64,000 bases of DNA from Platanthera guangdongensis (lineage: Eukaryota > Streptophyta > Magnoliopsida > Asparagales > Orchidaceae): NCBI GenBank assembly GCA_039583875.1, contig CM077151.1, positions 109,510,609 to 109,574,608 of the forward strand, given 5' to 3'. This document shows, in pieces, positions 1 to 64,000 of the stretch; the first letter of the stretch is position 1; each line of letters begins with the position of its first letter. The translations under genes and the position numbers were made by a program. A model generated the notes under the pieces. The model searched no databases and was not told where the DNA came from. It saw only the letters and a program-made list of their open reading frames with translations.

Positions 1-32
1 CTAGGCAGCTCCTACCCCCACCACAGCAAGCG

Positions 33-281
33 ATGGAGATTGGTCGAAGGGAGAGGAGAAACCGCCAGGGAAGGAGAGGGGTCCGGGTAGAGTTACCCTA
101 CTGTGACTTCCACCAGGTGGAGGGGCACGCCACGGCTACCTGCCCCGAGTTCCTGGAAGTGAGGGGGGCGAGAGGTGATGCCCAGCCGCAACCACCGGTG
201 CGGGTCGAGGAGGTTCTACCCAGAGGAGGGGGGATGATGTGTGTGAGGACCAGGTCGATGTCGGACCCCGAGGTAGTATAG
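33..281 (+). pseudogene. Tat-type gag C-terminus fragment
   Basis: This is the C-terminal end of a Ty3/gypsy Tat-lineage Gag, which would bind retrotransposon RNA in the cytoplasmic particle. The visible signature is a degenerate zinc-knuckle-like block, YCDFHQVEGHATATC at residues 23-37, which matches the CDFH..HGH.T..C block at the end of plant Tat Gag proteins. The piece starts at or before the window edge and ends at a stop at 279-281. The protease homology continues in a different frame from about 239, so a frameshift separates gag from protease here. The listed start codon is probably internal, because the true gag start lies upstream of the window. Family assignment is by recognition only. 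Confidence 0.6.
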
Positions 282-961
282 CGGTGATCCATGGTGGAGT
301 GGGGATCGAGGCCACTCGGAAGACAAGAGTCCATGTCATGTACCGGTGGAGCGTCGCCTCCACATCCCAGACCCCGCCCCAGGAAGAGAAGATTACCTTC
401 TCGGTGAAGGACCTGCCGGATCGTGAGGATCCATTTTGCGATGCGCTGGTCATTCAGACGGCCATCGAGGGCTACTCCGTCTCCCGGATCTTGGTTTACA
501 ACGGGAGCTCCGTTAACGTCGTTTTCAAGAAGGCGTTTGACGAGATGAAAGTAGAGTCAAGGAGGGTGTTGGCCTCAGACGGACCCCTGTTCGGATTTTC
601 AGGGGAGAGGAAGGAGGTTGAAGGTGGAGTAGGACTCCAAGTAAAATTGGGGGGAGTCTCAAGGAACTGCCGGTTCATCATTGTTGACGCTCCAAGCAGC
701 TACAACGCCATCTTCGGAAGGCCCCTCATCAGCGCCTTCCGTTGCGTGCCATCTTCCTTCCACCAATGCCTCAAGTTCAGCTCCGGAGGGATCCAGCTCA
801 GAGTCAAGGGAGACTCCAGGATGGCAAGGCAGTGCTACGTCACGGCCGTCAACACCATCTCTTGGTTGGCCAAGGCAGAGGAGATGGAGAATGTCATGGA
901 GAGCTTGAACAAGATGGAAGTGTCCGAGGAGAAGGAAGCAGAAGACGGTCATCATGCCTAG
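239..961 (+). pseudogene. Tat-type retropepsin-like protease region, catalytic Asp lost
   Basis: This is the retropepsin region of a Tat-type Ty3/gypsy polyprotein, which would cleave Gag-Pol. Recognisable blocks in order are an ITF-like segment near residue 52, the active-site region RILVYNGSSVNVVF near residues 82-95, and the flap/C-terminal block NAIFGRPLISAFRCVPSSFHQCLKF near residues 154-178, quoted here as three short motifs: NAIFGRP, LISAFRCVPS and FHQCLKF. Plant Tat proteases normally have V-D-N-G-S-S; here it is V-Y-N-G-S-S, so the catalytic Asp is replaced by Tyr. The ORF stays open for 240 codons. No reverse transcriptase follows: non-coding DNA and a minisatellite start directly after the stop. 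Confidence 0.65.
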
Positions 962-1198
962 GCCCCCTGAGGGTGCCTCGCCTCGCGGTAGTTTTTTCCC
1001 TTTTCTTGTCTTGTAATAAGTGCTACCCCTGACCAGCTGAAGTCAAGGGACCATGTAACTCATATTTTTCCCCGTTTGAGGATGTAGGATTTGGTAAGGT
1101 TTGATTGAGATGCTTAGTCCTTTTACTCCGAGATGGTCCCGCTGCCCAGGCTCTCACTAGCTGGGCAGGGTCGGTGGTACCTCTCGTAGATGCCTGTA
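962..1198 (+). other. Non-coding 3' region of the Tat-type element
   Basis: No gene is visible. The stretch joins the protease relic to the minisatellite. From about 1128 it already contains a degenerate version of the 78-bp unit (GAGATGGTCCCGCTGCCCAG, then AGCTGGGCAGGG). RT, RNase H and integrase, normally 3-4 kb, are absent between protease and this region, so either the element is a deletion derivative or it was a gag-only non-autonomous form. Confidence 0.5.
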
Positions 1199-3060
1199 AG
1201 TCTCACCTCGAGATGGATTCCGTTGTCAGGCTCTCACCTAGCTGGCAGGGCAGGTTGATCTCTCGGAGGGTGGGAAGGTCTCACCTCGAGATGGATTCCG
1301 CTGCCAGGCTCTCACCTAGCTGGCAGGGCAGGTTGATCTCTCAGAGTGTGGGGTAAGGTCTTACCTCGAGATGGATTCCGCTGCCAGGCTCTCACCTAGC
1401 TGGCAGGGCAGGTTGATCTCTTGGAGGGTGGGAAGGTCTCACCTCGAGATGGATTCCGCTGACAGGCTCTCACCTAGCTGGCAGGGCAGGTTGATCTCTC
1501 GGAGGGTGGGAAGGTCTCACCCCGAGATAGATTCCGCTACCAGGCTCTCACCTAGCTGGCAGGGCAGGTTGATCTCTCGGAGGGTGGCAAGGTCTCACCT
1601 CGAGATGGATTCCGCTGTCAGGCTCTCACCTAGCTGGCAGGGCAGGTTGATCTCTCGGGGGGTGGGGTAAGGTCTCACCTCGAGATGGATTCCGCTGCCA
1701 GGCTCTCACCTAGCTGGCAGGGCAGGTTAATCTCTCGGAGGGTGGGAAAGTCTCACCTCGAGATGGATTCCGCTGTCAGGCTCTCACCTAGCTGGCAGGG
1801 CAGTTTGATCTCTCGGAGGGTGGGAAGGTCTCACCTCGAGATGGATTCCGCTGTCAGGCTCTCACCTAGCTAGCAGGGCAGGTTGATCTCTCGTAGGGTG
1901 GGAAGGTCTCACCTCGAGATGGATTCCGCTGTCAGGCTCTCACCTAGCTGGCAGGACAGGTTGATCTCTCGGAGGGTGAGGTAGGTCTTACCTCGAGATG
2001 GATTCCGCTGCCAGGCTCTCACCTAGCTGGCAGGGCAGGTTGATCTCTCGGAGGGTGGGAAGGTCTCACCTCGAGATGGATTCCGCTGCCAGGCTCTCAC
2101 CTAGCTGGCAGGGCAGGTTGATCTCTCGGAGGGTGGCAAGGTCTCACCTCGAGATGGATTCCGCTGTCAGGCTCTCACCTAGCTGGCAGGGCAGGTTGAT
2201 CTCTCGGAGGGTGGGGTAAGGTCTCACCTCGAGATGGATTCCGCTGTCAGGATCTCACCTAGCTGGCAGGGCAGGTTGATCTCTCGGAGGGTGGGAAGGT
2301 CTCACCTCGAGATGGATTCTACTGCCAGGCTCTCAGGTAGCTGGCAGGGCAGGTTGATCACTCGGAGGGTGGGAAGGTCTCACCTCGAGATGGATTCCGC
2401 TGCCAGGCTCTCACCTAGATGGCAGGGCAGGTTGATCTCTCGGAGGGTGGGAAGGTCTCACCTCGAGATGGATTCCGCTTCCAGGCTCTCACCTAGCTGG
2501 CAGGGCAGGTTGATCTCTCGGAGGGTGAGGTAGGTCTCACCTCGAGATGGATTTCGCTGCCAGGCTCTCACCTAGCTGGCAGGGCAGGTTGATCTCTCAG
2601 AGGGTGGGAAGGTCTCACCTTGAGATGGATTCCGCTGCCAGGCTCTCACCAAGCTGGCAGGGCAGGTTGATCTCTCGGAGGGTGGCAAGGTCACACCCCG
2701 AGATGGATTTCGCTGTCAGGCTCTCACCTAGCTGGCAGGGCAGGTTGATCTCTCGGAGGGTGGGGTAAGGTCTCATCTCGAGATGGATTCTGCTGTCAGG
2801 CTCTCAACTAGCTGGCAGGGCAGGTTGATCTCTCGGAGGGTGGGAAGGTCTCACCTCGAGATGGATTCGGCTGCCAGGCTCTCACCTAGCTGGCAGGGCA
2901 GGTTGATCTCTCGGAGGGTAGGGTAAGGTCTCACCTCGAGATGGATTCCGCTGTCAGGCTCTCACCTAGCTGGCAGGGCAGGTTGATCTCTCGGAGGGTG
3001 GGAAGGTCTCACCTCGAGATGGATTCCGCTACCAGGCTCCCATAGCTGGCATGGCAGGTT
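1199..3060 (+). repeat. 78-bp minisatellite, 24 units, with 549-bp higher-order period
   Basis: There are 24 head-to-tail units counted by the anchor GAGATGGATT. Anchor ATGs lie at 1213, 1291, 1371, 1449, 1527 (ATAG variant), 1605, 1685, 1763, 1841, 1919, 1998, 2076, 2154, 2234, 2312, 2390, 2468, 2547, 2625, 2703, 2783, 2861, 2941 and 3019. Spacing is 78 bp with 79- and 80-bp variants. Each unit carries an inverted repeat CTGCCAG (or CTGTCAG) ... CTGGCAG around a 12-nt loop. Variant GTGGCAAGG occurs at 1584, 2133 and 2682, exactly 549 bp apart, so a seven-unit block was itself duplicated. The 78-bp unit is 26 codons and gives open 26-aa repeats, but the 79/80-bp units break the frame. Confidence 0.95.
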
Positions 3061-3405
3061 GACCCCTCCGGAGGGTGAAGTTTTTTTAGCCGGAGGGGGT
3101 CTCGTCACCCAGGCTCCCATCAGCTGGCATGACAGGTTGACTCCCCGGAGGGGCGCGCAAGGAAATTACACTCAGCGAATATGTTGGGTTGGACATTTCT
3201 TTCCGAGCTTGTGCTAACCTCGAAAAGAGCTGGGATTGTGTACAACCCCTTATTCGCCCCTATACGTTTTTAAGCTTTTTGGACTTTTGCACTCTCGGTG
3301 GCCAATTTTGGCTCTAGCTTGGAAACATACTTGTAGGGGGAGGAAAAATCGGCCTCCCCCAGTGGCCCTTCTTTGGGGTGGCCAGGGGGAGACCCCTGCC
3401 CCCCT
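3061..3405 (+). other. Transition between two minisatellites, probable 3' UTR/LTR edge
   Basis: No gene is visible. Up to about 3150 the sequence holds decayed versions of the 78-bp unit core (CAGCTGGCATGACAGGTTGA and GGAGGGTG-like pieces). From about 3160 to 3405 it is unique sequence leading into the GC-rich repeat. The 3' LTR of the Tat-type element may begin here, but no TG...CA terminus or target-site duplication can be fixed. Confidence 0.4.
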
Positions 3406-3812
3406 GCCCGCGGCTTGGAGGGGCGAGACCGGCCAAGGCCGGGGGTCTCACCCAGCCCGCGGCTTGGAGGGGCGAGCCCGGCCAAGGCTGGGGGTCTTGC
3501 CCCCTGCCCGCGGCTTGGAGCGGCGAGACCGGCCAGGGATGGGGGTCTCGCCCCCTGCCCGCGGCTTGGAGGGGTGAGACCGGCCAAGGCAGGGGGTCTC
3601 GCCCCCTGCCCGCGGCTTGGAGGGGCGAGACCGGCCAAGGCCGGGGGTCTCGCCCAGCCCGCGGCTTGGAGGGGCGAGACCGGCCAAGGCCGGGGGTCTC
3701 GCCCCCTGCCTGCGGCTTGGAGGGGCGAGACCGGCCAAGGCCGGGGGTCTCGCCCCCTGCCCGCGGCTTGGAGGGGCGAGACCGGCCAAGGCCGGGGGTC
3801 TCGCCCCTGCCC
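3406..3812 (+). repeat. 51-bp GC-rich minisatellite, 8 units, hairpin-forming
   Basis: Eight units start with GCCCGCGGCTTGGAGG at 3406, 3455, 3506, 3557, 3608, 3657, 3708 (variant GCCTGCGG) and 3759. Spacing is 51 bp, with two 49-bp variants ending CCCAGCCC instead of CCCCCTGCCC. Each unit is largely palindromic: GGGGCGAGACCGGCC, an AA loop, then GGCCGG-GGG-TCTCGCCCC, giving about 15 paired bases with a 3-nt bulge. ORFs on both strands are a by-product of the regular unit and high GC. Confidence 0.95.
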
Positions 3813-3872
3813 TCGTCGCCCCTGTGCTTGGCCCCTAGGTGGATGAGGGGCGGGGTGGTTTTTACCCCTTTG

Positions 3873-4500
3873 CCCCCCCCCCCCCCCCGACGTGGCTGTT
3901 TTCTATTGGCCCAAGGTATATTGGGCGCAAGGGTATTTCGGTCATTTTGTTCCATGGGATTTGAAAAACTATAAATAGACCCCCTTGGGTGCCTTTGGAG
4001 GGGAGACTTTTAGCTTCCTCCTCCCTTAGCTTCTTCTTGGTAGAGTAGAGAGAGCTCCTCCAAGGCACCTTAGGTCAGACATTGGCTAGGGAGGGGAAGT
4101 GCTCAGGTAGCCTTCCGGGTGTGAGGTGGGACCTCCGCGCTAGAGCTGAGGGTCTATTTCTAGCTTCTTGATCTTTGGTCCGTGACGTTCCTCCGGGTGT
4201 AGTAGGTGTGAGGTCACCCCTTTCCAGGGACCCCGAACTCCACAGAGGCCATTTTTGGCTTCAACAAAAAGGAACTTGAACGCCTTGACCTACGGCCGGG
4301 TCCTGAACTCTAAGCGGTTGTCCTGCAACGACAGACAACAAGGTTTGGATCTGCAACTACATCTCCAACATTTGCCTAGACAAAGCTTCATTGCTCTATC
4401 GTAATCCTTCAATCACGGCCTCGTTCTGAGCACCAGATGACTTGCACTCTGACAGGGGAGTCGACCTCATCGTAGGACGTCTCGACATTCTAGAAAAGGT
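3873..4500 (+). promoter_or_regulatory. Probable LTR promoter of the Tat-type element (poly-C, TATA, leader)
   Basis: A 16-C tract (3873-3888) is followed by TATAAATA at 3970-3977 and a pyrimidine-rich stretch (TAGCTTCCTCCTCCC) about 35 bp further on, as expected for a plant pol II start inside an LTR. Sequence to about 4500 has no long ORF and reads like R/U5 and leader. Neither LTR end is identifiable, so this could be the 3' LTR of the gag/protease relic or the 5' LTR of the element whose integrase tail is at 8285. Confidence 0.45.
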
Positions 4501-5150
4501 AACGAACGACTCGTCAAAAACAATCCCAGTCCACAACTAGGCCACACAACTAGTTCAGACCATACTTAGACACTTGCTTATGCTGCATCTTGCTCTAGGA
4601 TTTTATTATGATGTTATGTCCTACTTAGGATGATATCCTCTCATCTCATTTACTCATGTGCCTATGATATGAATGCATGAGTTCTTTATTCTCCTTTAAA
4701 ATCATGTGTGTGCATATGTCATCATGTAAACCATAACTTAACACGCGTGCTTATGCGATGATATGCTATGTATGCAGTGTTATGCATTCTAAAAAGGCCT
4801 TAATGCATGCATGAGCGACGTACACATGAAATTTTATGCATCCCATACTACATAATATCGCATGCAACGATAAAAGAAAACGAGCTAATGGGCACCCATG
4901 TGATGATGGTTATGCATCACATACTACATAACTGTCACATATTGTCACCTATGGTGGATCCATATACAAACACATATTATGCATCTCATACTACATAATA
5001 TTCCCCGTATACTTCTATTCATGCTATGAGTGTAGTGTCGATGCTTCGGTTAAGGCGTACTGATGACACATCGGTGTGTGCATGTAAATGGAGAAAGGAA
5101 ACAAACTAAACGAGATTGGCTGGTTTGACCGACTAGTCAAACCAACCTCC
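4501..5150 (-). other. AT-rich leader region next to the H primer-binding site
   Basis: No credible gene is present. In the minus-strand reading of H this lies just downstream of its primer-binding site, so it is probably untranslated leader. It has three imperfect copies of TATGCATC.CATACTACATAA near 4834, 4911 and 4978, and a perfect 9-bp inverted repeat TGGTTTGAC/GTCAAACCA (5121-5129 and 5136-5144, 6-nt loop) ending 6 bp before the primer-binding site. H's gag-pol and its other LTR are not visible, so H is truncated on this side; the break lies somewhere between about 4100 and 4900. Confidence 0.45.
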
Positions 5151-5161
5151 CTCTGATACCA
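5151..5161 (-). other. Primer-binding site of element H
   Basis: CTCTGATACCA on the plus strand reads TGGTATCAGAG on the minus strand, the plant initiator Met-tRNA primer-binding site. It sits 2 bp from the LTR terminus TGTCACAACCC, which fixes H as a minus-strand element and 5164-8284 as its 5' LTR. Confidence 0.8.
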
Positions 5162-7067
5162 ACTGTCACAACCCGCATTTTTCACCGCCAAATTAGTATA
5201 TCAGAGTAAGTGAAAAATGTGCGTCATGATGCCACTCAGTAGGGGATAACTGCGGACGCTCAGGAAAAACTCCTACTTAACCATGAAGAAAGGTTCTTAA
5301 AGTTATTTAGAGTTAAAATCAATTTAAGTATAGTAGATAGTCGTATCCCTCGGCTTAGTGGCTCATCCAGTGCACAATAAACGTAGTTAAACGCTACGAT
5401 AAAATACTTCTTTTATAGGATTAGGCATCCTGCAAGAGCTTAGAGGTTCCCAAAGGACACCTCAAGGTATGCAAGTTCCAAGTTTATAATAGCAATAAAA
5501 GTAGATTAGTACGGTCGTTAAATATAGTGACTTAACATTCTAAAAGCATGCAATGCATGAGGTAATAGTAGTAGTTTTATTTTATACTTGAAAATACCTA
5601 CCATGCATTCCTAGCATAAAACATCCCAGAGAGCAAGTATTCCAAACACGCAAAAAGAAAGCTAAGCAGCTAGCAAGTATCCAAAAATAACATAACAATC
5701 ATGTAGGCGTCAACAAACTGACACGAACCCACAAAAGTAAAGTATGTCTGAACTAGTGAATAAACAAAAACAACAAACTACCTTACTACGGCGAGGCAAA
5801 GAACACAGCCAACACTGCTGCTAAGAAACTCCAAAGCCAACACGGCTACCAGGTACATCTCTGAACCTGAGGCATTCCAAAGACAGAACACCTCAGCGAG
5901 AATGTACAAGTAATGGCGGAAAGTAAGCCAAAAGTAAACAAAGTCGAGGGGTACCAACCCAAGACCAAAGGAAAATACTTAATTAAAGTACAGCAGAAAT
6001 GTACAAAAAAACCAAAATGAAACACTTACGTGAAGGATCACGTACCACAAAAACATCCCAAATGCACAAGACTATAAGGGCAAAAAGGGTCATGATTAAA
6101 TCATCCGGAAAAGGAACAAACCCATATTAGCCTCTTGTGGTCAACTCCACCAAACAATCCAAAACGGGCAGGGTGGTCAACTCAACTGGACAAAACCACA
6201 AAGACAATTATCCGTCTAAATGCGAGGGAGACTAAAAACTCCACCATTCACTGTAAATGCCTCAAACACCCGGTAGAGTTCCACGAAATACTAATAAAGG
6301 AAACAAACACTGTGGAGGTGGTTTCGTCCACTAACTCCCTAATCAAGAAAACCTAACAAAACAAAATATATATCAGGACTTGGCTCATCAGATTCTACTA
6401 GACATTTCTAGATTAAGAAGCGGTTAATCAACCCCAGGAAAGATTTCACAGTCCTAAACAACTCTTAGCACATCCTACATAATAGTTATGAACGATTAAA
6501 GCCAACAATTAAACATTTCCATCAAATCACTACGACGCAACAAGAATGAATCATCATGACAAAAACTAATAACACAAGTGGATTCAAAGGAAAACTTTAA
6601 TATATCTATAAATTGAAATGACAACAGTACACAAAGATTAAATAAAATGAGGTTAACATCATTTCATCAAGATTAAGAAGAAGAGAGAAAAGGAAAAAAA
6701 GAGTAAAACCACCACTTGCCATGGTTTTACCGGAAAATTTCACTAAACCACTCCACGTCGCATATCGGGGAAAAAGAAGACGAAAGGAGTCGAAATCTGA
6801 ACAAGAATGACCGAAATAGTGGTTAGGGTAAAAAAACCTAACGAGAAAACTCAATAAATGAGGAACGTTTACCACGATGGCGTAGCTCTCGACGAGAGCT
6901 TTCCAGATCTATATTCGGCTGAAGATTTCGAGCACCGGAACTCCGTCGGCGGCCATCGGAAGATTCACGAATGGGAGAGAGTCGCCGCTCTGGTATCGGT
7001 TCGGTCCGAACGTAAGGAAGAAGATGACGTTTTCTTTTCTAATTATCCTTAAGTATTAGAGTATGAA

Positions 7068-7069
<2 letters not shown>

Positions 7070-7136
<67 letters not shown>
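7070..7136. repeat. (AT)n then (AC)n microsatellite
   Basis: About 29 TA/AT dinucleotides run from 7070 to 7127, followed by (AC)5. It lies inside the H LTR and, in that LTR's orientation, downstream of the CTCGAG array, where a TATA region would be expected. Confidence 0.9.
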
Positions 7137-7358
7137 GTGTCTATAAATTATTTTGTCTAAACAGGAAGAAAAACGGATGATTTAGGTGTGGGCGTGCGGA
7201 AAACCAAAATAGAGCTTTATGATGGCTTCCAATCGAAAAGTGATCAACATGAAAGTTGTAAATCTCATCGAGACGAACAAATTATATGTTAACCATTTTT
7301 TTATACGATGCCGCTTTGACCGTCAAAACAGCGCCCAAATGTAGACTGAAACGGAAAT

Positions 7359-7705
7359 CTCGAGAAGGACCTACAGTACTCGAGATCAAGCACAGGACTA
7401 CTCGGGAAGGACAATAGAATACTCGAGTATAAGCCTAGAATTACTCGAGATGAACAGTAGAATACTCGAGTACAAGCCAAGAATTACTCGAGATGAATAG
7501 TAGAATACTCGAGTACAAGCCCAGAATTACTCGAGATGAACAGTAGAATACGAGAATCAAGCCCAGATTACTCGAGAACTAGCTCAGATCACTCGAGAAC
7601 AAAAATTGCAAAAGAGCGAAATTACTCGACAACTAGCCCAGATTACTCAAGAACTAGCCCAGATCACTCCAGAACAAAAATTGCAAAACAGCAAAATTAC
7701 TCGAG
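7359..7705 (-). promoter_or_regulatory. CTCGAG palindrome array in H U3
   Basis: There are eleven perfect CTCGAG sites (7359, 7379, 7432, 7444, 7465, 7487, 7508, 7530, 7571, 7592, 7700) plus decayed ones such as CTCGGG and CTCGAC. From 7444 to 7592 the spacing is 21-22 bp or its double, so the palindromes face the same side of the helix. The underlying unit alternates two flanks (AATTACTCGAGATGAACAG and AATACTCGAGTACAAGCC). A U3 regulatory role is inferred. Confidence 0.75.
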
Positions 7706-8284
7706 AACTAGCCCATCACTCGATAACAAAAATTGCAAAAGAGGGAAATTTACAAATATATCCAAAAATCAAACTATAAAGATGAATAGTAAATGACATT
7801 TTTGAATAGTGCTTTAATATTAAAATAATCATATTTATATTTTTTTGAACAAGGAAACACGAGTTCAAAACGGAGGCCCAAACGCGCGCCGAATTTAATG
7901 AAACTCGCACCGTAGGCGAACACTAACGCTACGAACCCAACGACGAAGTCAAAACCAAAATCCGACGAGCCATTCCCGAGATATTAATTTTCAAAGTCTA
8001 CGGCGAACATAAATTCTACAAAACTTCGGAAAATCGCCGAGGCCAGAATATCTCTCGGATCACGACGAAACTTGCCAAGCAAGTCCAAAATTATTTAACT
8101 TAATTTCCAAATGCAAAATTTTCCAAATACCACAAGAATTCAAGAATTTGGCCGACTCGACCGAACAGACGCAAAAAAGCCTTAACGGCGTCGCTCCGTC
8201 AATCCGACGTTAAAAAGTAACGCCCTGACGTCGTAACTATGACATTACCTCATCAAATAATTATCAAAATTCGGGGGCGTTACA

Positions 8285-8485
8285 TCCGGCAGGAAGAAAT
8301 CAAGCGCCGGATGGCGAGATACTTTGACAAGCACATAAGGGTCAAGCAATACCAAAAGGGCGACTTGGTCCTCAAGAAAGTAGACACGACAGGCAGAAGA
8401 GCATCAGTAGGAAAGCTCAATCCCAACTGGGAAGGTCCCTTTGTAGTGAAAGATGTCTTGAAGTCAGGGGGTACCACATCCAGGA
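8285..8485 (+). pseudogene. Tat-type integrase C-terminal (GPY/F-like) fragment
   Basis: This is the C-terminal DNA-binding part of a Ty3/gypsy Tat integrase. Visible blocks are RRMARYFDKHIR, KGDLVLKKV and GKLNPNWEGPFVV, the last being the GPY/F-type core. The frame is continuous from the H LTR edge to the B insertion at 8486, so both flanks are insertion breakpoints, and the open frame that begins at 8239 is a chimera whose first 15 codons are H LTR. The protein continues after element B at 52590 (see that entry). Catalytic core and RT of this element are not in the window. Confidence 0.8.
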
Positions 8486-8998
8486 TGTAACATCTCATTC
8501 CAACTACACCCCTAAGAGTGGTTTTGGTCATGACTAAGTCATGACAAAATCATAGGAAGCCCAAGGGACCAAGTGAATAAGGGTCAAGGTGAAAATCACA
8601 TTGGTCTGTCTATAGCTCATCCTCAACATTTAGACCTAAAGTTTGACTTTAGGGCTCCAACTTGACCCCATGACCCAACCATGATACCCTAAACCACCTT
8701 GGGTAGTCCATAGGGCCACTAAGGACCCACTGTGGGCAGTCAAAGTGGTTAAGTTGACCTAAGTCAACCCTAACCCGAAATGGGTCAAACTAGTCTACTT
8801 ATGGTCAATTGACCTTCCCCTAGCCAAGTGGACCCCACCCATGCCCTCCTAACCCTAAATTGAGGATAATGGGTCACCAAGGACCCATTGGGGTCAACTC
8901 AAGAGTCTATGTTGACCAAAGTCAACTCTAGCCCCTAATTTGGTCAAAGTACCCTTCCTAAGGGTAGGTGACCTCCAAAAGTGCAAGGTAACCCTACA
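8486..8998 (+). mobile_element. B LTR1, first segment
   Basis: This segment matches 47645-48158 of LTR2 nearly base for base, then stops at the C insertion. It is made of loosely repeated GGTCAA/TTGACC and CCAAGGACCC phrases with no gene. It resumes at 18783 after element C and its CTACA duplication. Confidence 0.9.
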
Positions 8999-11627
8999 TG
9001 TAACAACCCCATCCGTTCATATAATATATACTAGAAGGTCCGGCCAGGGCCCCACAATATATACCACAAAACAGACGATGAAGCTACAGAGTGATACCAG
9101 AGTAGCGCAGCGCACCTACACATTGCATTCTAGCGGAAGCCTATAAACTTGAACTCCTCTCTTGAATATCCAACATATAAAACTCCACATTTTATAGAGT
9201 ATAGGAATGTCTTACAACACATATAAATAGTTGGCCTTATGGCCTTACAGGGCTTTCAAATAATGGCCCAAACATTGGCACGCAGGCCGACCACATCAAA
9301 AGAAAACATAGTGTTTAGATCCACATTAGCCTTCGAGGGCTATCAGCGGCAGTAGCAAAAGTAGTAGGGACTGCAACCCTTATGCATTCCGCTCGGTTCT
9401 CCTGCACATGCACAGGACATTCCACCCAAGGGTGGTAAACAGAGGCAACGGTCAGCATTCAGCTGACCAAATTATAACGACCCTACCCCTTTCTCGGGGC
9501 AGCGGTAACCTTCCCTGCAGGCATAACATATCACAAGCATGTATATATTTATCATATAATGTGCTTTCACGCACACATGCCATCACAACCATTAGCCACC
9601 CGGCCCAACGGTCCGTGCACTCAGGGCACATTCTTGGTGTACTGGCAAATCAGTTGCCCACCACCGTATTAGGGTCACAGCCCAACGGCAACTCACTTGA
9701 GCATTTACTCCATGGCATGCAGCAGGAGTTTTATAGTCTTAGTGAATCGGGATTGGCCCGTAGCCCCCCATTGTATCACGACACTTAGGCCTAATACTCT
9801 TGCTATGCGCTCTAACAGACCGCACCTTCTAGTCTCACGTCGGACGGACATAATGCATGTCGAATCCTCCACTCCCCGTTGCTCAAATCGCCTTGCCATC
9901 ACCGAGTACGGGGTACTCGCGGCTAAATAAAGGCGCGGGTAGGTCTCAACGATCCTGTTCTGGCATTCAAGACTGGGCATAACTCTTGCACCCATTCTCT
10001 CACAACATTAGCGGGTCTTTGCTGGGCACACCAGTACTTCCTGCTACTCTCTTCGCAGGTGGACGCCGCAAATATTACAAATGTCAGGGGTCTTTCCTGG
10101 CTATCATGCCAGTACTTCCTGTTACTCGCTTCACAGGTACCACCTGTGACATCAAGCATCACAAAGGGCCTTTCCTGGTCACACCAGTACTTCATGTTAC
10201 TCATTCACAGGTATGACCCAATAGCACAAGCAGCACAATCATTATACGGGTATTTTCCTGGACTACCACTCCAGTACTTCCTGCTACTTCCTTTCACAGG
10301 TCTAATCCGTCGACTCCTAAACTACACATTTCTCACTGAGTCTTCTCCGGTTCGTATATGCAACATCACCAATCCAGACCAACCTGTCCAGATGGGCTTC
10401 ACACAGCATGCCTATTCCGTACTCCATTTCCGGATCTATATGCCAATAAAGGGGATTCCATGACTCAACCCAAAGACTCCCAAAATCAGCCACCTCTTGG
10501 TGGGGTAATCACAAACATATGCCAAAAAGGAAGCCTTCACATGGCTAGGAAGAAAAGTCGTTACCCTTGAAGACCGCTTTGGTGTCATGAAGTTCCTAGC
10601 TGGCTCGGAAGAGCTTTTCCTCCTCAAAAATGGCCTCTGATCTTAGCTTGACGCTCTCAAGCTCCACCGGCAAGCAGCCCTTCTTCTTCTTCCTCCTCCT
10701 TCCTCTCCCTTTCTCTCTATAAACTTTTAGAAAGATGAAGGCAATAACAAAATGAGAATACGTTCTCTGTTTTCGGCCTTAAGGAAGTAGGAAAGAAGCT
10801 CAACCTTTGGATCTCAGCTGAAGGAAATGAACGGCCACGAAAAACCCACAAAACCGCTTTTCGGGTCCGACATGCCCTGTGACACACCCGTGTCACAGGT
10901 GGCGTCTCTAAGCGGTGCACAAACCGCCTTATCCCGAAATAGGTCACGGCCACAGTACACGCCCGTGTCGGCCAAGTCACGCCCGTGACACAGGGCGTGT
11001 AACCCACTCGAGACCTACTCGAGATGACTTACTCGAGAGGAAACCAACTACTCGAGTGGCAAGTGTCGACCTACTCGATACAGCGGGACACGCCCTGCGA
11101 CACGCCTGTGTCACAGGCCGTGTACCCCTTGCTCCTACTCGAGATGCCTTACTCGAGAGGAAGCCAACTAATCGAGTACCCCTACACGAGAGCTAAGCGG
11201 AACACGCCATGTGACACGCCCGTGACTCAGGTCTGCGCTCGACGATCTGCGTTCGACGATCAGGCAGCGATCGTCGAGCTCGTCAGTGATCGTCGAGCTC
11301 AACAGCGATCGGCAAACAGAACGTTCGACGATTTGCGCTCGACGATCAGCGCTTTCTATGATTTCCATTCGACGATCAGGCAGCGATTGTCGAGTTGGCC
11401 CAGCGCTCGATGATTGGCCCAGCGTTCGACGATTTGCCAGCGCTCGATGATTTTCGTTCGACGATTTGCCAGCCCACGAAGCCTTTGCTAAATCGTCGAG
11501 CTCAATTCGTTGAACACAGAATTTCGTCGACCTGCCGCCGAACCCGAGCGGTACACGCCCTGGGTCACACCCGTGTCCCAGGCCGTGTCACCCAAAATTT
11601 TGCCTGCTGAAAATTTGGGCTGTTACA
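8999..11627 (-). mobile_element. C 3' LTR
   Basis: This is the downstream LTR in minus orientation. It carries two U3 arrays at its right side: CTCGAG sites (11007-11157) and CGACGAT/ATCGTCG inverted motifs (11240-11540), interleaved with ACACGCCCGTGT-type motifs. A purine-rich stretch on minus around 10670-10715 lies in the transcribed part. ORFs such as 9408-9788 recur in the other LTR (16593-16949), but only because the LTRs are copies. Confidence 0.9.
11000..11600 (-). promoter_or_regulatory. C U3 palindrome arrays (3' LTR copy)
   Basis: CTCGAG occurs at 11007, 11018, 11032, 11051, 11138 and 11152, with GTCGAC and CTCGAT relatives between. From 11240 the motifs TTCGACGAT, CTCGACGAT and their complement ATCGTCGAG alternate in both orientations about every 20-25 bp. 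ACACGCC(C/T)GTGT-type arms flank both. The same layout is present in the other LTR at about 18150-18740. The regulatory role is inferred from position in U3. Confidence 0.7.
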
Positions 11628-11748
11628 ACCCTCCCTTCCTATAAGAAATTTCGTCCTCGAAATTGGTATAGAGGTTGGCAACCAGCAACCAAACAGTTAT
11701 AACATTAAAATTCTCATGTTACAACAACATATTTTCACTCTCCACTCA

Positions 11749-12180
11749 TTACAGAAATAGTTCGGGAAACTCCACTTGCATGGTTTGCTCTCGCTCCCAT
11801 GTAAGTTCCTCACGGCCGCAGTTGTCCCACCGGACTTTAACCATCCCGACCGTTTTGTTCTGCAACTGTTTCTCGGCTCGATCCGCGATATGAATGGGTC
11901 TAACTCTCGTTGTTAGCCCATACTCCACCGGCACATGATCATCCGTGATCACTTGAGCTGGATCTTTAACGGCCTTCCGCAGCACCGAGATGTAAAACAC
12001 ATCATGTAGTCCACCCAAGTCTGCCGAAAGAGCTAGCCGATACGCAGCTTCTCTGATTCGCTCAACCACTTCAAATGGACCCAAATATCGTGGACTCAAC
12101 GTTTTCAATCGTCGAATCCTGAAGACACCTTTGAATGGTTTGATCTTCAAGTAGACCCAATCGCCAACCGCGAACTCCAC
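11749..12180 (-). pseudogene. C integrase C-terminus and chromodomain
   Basis: This 143-codon frame holds the GPY/F region (FAVGDWVYLKIKPFKGVFR, then LSPRYLGPFEVVERI) followed by an elongated linker and a chromodomain tail (MVKVRWDNCGREELTWERE, then FPELF). In chromoviruses the chromodomain directs integration to chromatin carrying particular histone marks. It is separated from the integrase core frame at 12184 by a stop at 12181-12183. The aromatic residues of the chromodomain (W in VRW and TWE) are retained. Confidence 0.85.
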
Positions 12181-12183
12181 GTT

Positions 12184-13187
12184 TCAGGGCTTGGCGTTGT
12201 AGTACTTCGCTTGACGATCTTGGGCTATGAATAGCCTTTCTCGAATCGCCCGAATGGTTGAGTTTGCTTCATCGACTTCATTACGACTATAAACTCTAGC
12301 TTCGCCCGCTTCTACCCAAGCCAAGGGAGTACGGAACTTCCGTCCATATGGAGCTTCATATGGTGTCATTCTGATGCTCGCCTGGTAGCTGTTATTATAA
12401 GCAAACTCCACCATGTAGAGATGATCTTCCCATCTCTTTCTGAAGTCTAGGGCGCACATCCTGAGCATGTCCTCCATCATTCTGTTGGTTCGTTCCATTT
12501 GGCCATCTATTTGGGGATGAAAGGCCGTCCTGAAAGTCAACTTCGTGCCCAACAGCTGGTGAACTAGCCTCCAATTCTTTGACGTGACTCGCCCATCTCG
12601 ATCACTCACGATGCTCCGAGGAACACTGTGAAGCCGTACAATCTGTTCCACATACATAATCATCTCGCTTGTTTGGTAGAAAATGTGCCACTCTCGTCAG
12701 CCGATCAACAAGCACCCAGATGGAATCGTTCCCTCGCTGAGATCGCGGCAACCCGTGCACGAAATCCCTAGAAATATCGTCAAATTTTCCACTCTGGAAT
12801 CGGCAACGACTTCAAATAACCACCCGGCTTTTGGCTTTAGTCCTGGCCACCAGAATATCTTTTTTATATCATTGAACATCTTCGTGCTCTCGGGGTGAAT
12901 GGATGCGCATCATACAGCAGTTCTTCCCTCAATTTACCCACATTTGGGACGCACAAATGACCATCTTTTCGCAAAAGACCGTCATTCGAGGAGAACTTCC
13001 CTTCTGGCCCAGCTTTCGCATAGCGTAGGAGATCTTCATCCAACTTCGTTGCCTGTCGAATCCGGTCCGCAAGGTCATACTGCACCTCCGTCCAGTTCAG
13101 ACAGGCATTGGCAGTGGAATTCCTGTCAACACAAGAAATCTCCAACGCTTCTAGCTCCTGGATGAGACGTTCATCATGCCTCTGCAA
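12184..13187 (-). pseudogene. C integrase N-terminus and catalytic core, deleted and frameshifted
   Basis: Two frames remain: 12864-13187 (N-terminal linker and LLRKDGHLCVPNVG region) and 12184-12663 (core from IVSDRDGR through FHPQIDGQMERTNR to YYNAKP). Between them WWPGLK is followed directly by PKAGWLFEV. In element D about 20 residues separate the equivalent points, including the K-C-Q-T-C pair of the HHCC zinc finger, so that pair is deleted here. The second Asp (SDRDG) and the Glu (MERTNR) of the DDE triad are present. The protein would not be functional. Confidence 0.85.
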
Positions 13188-13601
13188 TCAAGCTACTCTT
13201 GCCGGAGTCCGCCGACTCAAGGCATCCGCGACTACATTGCCCTTTCCGGGCATATAGTGAATCTCAAAGGTGTAGTACCCAAGGAACTCCAACCACCTTC
13301 TTTGTCGCATGTTCAGGTCCTTCTGCTCCAATAGGTATTTAAGGCTCCTGTGATCTATATAGATCTCCACCTTCACACCATAAAGATAGTGTCGCCACAG
13401 CTTTAGTGCAAAGATCATCACCGCCAACTCAAGATCAGGGACTGGATAATTCCGCTTGTGCACTTTCAGCTGGCGTGAGCCATAAGCAATTACCTTTCCG
13501 TTTTGCAGAAGCACGTAGCCTAAGTCGCTCCCAGAAACATCACTGTAGATTACAAATCCATCGGTACCACATGGCGATGACAACACAGACGTCGTGGTCA
13601 A
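13188..13601 (-). pseudogene. C RNase H domain
   Basis: A 137-codon frame carries the gypsy RNase H blocks [18 protein letters not shown] (first catalytic Asp), [20 protein letters not shown] (Glu block), [13 protein letters not shown] (Asp in TDH, here IDH) and VADALSRR at the end. RNase H removes the RNA strand during cDNA synthesis. It is out of frame with the preceding RT fragment. Confidence 0.85.
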
Positions 13602-14377
13602 CTGAATCTAAAGCTCGTGTGCACTCTGGAGACCAAACGAACTTTTGTTCTTTTCGCGTCAACATGGTTAGCGTCAAAGCAATCTGTGAGAAGTTTTCAA
13701 CAAATCTTTGGTAGTAGTCTGCTAGTCCAAGGAGGCTCCTGACCTCGGCCACTGAAGACAACTCTGGCCACTCTTCTATGGCCCTTATCTTCACTGGATC
13801 CACACCGATGCCCGCTCCACTCACCACATGGCCCAGAAAAGCCACTGACGATAGCCAAAACTCGCACTTCGAGAACTTGACATAGAGCTGATTTTGCCTC
13901 AAAGTATTCAACACCAACCGCAAATGTTTCTCATGATCGGCTTCCGATCTCGAGTACACCAGGATATCGTCAATAAATACTGAAGGCGCATTGCACAGTC
14001 CAAACGGCATGACCGTGAACTCGTAGTGCCTGTAACTTGTTCCAAAGGCGGTTTTGGGAATATCTTCTTCTCGAATCCTCAATTGGTAATAACCGGATTT
14101 CAAGTCCAACTTCGAGTAGACAGACGATCCCACTAGCTGATCAAACAGCTCATCAATCCGCGTAATCAGATATTATTCTTCTCGGTCCGCTTATTTCGTT
14201 CGCGGTAATCAATACATAACTGCAAGTCACTGTCAAAAGCACAAGGATGCTCCAAGGAGACATACTTGGGCGTATATAACCCTGCGCCATCAATTCTTGC
14301 AGTTGGACTTTCAGCTCCGCCATTTCCTTTGGCGCGACGTAATATGGCGAGCGGGCCACAGGTTTCGCACCTGTCAC
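13540..14377 (-). pseudogene. C reverse transcriptase, internal deletion before the active site
   Basis: The fragment 14153-14377 holds the RT entry block ([29 protein letters not shown]). Frame 13540-14133 carries [33 protein letters not shown] and [11 protein letters not shown]. The text jumps from NAPSVF to IDDILVYS; in element D about 20 residues (starting MDSMN) lie between them, so that piece, between the two catalytic motifs, has been deleted. The catalytic FIDD itself is intact. A frameshift separates the two fragments. Confidence 0.85.
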
Positions 14378-14577
14378 TAACTCGATCGTGAAGTCAATCT
14401 CACGCTAGGGTGGTACCCCAGGGAGATCTTTGGGAAACACATCTGCAAATTCCGACACAATCGGAACATCACGCACACTGTCCTTTGGCTCAACAGCCTG
14501 ACTCAAAGCGAAGTAGCACTCCGCACCCTTCCGAACAGACGTCAAGACTTGGAGTGCAGACAACAACATCAATCAAG

Positions 14578-14840
14578 TCATGCTACTCCGCAAGCCAATC
14601 CATACCAAATATCACGTCGAATTCTGATATTGGCAATACAGATGCAGTCAAACTGAAATCCCGACTTCCTATTTAGACCGCCACATCGCAAGCTTGATAC
14701 GCAAGCATCCACATCGCAAACTCTGACTCTAGCTGTTTTCGCACGACTAGGTATCCCAAGCCGCGCTATAAACTCGCTTGACAAAAAAGAATACGAAACA
14801 TCTGTATCAAACGGTGCTCGCGTCAGCGTGTTCTACATCA
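14578..14840 (-). pseudogene. C protease
   Basis: The minus-strand frame just upstream of RT contains a retropepsin region: FDTDVSYSFLSS followed by EFIARLGIP. The usual Asp-Thr-Gly is Asp-Thr-Asp here, so the active-site glycine is lost. The fragment ends near IWYGLAC, the position of the GMDWL block in the sister element D. Confidence 0.65.
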
Positions 14841-15249
14841 TCGCAAATCCTGTGGTATACGTAACACATACAAGCAACATACACAAGATGCAAACAAAAG
14901 CAAGCAATACGATTCTCACGCCCTCGAAACACTTAGCATTGCGCCTGGGACGTAGAGGACTCCACCACTGCTTTTTCTGTATCCAAATAAGACGCTCTGA
15001 TTTCCTGCTTAACCAGACGTCGACGAATCTTGACAAGGTTGGGCACAAGTGTCTCCATGGCATAAAACATCAACAATCTAGTCATGTTCACAGCTATCGT
15101 ACAAACACGTTAATTCCACACATCCATGTATTGTACATAAACGCCATCATAAAACTATCATCCAAAACGGCTTACTGTACATATAACACATGCATAAACC
15201 ACCATACATGAGGAGCCCAATTATTTATGTACATCATTATGTCGACATT

Positions 15250-15960
15250 TCCTTCTTCTTTCTTGCTCGCTACGAGCCAACGCGATAATCTCGGGCTTTA
15301 TGTCCTGCTTTACCAAACGAATAGCACTTGTATTGCTTCTTTGGCTGCTGAACACCATCCTAACAGTCACGAGCAAGGTGTCCTACCTGACCACAAGCAT
15401 AACAAGTACACCTCTCAATTCTTTGCCTTTTACGGTGAGCAGACTTTCCAACCCTTAGAGTGCGCACTTTCCTGGTCGCAGGCATCTGCTGGGCTCTCAT
15501 CAAGTCCATTTCCAACAGTCTAGCTGCCTCCACCCGTGGTTGGAATCCTAAAAACTTAGGACCCATCAACAAGAAACGGAGTTCCTGACGTAGCCCATCA
15601 TAAAATTGATTGATCTTCATCCCCTCGGTTTCAAACACAAACTCGGGTTGTTGTCTCATTGCAACAAATGCATGAAAATAGTCCTCAACCGTGTCCTCTC
15701 CTTGGCTCAAACACACGTTCACTGACGAAACTGAGGCACTTCCCCTTGCCGCTTGCTCAAGTTCACTACCCGGCATGGAACGTATTACCGGATCAGAGGG
15801 TGAACTTGTCCCTCATGGTAAGCCTTGAGCGTTGCAAAAACCACATCGGCAATCAGTCGAGCCGTTTCTATCGATGGAGGAGATGTTGGTACCACAGTTG
15901 ATGTCATGCTTCCCATCGAGTGTTGGGGTTCCTGCTGCCATGCCATCGCACTCGTCGCCT
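15250..15960 (-). pseudogene. C gag with two zinc knuckles
   Basis: Gag starts near 15953 on minus (MAWQQEPQHSMGSM). The core frame 15360-15776 contains the capsid-like block ILMGPKFLGF-type (observed FLLMGPKFLGFQP) and the zinc knuckle CYACGQVGHLARDC, followed by a stop. Past the stop, near 15258-15345, a second degenerate knuckle reads CYSFGKAGHKARDY, with two metal-binding Cys replaced by Phe and Tyr. Gag packages the RNA into cytoplasmic particles. A stop near 15785 separates the N-terminal part from the core. Confidence 0.8.
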
Positions 15961-16143
15961 ACATTCGGAAAAGTACACAAGTAAGCAACAAGATAGGAAC
16001 GCGCAGGTGCCTCAAACACAAAAATTTGCATTCCTATCATGGACATTCAGGAGTTCAAACGTATTACCGTGGTTCGCACAGACACGTGCTCGCCACCCCA
16101 CAAAATAAGTCGACCACAACTTAGAGAGGGAAAGACCAAGACA

Positions 16144-16155
16144 GCTCTGATACCA
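16144..16155 (-). other. Primer-binding site of C
   Basis: GCTCTGATACCA reads TGGTATCAGAGC on minus, 4 bp from the LTR terminus at 16160. It fixes orientation and identifies 16160-18777 as the 5' LTR. Confidence 0.9.
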
Positions 16156-16159
16156 AAAA

Positions 16160-18777
16160 TGTAACAACCCCATCCGTTCATATAATATATACTAGAAGGT
16201 CCGGCTGGGGCCCCACAGCATATACCACAAAACAGACGATGAAGCTACGGAGTGATACCAAAGTAGCGCAGTGCACCTACACATTGCATTCTTGCGGAAG
16301 CCTATACACTTGAACTCCTCTCTTGAATGTCCAACATATAAAACTCCACATTTTATAGAGTATAGGAATGTCTTACAACACATATAAATAGTTGGCCTTA
16401 TGGCCTTACAGGGCTTTCAAACAGTGGCCCAAACATTGGCACGCAGGCCGGACACATCAAAAGAAAACATAGTGTTTACATCCACATTAGCCTTCGAGGG
16501 CTAGCAGCGGCAGCAGCAAAAGCAGTAGGGACTGCAACCCTTATGCATTCCGCTCGCTTCTCCAGCACCTGCACAGGACATTCCACCCAAGGGTGGTAAA
16601 TAGAGGCAACGGTCAGCATTCAGCTGACCAAATTATAACGACCCTACCCCTTTCTCGGGGCAGCGGTAACCTTCCCTGCAGGCATAGCATATCACAAGCA
16701 TGTATATATTTATCATATAATGTGCTTTCACGCACACATGCCATCACAACCGTTAGCCACCCGGCCCAACGGTTCGTGCACTCAGGGCACATTCTTAGTG
16801 TACTGGCAAATCAGTTGCCCACCACCGTATTAGGGTCACAGCCCAACGGAAACTCACTTGAGCATTTACTCCATGGCGTGCAGCTGGAGTTTTATAGTCT
16901 TAGTGAACCGGGATTGGCCCGTAGCCCCCCATTGTATCACGGCACTTAGGCGTAAGACTATTGCTATGCGCTCCAACAGACCGCACCTACTGGTCTCACG
17001 TCGGACGGACATAACGCAGGTCGGATCCTCCACCCCTCGTTGCTCAAATCGCCTTGCCATCACCGAGTACGGCGTACTCGCGGCTAAATAAAGGCGCGGG
17101 TAGGTCTCACCGATCCTATTCTGGCATTCAAGCCTGGGCATAACTCTTACACCCATTCTCTCACAACATTAGCGGGTCTTTCCTAGGCACACCAGTACTT
17201 CCTGCTACTCACTTCGCAGGTGGATGCCGCAAATATTACAAATGTCAGGGGTCTTTCCTGGCTATCATGCCAGTACTTCCTGTTACTCGCTTCACAGATA
17301 CCACCTATGACATCAAGCATCACAAAGGGCCTTTCCTGGTCACATCAGTACTTCTTGTTACTCATTCACAGGTACGACCGAATAGCACAAGCAGCACAAT
17401 CATTATACGGGTATTTTCCTGGACCACCACTCCAGTACTTCCTGCTACTTCCTTTCACAGGTCTAACTCGTCGACTCCTAAACTACACGTTTCTCACGGA
17501 GTCTTCTCCGGTTCATATATACAACATCACCAATCCATACTAACCTGTCCAGATGGGCTTCACACAGCATGCCTATTCCGTACTCCATTTCTGGATCTAT
17601 ATGCCAACAAAGGGGATTCCATGAATCAACCCAAAGACTCCCAAAATCAGCCACCACTTGGTGGGGGAATCACAAACATATGCCAAAAAGGAAGCCTTCA
17701 CATGGCTAGGAAGAAAAGTCGTTACCCTTGAAGACCGCTTTGGTGCCATGAAGTTCCTAGCTGGCTAGGAAGAGCTTTTCCTCCGCAAAAATGGCCTCTG
17801 ATCTTAGCTTGACACTCTCAAGCTCCACCAGCAAGTAGCCCTTCTTCTTCTTCCTCTCCCTTTCTCTCTCTAAACTTTTAGAAAGATGAAGGCAATAACA
17901 AAATGAGAATACGTTCTCTATTATCGGCCTTAATGAAGTAGGAAAGAAGCTCAACCTTTAGATCTCAGCTGAAGGAAATGAACGGCCACGAAAAACCCGC
18001 AAAACTGCTTTTTGGGTCCGACATGCCCTGTGACACACCCGTGTCACAGGTGGCGTCTCTAAGCGGTGCACAAACCGCCTTATCCCAAAATAGGTCACGA
18101 CCACAGTACACGTCCGTGTCGGCCAAGTCACGCCCGTGACACGGGGCGTGTAACCCACTCGAGACCTACTCGAGATGACTTACTCGAGAGGAAACCAACT
18201 ACTCGAGTGGCAAGTGTCGACCTACTCGAGACAGCGGGACACGCCCTGTGACACGCCCGTGTTATAGGCTGTGTACCCCTTACTCCTACTCGAGATGCCT
18301 TACTCGAGAGGAAGCCAACTACTCGAGTACCCCTACACGAGAGCTAAGCGGAACACGCCATGTGACACGCCCGTGACTCAGGTCTGCGCTCGACAATCTG
18401 CGTTCGACGATCAGGCAGCGATCGTCGAGCTCGCCAGCGATCGTCGAGCTCACCAGGGATCAGCAAATAGCGCGTTCGACGATTTGCGCTCGACGATCAG
18501 CGCGTTCGACGATTTCCATTCGACGATCAGGCAGCGATCGTCGAGTTGGCCCAGCGCTCGACGATTGGCCCAGCGTTCGACGATATGTCAGCGCTCGACG
18601 ATTTCCATTCGACGATTTGCCAGCCAACGAAGCCTTTGCTAAATCGTCGAGCTCAATTCGTTGAACATAGAATTTCGTCGACCTGACGCCGAACCCGATC
18701 GGGGCACGCCCTGGGACACGCCCGTGTCCCAGGCCGTGTCACCCAAAATTTTGCCTGCTGAAAATTGTGTTGTTACA
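16160..18777 (-). mobile_element. C 5' LTR
   Basis: Same content as the 3' LTR, with U3 arrays at 18150-18740. CTCGAG sites here are somewhat better preserved, for example CTACTCGAGACAGCGG where the other LTR has CTCGAT. The terminus TGTTACA at 18771-18777 abuts the CTACA duplication. Confidence 0.9.
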
Positions 18778-18782
18778 CTACA

Positions 18783-19246
18783 TAACTCTTCCTAGACCTT
18801 AGGGGAAGCTATGGGGTCACCAAGGACCCGTTGGGTTCAACCCAAATGGCCAAGTTGACCTAAGTCAACTCTAACCTTAATTTGGGCAAAGTACCCTTCC
18901 TAAGGGCAGGTGGCCTCCAAAGTGTCAAGTCAACCATACACATCCCTACCTAGACCCTAGGGGAGCCCAATAGGTCACTAAAGACCCAATGATGGTAATA
19001 GAAAAGGTCAAAAAGACTAAGGTCAACCCAAGCTTATTTTGGGTCAACCTAGCCCAAATAGGCTAACCCAAGCTCAAGGCTCCTCATGTGGTTTCTTTAG
19101 GGAATAATGTGCATGGGTGGGCTGCAAATAGTTCTTCAAACTAAACAAGTCAATTTGGTGACTAGGAGAGAGGGTGAGCTCCATTTCCATGATAATGGAG
19201 GAGAGAGAAATGAGGAAGAAGAGGGAAGGAAGAGGTTCGGCCAAGG
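18783..19246 (+). mobile_element. B LTR1, second segment
   Basis: Continues B LTR1 after the C insertion and matches about 48159-48624 of LTR2. It ends GGCCAAGG at the D insertion. No gene is present. Confidence 0.9.
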
Positions 19247-19564
19247 TGTAACACCCCATATCCGTCGCATAGCATATAGCAGTAGGTTCGGCCGGGGCCC
19301 GACGCCATATACCACAGATAGACCGGGTGGTTACTCAATGGAAACCATTCAACCAATCCAACGTCCTATACAGAACATTCTAGCGGAAGCAATTTTATAA
19401 GTTGCAATTAAAAGAACCCAGCACCAAACATGAATGTCCACTAATACACCAAATACTGGCCTTAAGACCTTACAAAAGGTTTACTCATTTTACATGTTTT
19501 CCATACCACGGCACGCAGGCTGGTCATACATGAACAAAAGCAAGTAAAACACTCCAATTAGGCC
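19247..19564 (-). mobile_element. D 3' LTR, left segment
   Basis: Homologous to 39261-39603 of the 5' LTR. A short deletion relative to that copy (about 25 bp after CACCAAATA) is present. It ends at AGGCC, the target duplicated by E. Confidence 0.9.
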
Positions 19565-19706
19565 TGTTGGGTACATTGGTTAACTGTACCTGATTTGAAG
19601 AAGCCTCACCCAACTCAATGATAGACATCATAATGTATTTGATGTATGTTGAGTTTACTTGTGCAGGTTATGTAATCACTGGACTGAAGCAAAAAGTTTC
19701 TAAGTC

Positions 19707-20640
19707 CATGTGTCGATACCCAGAGGGAAAGTGTCGACACTTAAGAAGGCTTGTGTCGACACCCAGACAAGCAGTGTCGACACTTGGAGTCATTGTGTCG
19801 ACACCTGGGATGCAGAGTCGACACCAGACAGTAAGTGTCGACACTTGGAGCTGTGTCGACACTCAGTGAAGAAAAGTGCAGACAGAAAGTGTCGACACAA
19901 GGAGCTGTGTCGACACCCAGTGAAGCTGTGTCTACACCAGAAAATGTCGACACTTGGAGCTGTGTCGACACTCAGCAAAAGTCTGCAGAGACTAAGTTAA
20001 AGTGTCGACACTCAGAACAATGTGTCGACACTCAATAGAAGAGTCAGCACTTGAAGTAAGTGTCGACACCCAGCACAATGTGTCGACACACAACCAGAAG
20101 AGTCAACACATGAAGTAAGTGTCGACACCCAGCACAATGTGTCGACACTCAGCTAAAGACTCTACACTTGAAGAAAGTGTCGACACAAGGAGCTGTGTCG
20201 ACACTTAGCAAAGATCAGAAAGATCAACAAAATTATTCTAAGTACAAGTGTCGACACTAAGGGAATGTGTCGACACTCAGCTGAAGTCTCAACAAGAAGA
20301 AGGTGTGTCGACACAAGGAGCTGTGTCGACACTCAGCAAGAATCAACATAGAAGACTATGTGTCGACACCAAGAAGCAGTGTCGACACTTAACAGATTCA
20401 ACACAAGAAGTTGTGTCGACACAAAGGTGATGTGTCGACACTTAGAAGAATACAGCTAAAGAAAGAAGATGAAGTACTTGTGTCGACACTGAATTTCAGT
20501 GTCGACACCTGAAGAAGAATCTGTGTCGAGACATACAAGGAGTTGTGTCGACACCTTGTAGACTTGTGTCGACACTTACACAACATGTGTCGACACTTGG
20601 ACTATAAGTGTCGACACTTAAAGACAGAAAGTCTCGACAC
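19707..20640 (+). promoter_or_regulatory. GTGTCGACAC palindrome array, E 5' LTR (31 perfect copies)
   Basis: A hand count gives 31 perfect copies of the 10-bp self-complementary GTGTCGACAC (first 19731, last 20608) and at least six one-mismatch copies (for example 19707, 19815, 19928, 19944, 20523, 20631). Steps cluster at 18-22 bp; larger gaps are near 36-40 or 48-53 bp and often hold a decayed copy. The array ends about 135 bp before the TATA box. Enhancer or silencing-target function is inferred. Confidence 0.9.
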
Positions 20641-20773
20641 TTTCAGAAAGTTAGAGATTTTCAAGAAATGACTGGATGACTTGACAGCTGCCGTTCCAGC
20701 CGGTCTACAGCACCTGTCAGAGATATCAGAAGTCAGTTATGGACCGGACCAGCCGGTTACCATGAAGAAGGCC

Positions 20774-20781
20774 TATAAATA
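20774..20781 (+). promoter_or_regulatory. TATA box of E 5' LTR
   Basis: TATAAATA in the context GGCCTATAAATAGGC, downstream of the palindrome array; the same box is at 31867-31874 in the 3' LTR. It predicts transcription start near 20805. Confidence 0.75.
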
Positions 20782-21289
20782 GGCACCTACAGTTTACAGA
20801 AATTGAAGTTTAAGAGTGATTCAGATTGTTGTTCAAGTGGATCACATTGTTGAAGAACAAGTTATTAAAGTGATACCAAGAGTATCAACACAAGAAGATC
20901 TTGCAGTCCAAGTGCAGATCTAAGAAGTTGGAGAGAGAGGGCTCCATCCAAGAAATCAGCCTCTGGAACTAGGCTGAGAAGAAGGATTCAGATACATTCT
21001 GGATCTTAAGTGGCAGAGGTCAAGGAACAACTGCAGGAGGATTCAGTCTTATTTAGTTCTACTCAAGAAGCTTTGAAGAAAGCTAAGTCAGATTGAATCC
21101 AGCTGAGTTCTTCCAAGAACTCATCAAGAAACTCTCAACTCCCCTCTTTTATTTCTGAGTTGTAGAGTTAATATCTGTAATACATTTTTAACTTGTAGGA
21201 TCCTTTGGATCTGAGTGAATTGTAAGCCTATAATTATAAAGGCTGAGGGTAGGGCTTGAGAGCCTGAGTGTAGGAGATTGAGATCTCTG

Positions 21290-21390
21290 AGTGTAGGCCT
21301 TGTTGGCTGAGTGTAGGCCTTGGTTGGCTGAGAGTAGGCCTTGGTTGGCTGAGTGTAGGCCTTGATTGGCTGAGTGTAGGCTTTGGGATA
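21290..21390 (+). repeat. Short tandem repeat in E R/U5
   Basis: Four copies of a 23-24 bp unit containing GGCTGAGTGTAGGCCTT (one with GAGAGTAGG) are arranged head to tail; the same block is at 32383-32483 in the 3' LTR. Confidence 0.8.
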
Positions 21391-21710
21391 AAGCTGAGTT
21401 GTAAGGCTTTGGGCCTGAGGTGTAGGAACCAATTTGGGTTCTGAGACAGTGGAGGAGTTTGGCCGAATCTAGTACACTGCTAGATAGGCGAAGGGGGAAA
21501 GTGGATGTACCCATATCTTGGGGAACCACTATAAACCACTGTGTATGCTGTGCTGTGCTGTGATTGTTGATGTGCATGCTGTGTGTTTGCTGTGATAAAA
21601 TAGTTAGTATTCTGTGATATAACTGATTGCTGCCATTTAAGTTTAAAAAGGATTAGGTCACCTATTCACCCCCCCCCCCCTCTAGGTGTTTAGGTAACAT
21701 ATCTTTCAAG

Positions 21711-21722
21711 TGGTATCAGAGG
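21711..21722 (+). other. Primer-binding site of E
   Basis: TGGTATCAGAGG, 2 bp after the LTR end at 21708. It is complementary to the 3' end of plant initiator Met-tRNA and shows plus orientation. Confidence 0.9.
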
Positions 21723-21822
21723 GAGGTTACTCAAAAAGGACTAACAATCTGAGGAGATCCTGTTTGGCAGATTCAGTGTAAGGCAAAACACAGATTCAAG
21801 AAATTCAAGAAAATCAAGAAAC

Positions 21823-23865
21823 ATGGGTTCCTATGAAAATCACAAGGAATTGGGTTCCATGAAATTGCCCATATGCAGAAAGGAGATCTTTGGGATCTGG
21901 AAGGAAAGAGTAAGGCTGTTTATGGAAGCCTCAGACCCTAGAATCTACATCACAGTAAAGGAAAGGCCTTATGTGCCCATGAAGATTTCAGTTTTAGATG
22001 CAAATCAGAGAACTCCAAAGGATTTCTCTGAGATGACTAAGGATGAGATTGTCCTAGCTACCATGGACAAGAGGGCACAAAACATTATAGTGAGTGCCAT
22101 AGATGATGCAATATTTCAGAATCTTATACACTGTAAGACAGCCAAGGAGATGTGGGACACTCTTATAGTGTATATGGAAGGATCTGAAGAAGTGAGACAA
22201 GATAGAAAATCCTTGCTAAATCAGGAGTATGAGAGCTTTAGACAAGGAAAAGGTGATAGCATAACTGAGTGCTACAAGAAGTTCTACAGAATAGTTAATG
22301 AACTCATGTCTTATGGAAGAGAGTTCAGTAACTATGAACTAAATGATAAGTTCCTAAGGTCCCTAACCAAAGATTGGGACACAAAGATCTGTGTCATTAG
22401 AGAAATGGCTAAGTTGGGGGAAATTCCTCCTCCTACACTGTTTGGCAAGTTATTGTCTTATGAAATGCAATTGACAGTGAGGAAAGAGGAGGAGAAGTCA
22501 ACAAGGACTGAGCACAAGGAAAGAACTGTTGCTTTCAAGACAGAAGTTCCCAGAAAGTGCAGGAATAAGTCATCAACTCCACCTCCAGAGGTAGTTGAAT
22601 CAGAATCAGATGAGTCAGTCAGCACAAAGACTGAGAGCAGTGAAAGTGATGAAGACTTTGCTGCCTTCACTAGACACTTTCAGAAATTCTTGAAGAAGAA
22701 ACAGTGGAGGTCAAGACCTTCTACTTCAAAGGGAAAGGAAGTCTTTTATCAGGAGAAAAAGCCTTCAAAGAAAGACAGGAAGAGGACAAAGTCAAGCAAG
22801 GCAACTGGATCTAAGATAGTGTGTTATTGCTGCAATAGACAGGGCCATGTTATTGCAGATTGTCCAGAGAAGAGAAAGGAATCTGGTGACAGGAAAAAGG
22901 CTCACTTTAAAGGCAAGAAAGAGAAGTCTTTTGTTGCCAAGAAAGAGAAGACTCTATTAGATATCTCTTCTTCAGAAACTGAGTCTGAGGCTGAAGCCTA
23001 CATAGGGCTGTTTGCTGAAGAAGAAGAAGAGGAAGAATTCATGCAGATCATGGAGTCTATTTATGAACAAGAAGACAGTCAATGCCAAGGGCTAATGGCT
23101 TTGACAGAGAGTGCCAAAATCCTGGAGCAGCCAGGACCCAGTAAGGTACAAGGTTCAAGTTCAAGTTCAGTTTCTTGTTCTAGTTCAGATTCAGATTCTT
23201 CTTCATCAAGTGATGAGAATGTATCTGAGTCTGAGGATGATATTCATCAGCTTATAGATGAATATAAGGTGATGTTGCAGGCTTACAAGAAAAGCAAGAC
23301 CCTAGCCAAAAGTCAGGCAAAGGAAATTGCTATTCTTAAAGCTGCAGCAACAGATTTTGAGAAGTCTTTTGATCAAAAACTGAATGAGATAGCCAGGTTG
23401 AAGCACATAACAGTGATTCAAATGGGTACTATATCATTTAAAAATGATCAAATCAAGAGTCTAGAGATCAATCTTTAGAAAGAGAGAGAGCTTGTTGCTA
23501 GGTTTTCTAAACCTAAGTCAGTGTTACCTTTAATCGATGAATTTGTTCATCATAAAGGCAAGGATGGACTGGGCTTTATTAGACCTGCAGGGACTGAGCA
23601 GTCCAAGTCTAAGTCCAAGGGCAAAGCCCCAAAATTCAACAAGCCTGCTGTAGACAAGTCAGCCAAGGCAGTACCTAAGCAAAGATACAACAAGTTTGAA
23701 TGTTGGTGCTATGGCAAAGTTGGCCATTTTGCAGTGGACTGTTGGCACAATGCTAGTGCCAAAGTGAGTACCAAACTACCTGTTGGAAAGCCAGTGGGTA
23801 GCTTTGTCAGATTGCAGACTAACAAGTACCAAGGACCCAAGAATTCTTTGGGTTCTAAGGTTCAT
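21823..23865 (+). pseudogene. gag: E gag, large, two zinc knuckles, one in-frame stop
   Basis: The ATG at 21823 opens 551 codons to a TAG at 23476-23478; the same frame continues without shift to the TAA at 23866-23868. Residues 1-220 are the copia Gag core (KEIFGIWKERVRLFMEASD, RDKFLRSL-type block observed as LNDKFLRSLTKDWDTK). A perfect CX2CX4HX4C knuckle, CYCCNRQGHVIADC, lies at residues 334-347. Acidic Ser/Glu-rich tracts and a predicted helical stretch follow. After the TAG, a second knuckle reads CWCYGKVGHFAVDC; F and G have CWCCGKVGH, so E has lost its second Cys. Gag forms the particle and binds RNA. Gag of this size with two knuckles fits Sireviruses. Confidence 0.9.
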
Positions 23866-26800
23866 TAATCTGTTTTGCAGGTGAGTCCAAGTGTTCATAC
23901 CCCAATACGGTACTTGGACAGTGGATGTTCCAGACATATGACTGGAACTAGAAGATTACTAAAGGACTACATTCCAGTAAAAGATGGTCCAAAAGTAACC
24001 TTTGGTGGTTCTGAAAAATGAATCATCAAAGGATTTGGTAACATTTCTACAAACTTAGTTACCATTACTCAAGTGGCTTATGTTAAAGGGTTGAAACACA
24101 ACCTAATAAGTATAAGTCAATTAAGTGATGTAGGGTATGACATCTCATTTGTCAAAAATGGTTGTCATATCAAGAGGTCAAGTGATCAAGAGATCATTTT
24201 GACAGGTTATAGGAAGAGGAATGTCTACTGCCTAGACATTATGGTTGAGAACAATGGTTCTCCAGTTTGTCTTGTAGCTGATGAGACAGTCTCTCATTGT
24301 GTCAAATGGCACAAGAGGCTTGCCCATCTTAACTACAAGACTATTAGCAAACTCTTTAGCAAAGAGTTAGTGAGGAATGGTCCTCAAGTTAAGTGTGTCA
24401 AAGATGGTATTTGCTCAGCTTGTCAAAAGGGCAAGCAGACTAAATCCACCTTTAGAAGCATAGAAAACAAAGATGCTGTGAGGTGTTTATACCTCTTGCA
24501 TATGGATCTCTTTGGTCCAATGCCAGTTCACAGCTTAGGTAGGAAGGTCTATACCTTTGTAGTTGTAGATGACTACTCAAGGTTTTCCTGGGTGTTCTTC
24601 TTAAGACAGAAATCTGAAACACCTAGTGTCTTCTATAGCTTTGTCAAGCAAATTCAAAATGAACTAAATAGTACAGTGGTCAAAATTAGAAGTGACCATG
24701 GTATTGAATTTCAGTCTGATAGCATGACAAAACTGTGTGAAGACTTTGGGATATTTCAAGAATTCTCTTCACCTAAAACACCTCAGCAAAATGGCATTGC
24801 TGAGAGGAAGAATAGAACCTTGATAGAGGCTGGTAGGACCCTATTAAGTGATACATCACTGCCAGAGTATTTCTGGGCTGAAGCAGTTAACACTGCATGT
24901 CATGTTATAAATAGGGCTACCATCACTAAAAGGCTAAACAAGACCCCCTATGAAGTTGTGAAAGGCAGGAAACCAAACATATCCTATTTTAGGATCTTTG
25001 GTTGTAAATGCTTCATACTTAACAATGGGAAGTCTTACTTAACTAAGTTTGCTGCCAAGTCCCAAGAGGGAATTTTTGTTGGGTACAGCAATAATAGTAA
25101 GGTTTATAGAGTCTACAACTTGACTACACAAGTTGTAGAAGAATCAGTGCATGTAGTTTTTGATGAGACTAAACTTATTAACAATGAGTTGTCTAGTAGT
25201 GTATGCAGCCCCACATGTTTAACAAAGAAAATGGACAAGCTAACTATAGAAGAAGTGCCTGCTGCAAGACAGCAAGTAGAAGACAGTAGCTGTTGTCCAG
25301 GGGGAGAACTACATGTGCCAATTGCTGAAGAAATCCAAGGTATACAGCATGATGCAGATGCTGAAGTGGTTCAACCAGAAGTTAGGATGCCTCCAGCCCA
25401 CAGGCATCTTAGAGATCATCCAGTAGAGCTGATTATTGGAGATCCAAGACAAGGAGTTCAAACCAGGAGTAGAAACATGAATGCAGCAATCTACTCCAGC
25501 TTTCTGTCACAAGTTGAACCTAAGAAGTTTGAAGAAGCAATACAAGATCCACAATGGACTGAAGCAATGCAAGAAGAGCTTAATCAGTTCAAGAGGTGCA
25601 AGGTCTGGGAACTTGTTCCTAAACCTAAAGACCACAATGTAATAGGAACTAAGTGGATCTACAGGAATAAGATGGATGAACAAGGGGTCATCATTAAGAA
25701 TAAGGCTAGACTGGTTGCTAAAGGATATAGGCAAGAAGAAGGTATTGATTTTGATCAAACCTTTGCTCCAGTAACCAGACTGGAAGCCATAAGAATGTTC
25801 TTGGCCTATGCAACCTATCAAGGATTCAAGGTATACCAAATGGATGTCAAGTCAGCATTCCTAAATGGTAATCTTAAAGAAGAAGTCTATGTGGAGCAGC
25901 CTTCAGGTTTTGTTGATCCAACTCTACCTCATCATGTCTATACACTTAGGAAAGCTTTATATGGGTTAAAGCAAGCCCCTAGGGCTTGGTATGAAACCCT
26001 ATCTAGTTTCCTCATTGAGAACAAGTTCTCAAAGGGGAAAATAGATAAGACTCTATTCCTTAGGGAATCTAGAGGCAAAGTTATACTAGTCCAAATATAT
26101 GTAGATGACATTATATTTGAGTCTACTGAAAGCAGCCTTTGCAAAAAGTTTGCAAAACTTATGCAAGGTTAGTTTGAGATGAGTAGTATGGGAGAGCTGA
26201 AGTTTTTCTTGGGTCTCCAAGTTAAACAGACTGAGAGTGGTTTATCCATTTGTCAGTCAAAGTTCACCCTAGAACTCATAAGGAAGTATGGTATGGATTC
26301 ATCCAGCACCATGAAGACTCCTATGGGGTCAAGTATGTCTCTTAGCAAGGATGATGCAGGGAAACATGTAGATGAAACCTTGTATAGAGGGATAGTTGGC
26401 TCCCTATTATACTTGACTGCTAGTAGACCTGACATCATGTATGCTACATGTGTTTGTGCTAGGTATCAAGCCTGCCCTAAAGAGTCTCATTTGACAGCAG
26501 TCAAAAGAATATTGAGATATCTAAAGGGCACTCCCTATCTAGGCCTCTGGTACCCTAGGAATGGAGATTTTGATCTAACAGGTTATTCAGATGCAGACTT
26601 TGCAGGATGCAAAGAGGATAGAAAGAGCACTACTGGAACCTGTCAATTCCTAGGTGGGAGACTAATTTCATGGAGTAGCAAGAAGCAAACCAGTGTGGCT
26701 ATCTCCACAGCAGAGTCAGAGTATGTAGCTGCAGGAAGTTGCTGTGCTCAACTTCTGTGGATACAACATCAGCTAGAGGACTATGGATTTCAGGTAAGTA

Positions 26801-27042
26801 GAACTCCACTTTTCTGTGATTCTACAAGTGCTATTTCAATAGCTAATAACCCTGTATCACATAGTAGAACTAAACATATTGAAATTAAATATCATTTTCT
26901 TAGGGAGCATGTAGAAAGAGAAGATATTTTACTTGAATATGTTAAAACTGATAATCAAATAGCTGATATGTTTACTAAGCCCCTAGAAGAAGCTAAGTTC
27001 AATAGATTCAAAATTGAACTAGGAATGTTAAACTTAGAGTAA
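23866..27042 (+). pseudogene. pol: E pol: protease, integrase, RT, RNase H; two further stops
   Basis: Pol lies in the same frame as gag. The protease signature LDSGCSRHMTGT starts at 23914. A TGA at 24019-24021 and a TAG at 26170-26172 interrupt it; there is no frameshift. Integrase has WHKRLAHLN with CSACQKGKQ (HHCC finger, 24307-24440) and DDE blocks [17 protein letters not shown] and [14 protein letters not shown] has [23 protein letters not shown] and IYVDDIIF with catalytic YVDD intact. RNase H has YSDADFAGC, SKKQTSVAISTAESEY and the TKHIEIKYHF end. Protease, integrase, RT, RNase H is the copia order. Each stop is a single-codon change, so decay is slight. Confidence 0.92.
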
Positions 27043-27069
27043 GTTTACAGATTTGAAAATGACTAAGTA

Positions 27070-27555
27070 AAAAGGTGTCGACACATAGACAAGTCTATGT
27101 CGACACAGAATAGTGGTGTCGACACTTCAGGAAAAAGGTGTCGACACATCTAGGAATGTGGTGTCGACACTTCAGAATGTTAGTGTCGACACATGTCCAG
27201 TAGGTGTCGACACATCCAATATGGTGTCGACACTTATGTTTTACTCAGAATTTTCTAAGTAAAGTCTCGACAATATGTCGAGTTATGTTGTGTCGACACA
27301 TAACCAAGTGTCGACACATAATATCTGTTGACTAAACTTGTGTCGACACATATGTGTCGAGACATTATAAGTCAGTGTCGACACTTATTGCCAGTGTCGA
27401 CACATTTTAAGTTAGCTGTCCCGCCTGTTCATCTTCAAAATTAGAAAGGTATAAATAGGGTTCTGTCTTTGTTTGTCGACACACTTTCAAAGTTTCGAGA
27501 CCAAAACTACTGTGTCGACACCTCTCTTTTCTAAAGACAAATTCTACAAACCCTA
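27070..27555 (+). promoter_or_regulatory. Internal GTGTCGACAC array and TATA box upstream of the 940-aa ORF
   Basis: Thirteen perfect GTGTCGACAC palindromes (27075, 27116, 27138, 27161, 27183, 27204, 27224, 27290, 27308, 27340, 27375, 27394, 27512) and several one-mismatch copies fill the gap between the pol stop and the ORF start. TATAAATA at 27450-27457 (context GGTATAAATAGGG) lies about 56 bp after the main cluster and 98 bp before the ATG. The order array, TATA, ORF repeats that of the LTR. This is probably an internal promoter for a subgenomic mRNA; that role is inference. Confidence 0.75.
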
Positions 27556-30378
27556 ATGGCACCTAAGCTTGAGGAGAACGTTAACGAAGGATATGAGCTT
27601 GTGCGCGGCGCGTTCGACGATGCTGATCCAGAAATCAAGGCAGTAGTAACCCTAGTCGCCGATTCAGGGTTAGAGTACTTAGTTTCAGAACCAACTAAGA
27701 TATGGAAGAAGGAGGTACTTGAATTCCTTAATCGAGCTGCAGTAGATGAATCTGGATACAAAATCAAATCCAGAGTTCATGGAGAAAAGGTTAAGGTAAC
27801 CCCAAAAAGTCTGAGGAAGATTCTTCAATTGCCAAGAACTCAAGATGAAGAAGAGGTGACTGCTTCAAAGACCAGGGAAGCTCTTACCTGGTGTGGACTT
27901 GATCCAAAGATGAAGATAGGTTCTGTTTTCAATAGAAAAGGCATGAATAATCAAGGAAAATTCATGTCAGAGATTGTTGGTAAGGTCTTACTCAGCAAGC
28001 CTGGAGGGCATGACAGAGTGTCTGCCCATATGTTTGGAATAATGATAAGAATTATCTTTACTCTAAGAACTGATTGGTCAGTGATAGTCTTTGAGAAAAT
28101 TAAAGAAAGTCTGAAGAAGCCCAATCTGGGCAGAATCTTAAGTCTCTACCTTGCTGGTGTGATACCAGAGGTAATGAGTTCTGCTGCAGGAAGTAAGATA
28201 AATCACATGAGGAAGATGGATCAAAGGATCTTTTCAAGATGGGACAGGGTGTTGTCCAAGGAGAATACAGTTACTAAGAAAGATACTCCCCCAAAGAAAA
28301 AGAGAAAAACTGCTCCAATGGCACAAGAGTCCTCCAGCAGTTCAGGGAGTGAAGAACATGTTGTTTTCACTCCTGATGATCAAGAGGAAGAGGCTGTAGT
28401 GAAATCTCCTGCTGCTCAAGAGGCTGCTGAGATCCAGGGGGAGCTGCCTGAAGCTAGCCCCATCCACAAGGATCACAGCCAGGGGGAGCCTCCAGTTGTA
28501 GAAGAACCCTCTATACTGGACAGTGAGCAAGCCACCACCATCAAACAAGAGGTACTCACTGAACTCAACACCTTAGATTTTATTATAGAAGATGCTGATC
28601 TGTCTGATGTTAATCAGCAAACTCAGCTGCCTAGTCAAGCTCCAGATGTTGTTATAAGAGACACATCTGCTGCTCCAGTTATTCCTGATCCTGTGGTTGA
28701 AGAACCAAGAATTTCTCCAGCTTCTTCACCCCCTGAATACACCATGGAAGATTTATTTCTAAATCTAGATCAAGCAGATTTTGACATGGACAAGGATGCT
28801 GATACAAGAGATAATGCTGCTGCTGAGGGGGAGAAGGTACAAGATCTGGAAGAGCCTTTTAGGCAGGAAACTGAGAAAGCACCTGAAGTGCAGAAAGAGA
28901 AGCCACAAAGCCCTAAGGATAGGGTTGACATAGCCAGCACTTCTGCCTCTGAAGATGAGGAGAGTGCTAGGGCAAAGAAGAAGAAATTGTATGTCTTTAA
29001 AAGGAGAAGTCAGAGTTATAAGAAAGCTCTGCAATCTATAGCCCCACAGCCTATAGTTCAACAAGCTCCAACTGTTGATTATAGTGCATTAATGATTGCA
29101 ATGCAGATTAAAATGGATGAACAAAGAAAAGCCATTGAGGCTTATGTTGATGCAGGGCACAGATCATTACAGTTTGATCTTGCCCAAGATATAGAGTCTA
29201 TAAGGTTTGAAATGAACCTTAACAAAAAGGAAATGACTGATTGCTTCCACAAAGGTGGAAATGCAGTGGTGTATTTGGCAACACACCAAGAGAAGATCAA
29301 GGCACAGGTGGATGATATAGCATTGAAACAAGGATATGTTCTTGAGAATCAATTAAGAATGAATGACAATTTGACTGCCTCCCATAATGTTATAGTCACT
29401 GAGTTGAAGAACAAGGCTGCTGAACCTTCTACATCTACTGCTGCTGCTAAAGCTGATTTTGATAAAGTATTCCAGGAAGAAATTTCTGCTGTAAAGACTG
29501 CTATCCAAGCCTCCCAGAAGGTCATATCTGAACAACTTCAAAAGCTAAAACCTTACTTTAAAGATGGAATCAGGTACTTGGATAGTCAGATCAGATTTCA
29601 AAAGGATGATGTCAGAGATCACATGGCTAGAGAAGTCATAAAGGGGGAGAGAGTGTTAGTCAAGGCAAGTTCTGATCATGCAAAATGGATATCAAATTCA
29701 ATCAGGGCTACACTTGGATACTCTCCTCTGTGTGATGACCAAGATGTTGCTGAATCAGGCATTAACCCTGCCTATCTTGGAGGTGAGCAACCAGAAGTAG
29801 CTCAGGTCATTTATCCACCTGCAGACTTTGAAATGATTCATGCTGAGGTACAGACCATGTACAGCCCATCTGGGGGCAAGGACAATGTTCATATTGAAAA
29901 GGTTGTTCAACCTATATCTGAAGCCATGCAAGAGGCTCTACAGAAAGAGGAAGAGACAAGGTTGTCCAAAAAGAGGTTTAGGGAACAAGCAAAACAAAGG
30001 CCAGACTTTGAACAGTGGAGCCCTACCTCTAGGAATATAATTTTAACTGCCTGGAAAGCTGCCAAGGACAATACTCATGACAGGAACAAGTGGTTCTCTG
30101 AAGCAGAATGGAGAAAACATGAGATCAGGCAGGAAGCAATAGTTCAGTATAGAAGGAAGGAAAAGATGGGAAAGCTACCTCCTACTGCAGTGGAGCCTAG
30201 CAAGTACTTTCCTAAGCCATATCACTATTTTGAGAGGCAGAAGATCAAAGCTGAAGAGCTTAAGAAGAATGACTTGAAAGGAAAGAAGCATGCTGATGCT
30301 GAAACTGCTGATGCCCCTGTCAAAGCTCAAGTTCGAGCTGGCAAGGGAATAGTTATCAAGGAACCTGACCAGAACTAG
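27556..30378 (+). CDS. E third ORF, 940 codons, post-pol protein of unknown function
   Basis: A single uninterrupted frame starts at the ATG in CTAATGGCACC and ends at TAG 30376-30378. Residues 1-235 look globular and resemble the plant-transposon-associated domain often found in post-pol ORFs (blocks KSLRKILQLPRT and RVSAHMFGIMIRII). PPKKKRK at 245-251 is a classical nuclear-localisation-type motif. Residues 255-470 are acidic and low in complexity, AKKKKLYVFKRR (473-484) is a second basic cluster, 500-730 is Lys/Glu/Gln-rich and probably coiled-coil, and the C-terminus is basic. I see no signal peptide or membrane segment, so an envelope role is not supported. It is intact although gag-pol has four stops. 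Function unknown. Confidence 0.8.
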   Translation: MAPKLEENVNEGYELVRGAFDDADPEIKAVVTLVADSGLEYLVSEPTKIWKKEVLEFLNRAAVDESGYKIKSRVHGEKVKVTPKSLRKILQLPRTQDEEEVTASKTREALTWCGLDPKMKIGSVFNRKGMNNQGKFMSEIVGKVLLSKPGGHDRVSAHMFGIMIRIIFTLRTDWSVIVFEKIKESLKKPNLGRILSLYLAGVIPEVMSSAAGSKINHMRKMDQRIFSRWDRVLSKENTVTKKDTPPKKKRKTAPMAQESSSSSGSEEHVVFTPDDQEEEAVVKSPAAQEAAEIQGELPEASPIHKDHSQGEPPVVEEPSILDSEQATTIKQEVLTELNTLDFIIEDADLSDVNQQTQLPSQAPDVVIRDTSAAPVIPDPVVEEPRISPASSPPEYTMEDLFLNLDQADFDMDKDADTRDNAAAEGEKVQDLEEPFRQETEKAPEVQKEKPQSPKDRVDIASTSASEDEESARAKKKKLYVFKRRSQSYKKALQSIAPQPIVQQAPTVDYSALMIAMQIKMDEQRKAIEAYVDAGHRSLQFDLAQDIESIRFEMNLNKKEMTDCFHKGGNAVVYLATHQEKIKAQVDDIALKQGYVLENQLRMNDNLTASHNVIVTELKNKAAEPSTSTAAAKADFDKVFQEEISAVKTAIQASQKVISEQLQKLKPYFKDGIRYLDSQIRFQKDDVRDHMAREVIKGERVLVKASSDHAKWISNSIRATLGYSPLCDDQDVAESGINPAYLGGEQPEVAQVIYPPADFEMIHAEVQTMYSPSGGKDNVHIEKVVQPISEAMQEALQKEEETRLSKKRFREQAKQRPDFEQWSPTSRNIILTAWKAAKDNTHDRNKWFSEAEWRKHEIRQEAIVQYRRKEKMGKLPPTAVEPSKYFPKPYHYFERQKIKAEELKKNDLKGKKHADAETADAPVKAQVRAGKGIVIKEPDQN

Positions 30379-30678
30379 ATTAAGAATTTACTTGAAGATT
30401 ATTTTGTAATCTGTTGAATGTAAAACATTTTTGTGAACTATTGGAAATGTATAAGACAAATGTTAGAACAATATATGATCAATATAATTCATGTTTGTTC
30501 TGTGAATATGTCTATTTCTTAATTGTTCTATGTTGATGTATGTGTATACATGTGTAATTTATACATGTTATGTTAACCCTGCTGTACTTTATTTTGCTTT
30601 ACATCACTTTGTAATTTTTAATTATAAATGGTGTATATCATTGACTAAGGGTTATGACTTCTCCAAATAGGGGGAGAT
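30379..30678 (+). other. E 3' untranslated region and polypurine tract
   Basis: AT-rich non-coding sequence after the third ORF. It ends in the purine tract AATAGGGGGAGAT (about 30666-30678), which primes plus-strand DNA directly before the 3' LTR at 30679. No gene is present. Confidence 0.85.
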
Positions 30679-32802
30679 TGTTGGGTATATTGGTTAACTG
30701 TACCTGATTTGAAGAAGCCTCACCCAACTCAATGATATACATCATAATGTATTTGATGTATGTTGAGTTTACTTGTGTAGGTTATGTAATCACTGGACTG
30801 AAGCAAAAGTTTCTAAGTCCATGTGTCGACACCCAGAGGGAAAGTGTCGACACTTAAGAAGGCTTGTGTCGACACCCAGACAAGCAGTGTCGACACTTGG
30901 AGTCATTGTGTCGACACCTGGGATGCAGAGTCGACACCAGACAGTAAGTGTCGACACTTGGAGCTGTGTCGACACTCAGTGAAGAAAAGTGCAGACAGAA
31001 AGTGTCGACACAAGGAGCTGTGTCGACACCCAATGAAGCTGTGTCTACACCAGAAAGTGTCGACACTTGGAGCTGTGTCGACACTCAGCAAAAGTCTGCA
31101 GAGACTAAGTTAAAGTGTCGACACTCAATAGAAGAGTCAGCACTTGAAGTAAGTGTCGACACCCAGCACAATGTGTCGACACACAACCAGAAGAGTCAAC
31201 ACATGAAGTAAGTGTCGACACCCAGCACAATGTGTCGACACTCAGCTAAAGACTCTACACTTGAAGAAAGTGTCGACACAAGGAGCTGTGTCGACACTTA
31301 GCAAAGATCAGAAAGATCAACAAAATTATTCTAAGTACAAGTGTCGACACTAAGGGAATGTGTCGACACTCAGCTGAAGTCTCAACAAGAAGAAGGTGTG
31401 TCGACACAAGGAGCTGTGTCGACACTCAGCAAGAATCAACATAGAAGACTATGTGTCGACACCAAGAAGCAGTGTCGACACTTAACAGATTCAACACAAG
31501 AAGTTGTGTCGACACAAAGGTGATGTGTCGACATTTAGAAGAATACAGCTAAAGAAAGAAGATGAAGTACTTGTGTCGACACTCAATTTCAGTGTCGACA
31601 CCTGAAGAAGAATCTGTGTCGAGACATACAAGGAGTTGTGTCGACACCTTGTAGACTTGTGTCGACACTTACACAACATGTGTCGACACTTGGACTATAA
31701 GTGTCGACACTTAAAGACAGAAAGTCTCGACACTTTCAGACAGTTAGAGATTTTCAAGAAATGACTGGATGACTTGACAGCTGCCGTTCCAGCCGGTCTA
31801 CAGCACCTGTCAGAGATATCAGAAGTCAGTTATGGACCGGACCAGCCGGTTACCATGAAGAAGGCCTATAAATAGGCACCTACAGTTTACAGAAATTGAA
31901 GTTTAAGAGTGATTCAGATTGTTGTTCAAGTGGATCACATTGTTGAAGAACAAGTTATTAAAGTGATACCAAGAGTATCAATACAAGAAGATCTTGCAGT
32001 CCAAGTGCAGATCTAAGAAGTTGGAGAGAGAGGGCTCCATCCAAGAAATCAGCCTCTGGAACTTGGCTGAGAAGAAGGATTCAGATACATTCTGGATCTT
32101 AAGTGGCAGAGGTCAAGGAACAACTGTAGGAGGATTCAGTCTTATTCAGTTCTACTCAAGAAGCTTTGAAGAAAGCTAAGTCAGATTGAATCCAGCTGAG
32201 TTCTTCCAAGAACTCATCAAGAAACTCTCAACTCCCCTCTTTTATTTCTGAGTTGTAGAGTTATTATCTGTAATACATTTTTAACTTGTAGGATCCTTTG
32301 GATCTGAGTGAATTGTAAGCCTATAATTATAAAGGCTGAGGGTAGGGCTTGAGAGCCTGAGTGTAGGAGATTGAGATCTCTGAGTGTAGGCCTTGTTGGC
32401 TGAGTGTAGGCCTTGGTTGGCTGAGAGTAGGCCTTGGTTGGCTGAGTGTAGGCCTTGATTGGCTGAGTGTAGGCTTTGGGATAAAGCTGAGTTGTAAGGC
32501 TTTGGGCCTGAGGTGTAGGAACCAATTTGGGTTCTGAGACAGTGGAGGAGTTTGGCCGAATCTAGTACACTGCTAGATAGGCGAAGGGGGAAAGTGGATG
32601 TACCCATATCTTGGGGAACCACTATAAACCACTGTGTATGTTGTGCTGTGCTGTGATTGTTGTTGTGCATGCTGTGTGTTTGCTGTGATAAAATAGTTAG
32701 TATTCTGTGATATAACTGATTGCTGCCATTTAAGTTTAAAAAGGATTAGGTCACCTATTCACCCCCCCCCCCCCTCTAGGTGTTTAGGTACCATATCTTT
32801 CA
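30679..32802 (+). mobile_element. E 3' LTR
   Basis: Copy of 19565-21708. It has 31 perfect GTGTCGACAC by hand count (30823 to 31701). Relative to the 5' LTR it has lost exactly one 20-bp unit at about 31125 and has regained perfect copies where the other LTR is mutated (30823, 31057). TATAAATA lies at 31867-31874 and the C-rich hairpin at 32752-32782. Confidence 0.95.
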
Positions 32803-32807
32803 AGGCC

Positions 32808-34636
32808 TTCGAGGGCCGGCTTCGCAATTTGGGCTTTAGCCCGCTATTGACCGCTTGGTCCGGCAGCACCTGCAAGCACAATCCACCACACAGTGGTAAA
32901 CAAAAGTAACGTTCAGCAATGCTGACCAAATTATAACGATCCCGCCCAAAAATCGGGGCGGCGATGCTCCTTCCCTGCATTTTATTAGCACAACCAAGCA
33001 GTAAATAAATACATTTCATCACAGGCATTGGCACGCACGACCACATGCCCCGTGCTCTCATGGCACATTCTCGGTGATCACAGTCTAAGTCTGCCGACTT
33101 ATCACCGTCCCCGGGATCGCAATCTCTCGTGAGCATTTGGTCTTTCTGGCCACTGCCTAAGACCCTCAATCTATGCCAATGGTAAGTGCCAAGTAACTTT
33201 AGGTCTCTTTAACCGAATGACATAGAGCGGGTACGGTTCTGCCTGACCCGTTGCTCACACCGCAACGTTAATTCAAAACATATGCGCGGGTCAAACTTTC
33301 CCGAGTCCCAAATCGTTTACACACAACACATAACCCAGTTATGTTCAAATTGGCTCCCAGGCCTACAGGTTTGGCAGAAACATGCATCTGCCCAGTTTTC
33401 CGGGTGCACCTTTGGGTTAATCCCCAAGGCACCCTGTTGTAATCTACCACGTAGAAAAACCCGAAAACAAACATTCGCACGGAGTCTTCTCCGGCATTTA
33501 TGCAATGCAACATCACCGATCCAGACCAACATGTCCGGATAGGCTTCACACATCATGTCTATATCCGTTCTCGATTACGGACTCTAAATAACGGGGACTT
33601 TACATATCTACCTGAAGGAACGCCTCCAACTCACCGCAGACTCGCGAGAGCGGGCTTCCTATGCAAAAGAAGTAGATCTTCACATGCTCAAGTAGAGAAT
33701 CGTTACCCTAGAGTTCTTCCTTGGCGCCATGGAAATGTAAGCGGATGAAAAGCACCGCACTCTCTTTGCCTCCGTAGATCCGAAGTCAGTTCGCGATTTG
33801 GAGCTCCGAAGCTCCTCCAAAGACCGGATCTAAGCTTCTTCTTCCTCCTTTGCTCTCCTCTCTCTAGACTTTAGAAAGAGAACCTCTCAAGTGAAATGAG
33901 GGTTTCAAGGGTCCAATCCCGTGTATATCCAAGCACTAACAGCCCCTGCCGTCGGATCCCGAATTAAAGAAGCGAACGGCCACGATCCAGATCTAAAATG
34001 CAGAATCTCGGCTGAACACGGCCTGTGACACGCCCGTGTCCACGGCTGTGTCCCTCATTCGCCGTCAAAATCGACGCGTCTCGAAAAACACACGGGCATC
34101 CGACACGCCCGTGTTCGACTTGACATGCCCGTGTTCCAACTTACACGGTCGTGTGGTTGGCCGTGTGCCCCCATCGACACAGCCCTGAAAACAACCCGAG
34201 ACTCACACGGGTTCTGGACACGCCCGTGTCCAATGTGACATACCCGTGTCACACCCAAACACGCCTGGGCTCCAGGCCGTGTTCACGGTCTCGACACTTT
34301 GTCGAGCGAAGTTCGTCGACCACATGACACGGCCTTGGACACGCCCGTGTCCTAGGCCGTGTGCCTTGTCTCGACACATCGTCGAGCGAAGATGTCGACT
34401 CCCCGGGCCGATCGTCAACACGGGCTCGACACGCCCTGAGATACGCCCGTGTCTCAGGCCGTGTTCACTGCTCGACGATCGTCGACTCCAAATTTTGTCG
34501 ACCTCGCGGCCAACTCGTTGACTCGAGCCTGACATGCCCTGGGACACGCCCGTGTCCCAGGCTGTGTGCCCCCTGCCAAATACCAGATTTGGCCCGAAAC
34601 GCCTCTCGTCGCTCTTTTGAGTTTCGGGGCCTTACA
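32808..34636 (-). mobile_element. D 3' LTR, right segment
   Basis: Resumes the D LTR after E and its AGGCC duplication, matching 39599-41433. The U3 part (34020-34570) has repeated ACACGCCCGTGT-type inverted motifs and TCGTCGA/TCGACGA motifs. It ends GGCCTTACA at 34636, followed by the purine tract. ORFs here recur in the other LTR and are not genes. Confidence 0.9.
34020..34570 (-). promoter_or_regulatory. D U3 array of ACACG-CC-CGTGT motifs (3' LTR copy)
   Basis: At least nine copies of (G)ACACGCCCGTGT or one-mismatch forms (for example GACATGCCCGTGT, GATACGCCCGTGT), each an inverted repeat ACACG/CGTGT with a 2-bp spacer, plus GGCCGTGT half-sites. The 5' LTR has the same array at about 40810-41360. 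In LTR orientation this is the start of U3. Confidence 0.75.
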
Positions 34637-34698
34637 ACTCTCCCCCTCTTAAAAGAATTTCGTCCTCGAAATTTACATAAAGGAAAGAAACATAAAAC

Positions 34699-35236
34699 TT
34701 AAATGGTACCTGAGTGAAACAACTCCGGGTACTCCTCAAGCGTAGTCTGCTCTCGTTCCCAAGAGAGCTCCTCTCGGCCGTAATTGTCCCAATGGATCTT
34801 GACCATCCTGATCTCTTTATTGCGTAGCCGCTTGACCTCCGAGTCCTCAATTCGCACGGGTTTGACCTTCGTCGTCAACCCACTATCAACAGGCACTTGA
34901 TCGACCGCGATCACTTGTGTAGGCTCTTGCACCGCCTTCCATAGTACCGATATACGGAATATCATGTAAACCACTAAGCTCCACCGAAAGCTTCAGCCGA
35001 TAGGCTGCTTCACCAACCCGCTCCAGAACCTCAAACGGACCAAGGTACCTCGGGCTTAGCTTTTTCAATCGCCGCACCCGCGAGACACCCTTGAACGGCT
35101 TGATCTTTAAGTACACCAAGTCTCCCACAGCGAACGCCACGTTCCTGTGCTTGGCATTATAGTACTTCGCCTGATGGTCCTGAGCGGTTAGCAACCTCTC
35201 CCGAATGGTTCGCGCCAATGAAGTAGCATCCTCCAC
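34699..35236 (-). pseudogene. D integrase C-terminus and chromodomain
   Basis: Frame 34886-35236 has the GPY/F region (FAVGDLVYLKIKPFKGVSR, LSPRYLGPFEVLERV). Frame 34699-34974, shifted, holds the linker and chromodomain (VKIHWDNYGREELSWERE, YPELF). The frameshift lies near LHDIPYIG, about 34960. Chromodomain aromatics are kept. Confidence 0.85.
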
Positions 35237-35248
35237 CTCTTGACGCTT

Positions 35249-36274
35249 CTACAACTTTGACTCACCCGTTTCCAACCAGGACAACGGCGTGCGACATCTT
35301 CTACCATAAAGGGCCTCAAAGGGCCCCATTTGAATACTCGCCTGGTAGCTATTGTTGTACGCGAATTCCACCAAATAAAGATGGTCTTCCCATTTCTTTC
35401 CAAAGTCCAAGACACACATGCGGAGCATGTCTTCCATAGTCCTATTGGCCCTCTCGGTTTGTCCATCTATTTGCGGATGAAAGGCTGTGCTGAATTTTCA
35501 CTTTGTTCCCAACATTTGCTGCACTAGCCTCCAATTATTGGACGTGAATCGCCCATCTCGGTCACTCACGATGCTGCGGGGCACACCGTGAAGCCGCGCT
35601 ATATTATCCACATATAGTTTTGGCAACTTCTCCACCGGATCATCCTTCCTATGCGGAATGAAATGTGACACCTTCGTTAGCCGATCTACGACCACCCAGA
35701 TGGCGTCGTTCCCCTTTTGCGACCTTGACAAACCGTGCACAAAGTCCATAGTGATGTCGTCGAATTTCCACTCCGGAATAGGCAAGGACTTCAGAAATCC
35801 TCCCGGCTTTTGGCACTCCGTATTCACCAAGGCGCAAGTTTGGCACTTTGCCACGTAGAGTGCCACATCCTTCTTCAAACCCGGCCACCAAAACAGTTTC
35901 TTAAATTCGCGGTACATTTTTGTGCTCCCCGGGTGAATCGAGTACTTGGTATGGTGCGCCTCGTACAACAAATCCACCCGCGGACTGCCCACGCTTGGGA
36001 CGCAAAGACGATTGTCTTTCCAAAGCAATCCGTCATCCACAACAAATTGGGAATTTGACCCATCCAGAGCCTATACCATGAACTGCTTCATATGGTCATC
36101 CAAATCCAAAGCCTGCTGAATCCGATCAGCCAGGTCATATTGACCTTCAGCCCAATTCAAGAGTGCTTCAGCACTTGACTGCTTATCTACACAAACAATC
36201 TCCAACTCCCGAACCAACCGCTCATCATGGATCGACAACCAATTGGCTTGAGTTGGGGCCCGACGACTCAACAC
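35249..36274 (-). pseudogene. D integrase N-terminus and catalytic core
   Basis: Frames 36071-36274 (linker), 35498-36040 and 35249-35437 together cover the integrase. The HHCC finger is complete: EAHHTKYSIH then KCQTCALV. The core shows ITMDFVHGL (first Asp) and SIVSDRDGRF (second Asp). The Glu block lies at the junction before MEDMLRMC, where the frame is broken near 35470-35500. The linking sequence after the RNase H has a stop near 36062. The catalytic core is otherwise well conserved. Confidence 0.85.
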
Positions 36275-36292
36275 ATTCGCAACCGCATTACC

Positions 36293-37036
36293 TCAACCAG
36301 GCACGTAGTGGATCTTGAATGTATAGTCCCCCAGGAACTCCATCCCTCTATGCTGATGCATATTCAGATCTTTTTGATCAAACAAATACTTCAGGCTCTT
36401 GTGATCGGTGTAGATATCAATCTTCACACCGTACAGATAATGCCTCCACAGCTTCAATGCAAAAATCACGGCCGCTAACTCCAAGTCACGGGCCGGATAA
36501 TTCCTCTCGTGCACTTTCAGCTGTCTCGAGCCATAAGCTATCACACTTCCATGTTGCAGTAGCACGCAACCCAAACCGCTGCCCGAAGCATCACTATAAA
36601 TCTCATAACCTTCGGTTCCACTCGGCGAACTCAACACAGGCACCGTGGTCAACCGACATTTCAACTCCTCAAAAGCTCGCGCGCACCCCGGCGTCCCAAC
36701 GAACTTCTGCTCCTTCCTCGTCGAAGTAGTGAGAGGTAACTCTATCCGTGAGAAGTTCTCTACGAAGCGCATATAATAGCCGGCAAGCCCCAGAATGCTC
36801 CGGACTTCCGCTACCATAGAAAGCTCAGGCCACTCCCGTATCGTAACAATCTTTGCCGGATCCACCGCAATACCTTCCCCACTCACTATAAGACCGAGGA
36901 ACGTCACTAAGGACAACCAAAACTCGCTTTTGGAGAACTTGACGTATAGTTGATTCCTCCTCAGCGTCTCCAACACCAAATGAAGACGCCTGAAGTGATC
37001 CTCCTCACTTTGCGAGTACACCAAAAATATTATCAA
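36293..37036 (-). pseudogene. D RT C-terminus and RNase H
   Basis: A 247-codon frame begins just after the RT active site ([14 protein letters not shown]), continues through the thumb ([36 protein letters not shown]) and the RNase H ([51 protein letters not shown]). It ends at HYVPG before a stop. It follows the RT fragment after a frameshift at about 37030. Confidence 0.88.
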
Positions 37037-37830
37037 TGAAAATGATCACAAAATGGTCCAAGTACTCCCTGCAGGTCATGTTCATCGAATCCATGAACAC
37101 TGACGGCGCATTAGTCAGCCCAAACGGCATGACAGTAAACTCGTAATGCCCGTATCTCGTACTGAACAATGTCTTAGGGATACCAGTCTCCCTTATCCTC
37201 AGGTGATATTAACCAGACTTGAGATCCAATTTAGAGTACACCGTCGACCCGACCAACTGATCAAAAGATCATCGATCCTTGCGATTGGGTACTTGTTCTT
37301 TTTTTAGCTTGTTTAACTCTCGATAATCAATACAGAGTCTCAAGCTCCCGTCCTTCTTCTTAACAAAGAGGACCGGTGCGCTCCAAGGCGAAGGACTTGG
37401 ACGCACATACCCTTGCTCCAACAACTCTTGAAGTTGCACCTTCAGCTCCATCATTTCCTTAGGCGCTAGCCGATATGGAGAGCGTGACACAGGATTTGCA
37501 CCTGGTACTAGCTCAATCATGAAATCTATCTCCCGTTGAGGCCGGGCTCCGAGAAAATTGGCGGGGAACACATCAGGGTACTCAGCTACCACTGAAATAC
37601 TATCCAACGTAGGCTTCGGCTTTGCAACCTCCAATAGTGTAAAGAATAGCTCTGCACCAGCACGAACTGCCTTCACCACCTGAAGATCAGACACCAACGT
37701 CTTGCTCGACCCCTTCAAGCACGTAAAAGTCATCTCATGACTTGCTCCCAACTTGACTTCCTTGCGACCGCAATCAATATAGGTTGGCTGCTCCGAGAGC
37801 CAGTCCATGCCAAAAATCACGTCGAGCTAC
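37037..37830 (-). pseudogene. D protease end and RT N-terminus, active site altered
   Basis: Frame 37269-37820 runs from the protease end ([16 protein letters not shown]) through the linker ([20 protein letters not shown]) into RT ([51 protein letters not shown]). Further on, minus-strand reading of 37000-37050 gives FIDN followed by a run of T and a frameshift, where active gypsy RTs have FIDD. The second catalytic Asp is therefore lost. Confidence 0.85.
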
Positions 37831-38149
37831 CCTAACGATAGTAACGACACTTGTAAGTCAAAGTCTTGGCTCCCTGACCACACCTAAGCGCAATAGAATT
37901 TACCAGCGCGCATTCAGCACCATTGGACCAAGAGCATCCAATTTGTCACTTACCATCGAAGGAGGTACTCCTACACGTAATATAATTCCTAAATAAAGGA
38001 ATGCGAAGCTTCGTTTACACGAACGGTGCTCTCACCGGATAAATGAAAATCAGAAAAAAAAGCTTAGCACAAGTAGTTCTAAGTTAACACGCACAAGGGC
38101 GACAAGTATTTAAGGCTAAACTGCTATAACTTTAAACCATACCTGTCCT

Positions 38150-39034
38150 CACGGCGGCGTGCATTCTTCCGGGCTTTAGGCACCCACGGGCATAATGCCC
38201 CGAATCCCCACAGTTATAACATGCGCCCGGGGTTTGGCCTGTAGATGCCCCCGAAACACCGAAAGGAGGGACTAGACCCAAAGTCCTAGCCTTTTTATAC
38301 TACCTACGATATCCAGACTTTGAGGTGTTCGGCATTTTGAATGTCGTTTCCTTTGCACTAACGTCCTCAACTGCTCCTGACATAGCTTTCTTAGTCCTCT
38401 GAGCACCATTCCAACACCTTCGGGCAAAGTGCCCTTTCTTTCCACAAGTATAACAGGTGGAAGTAGCTTTGCTGGTCGATGTCGTAGCCCCCTTCTCCAG
38501 CATTCTGCCGGATGCAGCTCCTATGGGGCTTGCATAGTTCGATACCATGGTCGTTGGCATCGGGTGAGTCTTCCTCAAGTCTGCCTCCAAAGATCTAGCT
38601 GATTCCACCAAGGCTCGGAATCCCAATAACTTTGGTCCTAGCAGTAGAACTCGTAACTCGGCGCGTAGGCCATTATAAAATCTATCGACTGTAGCTTGCT
38701 CATTATCCAACTTGAAGCATGGGTAGCGGCTTATCATAAAAAATGCTTGCAAATATTCATCAACTGTGTGTGCTCCCTGCACTAAATGCATATTCAGCTG
38801 CTGCCCCGATGGTCTACCAAAAGTCATCTGCTCCATCACGCCACCCGGCGTTGAAGCCACAACAGGGGCACAGGGTTGTACATTTCTTCCATGCTGTCCA
38901 CTCGCCACGGCGAACACTGCTTCAACGATCCTTCTTACGATTTCATATGAAGGAGGGGTCTCAAACACCTCACCGGGTGCACTATATTCCTCAGAAACCG
39001 GACATTCTGGCGGCCCAGCACCGCCTCTGGTCAC
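38150..39034 (-). pseudogene. gag: D gag with two zinc knuckles
   Basis: Frame 38300-39034 (244 codons, ATG at 39034) contains the capsid blocks VDEYLQAFFMISRYPCF, FYNGLRAELRVLLLGPKLLGF and the knuckle CYTCGKKGHFARRC. After the stop, another frame at about 38155-38230 carries a second knuckle, CYNCGDSGHYARGC. Gag was therefore larger and is now split. Two knuckles are also seen in sister element C. Confidence 0.85.
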
Positions 39035-39244
39035 CTATAGTTGCACAAAACACCGTTAAGCGACAGAATAAAATTGCAAACAACAATTATAGGAACACGC
39101 AGGTTCCCCAAACACGTGTATTTTCATTCCTAAGTGGACATTCATGGGTTCTTTTGTTGTTATAACGATGACGCACATACAGGTGCGCACCACCCCTTAA
39201 AAAGAATTCGTCCACGAATTCATCTTAAGCCCGACCAAAACCAG

Positions 39245-39257
39245 TAGTCTGATACCA
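39245..39257 (-). other. Primer-binding site of D
   Basis: TAGTCTGATACCA reads TGGTATCAGACTA on minus, 3 bp from the LTR terminus at 39261. Confidence 0.9.
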
Positions 39258-39260
39258 AAT

Positions 39261-41433
39261 TGTAACACCCCCTATCCGTCGCATAGCATATAGCAGTAGG
39301 TCCGGTCGGGGCCCGACGCCATATACCACAGACAGACCGGGTGGTTACTCAATGGAAACCATTCAACCAATCCAACGTCCTACACAGAGCATTCTAGCGG
39401 AAGCAATTTTATAAGTTACAATTAAAAGAACCCAGCACCAAGCATAAATGTCCACTAATACACCAAATAGGAATGAAGTACATACACAAGTACTGGCCTT
39501 AAGGCCTTACAAAAGGTTTACTCATTTTACATGTTTTTCATACCACAGCACGCAGGCTGGTCATACATGAACAAAAGCAAGTAAAACACTCCAATTAGGC
39601 CTTCGAGGGCCGGCTTCGTAATTTGGGCTTTAGCCTGCTATTGATCGCTTGGTCCGGCAGCACCTGCAAGCACAATCCACCGCACGGTGGTAAACAAAAG
39701 TAACGGTCAGCAATGCTGACCAAATTATAACGATCTCGCCCCCAACTCGGGGCGGCGATGCTCCTTCCCTGCATTTTATTAGCACAACCAAGTAGTAAAT
39801 AAATACATTTCATCACAGGCGTTGGCACGCACAGCCACACGCCCCGTGCTCTCTGGGCACATTCTGGGTGATCACAGTCTAAGTCTGCTGACTCACCACC
39901 GTCCCCGGGACGGCAATCTCTCATGAGCATTTGGTCTTTCTGGCCACTGCCTAAGACCCTCAATCTATGCCAACGGTAAGTGTCAAGTAACTTTAGATCT
40001 CTTTAACCGAACGACATAGAGTGGGTACGGTTCCGCCTGACCCGTTGCTCACACCGCAACGTTAATTCAAAACATATGCGCGGGTCAAACTTTCCCGAGT
40101 CCCAAATCGTTTACACACAACACATAACCCAGTTATGTTCAAATTGGCTCCCAGGCCTACAAGTTTGGCAGAAACACGCATCTGCCCAGTTTTCCGGATG
40201 CACCTTTGGGTTAATCCCCAAGGCTCCCTGTTGCAATCTACCACATAGAAAAACCCGAAAACAAACATTCGCACAGAGTCTTCTCCGGCATTTATGCAAT
40301 GCAACATCACCGATCCAGACCAACATGTCTGGATAGGCTTCACACATCATGCCTATATCCGTTCTCGATTACGGACTCTAAACAACGGGGACTTTACATA
40401 TCTACCCGAAGGAACGCCTCCAACTCACCGCAGACTCGCAAGAGCAGGCTTCCTATGCAAAAAAAAGTAGAGCTTCACATGCTCAAGTAGAGAATCGTTA
40501 CCCTAGCGTTCTTCCTTGGCGCCATGGAAATGTAAGCGGATGAAAAACACTGCACTCTCTTTACCTCCGTATATCTGAAGTCGGTTCGTGATTTGGAGCT
40601 CCGAAGCTCCTCCAAAGACTGGATCTAAGCTTCTTCTTCCTCCTTTGCTCTCCTCTCTCTCTAGACTTTAGAAAGAGAACCTCTCAAGTGAAATGAGGGT
40701 TTCCAGGGTCCAATCCCGTGTATATCTAAGCACTAACAGCCCCTAGCCATCGGATCCCGAATTAAAGAAGGAACGGCCACGATCCAGATCTAAAATGCAG
40801 AATCTAGGCCGAACACAGCCTGTGACACGCCCATGTCCAGGGCCGTGTCCCTCATTTGCCATCAAAATCGACGCGTCTCAAAAAACACACGGGCATCTGA
40901 CACGCCCGTGTTCGACCTGACACGCCCGTGTTCCAACTAACACGGCCGTGTGGTTGGCCATGTGCCCCCATCGACACAGCCCCGAAAACAACCTGAGACT
41001 CACACGGGTTCTGGACACGCCCGTTTCCAATGTGACACGCCCGTGTCACACCCAAACACGCTTGGGCTCCAGGCCTTGTTCACGGTCTCGACATTTCGTC
41101 GAGCGAAGTTCATCAACCATATGACACGGCCTTGGACACGCCCGTGTCCTAGGCCGTGTGCCTTCTCTCGACACATCGTCGAGCGAAGATGTCGACTCCC
41201 CGGGCCGATCGTCGACACGGGCTCGACACGCCCTGAGACACGCCCGTGTCTCAGGCCGTGTTCACTGCTCGACGATCGTCGACTCCAAATTTCGTCGACC
41301 TCGCGGTCAACTCGTCGACTCGAGCCTGACACACCCTGGGACACGCCCGTGTCCCAGGGCGTGTGCCCCCTGCCAAATACCAGATTTAGCCCGAAATGTC
41401 TCCCGTCGCTCTTTTGAGTTTCAGGGCGTTACA
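39261..41433 (-). mobile_element. D 5' LTR
   Basis: Complete 2,173-bp LTR, TGTAACACCCC...GCGTTACA, next to the CAAGG duplication at 41434-41438. U3 array at about 40810-41360. Confidence 0.92.
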
Positions 41434-41438
41434 CAAGG

Positions 41439-44400
41439 GGAGGCCAAAGGCCACATTTAATGGCTGAATTCAACTCCCCCAGGGAAGGGGAGAAGTTTCC
41501 AGCCATTTCCCTGGCCTTCAAGACCTGGTTCAGCCCCCCTCCTCCATGGTCGAGCCTAGACATTAATGGCTTTGAAGGATATTGATGATGCAGCCCCTCC
41601 ACTCCCCATTTGAGGCTTTAAACACCATCAGTGGGTTGAGAGGAGCCTTCCACAATCCTTACCTGACGAAATCGAGCCTCCCCACTGTGCAGTCGTAGAA
41701 ACCGAGTGCCGCGACTTTCAGGAATGGCTTCCCGACGATCTTCCCAACTTCAGGTCGTCGGCAAGGTCCTCCTTCTCACCTTGTCTCATGGATAGATCAT
41801 AGTAGCGTTTAGCTTCCAGGTTCGGGCTCAATTGAGCCCAAACCAATTCCTGGTTTTCTGGTTTTCGGCCCAGAATTTTCTTGCTAAAACCGCCGGATTC
41901 CGCCTCTCCGGCGGTTGTTCCGCCGCCTGGCGACATCCACCACCTCAACGGAGGTGGTGGTGGAGGTGGCCGGCCGGGGATGTGGTTGGATCGCCGGCGG
42001 CAATGCTTGGAAGCGGCTCTAGGCTCGGGCTATCTCAGTCGTTGGCTGGAGGTAGACGATGACCCCGGGGCATTGGATCTGCGCCAAGAATCGTGCGCCG
42101 GTTTTGATTAAATCATTATAATTTCATTTTATTTCTCTTTTTTGTCACACTATTTATAGTAAATGCTTTTAATTATTAAAAATACCTAGCCTCCTCTACT
42201 GAAAAAGTCACCAACATGAAATTTGTAGCCCTAGGCGTCTATGTTATTTCAAAATTGATTTGGACAAATTTAGGCCTCTGGTTGGACTAGGGCATCCATT
42301 TTGGTGGGACCTATACCTAGGACTATCCTGAGATTAAAATAGGTGCCCACTCTTCATCCCTTGTCCAAATGAGCTGAAATTTTGGTAGGGGGTCACCCTT
42401 ATCTAGGCCTAGGGTCATACCAAAAATGGAAATTTTTGGAAATACGTTGCCTATAGTTTTTGCTATTATTTAATAATAATAATGTAAATTAATTAGGTGG
42501 TCAAATTACTTCCAACCCCTCCCTCATTTTGGTGAGTGGTCCCTAGCCTCATGCTATGTATCTGTTTAAATTTTAACCTCATTTGGAAGTGTTTTGGATG
42601 GGGAATGACCTAACCCTAACTTACATTAATGAGGGGTTTTTAAGTAAAAAAAGTGCATCTTGAGGATGAGTGGTCAAATCACCTCATCAGAGGCTGAGAT
42701 TTTGGCCACTGACTTGACATGATCTTTAACACCCTCATGGGGATTATGGGGTGGCCTAGGGTAGTTTTGGCCTAGGGTCCAAACTCAAATTCTGAAAAGG
42801 GGCTTTTGGGTGTTGTGAAGGGCATGGGGTCAAATGCCCTTGTGTGGGCTTACAACTTGGTAGAATTGATGCTAGGGCATCCCAACTCCACTGGCCCGAA
42901 TCCTAGAGGATTAGGAGATGGACAGACTCTCAAATCCCTAACCCTAGTTTAGGGCATAACCACTCCTTGTGTAGAATAGGTCACCAAAACTCACAAAAAG
43001 GGTATGAAACTTAGGTAGCATGAATTCTAGGTTAAATAGGATCTCTGGTGAATTTATTGGAATTTAATGGGTTGTATTACTAGTACCCTAAATGATATTT
43101 TATTTATTTTGAATCTCTCAGTATATTGCAAACTCATAAAATTTAGGCAGGAGAAGTCTTATGTCAATATAAGTATTCCTGAATTTTGTCATAAATTTTG
43201 GTTGAAGAATCTTAGTACCTCCTTCACAAATTTTAAAAAGGCATATTTATGCTCAATAAATTATATAGAGTCATTTACTTGTTGAAAAATTGTGAAATTG
43301 GGTCTCTGATAGTTTTAGGTCAGTAACTACTTGGAGGAATTAAATCATGATTTTTTGATGATTATTTGCAGTATTTTCTTTACAAATTCATAATTTTGGG
43401 AATTTTGTATTTAATTTATTCAGAGCTTATTTATTTCTGGAAAACATTTGTGAGAACCTGAATTTTATGTTAATTAGTAATAGTGATTTTATCATAAATT
43501 TGTAGTGCAATTACTTGTCAAAAAGGGGTACTTCATGATCAAACGTGGAATTCTGGATTACTAGAATAAATATATAAATTAACAGATAAAATAGGAAAAT
43601 TATGAATTTCTGGGTTTACGCTACAAATATCATTATAGCCTTCCAATAATTATTTTAGGGGTACTGGGTGATTATTTTATGTACCTCCCATTATACACTT
43701 CATATAGCTTAGGTTGGTCTGCATATAGTAAAAACTGCAGAACCTACGTTGGATGTATAATTTTGGCATATGAGTTGGGATTAGTGGTTCGCTAGTTAGG
43801 ATAGGTTAAAATAAGTTCACCATTGGAAGATAGGATGAGTAGGATGTTGGGTTGGCTAGTGTTAGGTGGTGCTCGGGATCGACGAAAGATCGTTTTTTCT
43901 CGTATGAAGGAAGTGTCAAAATCATTAGGGATAGATCCAACAACAAGTAAGGGTGTGGAAAATCTAATAGCAACCAATAATAGTAAGTGTCTTGCGAAAG
44001 GGAGCTTTGGGCGTAATCCTATCGTAGTTCCTAGTGTCTTCGAGAGCCCTTCACGGGGAATACCTTGGGCAGTCCTGTGCTAACATAAACATTAAGAATA
44101 AAATATTACAAGAGCAACTAGTATAACTAGGGTTGCACATTCACACACCCCGGTAGCTCGGGAGGTTGATTAGATTGTTTTGATTACCATCCGGACGCTT
44201 CGTTTGGAAGGTAGATGCACGTACGGATAGTCCGGGGAGCCAGTGGCTCAAAAGGTTTTGGATACAAATAAGGTGGTGGGTCTTCGGTATTGGACGGTCA
44301 TTCACACCGACGTCGATACGTTGACTCGGCGGTGTGGGACACTTAGCCAAAGAAAGTCTGGTGGATATGGCTAGCATTAGTACACGGATACTCTAGGTTG

Positions 44401-45441
44401 TGTTCTTCTAGGGGCTTACGGGAGAGCTAGGCCTGGTAGTGTGGATACCCTCCTAGGAGTGGGGGGCCCGACCCACTGTCTTCGTTTGGCACTACAGAGG
44501 TTCCTGGGAGTGAAGCTAGCTGCCCAAATAGGGGGAACTAAAGGTCTGTGCACATAGAGTCGTGTGTGTGGGTTGCACTTGCATGAATCATGACATAGCA
44601 TACTTGCATACAACCGACACCCCAACGTATAAATTGGTATGAGATTTTTTATATGGTGGGAGTCTTGCAGAAGACCCCTTAACTTATATGTTTGTATGGG
44701 CATTCATAAAAGTTAAGGTTACTTATTTCTTACTTTGACTTCCTTAGATATGCTGCTTATTCTACTTGTTTACTTTACTGCTTACTATTGTAGAACTGTT
44801 AGTTTGTACATTTCTTCCTTAGCTATTTATACAAAATAAATAACTGCTAGACTAGTTCCACTATCACCTGCTTGGATTACTCTCCACCTTTGTATCTTCC
44901 CTTTCCTCCTCCCCGCTCGGTGCCTAGGAGCCATGGGGGGAGGGGTAGGGGGATGATAGGGCTTAGTCTTTATGACTAATGGTTTTCAGACCACAACATT
45001 ACAGGGGCTCCGGATGGGAGACAGGGACCAGCAACTTAGGAACCAACACCAGCGGTGTACGGTGCGCTTGGAGGTGGGCAGTCTAGTACCTGGGCACTAG
45101 AGACTAGCTCCATGAGTGATAGTCTTTATATAGCTTCCACGAGAGATTGTAGCGAGGATATGTTGTACCGGGCTTAAGCACGTTTATATTTTCATTTTGT
45201 TACTTTGCAGTACTTTCCCTTTTCTATATATGGACTGGTTATGATTTCTCTTATTACTTATGATATTTGTGGACTTAGCTATTTCATTTCTGAATACTGC
45301 TCGCTTTGTGTTGATCGAAAAGGCCGGCAGAATCGGCATTTTGTAGTGGCGGCTTTCCCGAGAGTCGGGGCCATCGCAAAGCGGCGGTTCTGGGCATAAG
45401 ACCCCCCAGGTTTTAAAAAAAGAAAAAAAGGGGGTCTTACA
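41439..45441 (+). mobile_element. B LTR1, third segment
   Basis: About 4 kb matching 48625-52589 of LTR2, ending GGGGTCTTACA before the primer-binding site. It includes a GC-rich part (41880-42100) and a long AT-rich part (42100-43700). Small open frames (for example 41881-42111 and 43823-44083) are partly conserved in LTR2, but with frame changes, so no gene is supported. Confidence 0.9.
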
Positions 45442-45443
45442 AG

Positions 45444-45453
45444 TGGTATCAGA
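45444..45453 (+). other. Primer-binding site of B
   Basis: TGGTATCAGA, 2 bp after the LTR1 end at 45441, shows B is plus strand. Confidence 0.85.
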
Positions 45454-47063
45454 TCAAACCTCGATCGAAAAGAGAAGTAGTCCATAATAACCTTAGGCCA
45501 CCCCCGCGCGAGCTTAGTTTGCGGACAAACTAGCAGCGGAAGCAGTGGTGTGCTCATAAGGGAAATCACATGTAGAAGTCCATTTTTCTCCTTCCTTTCA
45601 TTCCATTTGTACGCTAACTAACAATTGGAATTCTTCTTTGTAGCCTACAGTAAACCCTGCCCCCAGTAGGGAGCACCTCCGGCTGTGAAGATCCCATCTT
45701 ATAATTCTCTAGTCACAGAGTTAGACTCAACCCACTAGGAGACATGATTAATCACGATAACATATAGTATGCCCTAGTCTGAAATAGACCTCAGGTATGA
45801 ACTTGGTTAAGATAAGGAGATACCTAAAGAGAATAAAGGAGGGGTATAACAAGAGAATGGCTACCTAAGCCATAAAATCAGGTGGCCCTACGGTCCCTAT
45901 CAAGGATTACTCAAACCTGAAGGACTGCTTTAAGGAGAATTGAGATCAAAAATCCATTAGCAGAATGGTAGAAGACACATAGTCTCAACCCTCGTACCAG
46001 TAACAAGATTACCTGGAGACAACCACCATGACAAGCACCGAGGGTTGGATATGAATTCAAGTCCGGAAGAGACTCAGTTGGGATTGGGAACTTTTTGACC
46101 CAGATGAGGTTGTCGTAAATGTGACTCGGAGGGTTTAAAGTATGGAGTATATCAACAGGTTTCAGGTTGGAACCCCAAGTCTAAGATTGATGCCCTAGGG
46201 ATTGTGCACCCAGCTAGGACAGATATAACATGGTAATATCAAAGATACTTAGCCCAAGGTAGGTAGGGGCTTATCTTTTGTTTATTGGGGGCTTGCCTTT
46301 TGTTTATTGGGCAATTAGTTATTGACTTGGGTTACCCTTAGACCTCATCTAGAAAACTTTGTGTCGTGAATATAGTGAAATGGACGTAAACCGTATTCGG
46401 TGCTACTCAGGCGTATTCGTAGGGATAAGAATCTGATTGTGAAGTGGAAATTTTATAGAGTCGTTGGCTACCCATACAAATGAGAAATTTAATCATCGGA
46501 AGTTTGGTGTATCTCGGAACGTGTATCTCCCTAGAGTGAAGAAGGGCGTCATGGATTTTGTGACGCACGGTGAGGTATGTCGCTCGATGAAGGTTAAGTA
46601 CAAGAATTTTTGGGGAACTATTACAGTCACTGCCCGAGTTAGAGTGGAAGTTCGAGGATATAATTAGGGATTTTCATACACAGGATTCCTCATCCACACT
46701 CCGGGCATAATTATAATTGGAACATCAATGATAGACTAGCCGAGATAGCTGGGGTCACCCCGACCCGGAAGAAAACTCCCATGGGTGTTTCATGAAATTT
46801 GTGAGTAGTTGTCCGTTATCATGGTGTGCTCAAGATGATCGTGTCAAACAAGGATGGATAGTGTACGTCCAAGGAGAGAACATCAGTCCAGGATTGTCTG
46901 GGCTCTCGACCGACATTCAACACAGCTCTCCACCCTCGTACGTAGGTTCAAGATTCCACTATCATGGATCTAGGATGAGGATCCAAAGGCACTCGGCTCG
47001 GAATTTGTGGAGAACACAGATACCCAAGTGTCACTGTTTTGAGATAGGATGTTGGAGGCTTAG
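45454..47063 (+). other. B internal region without recognisable coding sequence
   Basis: Roughly 1.6 kb that should hold gag, protease, RT and RNase H. I recognise none of these in any frame. Frames at 46464-46667 and 46792-47106 do not resemble retroelement proteins, apart from possible decayed integrase-core pieces near 46920-47060. Extensive deletion is the simplest reading. Confidence 0.55.
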
Positions 47064-47534
47064 GGCAGACAGGCCAAATATTACGATGCGCAACATTGCC
47101 AAGTAGAGTTTCAGGATGGAGACTATTTATTCCTGAAGATACATCTGGTGCATGGAGCCTCGCGGGTACGCGGGCGGAAGATGCTCAGTCCAAGGAATAT
47201 GGGACGTTACAGGATCCTGGAGCAGATCGGCACATTGGCTTACCGACTAAAGCTACCGTCGGAGTTAGCGTGGTTGCACGATGTCTTTCACGTCTCCTCT
47301 CTTAGGAAGTCTCTAATACAGTCGGAACGGCATGTTCTTGGTATAGATGGCTCAACAACTTTTGATCAATCGGTCCGCTATGAGCTGGTCAGGATAAATG
47401 ATACAGCGGTGCGGGTCTTGCGGCGCAAGAAGGTCCCGATGGTCAAGGTCTTGTAGAGGAACCATGGGTAGGAGGAGCATACCTGGAAGCCATCTGGTAT
47501 GATGAAGCAGAGGTATCCGGATCTCTCCGGGTAA
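47064..47534 (+). pseudogene. B integrase C-terminus and chromodomain remnant
   Basis: One frame from about 47064 reads RQAKYYDAQH, FQDGDYLFLKIHLVHG, RKMLSPRNMGRYRILEQIG, then LAWLHDVFHVSSLRKS and a chromodomain tail VPMVKVL-stop-RNHG-stop-EEHTW, then KQRYPDLSG. The two stops (near 47454 and 47475) are TAG where Trp and a Val/Trp-type residue are expected. It proves B derives from a chromovirus although most of pol is gone. Confidence 0.8.
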
Positions 47535-47644
47535 AGTACACTTTCAACTTCCTATGAGATGTTACATTCAGTTACTCTCACTAGAAACCTCGCAGGCATA
47601 ACCTGAATTTCGGGGACGAAATTTTTATTTTGTTTATTGGGATT

Positions 47645-50600
47645 TGTAACATCTCATTTCCAACTAGACCCCTAAGAGTGGTTTTGGTCATGACTAAGTC
47701 ATGATAAAACCCTAGGAAGCCCAAGGGACCAAGTGAACAAGGGTCAAGGTGAAAATTACCATGGTCTGCCTATAGCTCATCCTCAACATTTAGACCTAAG
47801 GTTTGACTTTAGGGCTCCAACTTGACCCCATGACCCAACCATGATACCCTAAACCACCTTGGGTAGTCCATAGGGCCACTAAGGACCCACTATGGGCAGT
47901 CAAAGTGGTTAAGTTGACATAAGTCAACCCTAACCCTAAATGGGTCAAACTAGCCTACTTATGGTCAATTGACCTTCGCCTAGCCAAGTGGACCCCACCC
48001 ATGCCCTCCTAACCCTAAATTGAGGATAATGGGTCGCCAAGGACCCATTGGGGTCAACTCAAGAGTCTATGTTGACCAAAGTCAACTTTAGCCCCTAATT
48101 TGGTCAAAGTACCCTTCCTAAGGGTAGGTGACCTCCAAAAGTGCAAGGTAACCCTACATAACTCTTCCTAGACCTTAGGGGAAGCTATGGGGTCACCAAG
48201 GACCCCTTGGGGTCAACCCAAATGGCCAAGTTGACCTAAGTCAACTCTAACCTTAATTTGGGCAAAGTACCCTTCCTAAGGGCAGGTGGCCTCCAAAGTG
48301 TCAAGTCAACCCTACACATCCCTACCTAGACCCTAGGGGAGCCCAATAGGTCACTAAAGACCCAATGATGGTAACAGAAAAGGTCAAAAAGATAAAGGTC
48401 AACCCAAGCCTATTTTGGGTCAACCTAGCCCAAATAGGCTAACCCAAGCTCAAGCCTCCTCATGTGGTTTCTTTAGGGAATAATGTGCATGGGTGGGCTG
48501 CAAATAGTTCTTCAGACTGACCAAGTCAATTTGGTGACTAAGAGAGAGGGTGAGCTCCATTTCCATGATAATGGAGGAGAGAGAAATGAGGAAGAAGAGG
48601 GAAGGAAGAGGTTCGGCCAAGGGGAGGCCAAAGGCCACCTTTAATGGATGACCTCAACTCCCCCAGGGAAGGGGAGAAGTTTTCAGCCGTTTCCCTGGCC
48701 TTCAAGACCTGGTTCAGCCCCCCTCCTCCATGGCCGAGCATAGCCATTAATGGCTTTGAAGGATATTGATGATGTAGCCCCTCCACTCCCCATCTGAGGC
48801 TTTAAACACCATCAGTGGGTTGAGAGGAGCCTTCCCCAATCCTTACCTGAAGAAATCGAGCCTCCCCACTATGCAGTCGCAGAAACCGAGTGCCGCCACT
48901 TTCAGGAATGGCTTCCCGGCGATCTTCCCGACTTCAGGCCGCCGGCAAGGTCCTCCTCCTCTCCTTGTCTCATGGATAGATCATAACAGCGTTTAGGTTC
49001 CAGGTTCGGGCTCAATTGAGCCCGAACCAATTCCTGATTTTCCTGGTTTTCAGCCCAGACTTTTCTTGCTAAAACCGCCGGATTCCGCCTCTCCGGCGGC
49101 TGTGCCGCCGCCTGGCGACAGCCACCACCTCAACAAAGGAGGTGGTGGTGGTGGCCGGCCGGGGAAGGGGTCGGATCGCCGACGGCAACGCTTGGAAGCG
49201 GCACCAGGCTCGGGCTATCTCAGCCGTTGGCTGGAGGTAGACGATGACCCCGGGGCGTTGGATCTGCGCCAAGATTCGTGCCCCGGTTTTGATTATATCA
49301 TTATAATTTCATTTTATTTCTATTTTTTATCACAATATTTACAGTAAATGTTTTTAATTATTAAAAATACCTAGCCTACTCTAATGAACAAGTCACAAAC
49401 ATGAAATTTGTAGCCCTAGGTGTCTACATTATTTCAAAATTTATTGGACCAATTTGGGCCTCTGATTGGACTAGGTCATCCATTTTGTGGGACCTATACC
49501 TAGGGCTATCCTAAGATTAAAATAGGTGCCCACTCTTCCTCCCTTGTCCGAATGAGCGGAAATTGGGCAGGGGGTGACCCTTATCTAGACCTAGGGTCTG
49601 TCTAAAAATGGGAATTTTTTGGAATACTTTGCCTATAGTTTTCTCTATTATCTAATAATACTAGGGTAAATTAATTAGGTGGTCAAAATTACTTCCAAAC
49701 CCTCCCTAATTTTGGTGAGTGGTCCCTGGACTCATGCTATATATCTGTTTAAATTTTCTCCTCATTTGGAGGTGTTTTGGATGGGGATGACCTAACCCTA
49801 ACTTACCTTAATGAGGGTTTTTAAGTAAAAAAAAGTGCACCTTGAGGATGAGTGGTCAAATCACCTCATCAGAGGCTGAGATTTGGCCACTGACTTGACA
49901 TGATCTTTAACACCCTCATGGGGATTATGGTGGGCCTAGGGTAGTTTTGGCTAGGGTCCAACTCAAACCCTAAAAAGGGGCTTTTGGGTGTTGTGAAGGG
50001 CATGGGGTCAATTCCCTTGTGTGGGCTTGCAACTTGGTAGAATTGATGCTAGGGCATCCCAACTCCACTGGCTGAATCTTAGAGGATTAGGAGATGGATA
50101 GACCTCTCAAATCCCTAACCCTAGTTTAGGGCATAACCACTCCTTGTGTAGAATAGGTCACCAAAACTCACAAAAAGGGTATGAAACTTAGGTACCATGA
50201 ATTCTAGGTTAAATAGGATCTCTGATGAATTTATTGGAATTTTATGGGTTGTATTACTAATACCCCCTTGTTATACATGATGTGACCCTAAATGGTATTT
50301 TATTTATTTTGAATCTCTCAGTACATTGTAAACTCATAAAATTTAGGCAGAGAATGTTATGTCAATATAAGTATTCCTGAATTTTGTCATAAATTTTGAT
50401 TGAAGAATCTTAGTACCTCCTTCACAAATATTAACAAGCATATTTATGGTCAATAAATTATATAGAGTCATTTACTTGTTGACAAATTGTGAAATTGGGT
50501 CTCTGATAGTTTTAGGTCAGTAACTACTTGGATGAATTAAATCTTTATTTTTTGAAGATTATTTGCAGTATATCCTTTACAAATTCATAATTTGGGAATT

Positions 50601-52589
50601 TGGTATTTAATTTTATCAGAGCTTATTTCTTGCTGGAAAAAAATTGTGAGACCCTGAATTTTATGTTAATTAGTAATAGTGATTTTATCATAAATTTGTA
50701 GTGCAATTACTTGTCAAAAAGGGGTACTTCATGATCAAAAGTGGAATTCTGGATTACTAGAATAAATATATAAATTAACAGATAAAATAGGAAAATTATG
50801 AATTTCTATTTTTTGGCTAAAATGTCATTATAGCCTTCCATAATTATTTTAGGGGTACTGGGTGATTATTTTGTGTACCTCCCATTATACACTTCATGCA
50901 GCTTAGGTTGGTCTACATATAGTAAAAACTGCAGAAGTTCACCATGAGTTGGATTAGTTATTGGCTGGTTAGGATAGGTAAAAGAAGTTCACCATTGGAA
51001 GATAGGATGAGTAGGATGTTGGGTTGGCTAGTGTTAGTTGGTGCTCAGGATCGACGAAAGGTAGTTTTTTCCCGTGGGATGAAGTGTCAAAATCATTAGG
51101 GATAGATCCAACAACAAGTAAGGGTGTGGAAAATCTAATAACAACCGATAACAGTAAGTGCTTGCTAAAGAGAGCTTTGGGGCGTAATCCTATCGTAGTT
51201 CCTAGTGCCTTTGAGAGCCCTTTACGGGAATACCTTGGGCAATCCTGGGCTAACATAAACATTAAGAATAAAATATTACAAGAGAAACTAGTATAAACTA
51301 GGGTTGCACATTCAACACACCCCGGTAGCTCGGGAGGTTGATTAGGTTGTTTTGATTACCATCCGACAGTTCGTTTGGAAGGTAGATGCACGGACGGATA
51401 GTCCGGGGAGCCAGTGGCTCAAAAGGTTTTGGATAAATAAGGTGGTAGGTCTTCGTATCGGACGGTCGTTCACAACGACGTCGATACGTTGACTCGGCGG
51501 TATGGGACACTTAGCAAAGAAAGTCTGGTGGATATGGCCAGCAATAGTACGCAGATACTCTAGGTTGTGTTATTCTAGGGGCGTACGGGAGGGCTAGGCC
51601 TGGTAGTGTGGATACCCGCGTAGGAGTGGGGGGCCCGACCCACTGTCTCCGTTTGCCACTACGGAGGTTCCTGGGAGTGAAGCTAGCTGCCCAAATAGGG
51701 GGAACTAAAGGTCTGTGAGCATAGAGTCGGGTGCGTGGGTTGCACTTGCATGAATCATGACATAACGTACTTGCATACAACTGACACCCCAATGTATAAA
51801 TTGGTATGAGACTTTTTATACGGTGGGAGCCTTGCATTTGTTTGTATGAGCATTCATATAAGTTAAGGTTACTTATTTCTTACTTTGACTTCCTTACATA
51901 TGCTGCTTATTCTACTTATTTACTTTACTGCTTACTATTGTAGAACTGCTAGTTTGTACATTTCTTCCTTAGTTATTTATACAAAATAAATAACTGCTAG
52001 ACTAGTTCCACTATCACCTACTTGGCTTACTCTCCACCTTTGTAGCTTCCCTTTCCTCCTCCCCGCTCGGTGCTTAGGAGCCATGGGGGAGGGGTAGGGG
52101 GATGATAGGGCTTAGTCTTTATGACTAATGGTTTTCGGAGCACAACATTACAGGGGCTCCGGATGGGAGACAGGGACCAGCACCAGTGGAGTATGGTGCG
52201 CTTGGAGGTGGGCAGTCTAGTACCGGGGCACCAGCGACCAGCTCCGTGAGTGATAGTCCTTTATATAGCTTCCGCGAGAGATTGTAGCAAGGATCTGTTG
52301 TAACCGGGCTTAAGCTCGTTTATATTTCTGTTTTTGTATTTTGTAGTACTTTTCCTTTTCTATATATGGACTGGTTGTGATTTCTCTTATTACTTATGAT
52401 AATTTGTGGACTCAGCTATTTCATTTCGGAATACTGCTCTTTTTGTGTTGATCGAAAAGGCCCGGCAATCGGCGTTGTAGTGGCGGCTTTCCCGAGATCG
52501 GGCCACCGCAAAGCGGCAGTTCTGGGCATAAGACCCCCCGGGTTTTCAAAAAAGAAAAAAAAAGGGGGGGGGGGGGGGTGGGTCTTACA
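47645..52589 (+). mobile_element. B LTR2 (3' LTR)
   Basis: 4,945 bp, TGTAACATCTC...GGGTCTTACA, followed by the CAGGA duplication. It is uninterrupted and so serves as the reference for reconstructing LTR1. It has a G-rich tract near its end (52563-52580). No gene. Confidence 0.92.
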
Positions 52590-52660
52590 CAGGATTGGAT
52601 GGTTATCCCTCGATCGTGTCCCGAGCGGCGGTGACTTAAAAAGATTTTATCCATAACATT
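52590..52660 (+). pseudogene. Tat integrase tail, continuation of 8285-8485
   Basis: After the second CAGGA copy the sequence continues the integrase tail that was cut at 8485 (AGGATTGGATGGTTATCCC), and shortly after reads DLKRFYP in frame 52396-52656, the usual end of Tat pol proteins. One or more frameshifts separate it from the left part. It shows that B inserted in the last few codons of a Tat pol. Confidence 0.7.
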
Positions 52661-52922
52661 TTTCATCTTTCAATGATTGTAAAGTTTGCTGGCCTTTTGA
52701 TTTAATGGAATCATATGTATCTTCTTTCAAGCATGAGAGTGAAAAGAATGATGGCATGACCGCGCGCGCAGACCCGCTGACCAGGCTCCACACCTAGCTG
52801 GCATGGAAAACTATAAAAGCTTCCTCGTGGTGTAGATGATTTGGGAGAGAACCCGAGCAGACCCGCTGACCAGCTCTCCCCTAGTAGTTGGCAGGCTGTA
52901 GCTCACTCGGTGGTTGTAGAAG
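52661..52922 (+). other. 3' region of the Tat-type element, relic of the 78-bp unit
   Basis: No gene. Two degenerate copies of the minisatellite core are present: GCTGACCAGGCTCCACACCT then AGCTGGCATGG (about 52779-52806) and GCTGACCAGCTCTCCCC then TTGGCAGG (about 52867-52896). The same core lies 3' of the gag/protease relic at 1199-3150. It ends at the F insertion. Confidence 0.6.
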
Positions 52923-54593
52923 TGTGGGGTATTGTATCCACAATGTACCTGATTTGAAGAAGCCCCTGGACAAGCTAAGGTCAATAGACTATGTATTTGA
53001 TAAAACCTTCTAGTTGTGCTTGCAGTTTTTCAACGCTAAGTGCACACCAATGTCAGGGTGCAGTAGGTCAATATACACGGGTCTGCACGACGTAATCCCT
53101 CGTTGAGCAGATCAGTGTGTTGCCTACGTGTACTCTCTCTATTGGAGTGCACTTATTTTCAAGCACAGGGCTGTAAATATGCAGGAGCAGACAAGGAGCA
53201 AGGATGGGTCAAGGAGCATCTCATAGGTGGAAAGACGAAAATTCGTCTAAGTTAGAATCGACGAGAATCACCAAGTGATTCTCGCCGATTCGGCGAGAAT
53301 CACTTGGAATTCTCGCCGATTCGTCGAGAATCAGCGGTTGATTCTCGCCGAACCGCTCCGGCAACTTCTAAGCAAGCACCTCTGAGTCTAAGTAAGAATC
53401 GACGAGAATCACTTAGTGATTCTCGCCGATTCGGCGAGAATCACTAGTGATTCTCGTCGAATCGACGAGAATCACTGGTTGATTCTCGCCGTCTCGACCT
53501 GGCTTAAAGCAGTGCGTGCAACCAAGGCAAATTCGACGAGAATCATCTTTGATTCTCGCCGAATCGTCGAGAATCACCTTTGATTCTCGGCGACTCGGCG
53601 AGAATCACTTTCGATTCTCACCGATTTTGACTTGGCGTTTTTCTGGAAATTCCTGAACCGGATTCTGCCGCTGTTAATATCTGGACCGGGATTTGGGATT
53701 ACTTTGTGGGTCCCACAAACGTCTTATTGGGGTAGCTACAGTATTATACTCGGGTATTTTGAACGGAAGGAACACAGAAAGAAGCCGAGCAAGCGGAAAC
53801 CCTAATATCGCGATTTCTCTCCTCCGCCGCCGTCGCGCTCGCGAGCAAGTTCGTCGCCGCCGCTGATCGTTCATCTTCCCGATCTCCGGCGACAGAAGCT
53901 TAGCAAAGCTTGCGTCTCACGTGTCTATCCAGAGATCTCTTGTCTCTCGATTTGTTGACCGGGAAAAACTCCCCCGTCCGAATCGATCGAGACGACCGAT
54001 CCTAGAGTGACCGTTGGTAGACCTAGTTTGCTTCGCAAGAAGTTTGGATCTCAAGCACTGCAGCAGCGCACTTCGTTGCCGCGCCGACTCCGAACCAAGC
54101 CGCCGCTCGGATTGCCGCCGCCGGTTCCGGAAGATCCTCTCCAAGAGAGACCAAGGTTGTAGACTCTTCATCGACTTCAAGAACACGTCGTCGAAAAGAG
54201 GAACACCGTAGTCTCCAAAAGAAGTTTGTATCACGTGTACTTCTATATTTAATTTTGTTGTAAGGGAACTTTTGTTCCGTGTTGTAAGGGTTGGGTGCAA
54301 CCCGTTTTGTGGGAGTGTTGACTCTCACGTGTGGAAGGGCTCCTTCCGTTAGTGAAGGGATTGGATTTCAATCCCGTTGGAGAAGTGACCGAGTCGTCCC
54401 TTGTTGGGAGATAGGTCGAAGGGGGAAAGTGGATGTACCCAAGTCGGGGAACCACTATAAATTTGTTGTGTATTCTGTGTGCTGTGCTTTTTGTTTTTAT
54501 TGTGCAGGTACATCCGTAAATTCCGCAAAAGAACCACACGTCACCTATTCCCCCCCCCCTAGGTGCACATAGCTGACACTAGGTGGACTTTCA
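52923..54593 (+). mobile_element. F 5' LTR
   Basis: 1,671 bp, TGTGGGGTATTG...ACTTTCA (first bases mutated from the TGTTGGG seen in G). It shares GTACCTGATTTGAAGAAG with E (52944-52964). It has an array of CGAGAATC/GATTCTCG inverted motifs (53257-53625), a weak TATA-like spot (TATTATAC near 53742) and a C-rich hairpin (54542-54565). Confidence 0.9.
53257..53625 (+). promoter_or_regulatory. F U3 array of CGAGAATC / GATTCTCG inverted motifs
   Basis: Alternating CGAGAATCAC and GTGATTCTCG arms, joined by CCGATTCGG or CGAATCG centres, form extended palindromes of up to about 29 bp. Three sub-blocks (53257-53355, 53396-53490, 53530-53625) are separated by unique spacers. G's LTR has the same array at 59020-59330. 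Confidence 0.85.
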
Positions 54594-54595
54594 AG

Positions 54596-54607
54596 TGGTA
54601 TCAGAGG
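54596..54607 (+). other. Primer-binding site of F
   Basis: TGGTATCAGAGG, 2 bp after the LTR end; identical to E and G. Confidence 0.88.
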
Positions 54608-54684
54608 GAGGTTACTCATCAAAAGGTTAACACCTTGAGTTGAATCCTGCCCCTAGTGTCAAAAGAAGAAGACAGATATCTACT

Positions 54685-56959
54685 ATGGACGGGCTCAAGT
54701 ACTCCGGCAAGATCCCAGTGTGCAACAGACTCAACTTTCCGATCTGGAAGGAAAGAATCAGGTTTTACATGGAAGCAGTCGATCCTCGACTCTTCATGAT
54801 TGTGGAGGAGGGACCTTATATCCCCACTAAGGCCTCCACCATCGATCCCACCAAGAAGGTGCCAAAGACACTTTCTGAAATGGACAAAGACGAGATGGTG
54901 TAGTGGGACTGGACAAGAAGGCACGAAACATTCTGGTGAGCGCAGTTGATGATTCTATGATGCAAAACTTCAGCAACTGCAGGACAGCTCAGGAGATCTG
55001 GCAGTGCCTGATCATCCTAATGGAGGGCACGGATGAAGTGAGGGATGATCGGAGATCCCTCCTGAACCAAAAATATGAGGCCTTCAGGCAAGGGCCTAAG
55101 GAAGAGATCGGAGTCACATACGAGAACTTCCTGAAGATTGTCAACGCCCTCAAGGGCTACGGAAGAGTGTTCACCAATGGTGAACTCAATGACAAATTCC
55201 TTAGGTCCCTTACTAAGGAATGGGACACAAAGATCTGCGCCATCAGAGAATTTGGCAGACTAGCAGAAACTGATCCACAAATCCTGTTTGGGAAGCTGAT
55301 GTCCTATGAACTTCAGCTGAACACCAGGAAGGCAGAGGAAGAAGCAGAGAAGGCTGCTGCAAAAGAAAAGACTGTGGCCCTAAAAGCCAGTTACTCCAGA
55401 AAGGGCAAGGGTGCGATGTCATACCGTGCGAGGAGTAAGGAAGAGGAGGAGGACTCTGAACCATGCTCCTCCGGCTCAGAACTGTCGGAGGAGGATTTCT
55501 CCCTCATCACCCGAGAGTTCAAGAAGTTCCTCAAGATGAGGAATCAAAGAAAGAAAGACAGCTCCTCCTCCAGGCATCAGAAGAAAAATTATTCTTCTGA
55601 CAGGTATGCATCTAAACCTAACAAACATCGTTCTTCTGATATTATTTGCTTTGGATGCAATAAGCCAGGTCACGTCGTGGCCGACTGCCATCAAAGCAAA
55701 AGAGAAAAAGGGAAAGGAGAGGAGCTCAAATTCTCCAGAGATATAGAAGAAGGAGCGGAGCTACATCGCAAGAAGACCAAAGACACTAAGTGAGTCTGAT
55801 TCCTCAGACTCCAGTGATGATGAGGAAAAGCCTACTTCGAGCTGGTGGGTCGCTCGGAACTCAGAAGGAGATTGCCCCCCATTTACTGGGGAAGGTAAAA
55901 ATCACACCCCTCTCTCCGACTCCGACTCTGATCCTGAGTCTCAGGATGATGAACCTGAGGATGGCCCTTCAGCCCGTGAAGCTGAGCTCTCGAGAAGTAA
56001 GAGCTTCTGCTCACAACACTTTCGATGAGTGCCGAAAGAGACTGAAGGCTAAGAAGAAGGAAGTAAATTCCTTAAGGGTGAATGTGTTTCCCTAAGGGAA
56101 GAGGTCACTAGCTGATTTCACTCCGACAGGAACACCTTGACCTGACTTCCAAGCATTCAGAGTCTTTGAAGCTCCTTGATCTAAAGCAGGAGGAAGTCGA
56201 CAAGTTGGAAGAACTACTTGCGGCAGAAGGAAGATCGTCAAGAGCTTCTCCATGCCAAAAACAGTTCTTCCAGTCGTTGATACTTCTCTGCTCAGGCCAA
56301 AGGACTGGCTTAGGGCATTTAGGGGTACCCTGGTTCTTCATCAAGAGAGAAACAAGAACCAGAGGAAAAATAAGGCCGCCAAGAAGGCCTCTGCTGATGA
56401 AAAGGGTAAGGCTCCTTTAGTCCTGTTGCGTTCAGAAAGCCTGGCTTTCCTTGCAAACAACACGACTTTGAGTCAACTTTTGGCATCATTTCCGGCCCTC
56501 TGGTTGCAAAGCCAAAGAGCCGGTATGACGATTGGAACTTTCCCCGGAACTTCGGTGAGAGTGCCTTCAAGGCACCTATGAGGAAATCCACATAGGAATT
56601 ATGGTCCATTCTCTAGCGGCCATAATGAAAGCAGACACCAAAAGACAAGCCTGTTATAAGAAGGTGACAAAGTCATGCGACTGTTGTCACCATGAGCCCT
56701 CCACCTCCAGATCAAGGCCCCAGCAGTACCCACCGTTCCCAGGGTAAGGCAGGAGCCTAGGAAGAGGTACAACAGATTTGACTGTTGGTGCTGTGGCAAA
56801 GTCGGTCACTTTGCCGTGGATTGTTGGTTTAATCCAAGGAACTACGAGACTCCCCGTGTTAGCAATGCGAGACCGACCACTCATAGGGTTAACCAACGAG
56901 GGGGAGTGTGCTAACCAGGAATCTAGGACCCAAGTTCGATTGGGTTCCTAAGGCAAATT
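54685..56959 (+). pseudogene. gag: F gag, frameshifted
   Basis: Starts MDGLKYSGKIPVCN at 54685 and breaks at 54903 (1-nt loss relative to G), continuing in frame 54903-55793 with the copia Gag core (LNDKFLRSLTKEWDTK) and knuckle CFGCNKPGHVVADC near 55650. Further frames carry fragments with many small indels. A second knuckle, CWCCGKVGHFAVDC, lies near 56785. The end, GCAAATTAATTTTG then TTTTGCAG, is identical to G. Not functional. Confidence 0.85.
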
Positions 56960-58682
56960 AATTTTGTTTTGCAGGAATGTCCAAAGGCCACCAAAAACGC
57001 CGATCTGGTATTTGGACAGTGGATGCTCCCGGCTATTATGAGGACAAGAAGCCTGCTGCGTGATTACACTCCAGTCAAGAATGGACCCAACGTCATCTTT
57101 GGAGGGTCAGATCGAGGAGTCACCAGAGGTTATGGTATGATTTCCAAAGGCATAATCTCTATCACCGACGTGTGCTTATGTTGAAGGGTTAAACCATAAA
57201 CTGATCAGTGTAAGTCAGTTATGTGATAAAGGTTATGACGTTAAGTTTGCAAGGATAAATGTCTGATAATTTCACGTACCTCTTCTGAAACGGTATTATC
57301 AGGCATTAGGAGCAGAAATATCTTTTGTTTAGATTTTCTCAGTTTAGATTCATCTACCCCCGTATGCCTTGTGGCAACAGGCAGTGCATCTCTTTGTGAA
57401 CAATGGCACAAGAGATTGGCACATATTATTTCAAGACAATTAGTATGCTATTTTTAAGGACTTGGTTAGGGATGCTCCAGTATCAAGTGCATCAAAGATA
57501 GCCCATGTCCTGCATGCCAGATGGGCAAACAGACTCGGGCTACCTTTAAGAGCATCGCTGACAAAGACTCTTCCCGATGTCTTTACCTTCTGCATATGGA
57601 CTTGTTTGGTCCAATGCAAGTTCATAGCTTGGGAGGCAAGTCATATACGCTAGTGATTGTTGATGATCATTCTCGGTTTACATGGTGTTCTTTTTGAAAC
57701 GAAAGTCAGATACGTTTGACATCTTCACTAATTTTGTCAAGCAGGTTCAGAACGAATTTAACTGCTCCGTGGTCAAAATCAGAAGTGACCATGAACAGAA
57801 TTCGAATTCTGGTGCAATGACAGAATTTTGTGAAGAACAAGGTATCTTTCATGAGTTTTCCTCCCCGCGCATCCTCAGCAAAATGGAGTTGAGGAGAGAA
57901 GAAATAGATCTCTCATTGAAGCCTGCACGACTATGTTGAAAAGATGCCTCTCTCCCGGAATACTTCTGGGCAGAGGGTGTCAATACGGCATGTCATGTAC
58001 AAAACCGAGCATTGATCAACCAACACATCATCGTAAGACGCCTATACGACTCTGAAAGGCAGGAACCAAACCATGTCCTACTAAGGTTTTGGATTTTTGT
58101 ATGTTCCGATGCTATGTATGAATAATGGGAAGTACCCGCGTACTAAGTTCTGTGAAAATGCTCGAAGGCATATTCATGGGCTATAGTGCCCACAGTGGGC
58201 ATATAGGGTCTTCAATAGAAACCCTAGTGTGTAGAAGAATCAATTAATGTTGTATTTGATGAAGGAAGTTTGCTTAACCAACTCTTCTAGTAGTTATTCT
58301 TGGAAAGATGCAGTTGCAACGACTGGACAGCTGGAGGTCTGGATGAGACCGCTAAGTTGACGCTCCTAAGTTCGTTCTCAAGTCTCCTCCTCCACGTCAT
58401 CTGAAAGTGTTGAGATCAAGATAGAACAAATTCTTAGAGGAAAGAGAACCCAAGAATGTTGAAGCTCCTGACGCCCGACTACTAAGACTCCGGCACGTGA
58501 GGGTCATCCTAGAGATCAGATCATCGGGTATCCTCGTTCGGGGGCAGTATCGAAGAGGTTACAATTAACGAGGTATTGCATCTTAGACTTCTGTCACCAG
58601 TTGAGCCAAAGAGATTCGACGAGTGCGACAAGGATCGGCATGGCTTTGCCATCAAGAGGCACTACAATATCGAGCGTGCAAG
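56960..58682 (+). pseudogene. pol: F protease, integrase and RT start, heavily damaged
   Basis: The protease motif is disrupted (TGCTCCCGGCTATTATGAGG where G has the intact HMTG coding). Integrase pieces are recognisable in several frames: a CHACQ-like finger near 57500, FKQVQNEFNC near 57735, SDHEQNS where G has SDHGTEF, and FSSPR. RT homology starts with SPVEPKRFDE near 58597 and is cut at 58682. Between 58080 and 58590 only scraps of the post-integrase linker remain. Confidence 0.8.
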
Positions 58683-60341
58683 TGTTGGGTATTGTATCCA
58701 CAATGTACCTGATTTGAAGAAGCCCCTGGACAAGCTAAGGTCAATAGACTATGTATTTGATAAACCTTTTTCTAGTTGTGCTTGCAGTTTCTTCCAACGC
58801 TAAGTGCACACCAATGTCAGGGTGCAGTAGGTCAATATACACGGATCTGCACGACGTAATCCCTCGTTGAGCAGATCAGTGTGTTGGCCTACGTGTACTC
58901 TCTCTATTGGAGTGCACTTATTTTCAAGCACAGGGCTGTCAAATATGCAAGGAGCAGACAAGGAGCAAGGATGGGTCAAGGAGCATCTCATAGGTGGAAA
59001 GACGAAAATTCGTCTAAGTTAGAATCGACGAGAATCACCAAGTGATTCTCGCCGAATTCGGCGAGAATCACTTGGTGAATTCTCGCCGAATTCGTCGAGA
59101 ATCAGCGTTGATTCTCGCCGACTCCTTCTGGCCATCTCAATGGTCCAAGTAAGATTCGGCGAGAATCACTTGTAATTCCCGCCGAACCAGGGTCATGCAA
59201 TGAATACAAGTGAATTCGTTGAGAATCGACAAGAATTCGACGAGAATCACAATTCTTCTCGACGAATCGTCGAGAATCACTTGATGATTCTCGCCGAATT
59301 CGTCGAGAATCGTCCTTTGATTCTCGCCGATTTTTCCTCGGCGTTTTCTCAGTTAATTTCCTGAACCGGATTTGTCTCAGCTAATTTCCTGAACCGGATT
59401 CTGCCGCTGTTAATATCTGGACCGGGATTTGGGAATTCTACCTCTGTGGGTCCCACAAACGGTCTTATTGGGGGTAGCTACAGTATAAATACATCGGGTA
59501 TTTTGAACGGAGGAACACAGAAAGAATACGCCGAGCAAGCGGAAACCCTAATATCGCGATTTCTCTCCTCCGCCGCCTCCGTCGCGCTCGCGCAAGTCCG
59601 TCGCCGCCACCGATAGATCTTCTTCCCGATCTCCGGCGACAGTAGCTTAGCAAGGCTTGAGTCTCACGTGTCTATCCAGAGATCCTTTGTCTCTCGATTT
59701 GTTGATCGGAAACACTTCCCATCCGAATCGATCGAGACGACCGATCCTCGTGTGACCGTTGGTAGACCGAGCTTGCTTCGCAACGAAGTTTGGATCTCCA
59801 AGTTCAGCAGCTGCTCTTCATCGTAGCCGCCGATCCCGAAGCTAGCCGCCGCTCGTGTGCCGCCGCCGGTTCCGGGGAAATCCTCTCCAAGAGAGACCAA
59901 GGTCGTAGACTCTTCATCGACTTCAAGAACACGTCGTCGAACAAAGAGGAACACCGTGTCTCCAAGAGAAGTTTGTATCACGTGTACATTCTACTTTTAA
60001 TTTCATTGTAAAGGAACTTTTGTTCCGTGTTGTAAGGGTTGGGTGCAACCCGATTTGTGGGAGTGTTGACTCTCACGTGTGGAAGGGCTCCTTCCGTTAG
60101 TGAAGGGATTGGATTTCAATCCCGTTGGTGAAGTGACCGAGTCGTCCCTTGTTGGGGAGATAGGTCGAAGGGGGAAAGTGGATGTACCCAAGTCGGGGAA
60201 CCACTATAAATTTGCTGTGTTTTCTGTGTGCTGTGTTTGTTGTTTTTATTGTGCAGGTACATCTGTAAATTCCGCAAAAGAACCACACGTCACCTATCCC
60301 CCCCCCATAGGTGCACATAGCCGACACTAGGTGGACTTTCA
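58683..60341 (+). mobile_element. G 5' LTR
   Basis: 1,659 bp, TGTTGGGTATTG...ACTTTCA. Palindrome array 59020-59330, TATAAATA at 59484-59491, C-rich hairpin 60291-60313. In F the TATA box is mutated, another sign of F's greater age. Confidence 0.9.
59484..59491 (+). promoter_or_regulatory. TATA box of G LTR
   Basis: TATAAATA in CAGTATAAATACATCGG, about 150 bp after the palindrome array, as in E. Confidence 0.7.
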
Positions 60342-60343
60342 AG

Positions 60344-60355
60344 TGGTATCAGAGG
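60344..60355 (+). other. Primer-binding site of G
   Basis: TGGTATCAGAGG, 2 bp after the LTR end at 60341. Confidence 0.88.
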
Positions 60356-60434
60356 GAGGTTCCTCAACAAAAAGGCTAACACCTTGAGGTGAATCCTGCC
60401 ACTAGTGTCAACAAGAAGAAGACATACATCTACT

Positions 60435-62714
60435 ATGGACGGGCTCAAGTACTCCGGCAAGATCCCAGTGTGCAACAGACTCAACTTTCCTATCTGGAAG
60501 GAAAGGATCAGGTTCTATATGGAAGCAGTGGACCCTCGACTGTTCATGATCGTGCTGGAGGAGACCTTATGTACCCACTAAGGCCTCCACCATTGATCCC
60601 ACCAAGAAAGTGCCAAAGACACTCTCTGAAATGGACAAGGATGAGATGGTCCTAGTGGGCCTTGACATGAAGGCAAGAAACATCCTGGTCAGCGCGGTTG
60701 ACGACTCTATGATGCAAAACTTCAGCAACTGCAGGACAGCTCAGGAGATTTGGCAGTGCCTGATCATCCTAATGGAGGGCACGGATGAAGTGAGGGATGA
60801 TCGGAGATCCCTCCTGAACCAGAAGTATGAGGCCTTCAGGCAAGGGCCTAAGGAAGAGATCGGAGTCACATACGAGAACTTCCTGAAGATTGTCAACGCC
60901 CTCAAGGGCTATGGAAGAGTGTTCACCAATGGTGAACTCAATGACAAATTCCTTAGGTCCCTTACTAAGGAATGGGACACAAAGATCTGCGCCATCAGAG
61001 AATTTGGCAGACTAGCAGAAACTGATCCACAAATCCTGTTCGGGAAGCTGATGTCCTATGAACTTCAGCTGAACACCAGGAAGGCAGAGGAAGAAGCAGA
61101 GAAGGCTGCTGCAAAAGAAAAGACTGTGGCCCTAAAAGCCAGTCACTCCAGAAAAGGGAAGGGTGCGGTGTCGTACCGTGCCAGAAATAAGGAAGAGAGG
61201 AGGACTCCGATCCATGCTCCTCCAGCTCAGAACTGTCGGAAGAGGATTTCTCCCTCATCACTCGAGAGTTCAAGAAATTCCTCAAGATGAGGAATCAAAG
61301 GAAAGAAAGACGGCTCCTCATCCAGACATCAGAAGAAAAACTACTCTTCTGACAGGTATGCATCTAAACCTAACAAACATCGTTCTTCTGATATTATTTG
61401 CTTTGGATGCAATAAGCCAGGTCACGTCGTGGCCGACTGCCATCAAAGCAAAAGAGATAAAGGGAAAGGAGAGGAGCTCAAATCCTCCAGAGATAAGAAG
61501 AAGAGCGGAGCTACATCGCAAGAAGACCAAAGACACTAAGTGAGTCTGATTCCTCAGACTCCAGTGATGATGAGGAAGCCTACTTCGGGCTGGTGGGTCG
61601 CTCAGACTCAGAAGGAGAATGTCCCCCATTTACTGGGAAGGTAAAAGCTCACACCCCTCTCTCCGACTCCGACTCTGATCCTGAGTCTCAGGATGATGAA
61701 CCTGAGGATGGCCCTTCGGCCCGCGAAGCTGAACTCCTCGAGAAGTATGAGCTTCTGCTCAACACTTTCGACGAGTGCCGAAGAGACTGAGGGCTGAGAA
61801 GAAGGAAGTAAAATTCCTTAAGGGTGAGTGTGTATCCCTAAGGGAAGAGGTCACTAGCTTGATTTCTCTCCGGCAGGAACACCTTGACCTGACTTCAAAG
61901 CACTCAGAGTCTTTGCAGCTCCTTGATCTCAAGCAGGAGGAAGTCAACAAATTGGAAGAACTACTTGCGGCAGAAAGGAAGATCGTACAGAGCTTCTCTA
62001 TGCCAAAAACAGTGCTTCCAGTCGTTGACACCTTCTCTGCTCAGGCCAAAGGAGCTGGCTTGGGGCATGTAGGGGCATCTGGTTCTTCATCTAGGAGAAA
62101 CAAGAACCAGAGGAAGAATAAGGCCGCCAAGAAGGCCTCTGCTGATGAAAAGGGAAGGCTCCTCTTAGTCCTGTTGCGTTCAGAAAGCCTGGCTTTCCTT
62201 GCAACCAACATGACTTTGAGTCAACATTTGGGCATCATTTCCGGCCCTCGGTTGCAAAGCCTAAGAGCCGGTATGACGGTTGGAACTTCCCCGGAACTTT
62301 GGTGAGAGTGCCTTCAAGGCACCTTATGAGGAGATCCACATAGGAAATTATGGTCCGTTCTCTAGCGGCCATAATGGAAAGCAGGCGCCAAAAGTCAAGC
62401 CTGTTATTCAGAAGGTGACAAAGTCATGTGACTGCCATCACCATGAGGCCTCCACCTCCAGATCCAAGGCCCCAGCTGTACCCGTTGTTCCCAGGGTAAG
62501 GCAGGAGCCTCGGAAGAGATACAACAGGTTCGACTGTTGGTGCTGTGGCAAAGTCGGTCACTTTGCCGTGGATTGTTGGTTTAATCCAAGGAACTACGAG
62601 ACTCCCCATGTTAACAATGCGAGACCGACCACTCGTAGGGTTAACCGACCGAGGGGGAGTGTGCTAACCAGGAATCTAGGACCCAAGTTCGATTGGGTTC
62701 CTAAGGCAAATTAA
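60435..62714 (+). pseudogene. gag: G gag, several frameshifts
   Basis: Starts MDGLKYSGKIPVCN at 60435. An extra CTG and a lost G near 60553-60567 shift the frame; the core resumes in 60610-61290 (LNDKFLRSLTKEWDTK). Indels near 61200, 61500 and 61785 break it further. Knuckles CFGCNKPGHVVADC (about 61400) and CWCCGKVGHFAVDC (about 62540) are both intact. The last frame, 62280-62714, ends VPKAN-stop right before TTTTGTTTTGCAG. Gag is broken although pol downstream is open. Confidence 0.85.
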
Positions 62715-64000
62715 TTTTGTTTTGCAGGAATGTCCAAAGGCCACCAAAACGCCAATCTGGTATTTGGACAGTGGATGCTCCCGGCATATGACCGGGACAA
62801 GAAGCCTGCTGCGTGATTACACTCCAGTCGAGAATGGACCCAAAGTCATCTTTGGAGGGTCAGATCGAGGAGTCACCAGAGGTTATGGTATGATTTCCAA
62901 CGGTATAATCTCTATCACCGACGTGGCTTATGTTGAAGGGTTAAACCATAACCTGATCAGTGTAAGTCAGTTATGTGATAAAGGTTATGACGTTAAGTTC
63001 TGCAAGGATAAATGTCTGATAATTTCACGTACCTCCTCTGAGACGGTATTATCAGGCATTAGGAGCAGAAATATCTTCTGCTTAGATTTTCTTAGTATAG
63101 ATTCATCTACCCCCGTATGCCTTGTGGCAACAGGCAGTGCTTCTCTTTGTGAACAATGGCACAAGAGATTGGCACATATTAATTATAAGACAATTAGTAT
63201 GCTATTTTCTAAGAATTTAGTAAGAGATGCTCCCAGTATCAAGTGCATCAAGGATAGCCCCTGTCATGCTTGCCAGATGGGCAAACAGACACGGGCTACC
63301 TTTAAGAGCATTGCAGACAAAGACTCTTCCCGATGTCTTTATCTGCTACATATGGACTTGTTTGGCCCAATGCAAGTTCATAGTTTGGGAGGCAAGTCAT
63401 ATACGCTAGTGATAGTTGATGATCACTCACGGTTTACATGGGTGTTCTTTTTGAAACGAAAGTCAGATACTTTTGACATCTTCACTAATTTTGTCAAGCA
63501 AGTTCAGAACGAATTTAACTGCTCCGTGGTCAAAATCCGAAGTGACCATGGAACAGAATTCGAATCTGGTGCTATGACAGAATTTTGTGAAGAACAAGGT
63601 ATCTTTCATGAGTTTTCCTCCCCGCGCACTCCTCAGCAAAATGGAGTTGCGGAGAGGAGAAATAGAACTCTCATTGAGGCCTGCACGACTATGTTGAAAG
63701 ATGCTTCTCTCCCGGAATACTTCTGGGCAGAGGGTGTCAATACGGCATGTCATGTACAAAACCGAGCGTTGATCAACAAACATCATCGTAAGACGCCCTA
63801 CGAGCTACTGAAAGGCAGGAAACCAACCATGTCCTACTTAAGGATCTTTGGTTGCAGATGCTATGTACTAAATAATGGGAAGTATCCGCGTACTAAATTC
63901 GGTGAAAAATGCTTCGAAGGCATATTCATGGGATATAGTTCCCATAGTCGGGCATATAGGGTCTTCAATAAGAAAACCTTAGTGGTAGAAGAATCAATAA
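62710..64000 (+). CDS. pol: G pol, protease and integrase, open to window end (partial)
   Basis: A continuous open frame runs from about 62710 to the last base (about 430 codons) with no stop. It has the protease active site WYLDSGCSRHMTG (62758-62796), the HHCC finger WHKRLAHIN and CHACQMGKQ (63163-63290), the catalytic triad blocks [17 protein letters not shown] and PQQNGVAERRN, and the GKCYVLNNGK-type C-terminal region near 63860. It is +1 relative to the end of gag (stop TAA 62712-62714), so expression would need a frameshift or splicing. RT lies beyond the window. Confidence 0.85.
   Translation, partial: MNFVLQECPKATKTPIWYLDSGCSRHMTGTRSLLRDYTPVENGPKVIFGGSDRGVTRGYGMISNGIISITDVAYVEGLNHNLISVSQLCDKGYDVKFCKDKCLIISRTSSETVLSGIRSRNIFCLDFLSIDSSTPVCLVATGSASLCEQWHKRLAHINYKTISMLFSKNLVRDAPSIKCIKDSPCHACQMGKQTRATFKSIADKDSSRCLYLLHMDLFGPMQVHSLGGKSYTLVIVDDHSRFTWVFFLKRKSDTFDIFTNFVKQVQNEFNCSVVKIRSDHGTEFESGAMTEFCEEQGIFHEFSSPRTPQQNGVAERRNRTLIEACTTMLKDASLPEYFWAEGVNTACHVQNRALINKHHRKTPYELLKGRKPTMSYLRIFGCRCYVLNNGKYPRTKFGEKCFEGIFMGYSSHSRAYRVFNKKTLVVEESI

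Follow-up and report, generated by a model that had tools for sequence, protein, structure and literature searches.

The window, a 64-kb stretch of Platanthera guangdongensis DNA, contains a complete LTR retrotransposon of 13.2 kb at 19565-32802 that is, judged from its sequence, a Sirevirus-like member of Ty1/copia. Its parts are the following:

19560..19564 (left) and 32803-32807 (right), target-site duplication AGGCC of 5 bp, read by eye
19565..21708, + strand, 5' LTR of 2144 bp, aligned to the 3' LTR
21823..23478, + strand, gag ORF of 551 aa with Retrotran_gag_2 and a CCHC knuckle (the latter by eye)
24073..27042, + strand, pol (integrase, RT, RNase H) in two same-frame ORFs
27043..27555, + strand, gap of 513 bp from the pol stop to ORF3, proposed here as internal promoter plus 5' UTR
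27556..30378, + strand, ORF3 of 940 aa, an ORF in the ENV position
30669..30676, + strand, terminal polypurine tract AGGGGGAG, which begins 10 bp before the 3' LTR
30679..32802, + strand, 3' LTR with 31 exact palindromes and a TATA at 31867

The domain order is of the copia type (Retrotran_gag_2, gag_pre-integrs, rve, and RVT_2), with the integrase ahead of the RT, and the pol of this copy is broken by one in-frame stop at 26170-26172. The two LTRs differ by 17 substitutions over 2123 aligned positions. Several traits of Sireviruses are present: the LTR TATA lies near the middle of the LTR, ca. 1210 bp into its 2144 bp, and a poly-C run stands close to the end of each LTR. Both this poly-C signal and the 10 bp from the start of the terminal AGGGGGAG to the 3' LTR are as described for RM-box Sireviruses (PMC2829016), and 20 of the 30 divergent relatives described below keep the window's spacing from AGGGGGAG to TGTTGG. 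The primer binding site region (21714-21722, TATCAGAGG) matches eight of the nine positions of the Sirevirus 9-mer TATCAGAGC, of which there is no exact copy in the element. Absent is the Sirevirus trait of multiple AGGGGGAG in the linker, mostly after ENV, as only the terminal copy follows ORF3 in the window element and four others lie within it. Octamers of AGGGGGAG repeat at 21-bp steps within ORF3 of many relatives (L032-L061), so that the extra polypurine tracts sit in coding sequence.

The gap between pol and ORF3 shares its motifs with the LTR:

19731..20617, + strand, LTR array of 31 exact GTGTCGACAC
20774..20783, + strand, LTR TATA box TATAAATAGG
27075..27403, + strand, internal array of 12 exact GTGTCGACAC upstream of the internal TATA
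27450..27459, + strand, internal TATA box TATAAATAGG, kept across three families
27473..27521, + strand, three palindrome units 3' of the internal TATA (27473 with one mismatch, 27492 with two mismatches, 27512-27521 exact)
27075..27734, + strand, internal CpG island, ca. -480 to +180 relative to the ORF3 start, the rest of the internal region being nearly CpG-free

The palindrome GTGTCGACAC occurs exactly 75 times in the 64-kb window, for a shuffle expectation of 0.03, and its distribution is confined to the element, with 31 copies in the 5' LTR, 13 at 27075-27521, 31 in the 3' LTR, and none elsewhere in the window. This bears out the 13 perfect copies that an earlier sequence-only reading had placed between the pol stop and the 940-aa ORF. 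The same reading had described a TATA 98 bp before the ATG, following the array in the same order as in the LTR. The box is indeed there on the + strand (TATAAATA at 27450-27457, 98 bp ahead of the ORF3 ATG at 27556), and 12 of the 13 exact copies precede it; the order breaks down for one exact and two degenerate units that follow the TATA, whereas the LTR has no exact copy past its own. On the + strand of the window the 10-mer TATAAATAGG appears four times, in the two LTRs (20774 and 31867), in the gap (27450), and in pol (24906, taken as a chance occurrence), and on the - strand it does not appear. Among 2000 dinucleotide shuffles of the gap, TATAAATA turned up in 0.65% and TATAAATAGG in 0.05%. 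The base at +2 after the palindrome is T in all 13 gap copies, versus T12, C12, A6, and G1 among the 31 of the 5' LTR. The flanks do differ between gap and LTR as had been stated, and on these and the relatives described below the gap array was rejected as a recent copy of the LTR array. Neighboring exact palindromes of the gap are spaced 18-23 bp apart in 7 of 12 cases. A helical period of 10.5 bp was weakly supported for the part of the gap upstream of the TATA (Rayleigh p 0.062 for exact copies and 0.025 with one mismatch allowed), LTR spacing fitted 9.5 bp better than 10.5 bp, and with support this weak helical spacing was set aside as an argument. A GACCGG-N5-CCGGTT dyad lies 15 bp 5' of the LTR TATA (20742-20758 and 31835-31851), with a similar one in the LTR of the divergent family, and none of this type was found by eye in the 60 bp preceding the internal TATA.

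The distribution of CpG sets the same stretches apart. Leader, gag, and pol together (21709-27042, 5334 bp) hold two CpGs, with an observed/expected ratio of 0.01 for gag and pol, and the 3' linker holds none. ORF3 has 12 (ratio 0.10), of which 11 fall within its first 178 bp, outside palindromes (binomial p about 3e-12 for the clustering in the first 200 bp). In the gap, 18 of 20 CpGs sit in palindromes (allowing up to two mismatches), and those of the LTR are kept in the array up to the LTR TATA, with two more near the LTR end. The otherwise almost CpG-free element has two islands, one at the LTR array and one reaching from ca. -500 to ca. +200 around the start of ORF3. Both gag-pol and ORF3 show an excess of TG and CA, as expected from the deamination of methylated C. 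Other elements, measured over six stretches of the window and L031, have CpG ratios of 0.5-1.1, far above those of the focal leader, gag, and pol. Divergent relatives repeat the pattern in ORF3, where the first 200 of 2600 bp hold 200 of 271 CpGs; in pol, their ratio has a median of 0.04 but ranges from 0 to 1.09, so the pol parts of some are not CpG-poor. The two CpG-keeping stretches are read here as the two promoters, probably kept unmethylated in the germline, and the islands lend independent support to an internal promoter. CpG islands at the LTR and pre-ENV sites have already been reported for Sireviruses (PMC2829016). A CpG map of this kind may serve as a general finder of hidden promoters in retrotransposon lineages.

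To compare the gap among copies, we fetched 30 close copies (40 were scored of 2357 first-look candidates), one of which, L001, is the window's own, leaving 29 others. All 30 (29 of 29 without the window's own) carry exact TATAAATAGG ca. 105-110 bp before ORF3, and their gaps contain 12-13 exact palindromes each. Since these copies were chosen for their similarity to the gap, this conservation is weak evidence when taken alone. Evidence for constraint on the palindromes within this set is likewise weak: variable gap sites fell in palindromes at 12 of 130 positions versus 66 of 383 elsewhere (p 0.033), and variants located in palindromes made up 1 of 22 inherited versus 12 of 54 singleton variants (one-sided p 0.057). 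A telobox-like AAACCCTA before the ATG was considered as a conserved feature; it is present in 30 of 30 close copies but in only 2 of 29 divergent relatives, and for this reason no claim is made for it.

A more divergent family was retrieved with a P. zijinensis relative of ORF3 as the query (37 places scored of 147144 candidates, 30 fetched), that is, on ORF3 protein similarity and not on the TATA. Counts exclude L059, rearranged upstream (n = 29), and the profile of identity to the window also excludes L053 (n = 28). While the ORF3 of these relatives is on average 59% identical to that of the window (56-63%), exact TATAAATAGG was found in 27 of 29, at -109 in 23, -108 in two, -106 in one, and -70 in one, and the remaining two have a single TATA base changed (TATAAATAAG and TACAAATAGG). 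Exact palindromes number 2-10 in the gap of all 29 and 1-20 after ORF3, in or near the part of the LTR covered, and none lies inside ORF3. Identity to the window is 0.99 for the TATA and 0.88 and 0.91 for the palindrome units at -83 and -44, compared with 0.23 at 27460-27472, 0.47 at 27502-27511, and 0.54 at 27411-27440. The nine bases preceding the TATA (88%) and the eight preceding the ATG (77%) are also well kept, the five other spacers range from 23 to 68%, and the degenerate unit at 27492 aligns poorly (29%). In the LTR of this family, 25 of the 26 copies that could be aligned have TATATAA as their TATA and the remaining one has TATAAAA. The LTR box thus differs from the internal TATAAATAGG, which argues that the internal box is kept in its own right and did not arise as a copy of the LTR one.

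In a third family, for which P0011 was the query (106 places scored), all six fetched copies carry TATAAATAGG at -109/-110 together with 2-4 exact palindromes ahead of it. In P. zijinensis, the gene model P0005 has GINR...VDT...CVD in frame ahead of the ORF, like the window, letters that are consistent with GGTATAAATAGG and GTCGAC, i.e., with TATA and palindromes in that species too. The three families probably share one ancestor, so their copies are not independent. The sequence-only reading had named relatives with the ORF and without array and TATA as the case against its proposal; none of that kind appeared among the 29 divergent relatives, with their 27 exact boxes and 29 palindrome-bearing gaps, or among the six of the third family, which have both.

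ORF3 has a different history from its surroundings. Compared with the window, the gap of close copies is 97-100% identical and pol mostly 95-100% (three have rearranged pol parts), while ORF3 past its first 300 bp is mostly 80-95% identical; L002 and L006 remain at 98-100% throughout. On the 3' side, six close copies showed 88-93% in ORF3, 89-91% in the linker, and 94-97% in the LTR. Thus, ORF3 (27556-30378) and the 3' linker (to 30678) diverge more between close copies than pol, gap, or LTR, and, because synonymous changes make up ca. half of the shared differences in ORF3, their genealogy is older than that of the surroundings in most close copies. ORF3 alleles seem to have been swapped by recombination behind a uniform pol and promoter, as an exchangeable cassette. 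There are also signs of selection on ORF3 in its sequence: with all 30 loci counted, including five of low overall identity, on which this reading rests, nonsynonymous/synonymous counts were 164/197 for variants in at least three copies, 57/55 for those in two, and 235/80 for singletons, for a neutral expectation of 2.8. A stricter recount kept only 6 of the 30 loci because ORF3 is so divergent, and gave 62 synonymous singletons and 63 that were nonsynonymous or stop. ENV-like proteins are characterized by transmembrane and coiled-coil domains. In ORF3, the maximum hydropathy over 19 residues is 1.39, with no strongly hydrophobic segment, which does not suggest a transmembrane segment, and long helices are predicted at 509-620 and 628-695 in a low-confidence model (mean pLDDT 44).

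Taken together, we consider it likely that the gap serves ORF3 as an internal RNA polymerase II promoter. From TATAAATAGG at 27450, transcription would start near 27480, giving a 5' UTR of ca. 75 nt and a separate ORF3 mRNA that would end in the 3' LTR. The array upstream, with the two to three units just 3' of the TATA, would be the same cis-element as in the LTR, and through it a single DNA-binding factor, by default one encoded by the host, would activate both promoters. We infer the transcription start and the binding of a factor from the sequence, and the co-regulation of LTR and internal promoter from the shared palindrome only. The relatives' TATA and palindromes and the CpG footprint support, without proving, the internal promoter that had been proposed before the third ORF. 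Among the points against it, palindromes are also found 3' of the internal TATA, unlike in the LTR, and selection at the DNA level on binding sites, with no internal start, could also produce the CpG pattern. The conserved TATA, whose distance to the ORF hardly varies and which lies within one of the two CpG islands, provides a base-pair target for how ORF3 is switched on.

The main rival, and a serious one even if we regard it as unlikely, is that ORF3 is made from a spliced LTR transcript, either from a donor in the leader to an acceptor before ORF3 or by removal of a pol-to-gap intron, so that the array would be intronic and act otherwise. The sites that bear on it are:

26791..26799, + strand, splice-donor-like CAG/GTAAGT inside pol
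27535..27536, + strand, AG of the splice-acceptor-like site richest in pyrimidines ahead of ORF3

The pol donor, CAG/GTAAGT(A), comes close to a perfect match and is shared by 20 of 28 relatives and 26 of 30 close copies, although it doubles as coding sequence and its conservation may be at the protein level. To it can be added the pyrimidine-rich site at 27535 and a donor-like site in the leader at 21778. The P. zijinensis gene models P0005, P0007, and P0009 join pol to ORF3 with the gap wholly or mostly absent, but these joins are known only from the protein letters of annotated models. A spliced ENV-like mRNA is one route among plant retroelements, and for BAGY2 and Athila the acceptor sites have been predicted (PMC2829016). 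What splicing leaves unexplained is a TATA at a near-fixed distance from the ATG in three families and the CpGs kept 180 bp into ORF3.

Neither of these is predicted if the palindromes act as RNA or DNA structure, as hairpins feeding host small-RNA silencing or persisting through it, with no internal promoter; we hold this to be decidedly improbable as a full account. The array RNA folds better than 100 of 100 shuffles (z -13), but a perfect palindrome array folds well whatever its purpose, and neither the TATA itself nor the fact that the CpGs at the ORF3 start lie outside palindromes would follow. Palindromes of maize Sirevirus LTRs are small-RNA hotspots (PMC5311732, PMC10760457), and structure or small-RNA targeting of the array is compatible with a promoter and may well apply too. 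Compensatory pairing between the -83 and -44 palindromes was looked at by eye and not retained, as only L032 looked compensatory and several rows break the pairing. That LTR sequence was passively inserted into the linker as the array, with the TATA a chance match, has very little to recommend it: the palindrome is identical in LTR and gap and TATAAATAGG also occurs once in pol, but the flanks differ, array and TATA are common to three diverged families, and the divergent family's LTR TATA is unlike its internal one. The relatives contradict a chance TATA.

The promoter reading can be extended to a two-promoter program like that of complex retroviruses, in which a family-specific palindrome factor would keep both promoters unmethylated and the internal one would drive the exchangeable ORF3. 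In its boldest form, ORF3 would be, or recruit, the palindrome-binding activator in a Tas-like feedback; we find this extension quite doubtful. Foamy viruses (spumaretroviruses) likewise have two promoters per element, both answering one trans-acting factor, which is the virus-encoded Tas, whereas here the element is a plant Ty1/copia and the factor is putative. The internal promoter of foamy viruses sits within env. Against ORF3 as the activator, a family in the window that has no ORF3 also has an LTR palindrome array, of a different palindrome.

The layout itself is prior art. An internal promoter for the Sirevirus ENV was hypothesized in 2002 and indirectly supported in 2010, when Bousios et al. 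described, for nine ENV-carrying Sireviruses, palindromes both in the LTR and ahead of ENV and favored an internal promoter that they could not conclusively identify (PMC2829016). As in the RM-box ENV Sireviruses (Osr10, HOPIE, Barbara, Inga, Usier, Vitis, and others), many palindromes cluster in the LTR, 5' of a TATA, with a second group between pol and ENV, and CpG islands are found preferentially at the LTR and pre-ENV palindromes and also in the 5' part of ENV (PMC2829016). The window element and its relatives thus share the RM trait of palindromes in the LTR and, when ENV is present, before ENV. In contrast to 12 of the 13 RMs of that study, which have a CGG-CCG core (PMC2829016), the window's GTGTCGACAC has a TCGA core; also unlike those elements as described, an internal TATA is identified and conserved here, and the palindromes run past it. 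SIRE1 of soybean is likewise a Sirevirus with an ORF after pol, but its ENV-like ORF is separated from pol only by a stop codon and made by stop-codon suppression (PMC2829016), whereas here 513 bp of promoter-like sequence lie between them. In the portions of the literature searched (among them passages of PMC2829016, PMC3414828, PMC5311732, PMC10760457, PMC6696364, and PMC9023349), no mention of a conserved TATA ahead of a Sirevirus ENV was seen, and a literal search for GTGTCGACAC gave no plant-retrotransposon title among the matches listed. What appears to be new, from the sequences compared, is the conserved TATA at a near-fixed distance in three families, the near-complete CpG depletion isolating both putative promoters, the signs that ORF3 is under selection, and a palindrome that lacks the CGG-CCG core. 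The expression route of the Sirevirus ENV-position gene, a question since the hypothesis of 2002, now becomes directly testable.

The family without ORF3 is a second Sirevirus-like one, with copies at 52920-58244 and 58683-64000, the latter continuing into L031. Its LTR begins like the focal LTR (TGTTGGGTA, then TGTACCTGATTTGAAGAAGCC) and has an unrelated long palindrome array of the GAATCAC...GTGATTC type; the palindrome sequence thus turns over between families. In the one copy read to its end there is no ORF3: between pol and the 3' LTR lies a linker of 312 bp that carries four polypurine tracts (AGGGGGAG) but lacks half-sites of the family's own palindrome as well as GTCGACAC and TATAAA. 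The presence of a linker array therefore follows that of the ORF, in line with Bousios et al., whose four RM elements without ENV have no linker palindromes (PMC2829016). Elsewhere in the window there are GC-rich tandem arrays at 1129-3152 and 3400-3815, with units of 78 and 51 bp, and nested repeats at 8486-19246 and 32803-52568, probably LTR elements, with repeat pairs at 8998-11627/16159-18777 and 41434-45434/48618-52568.
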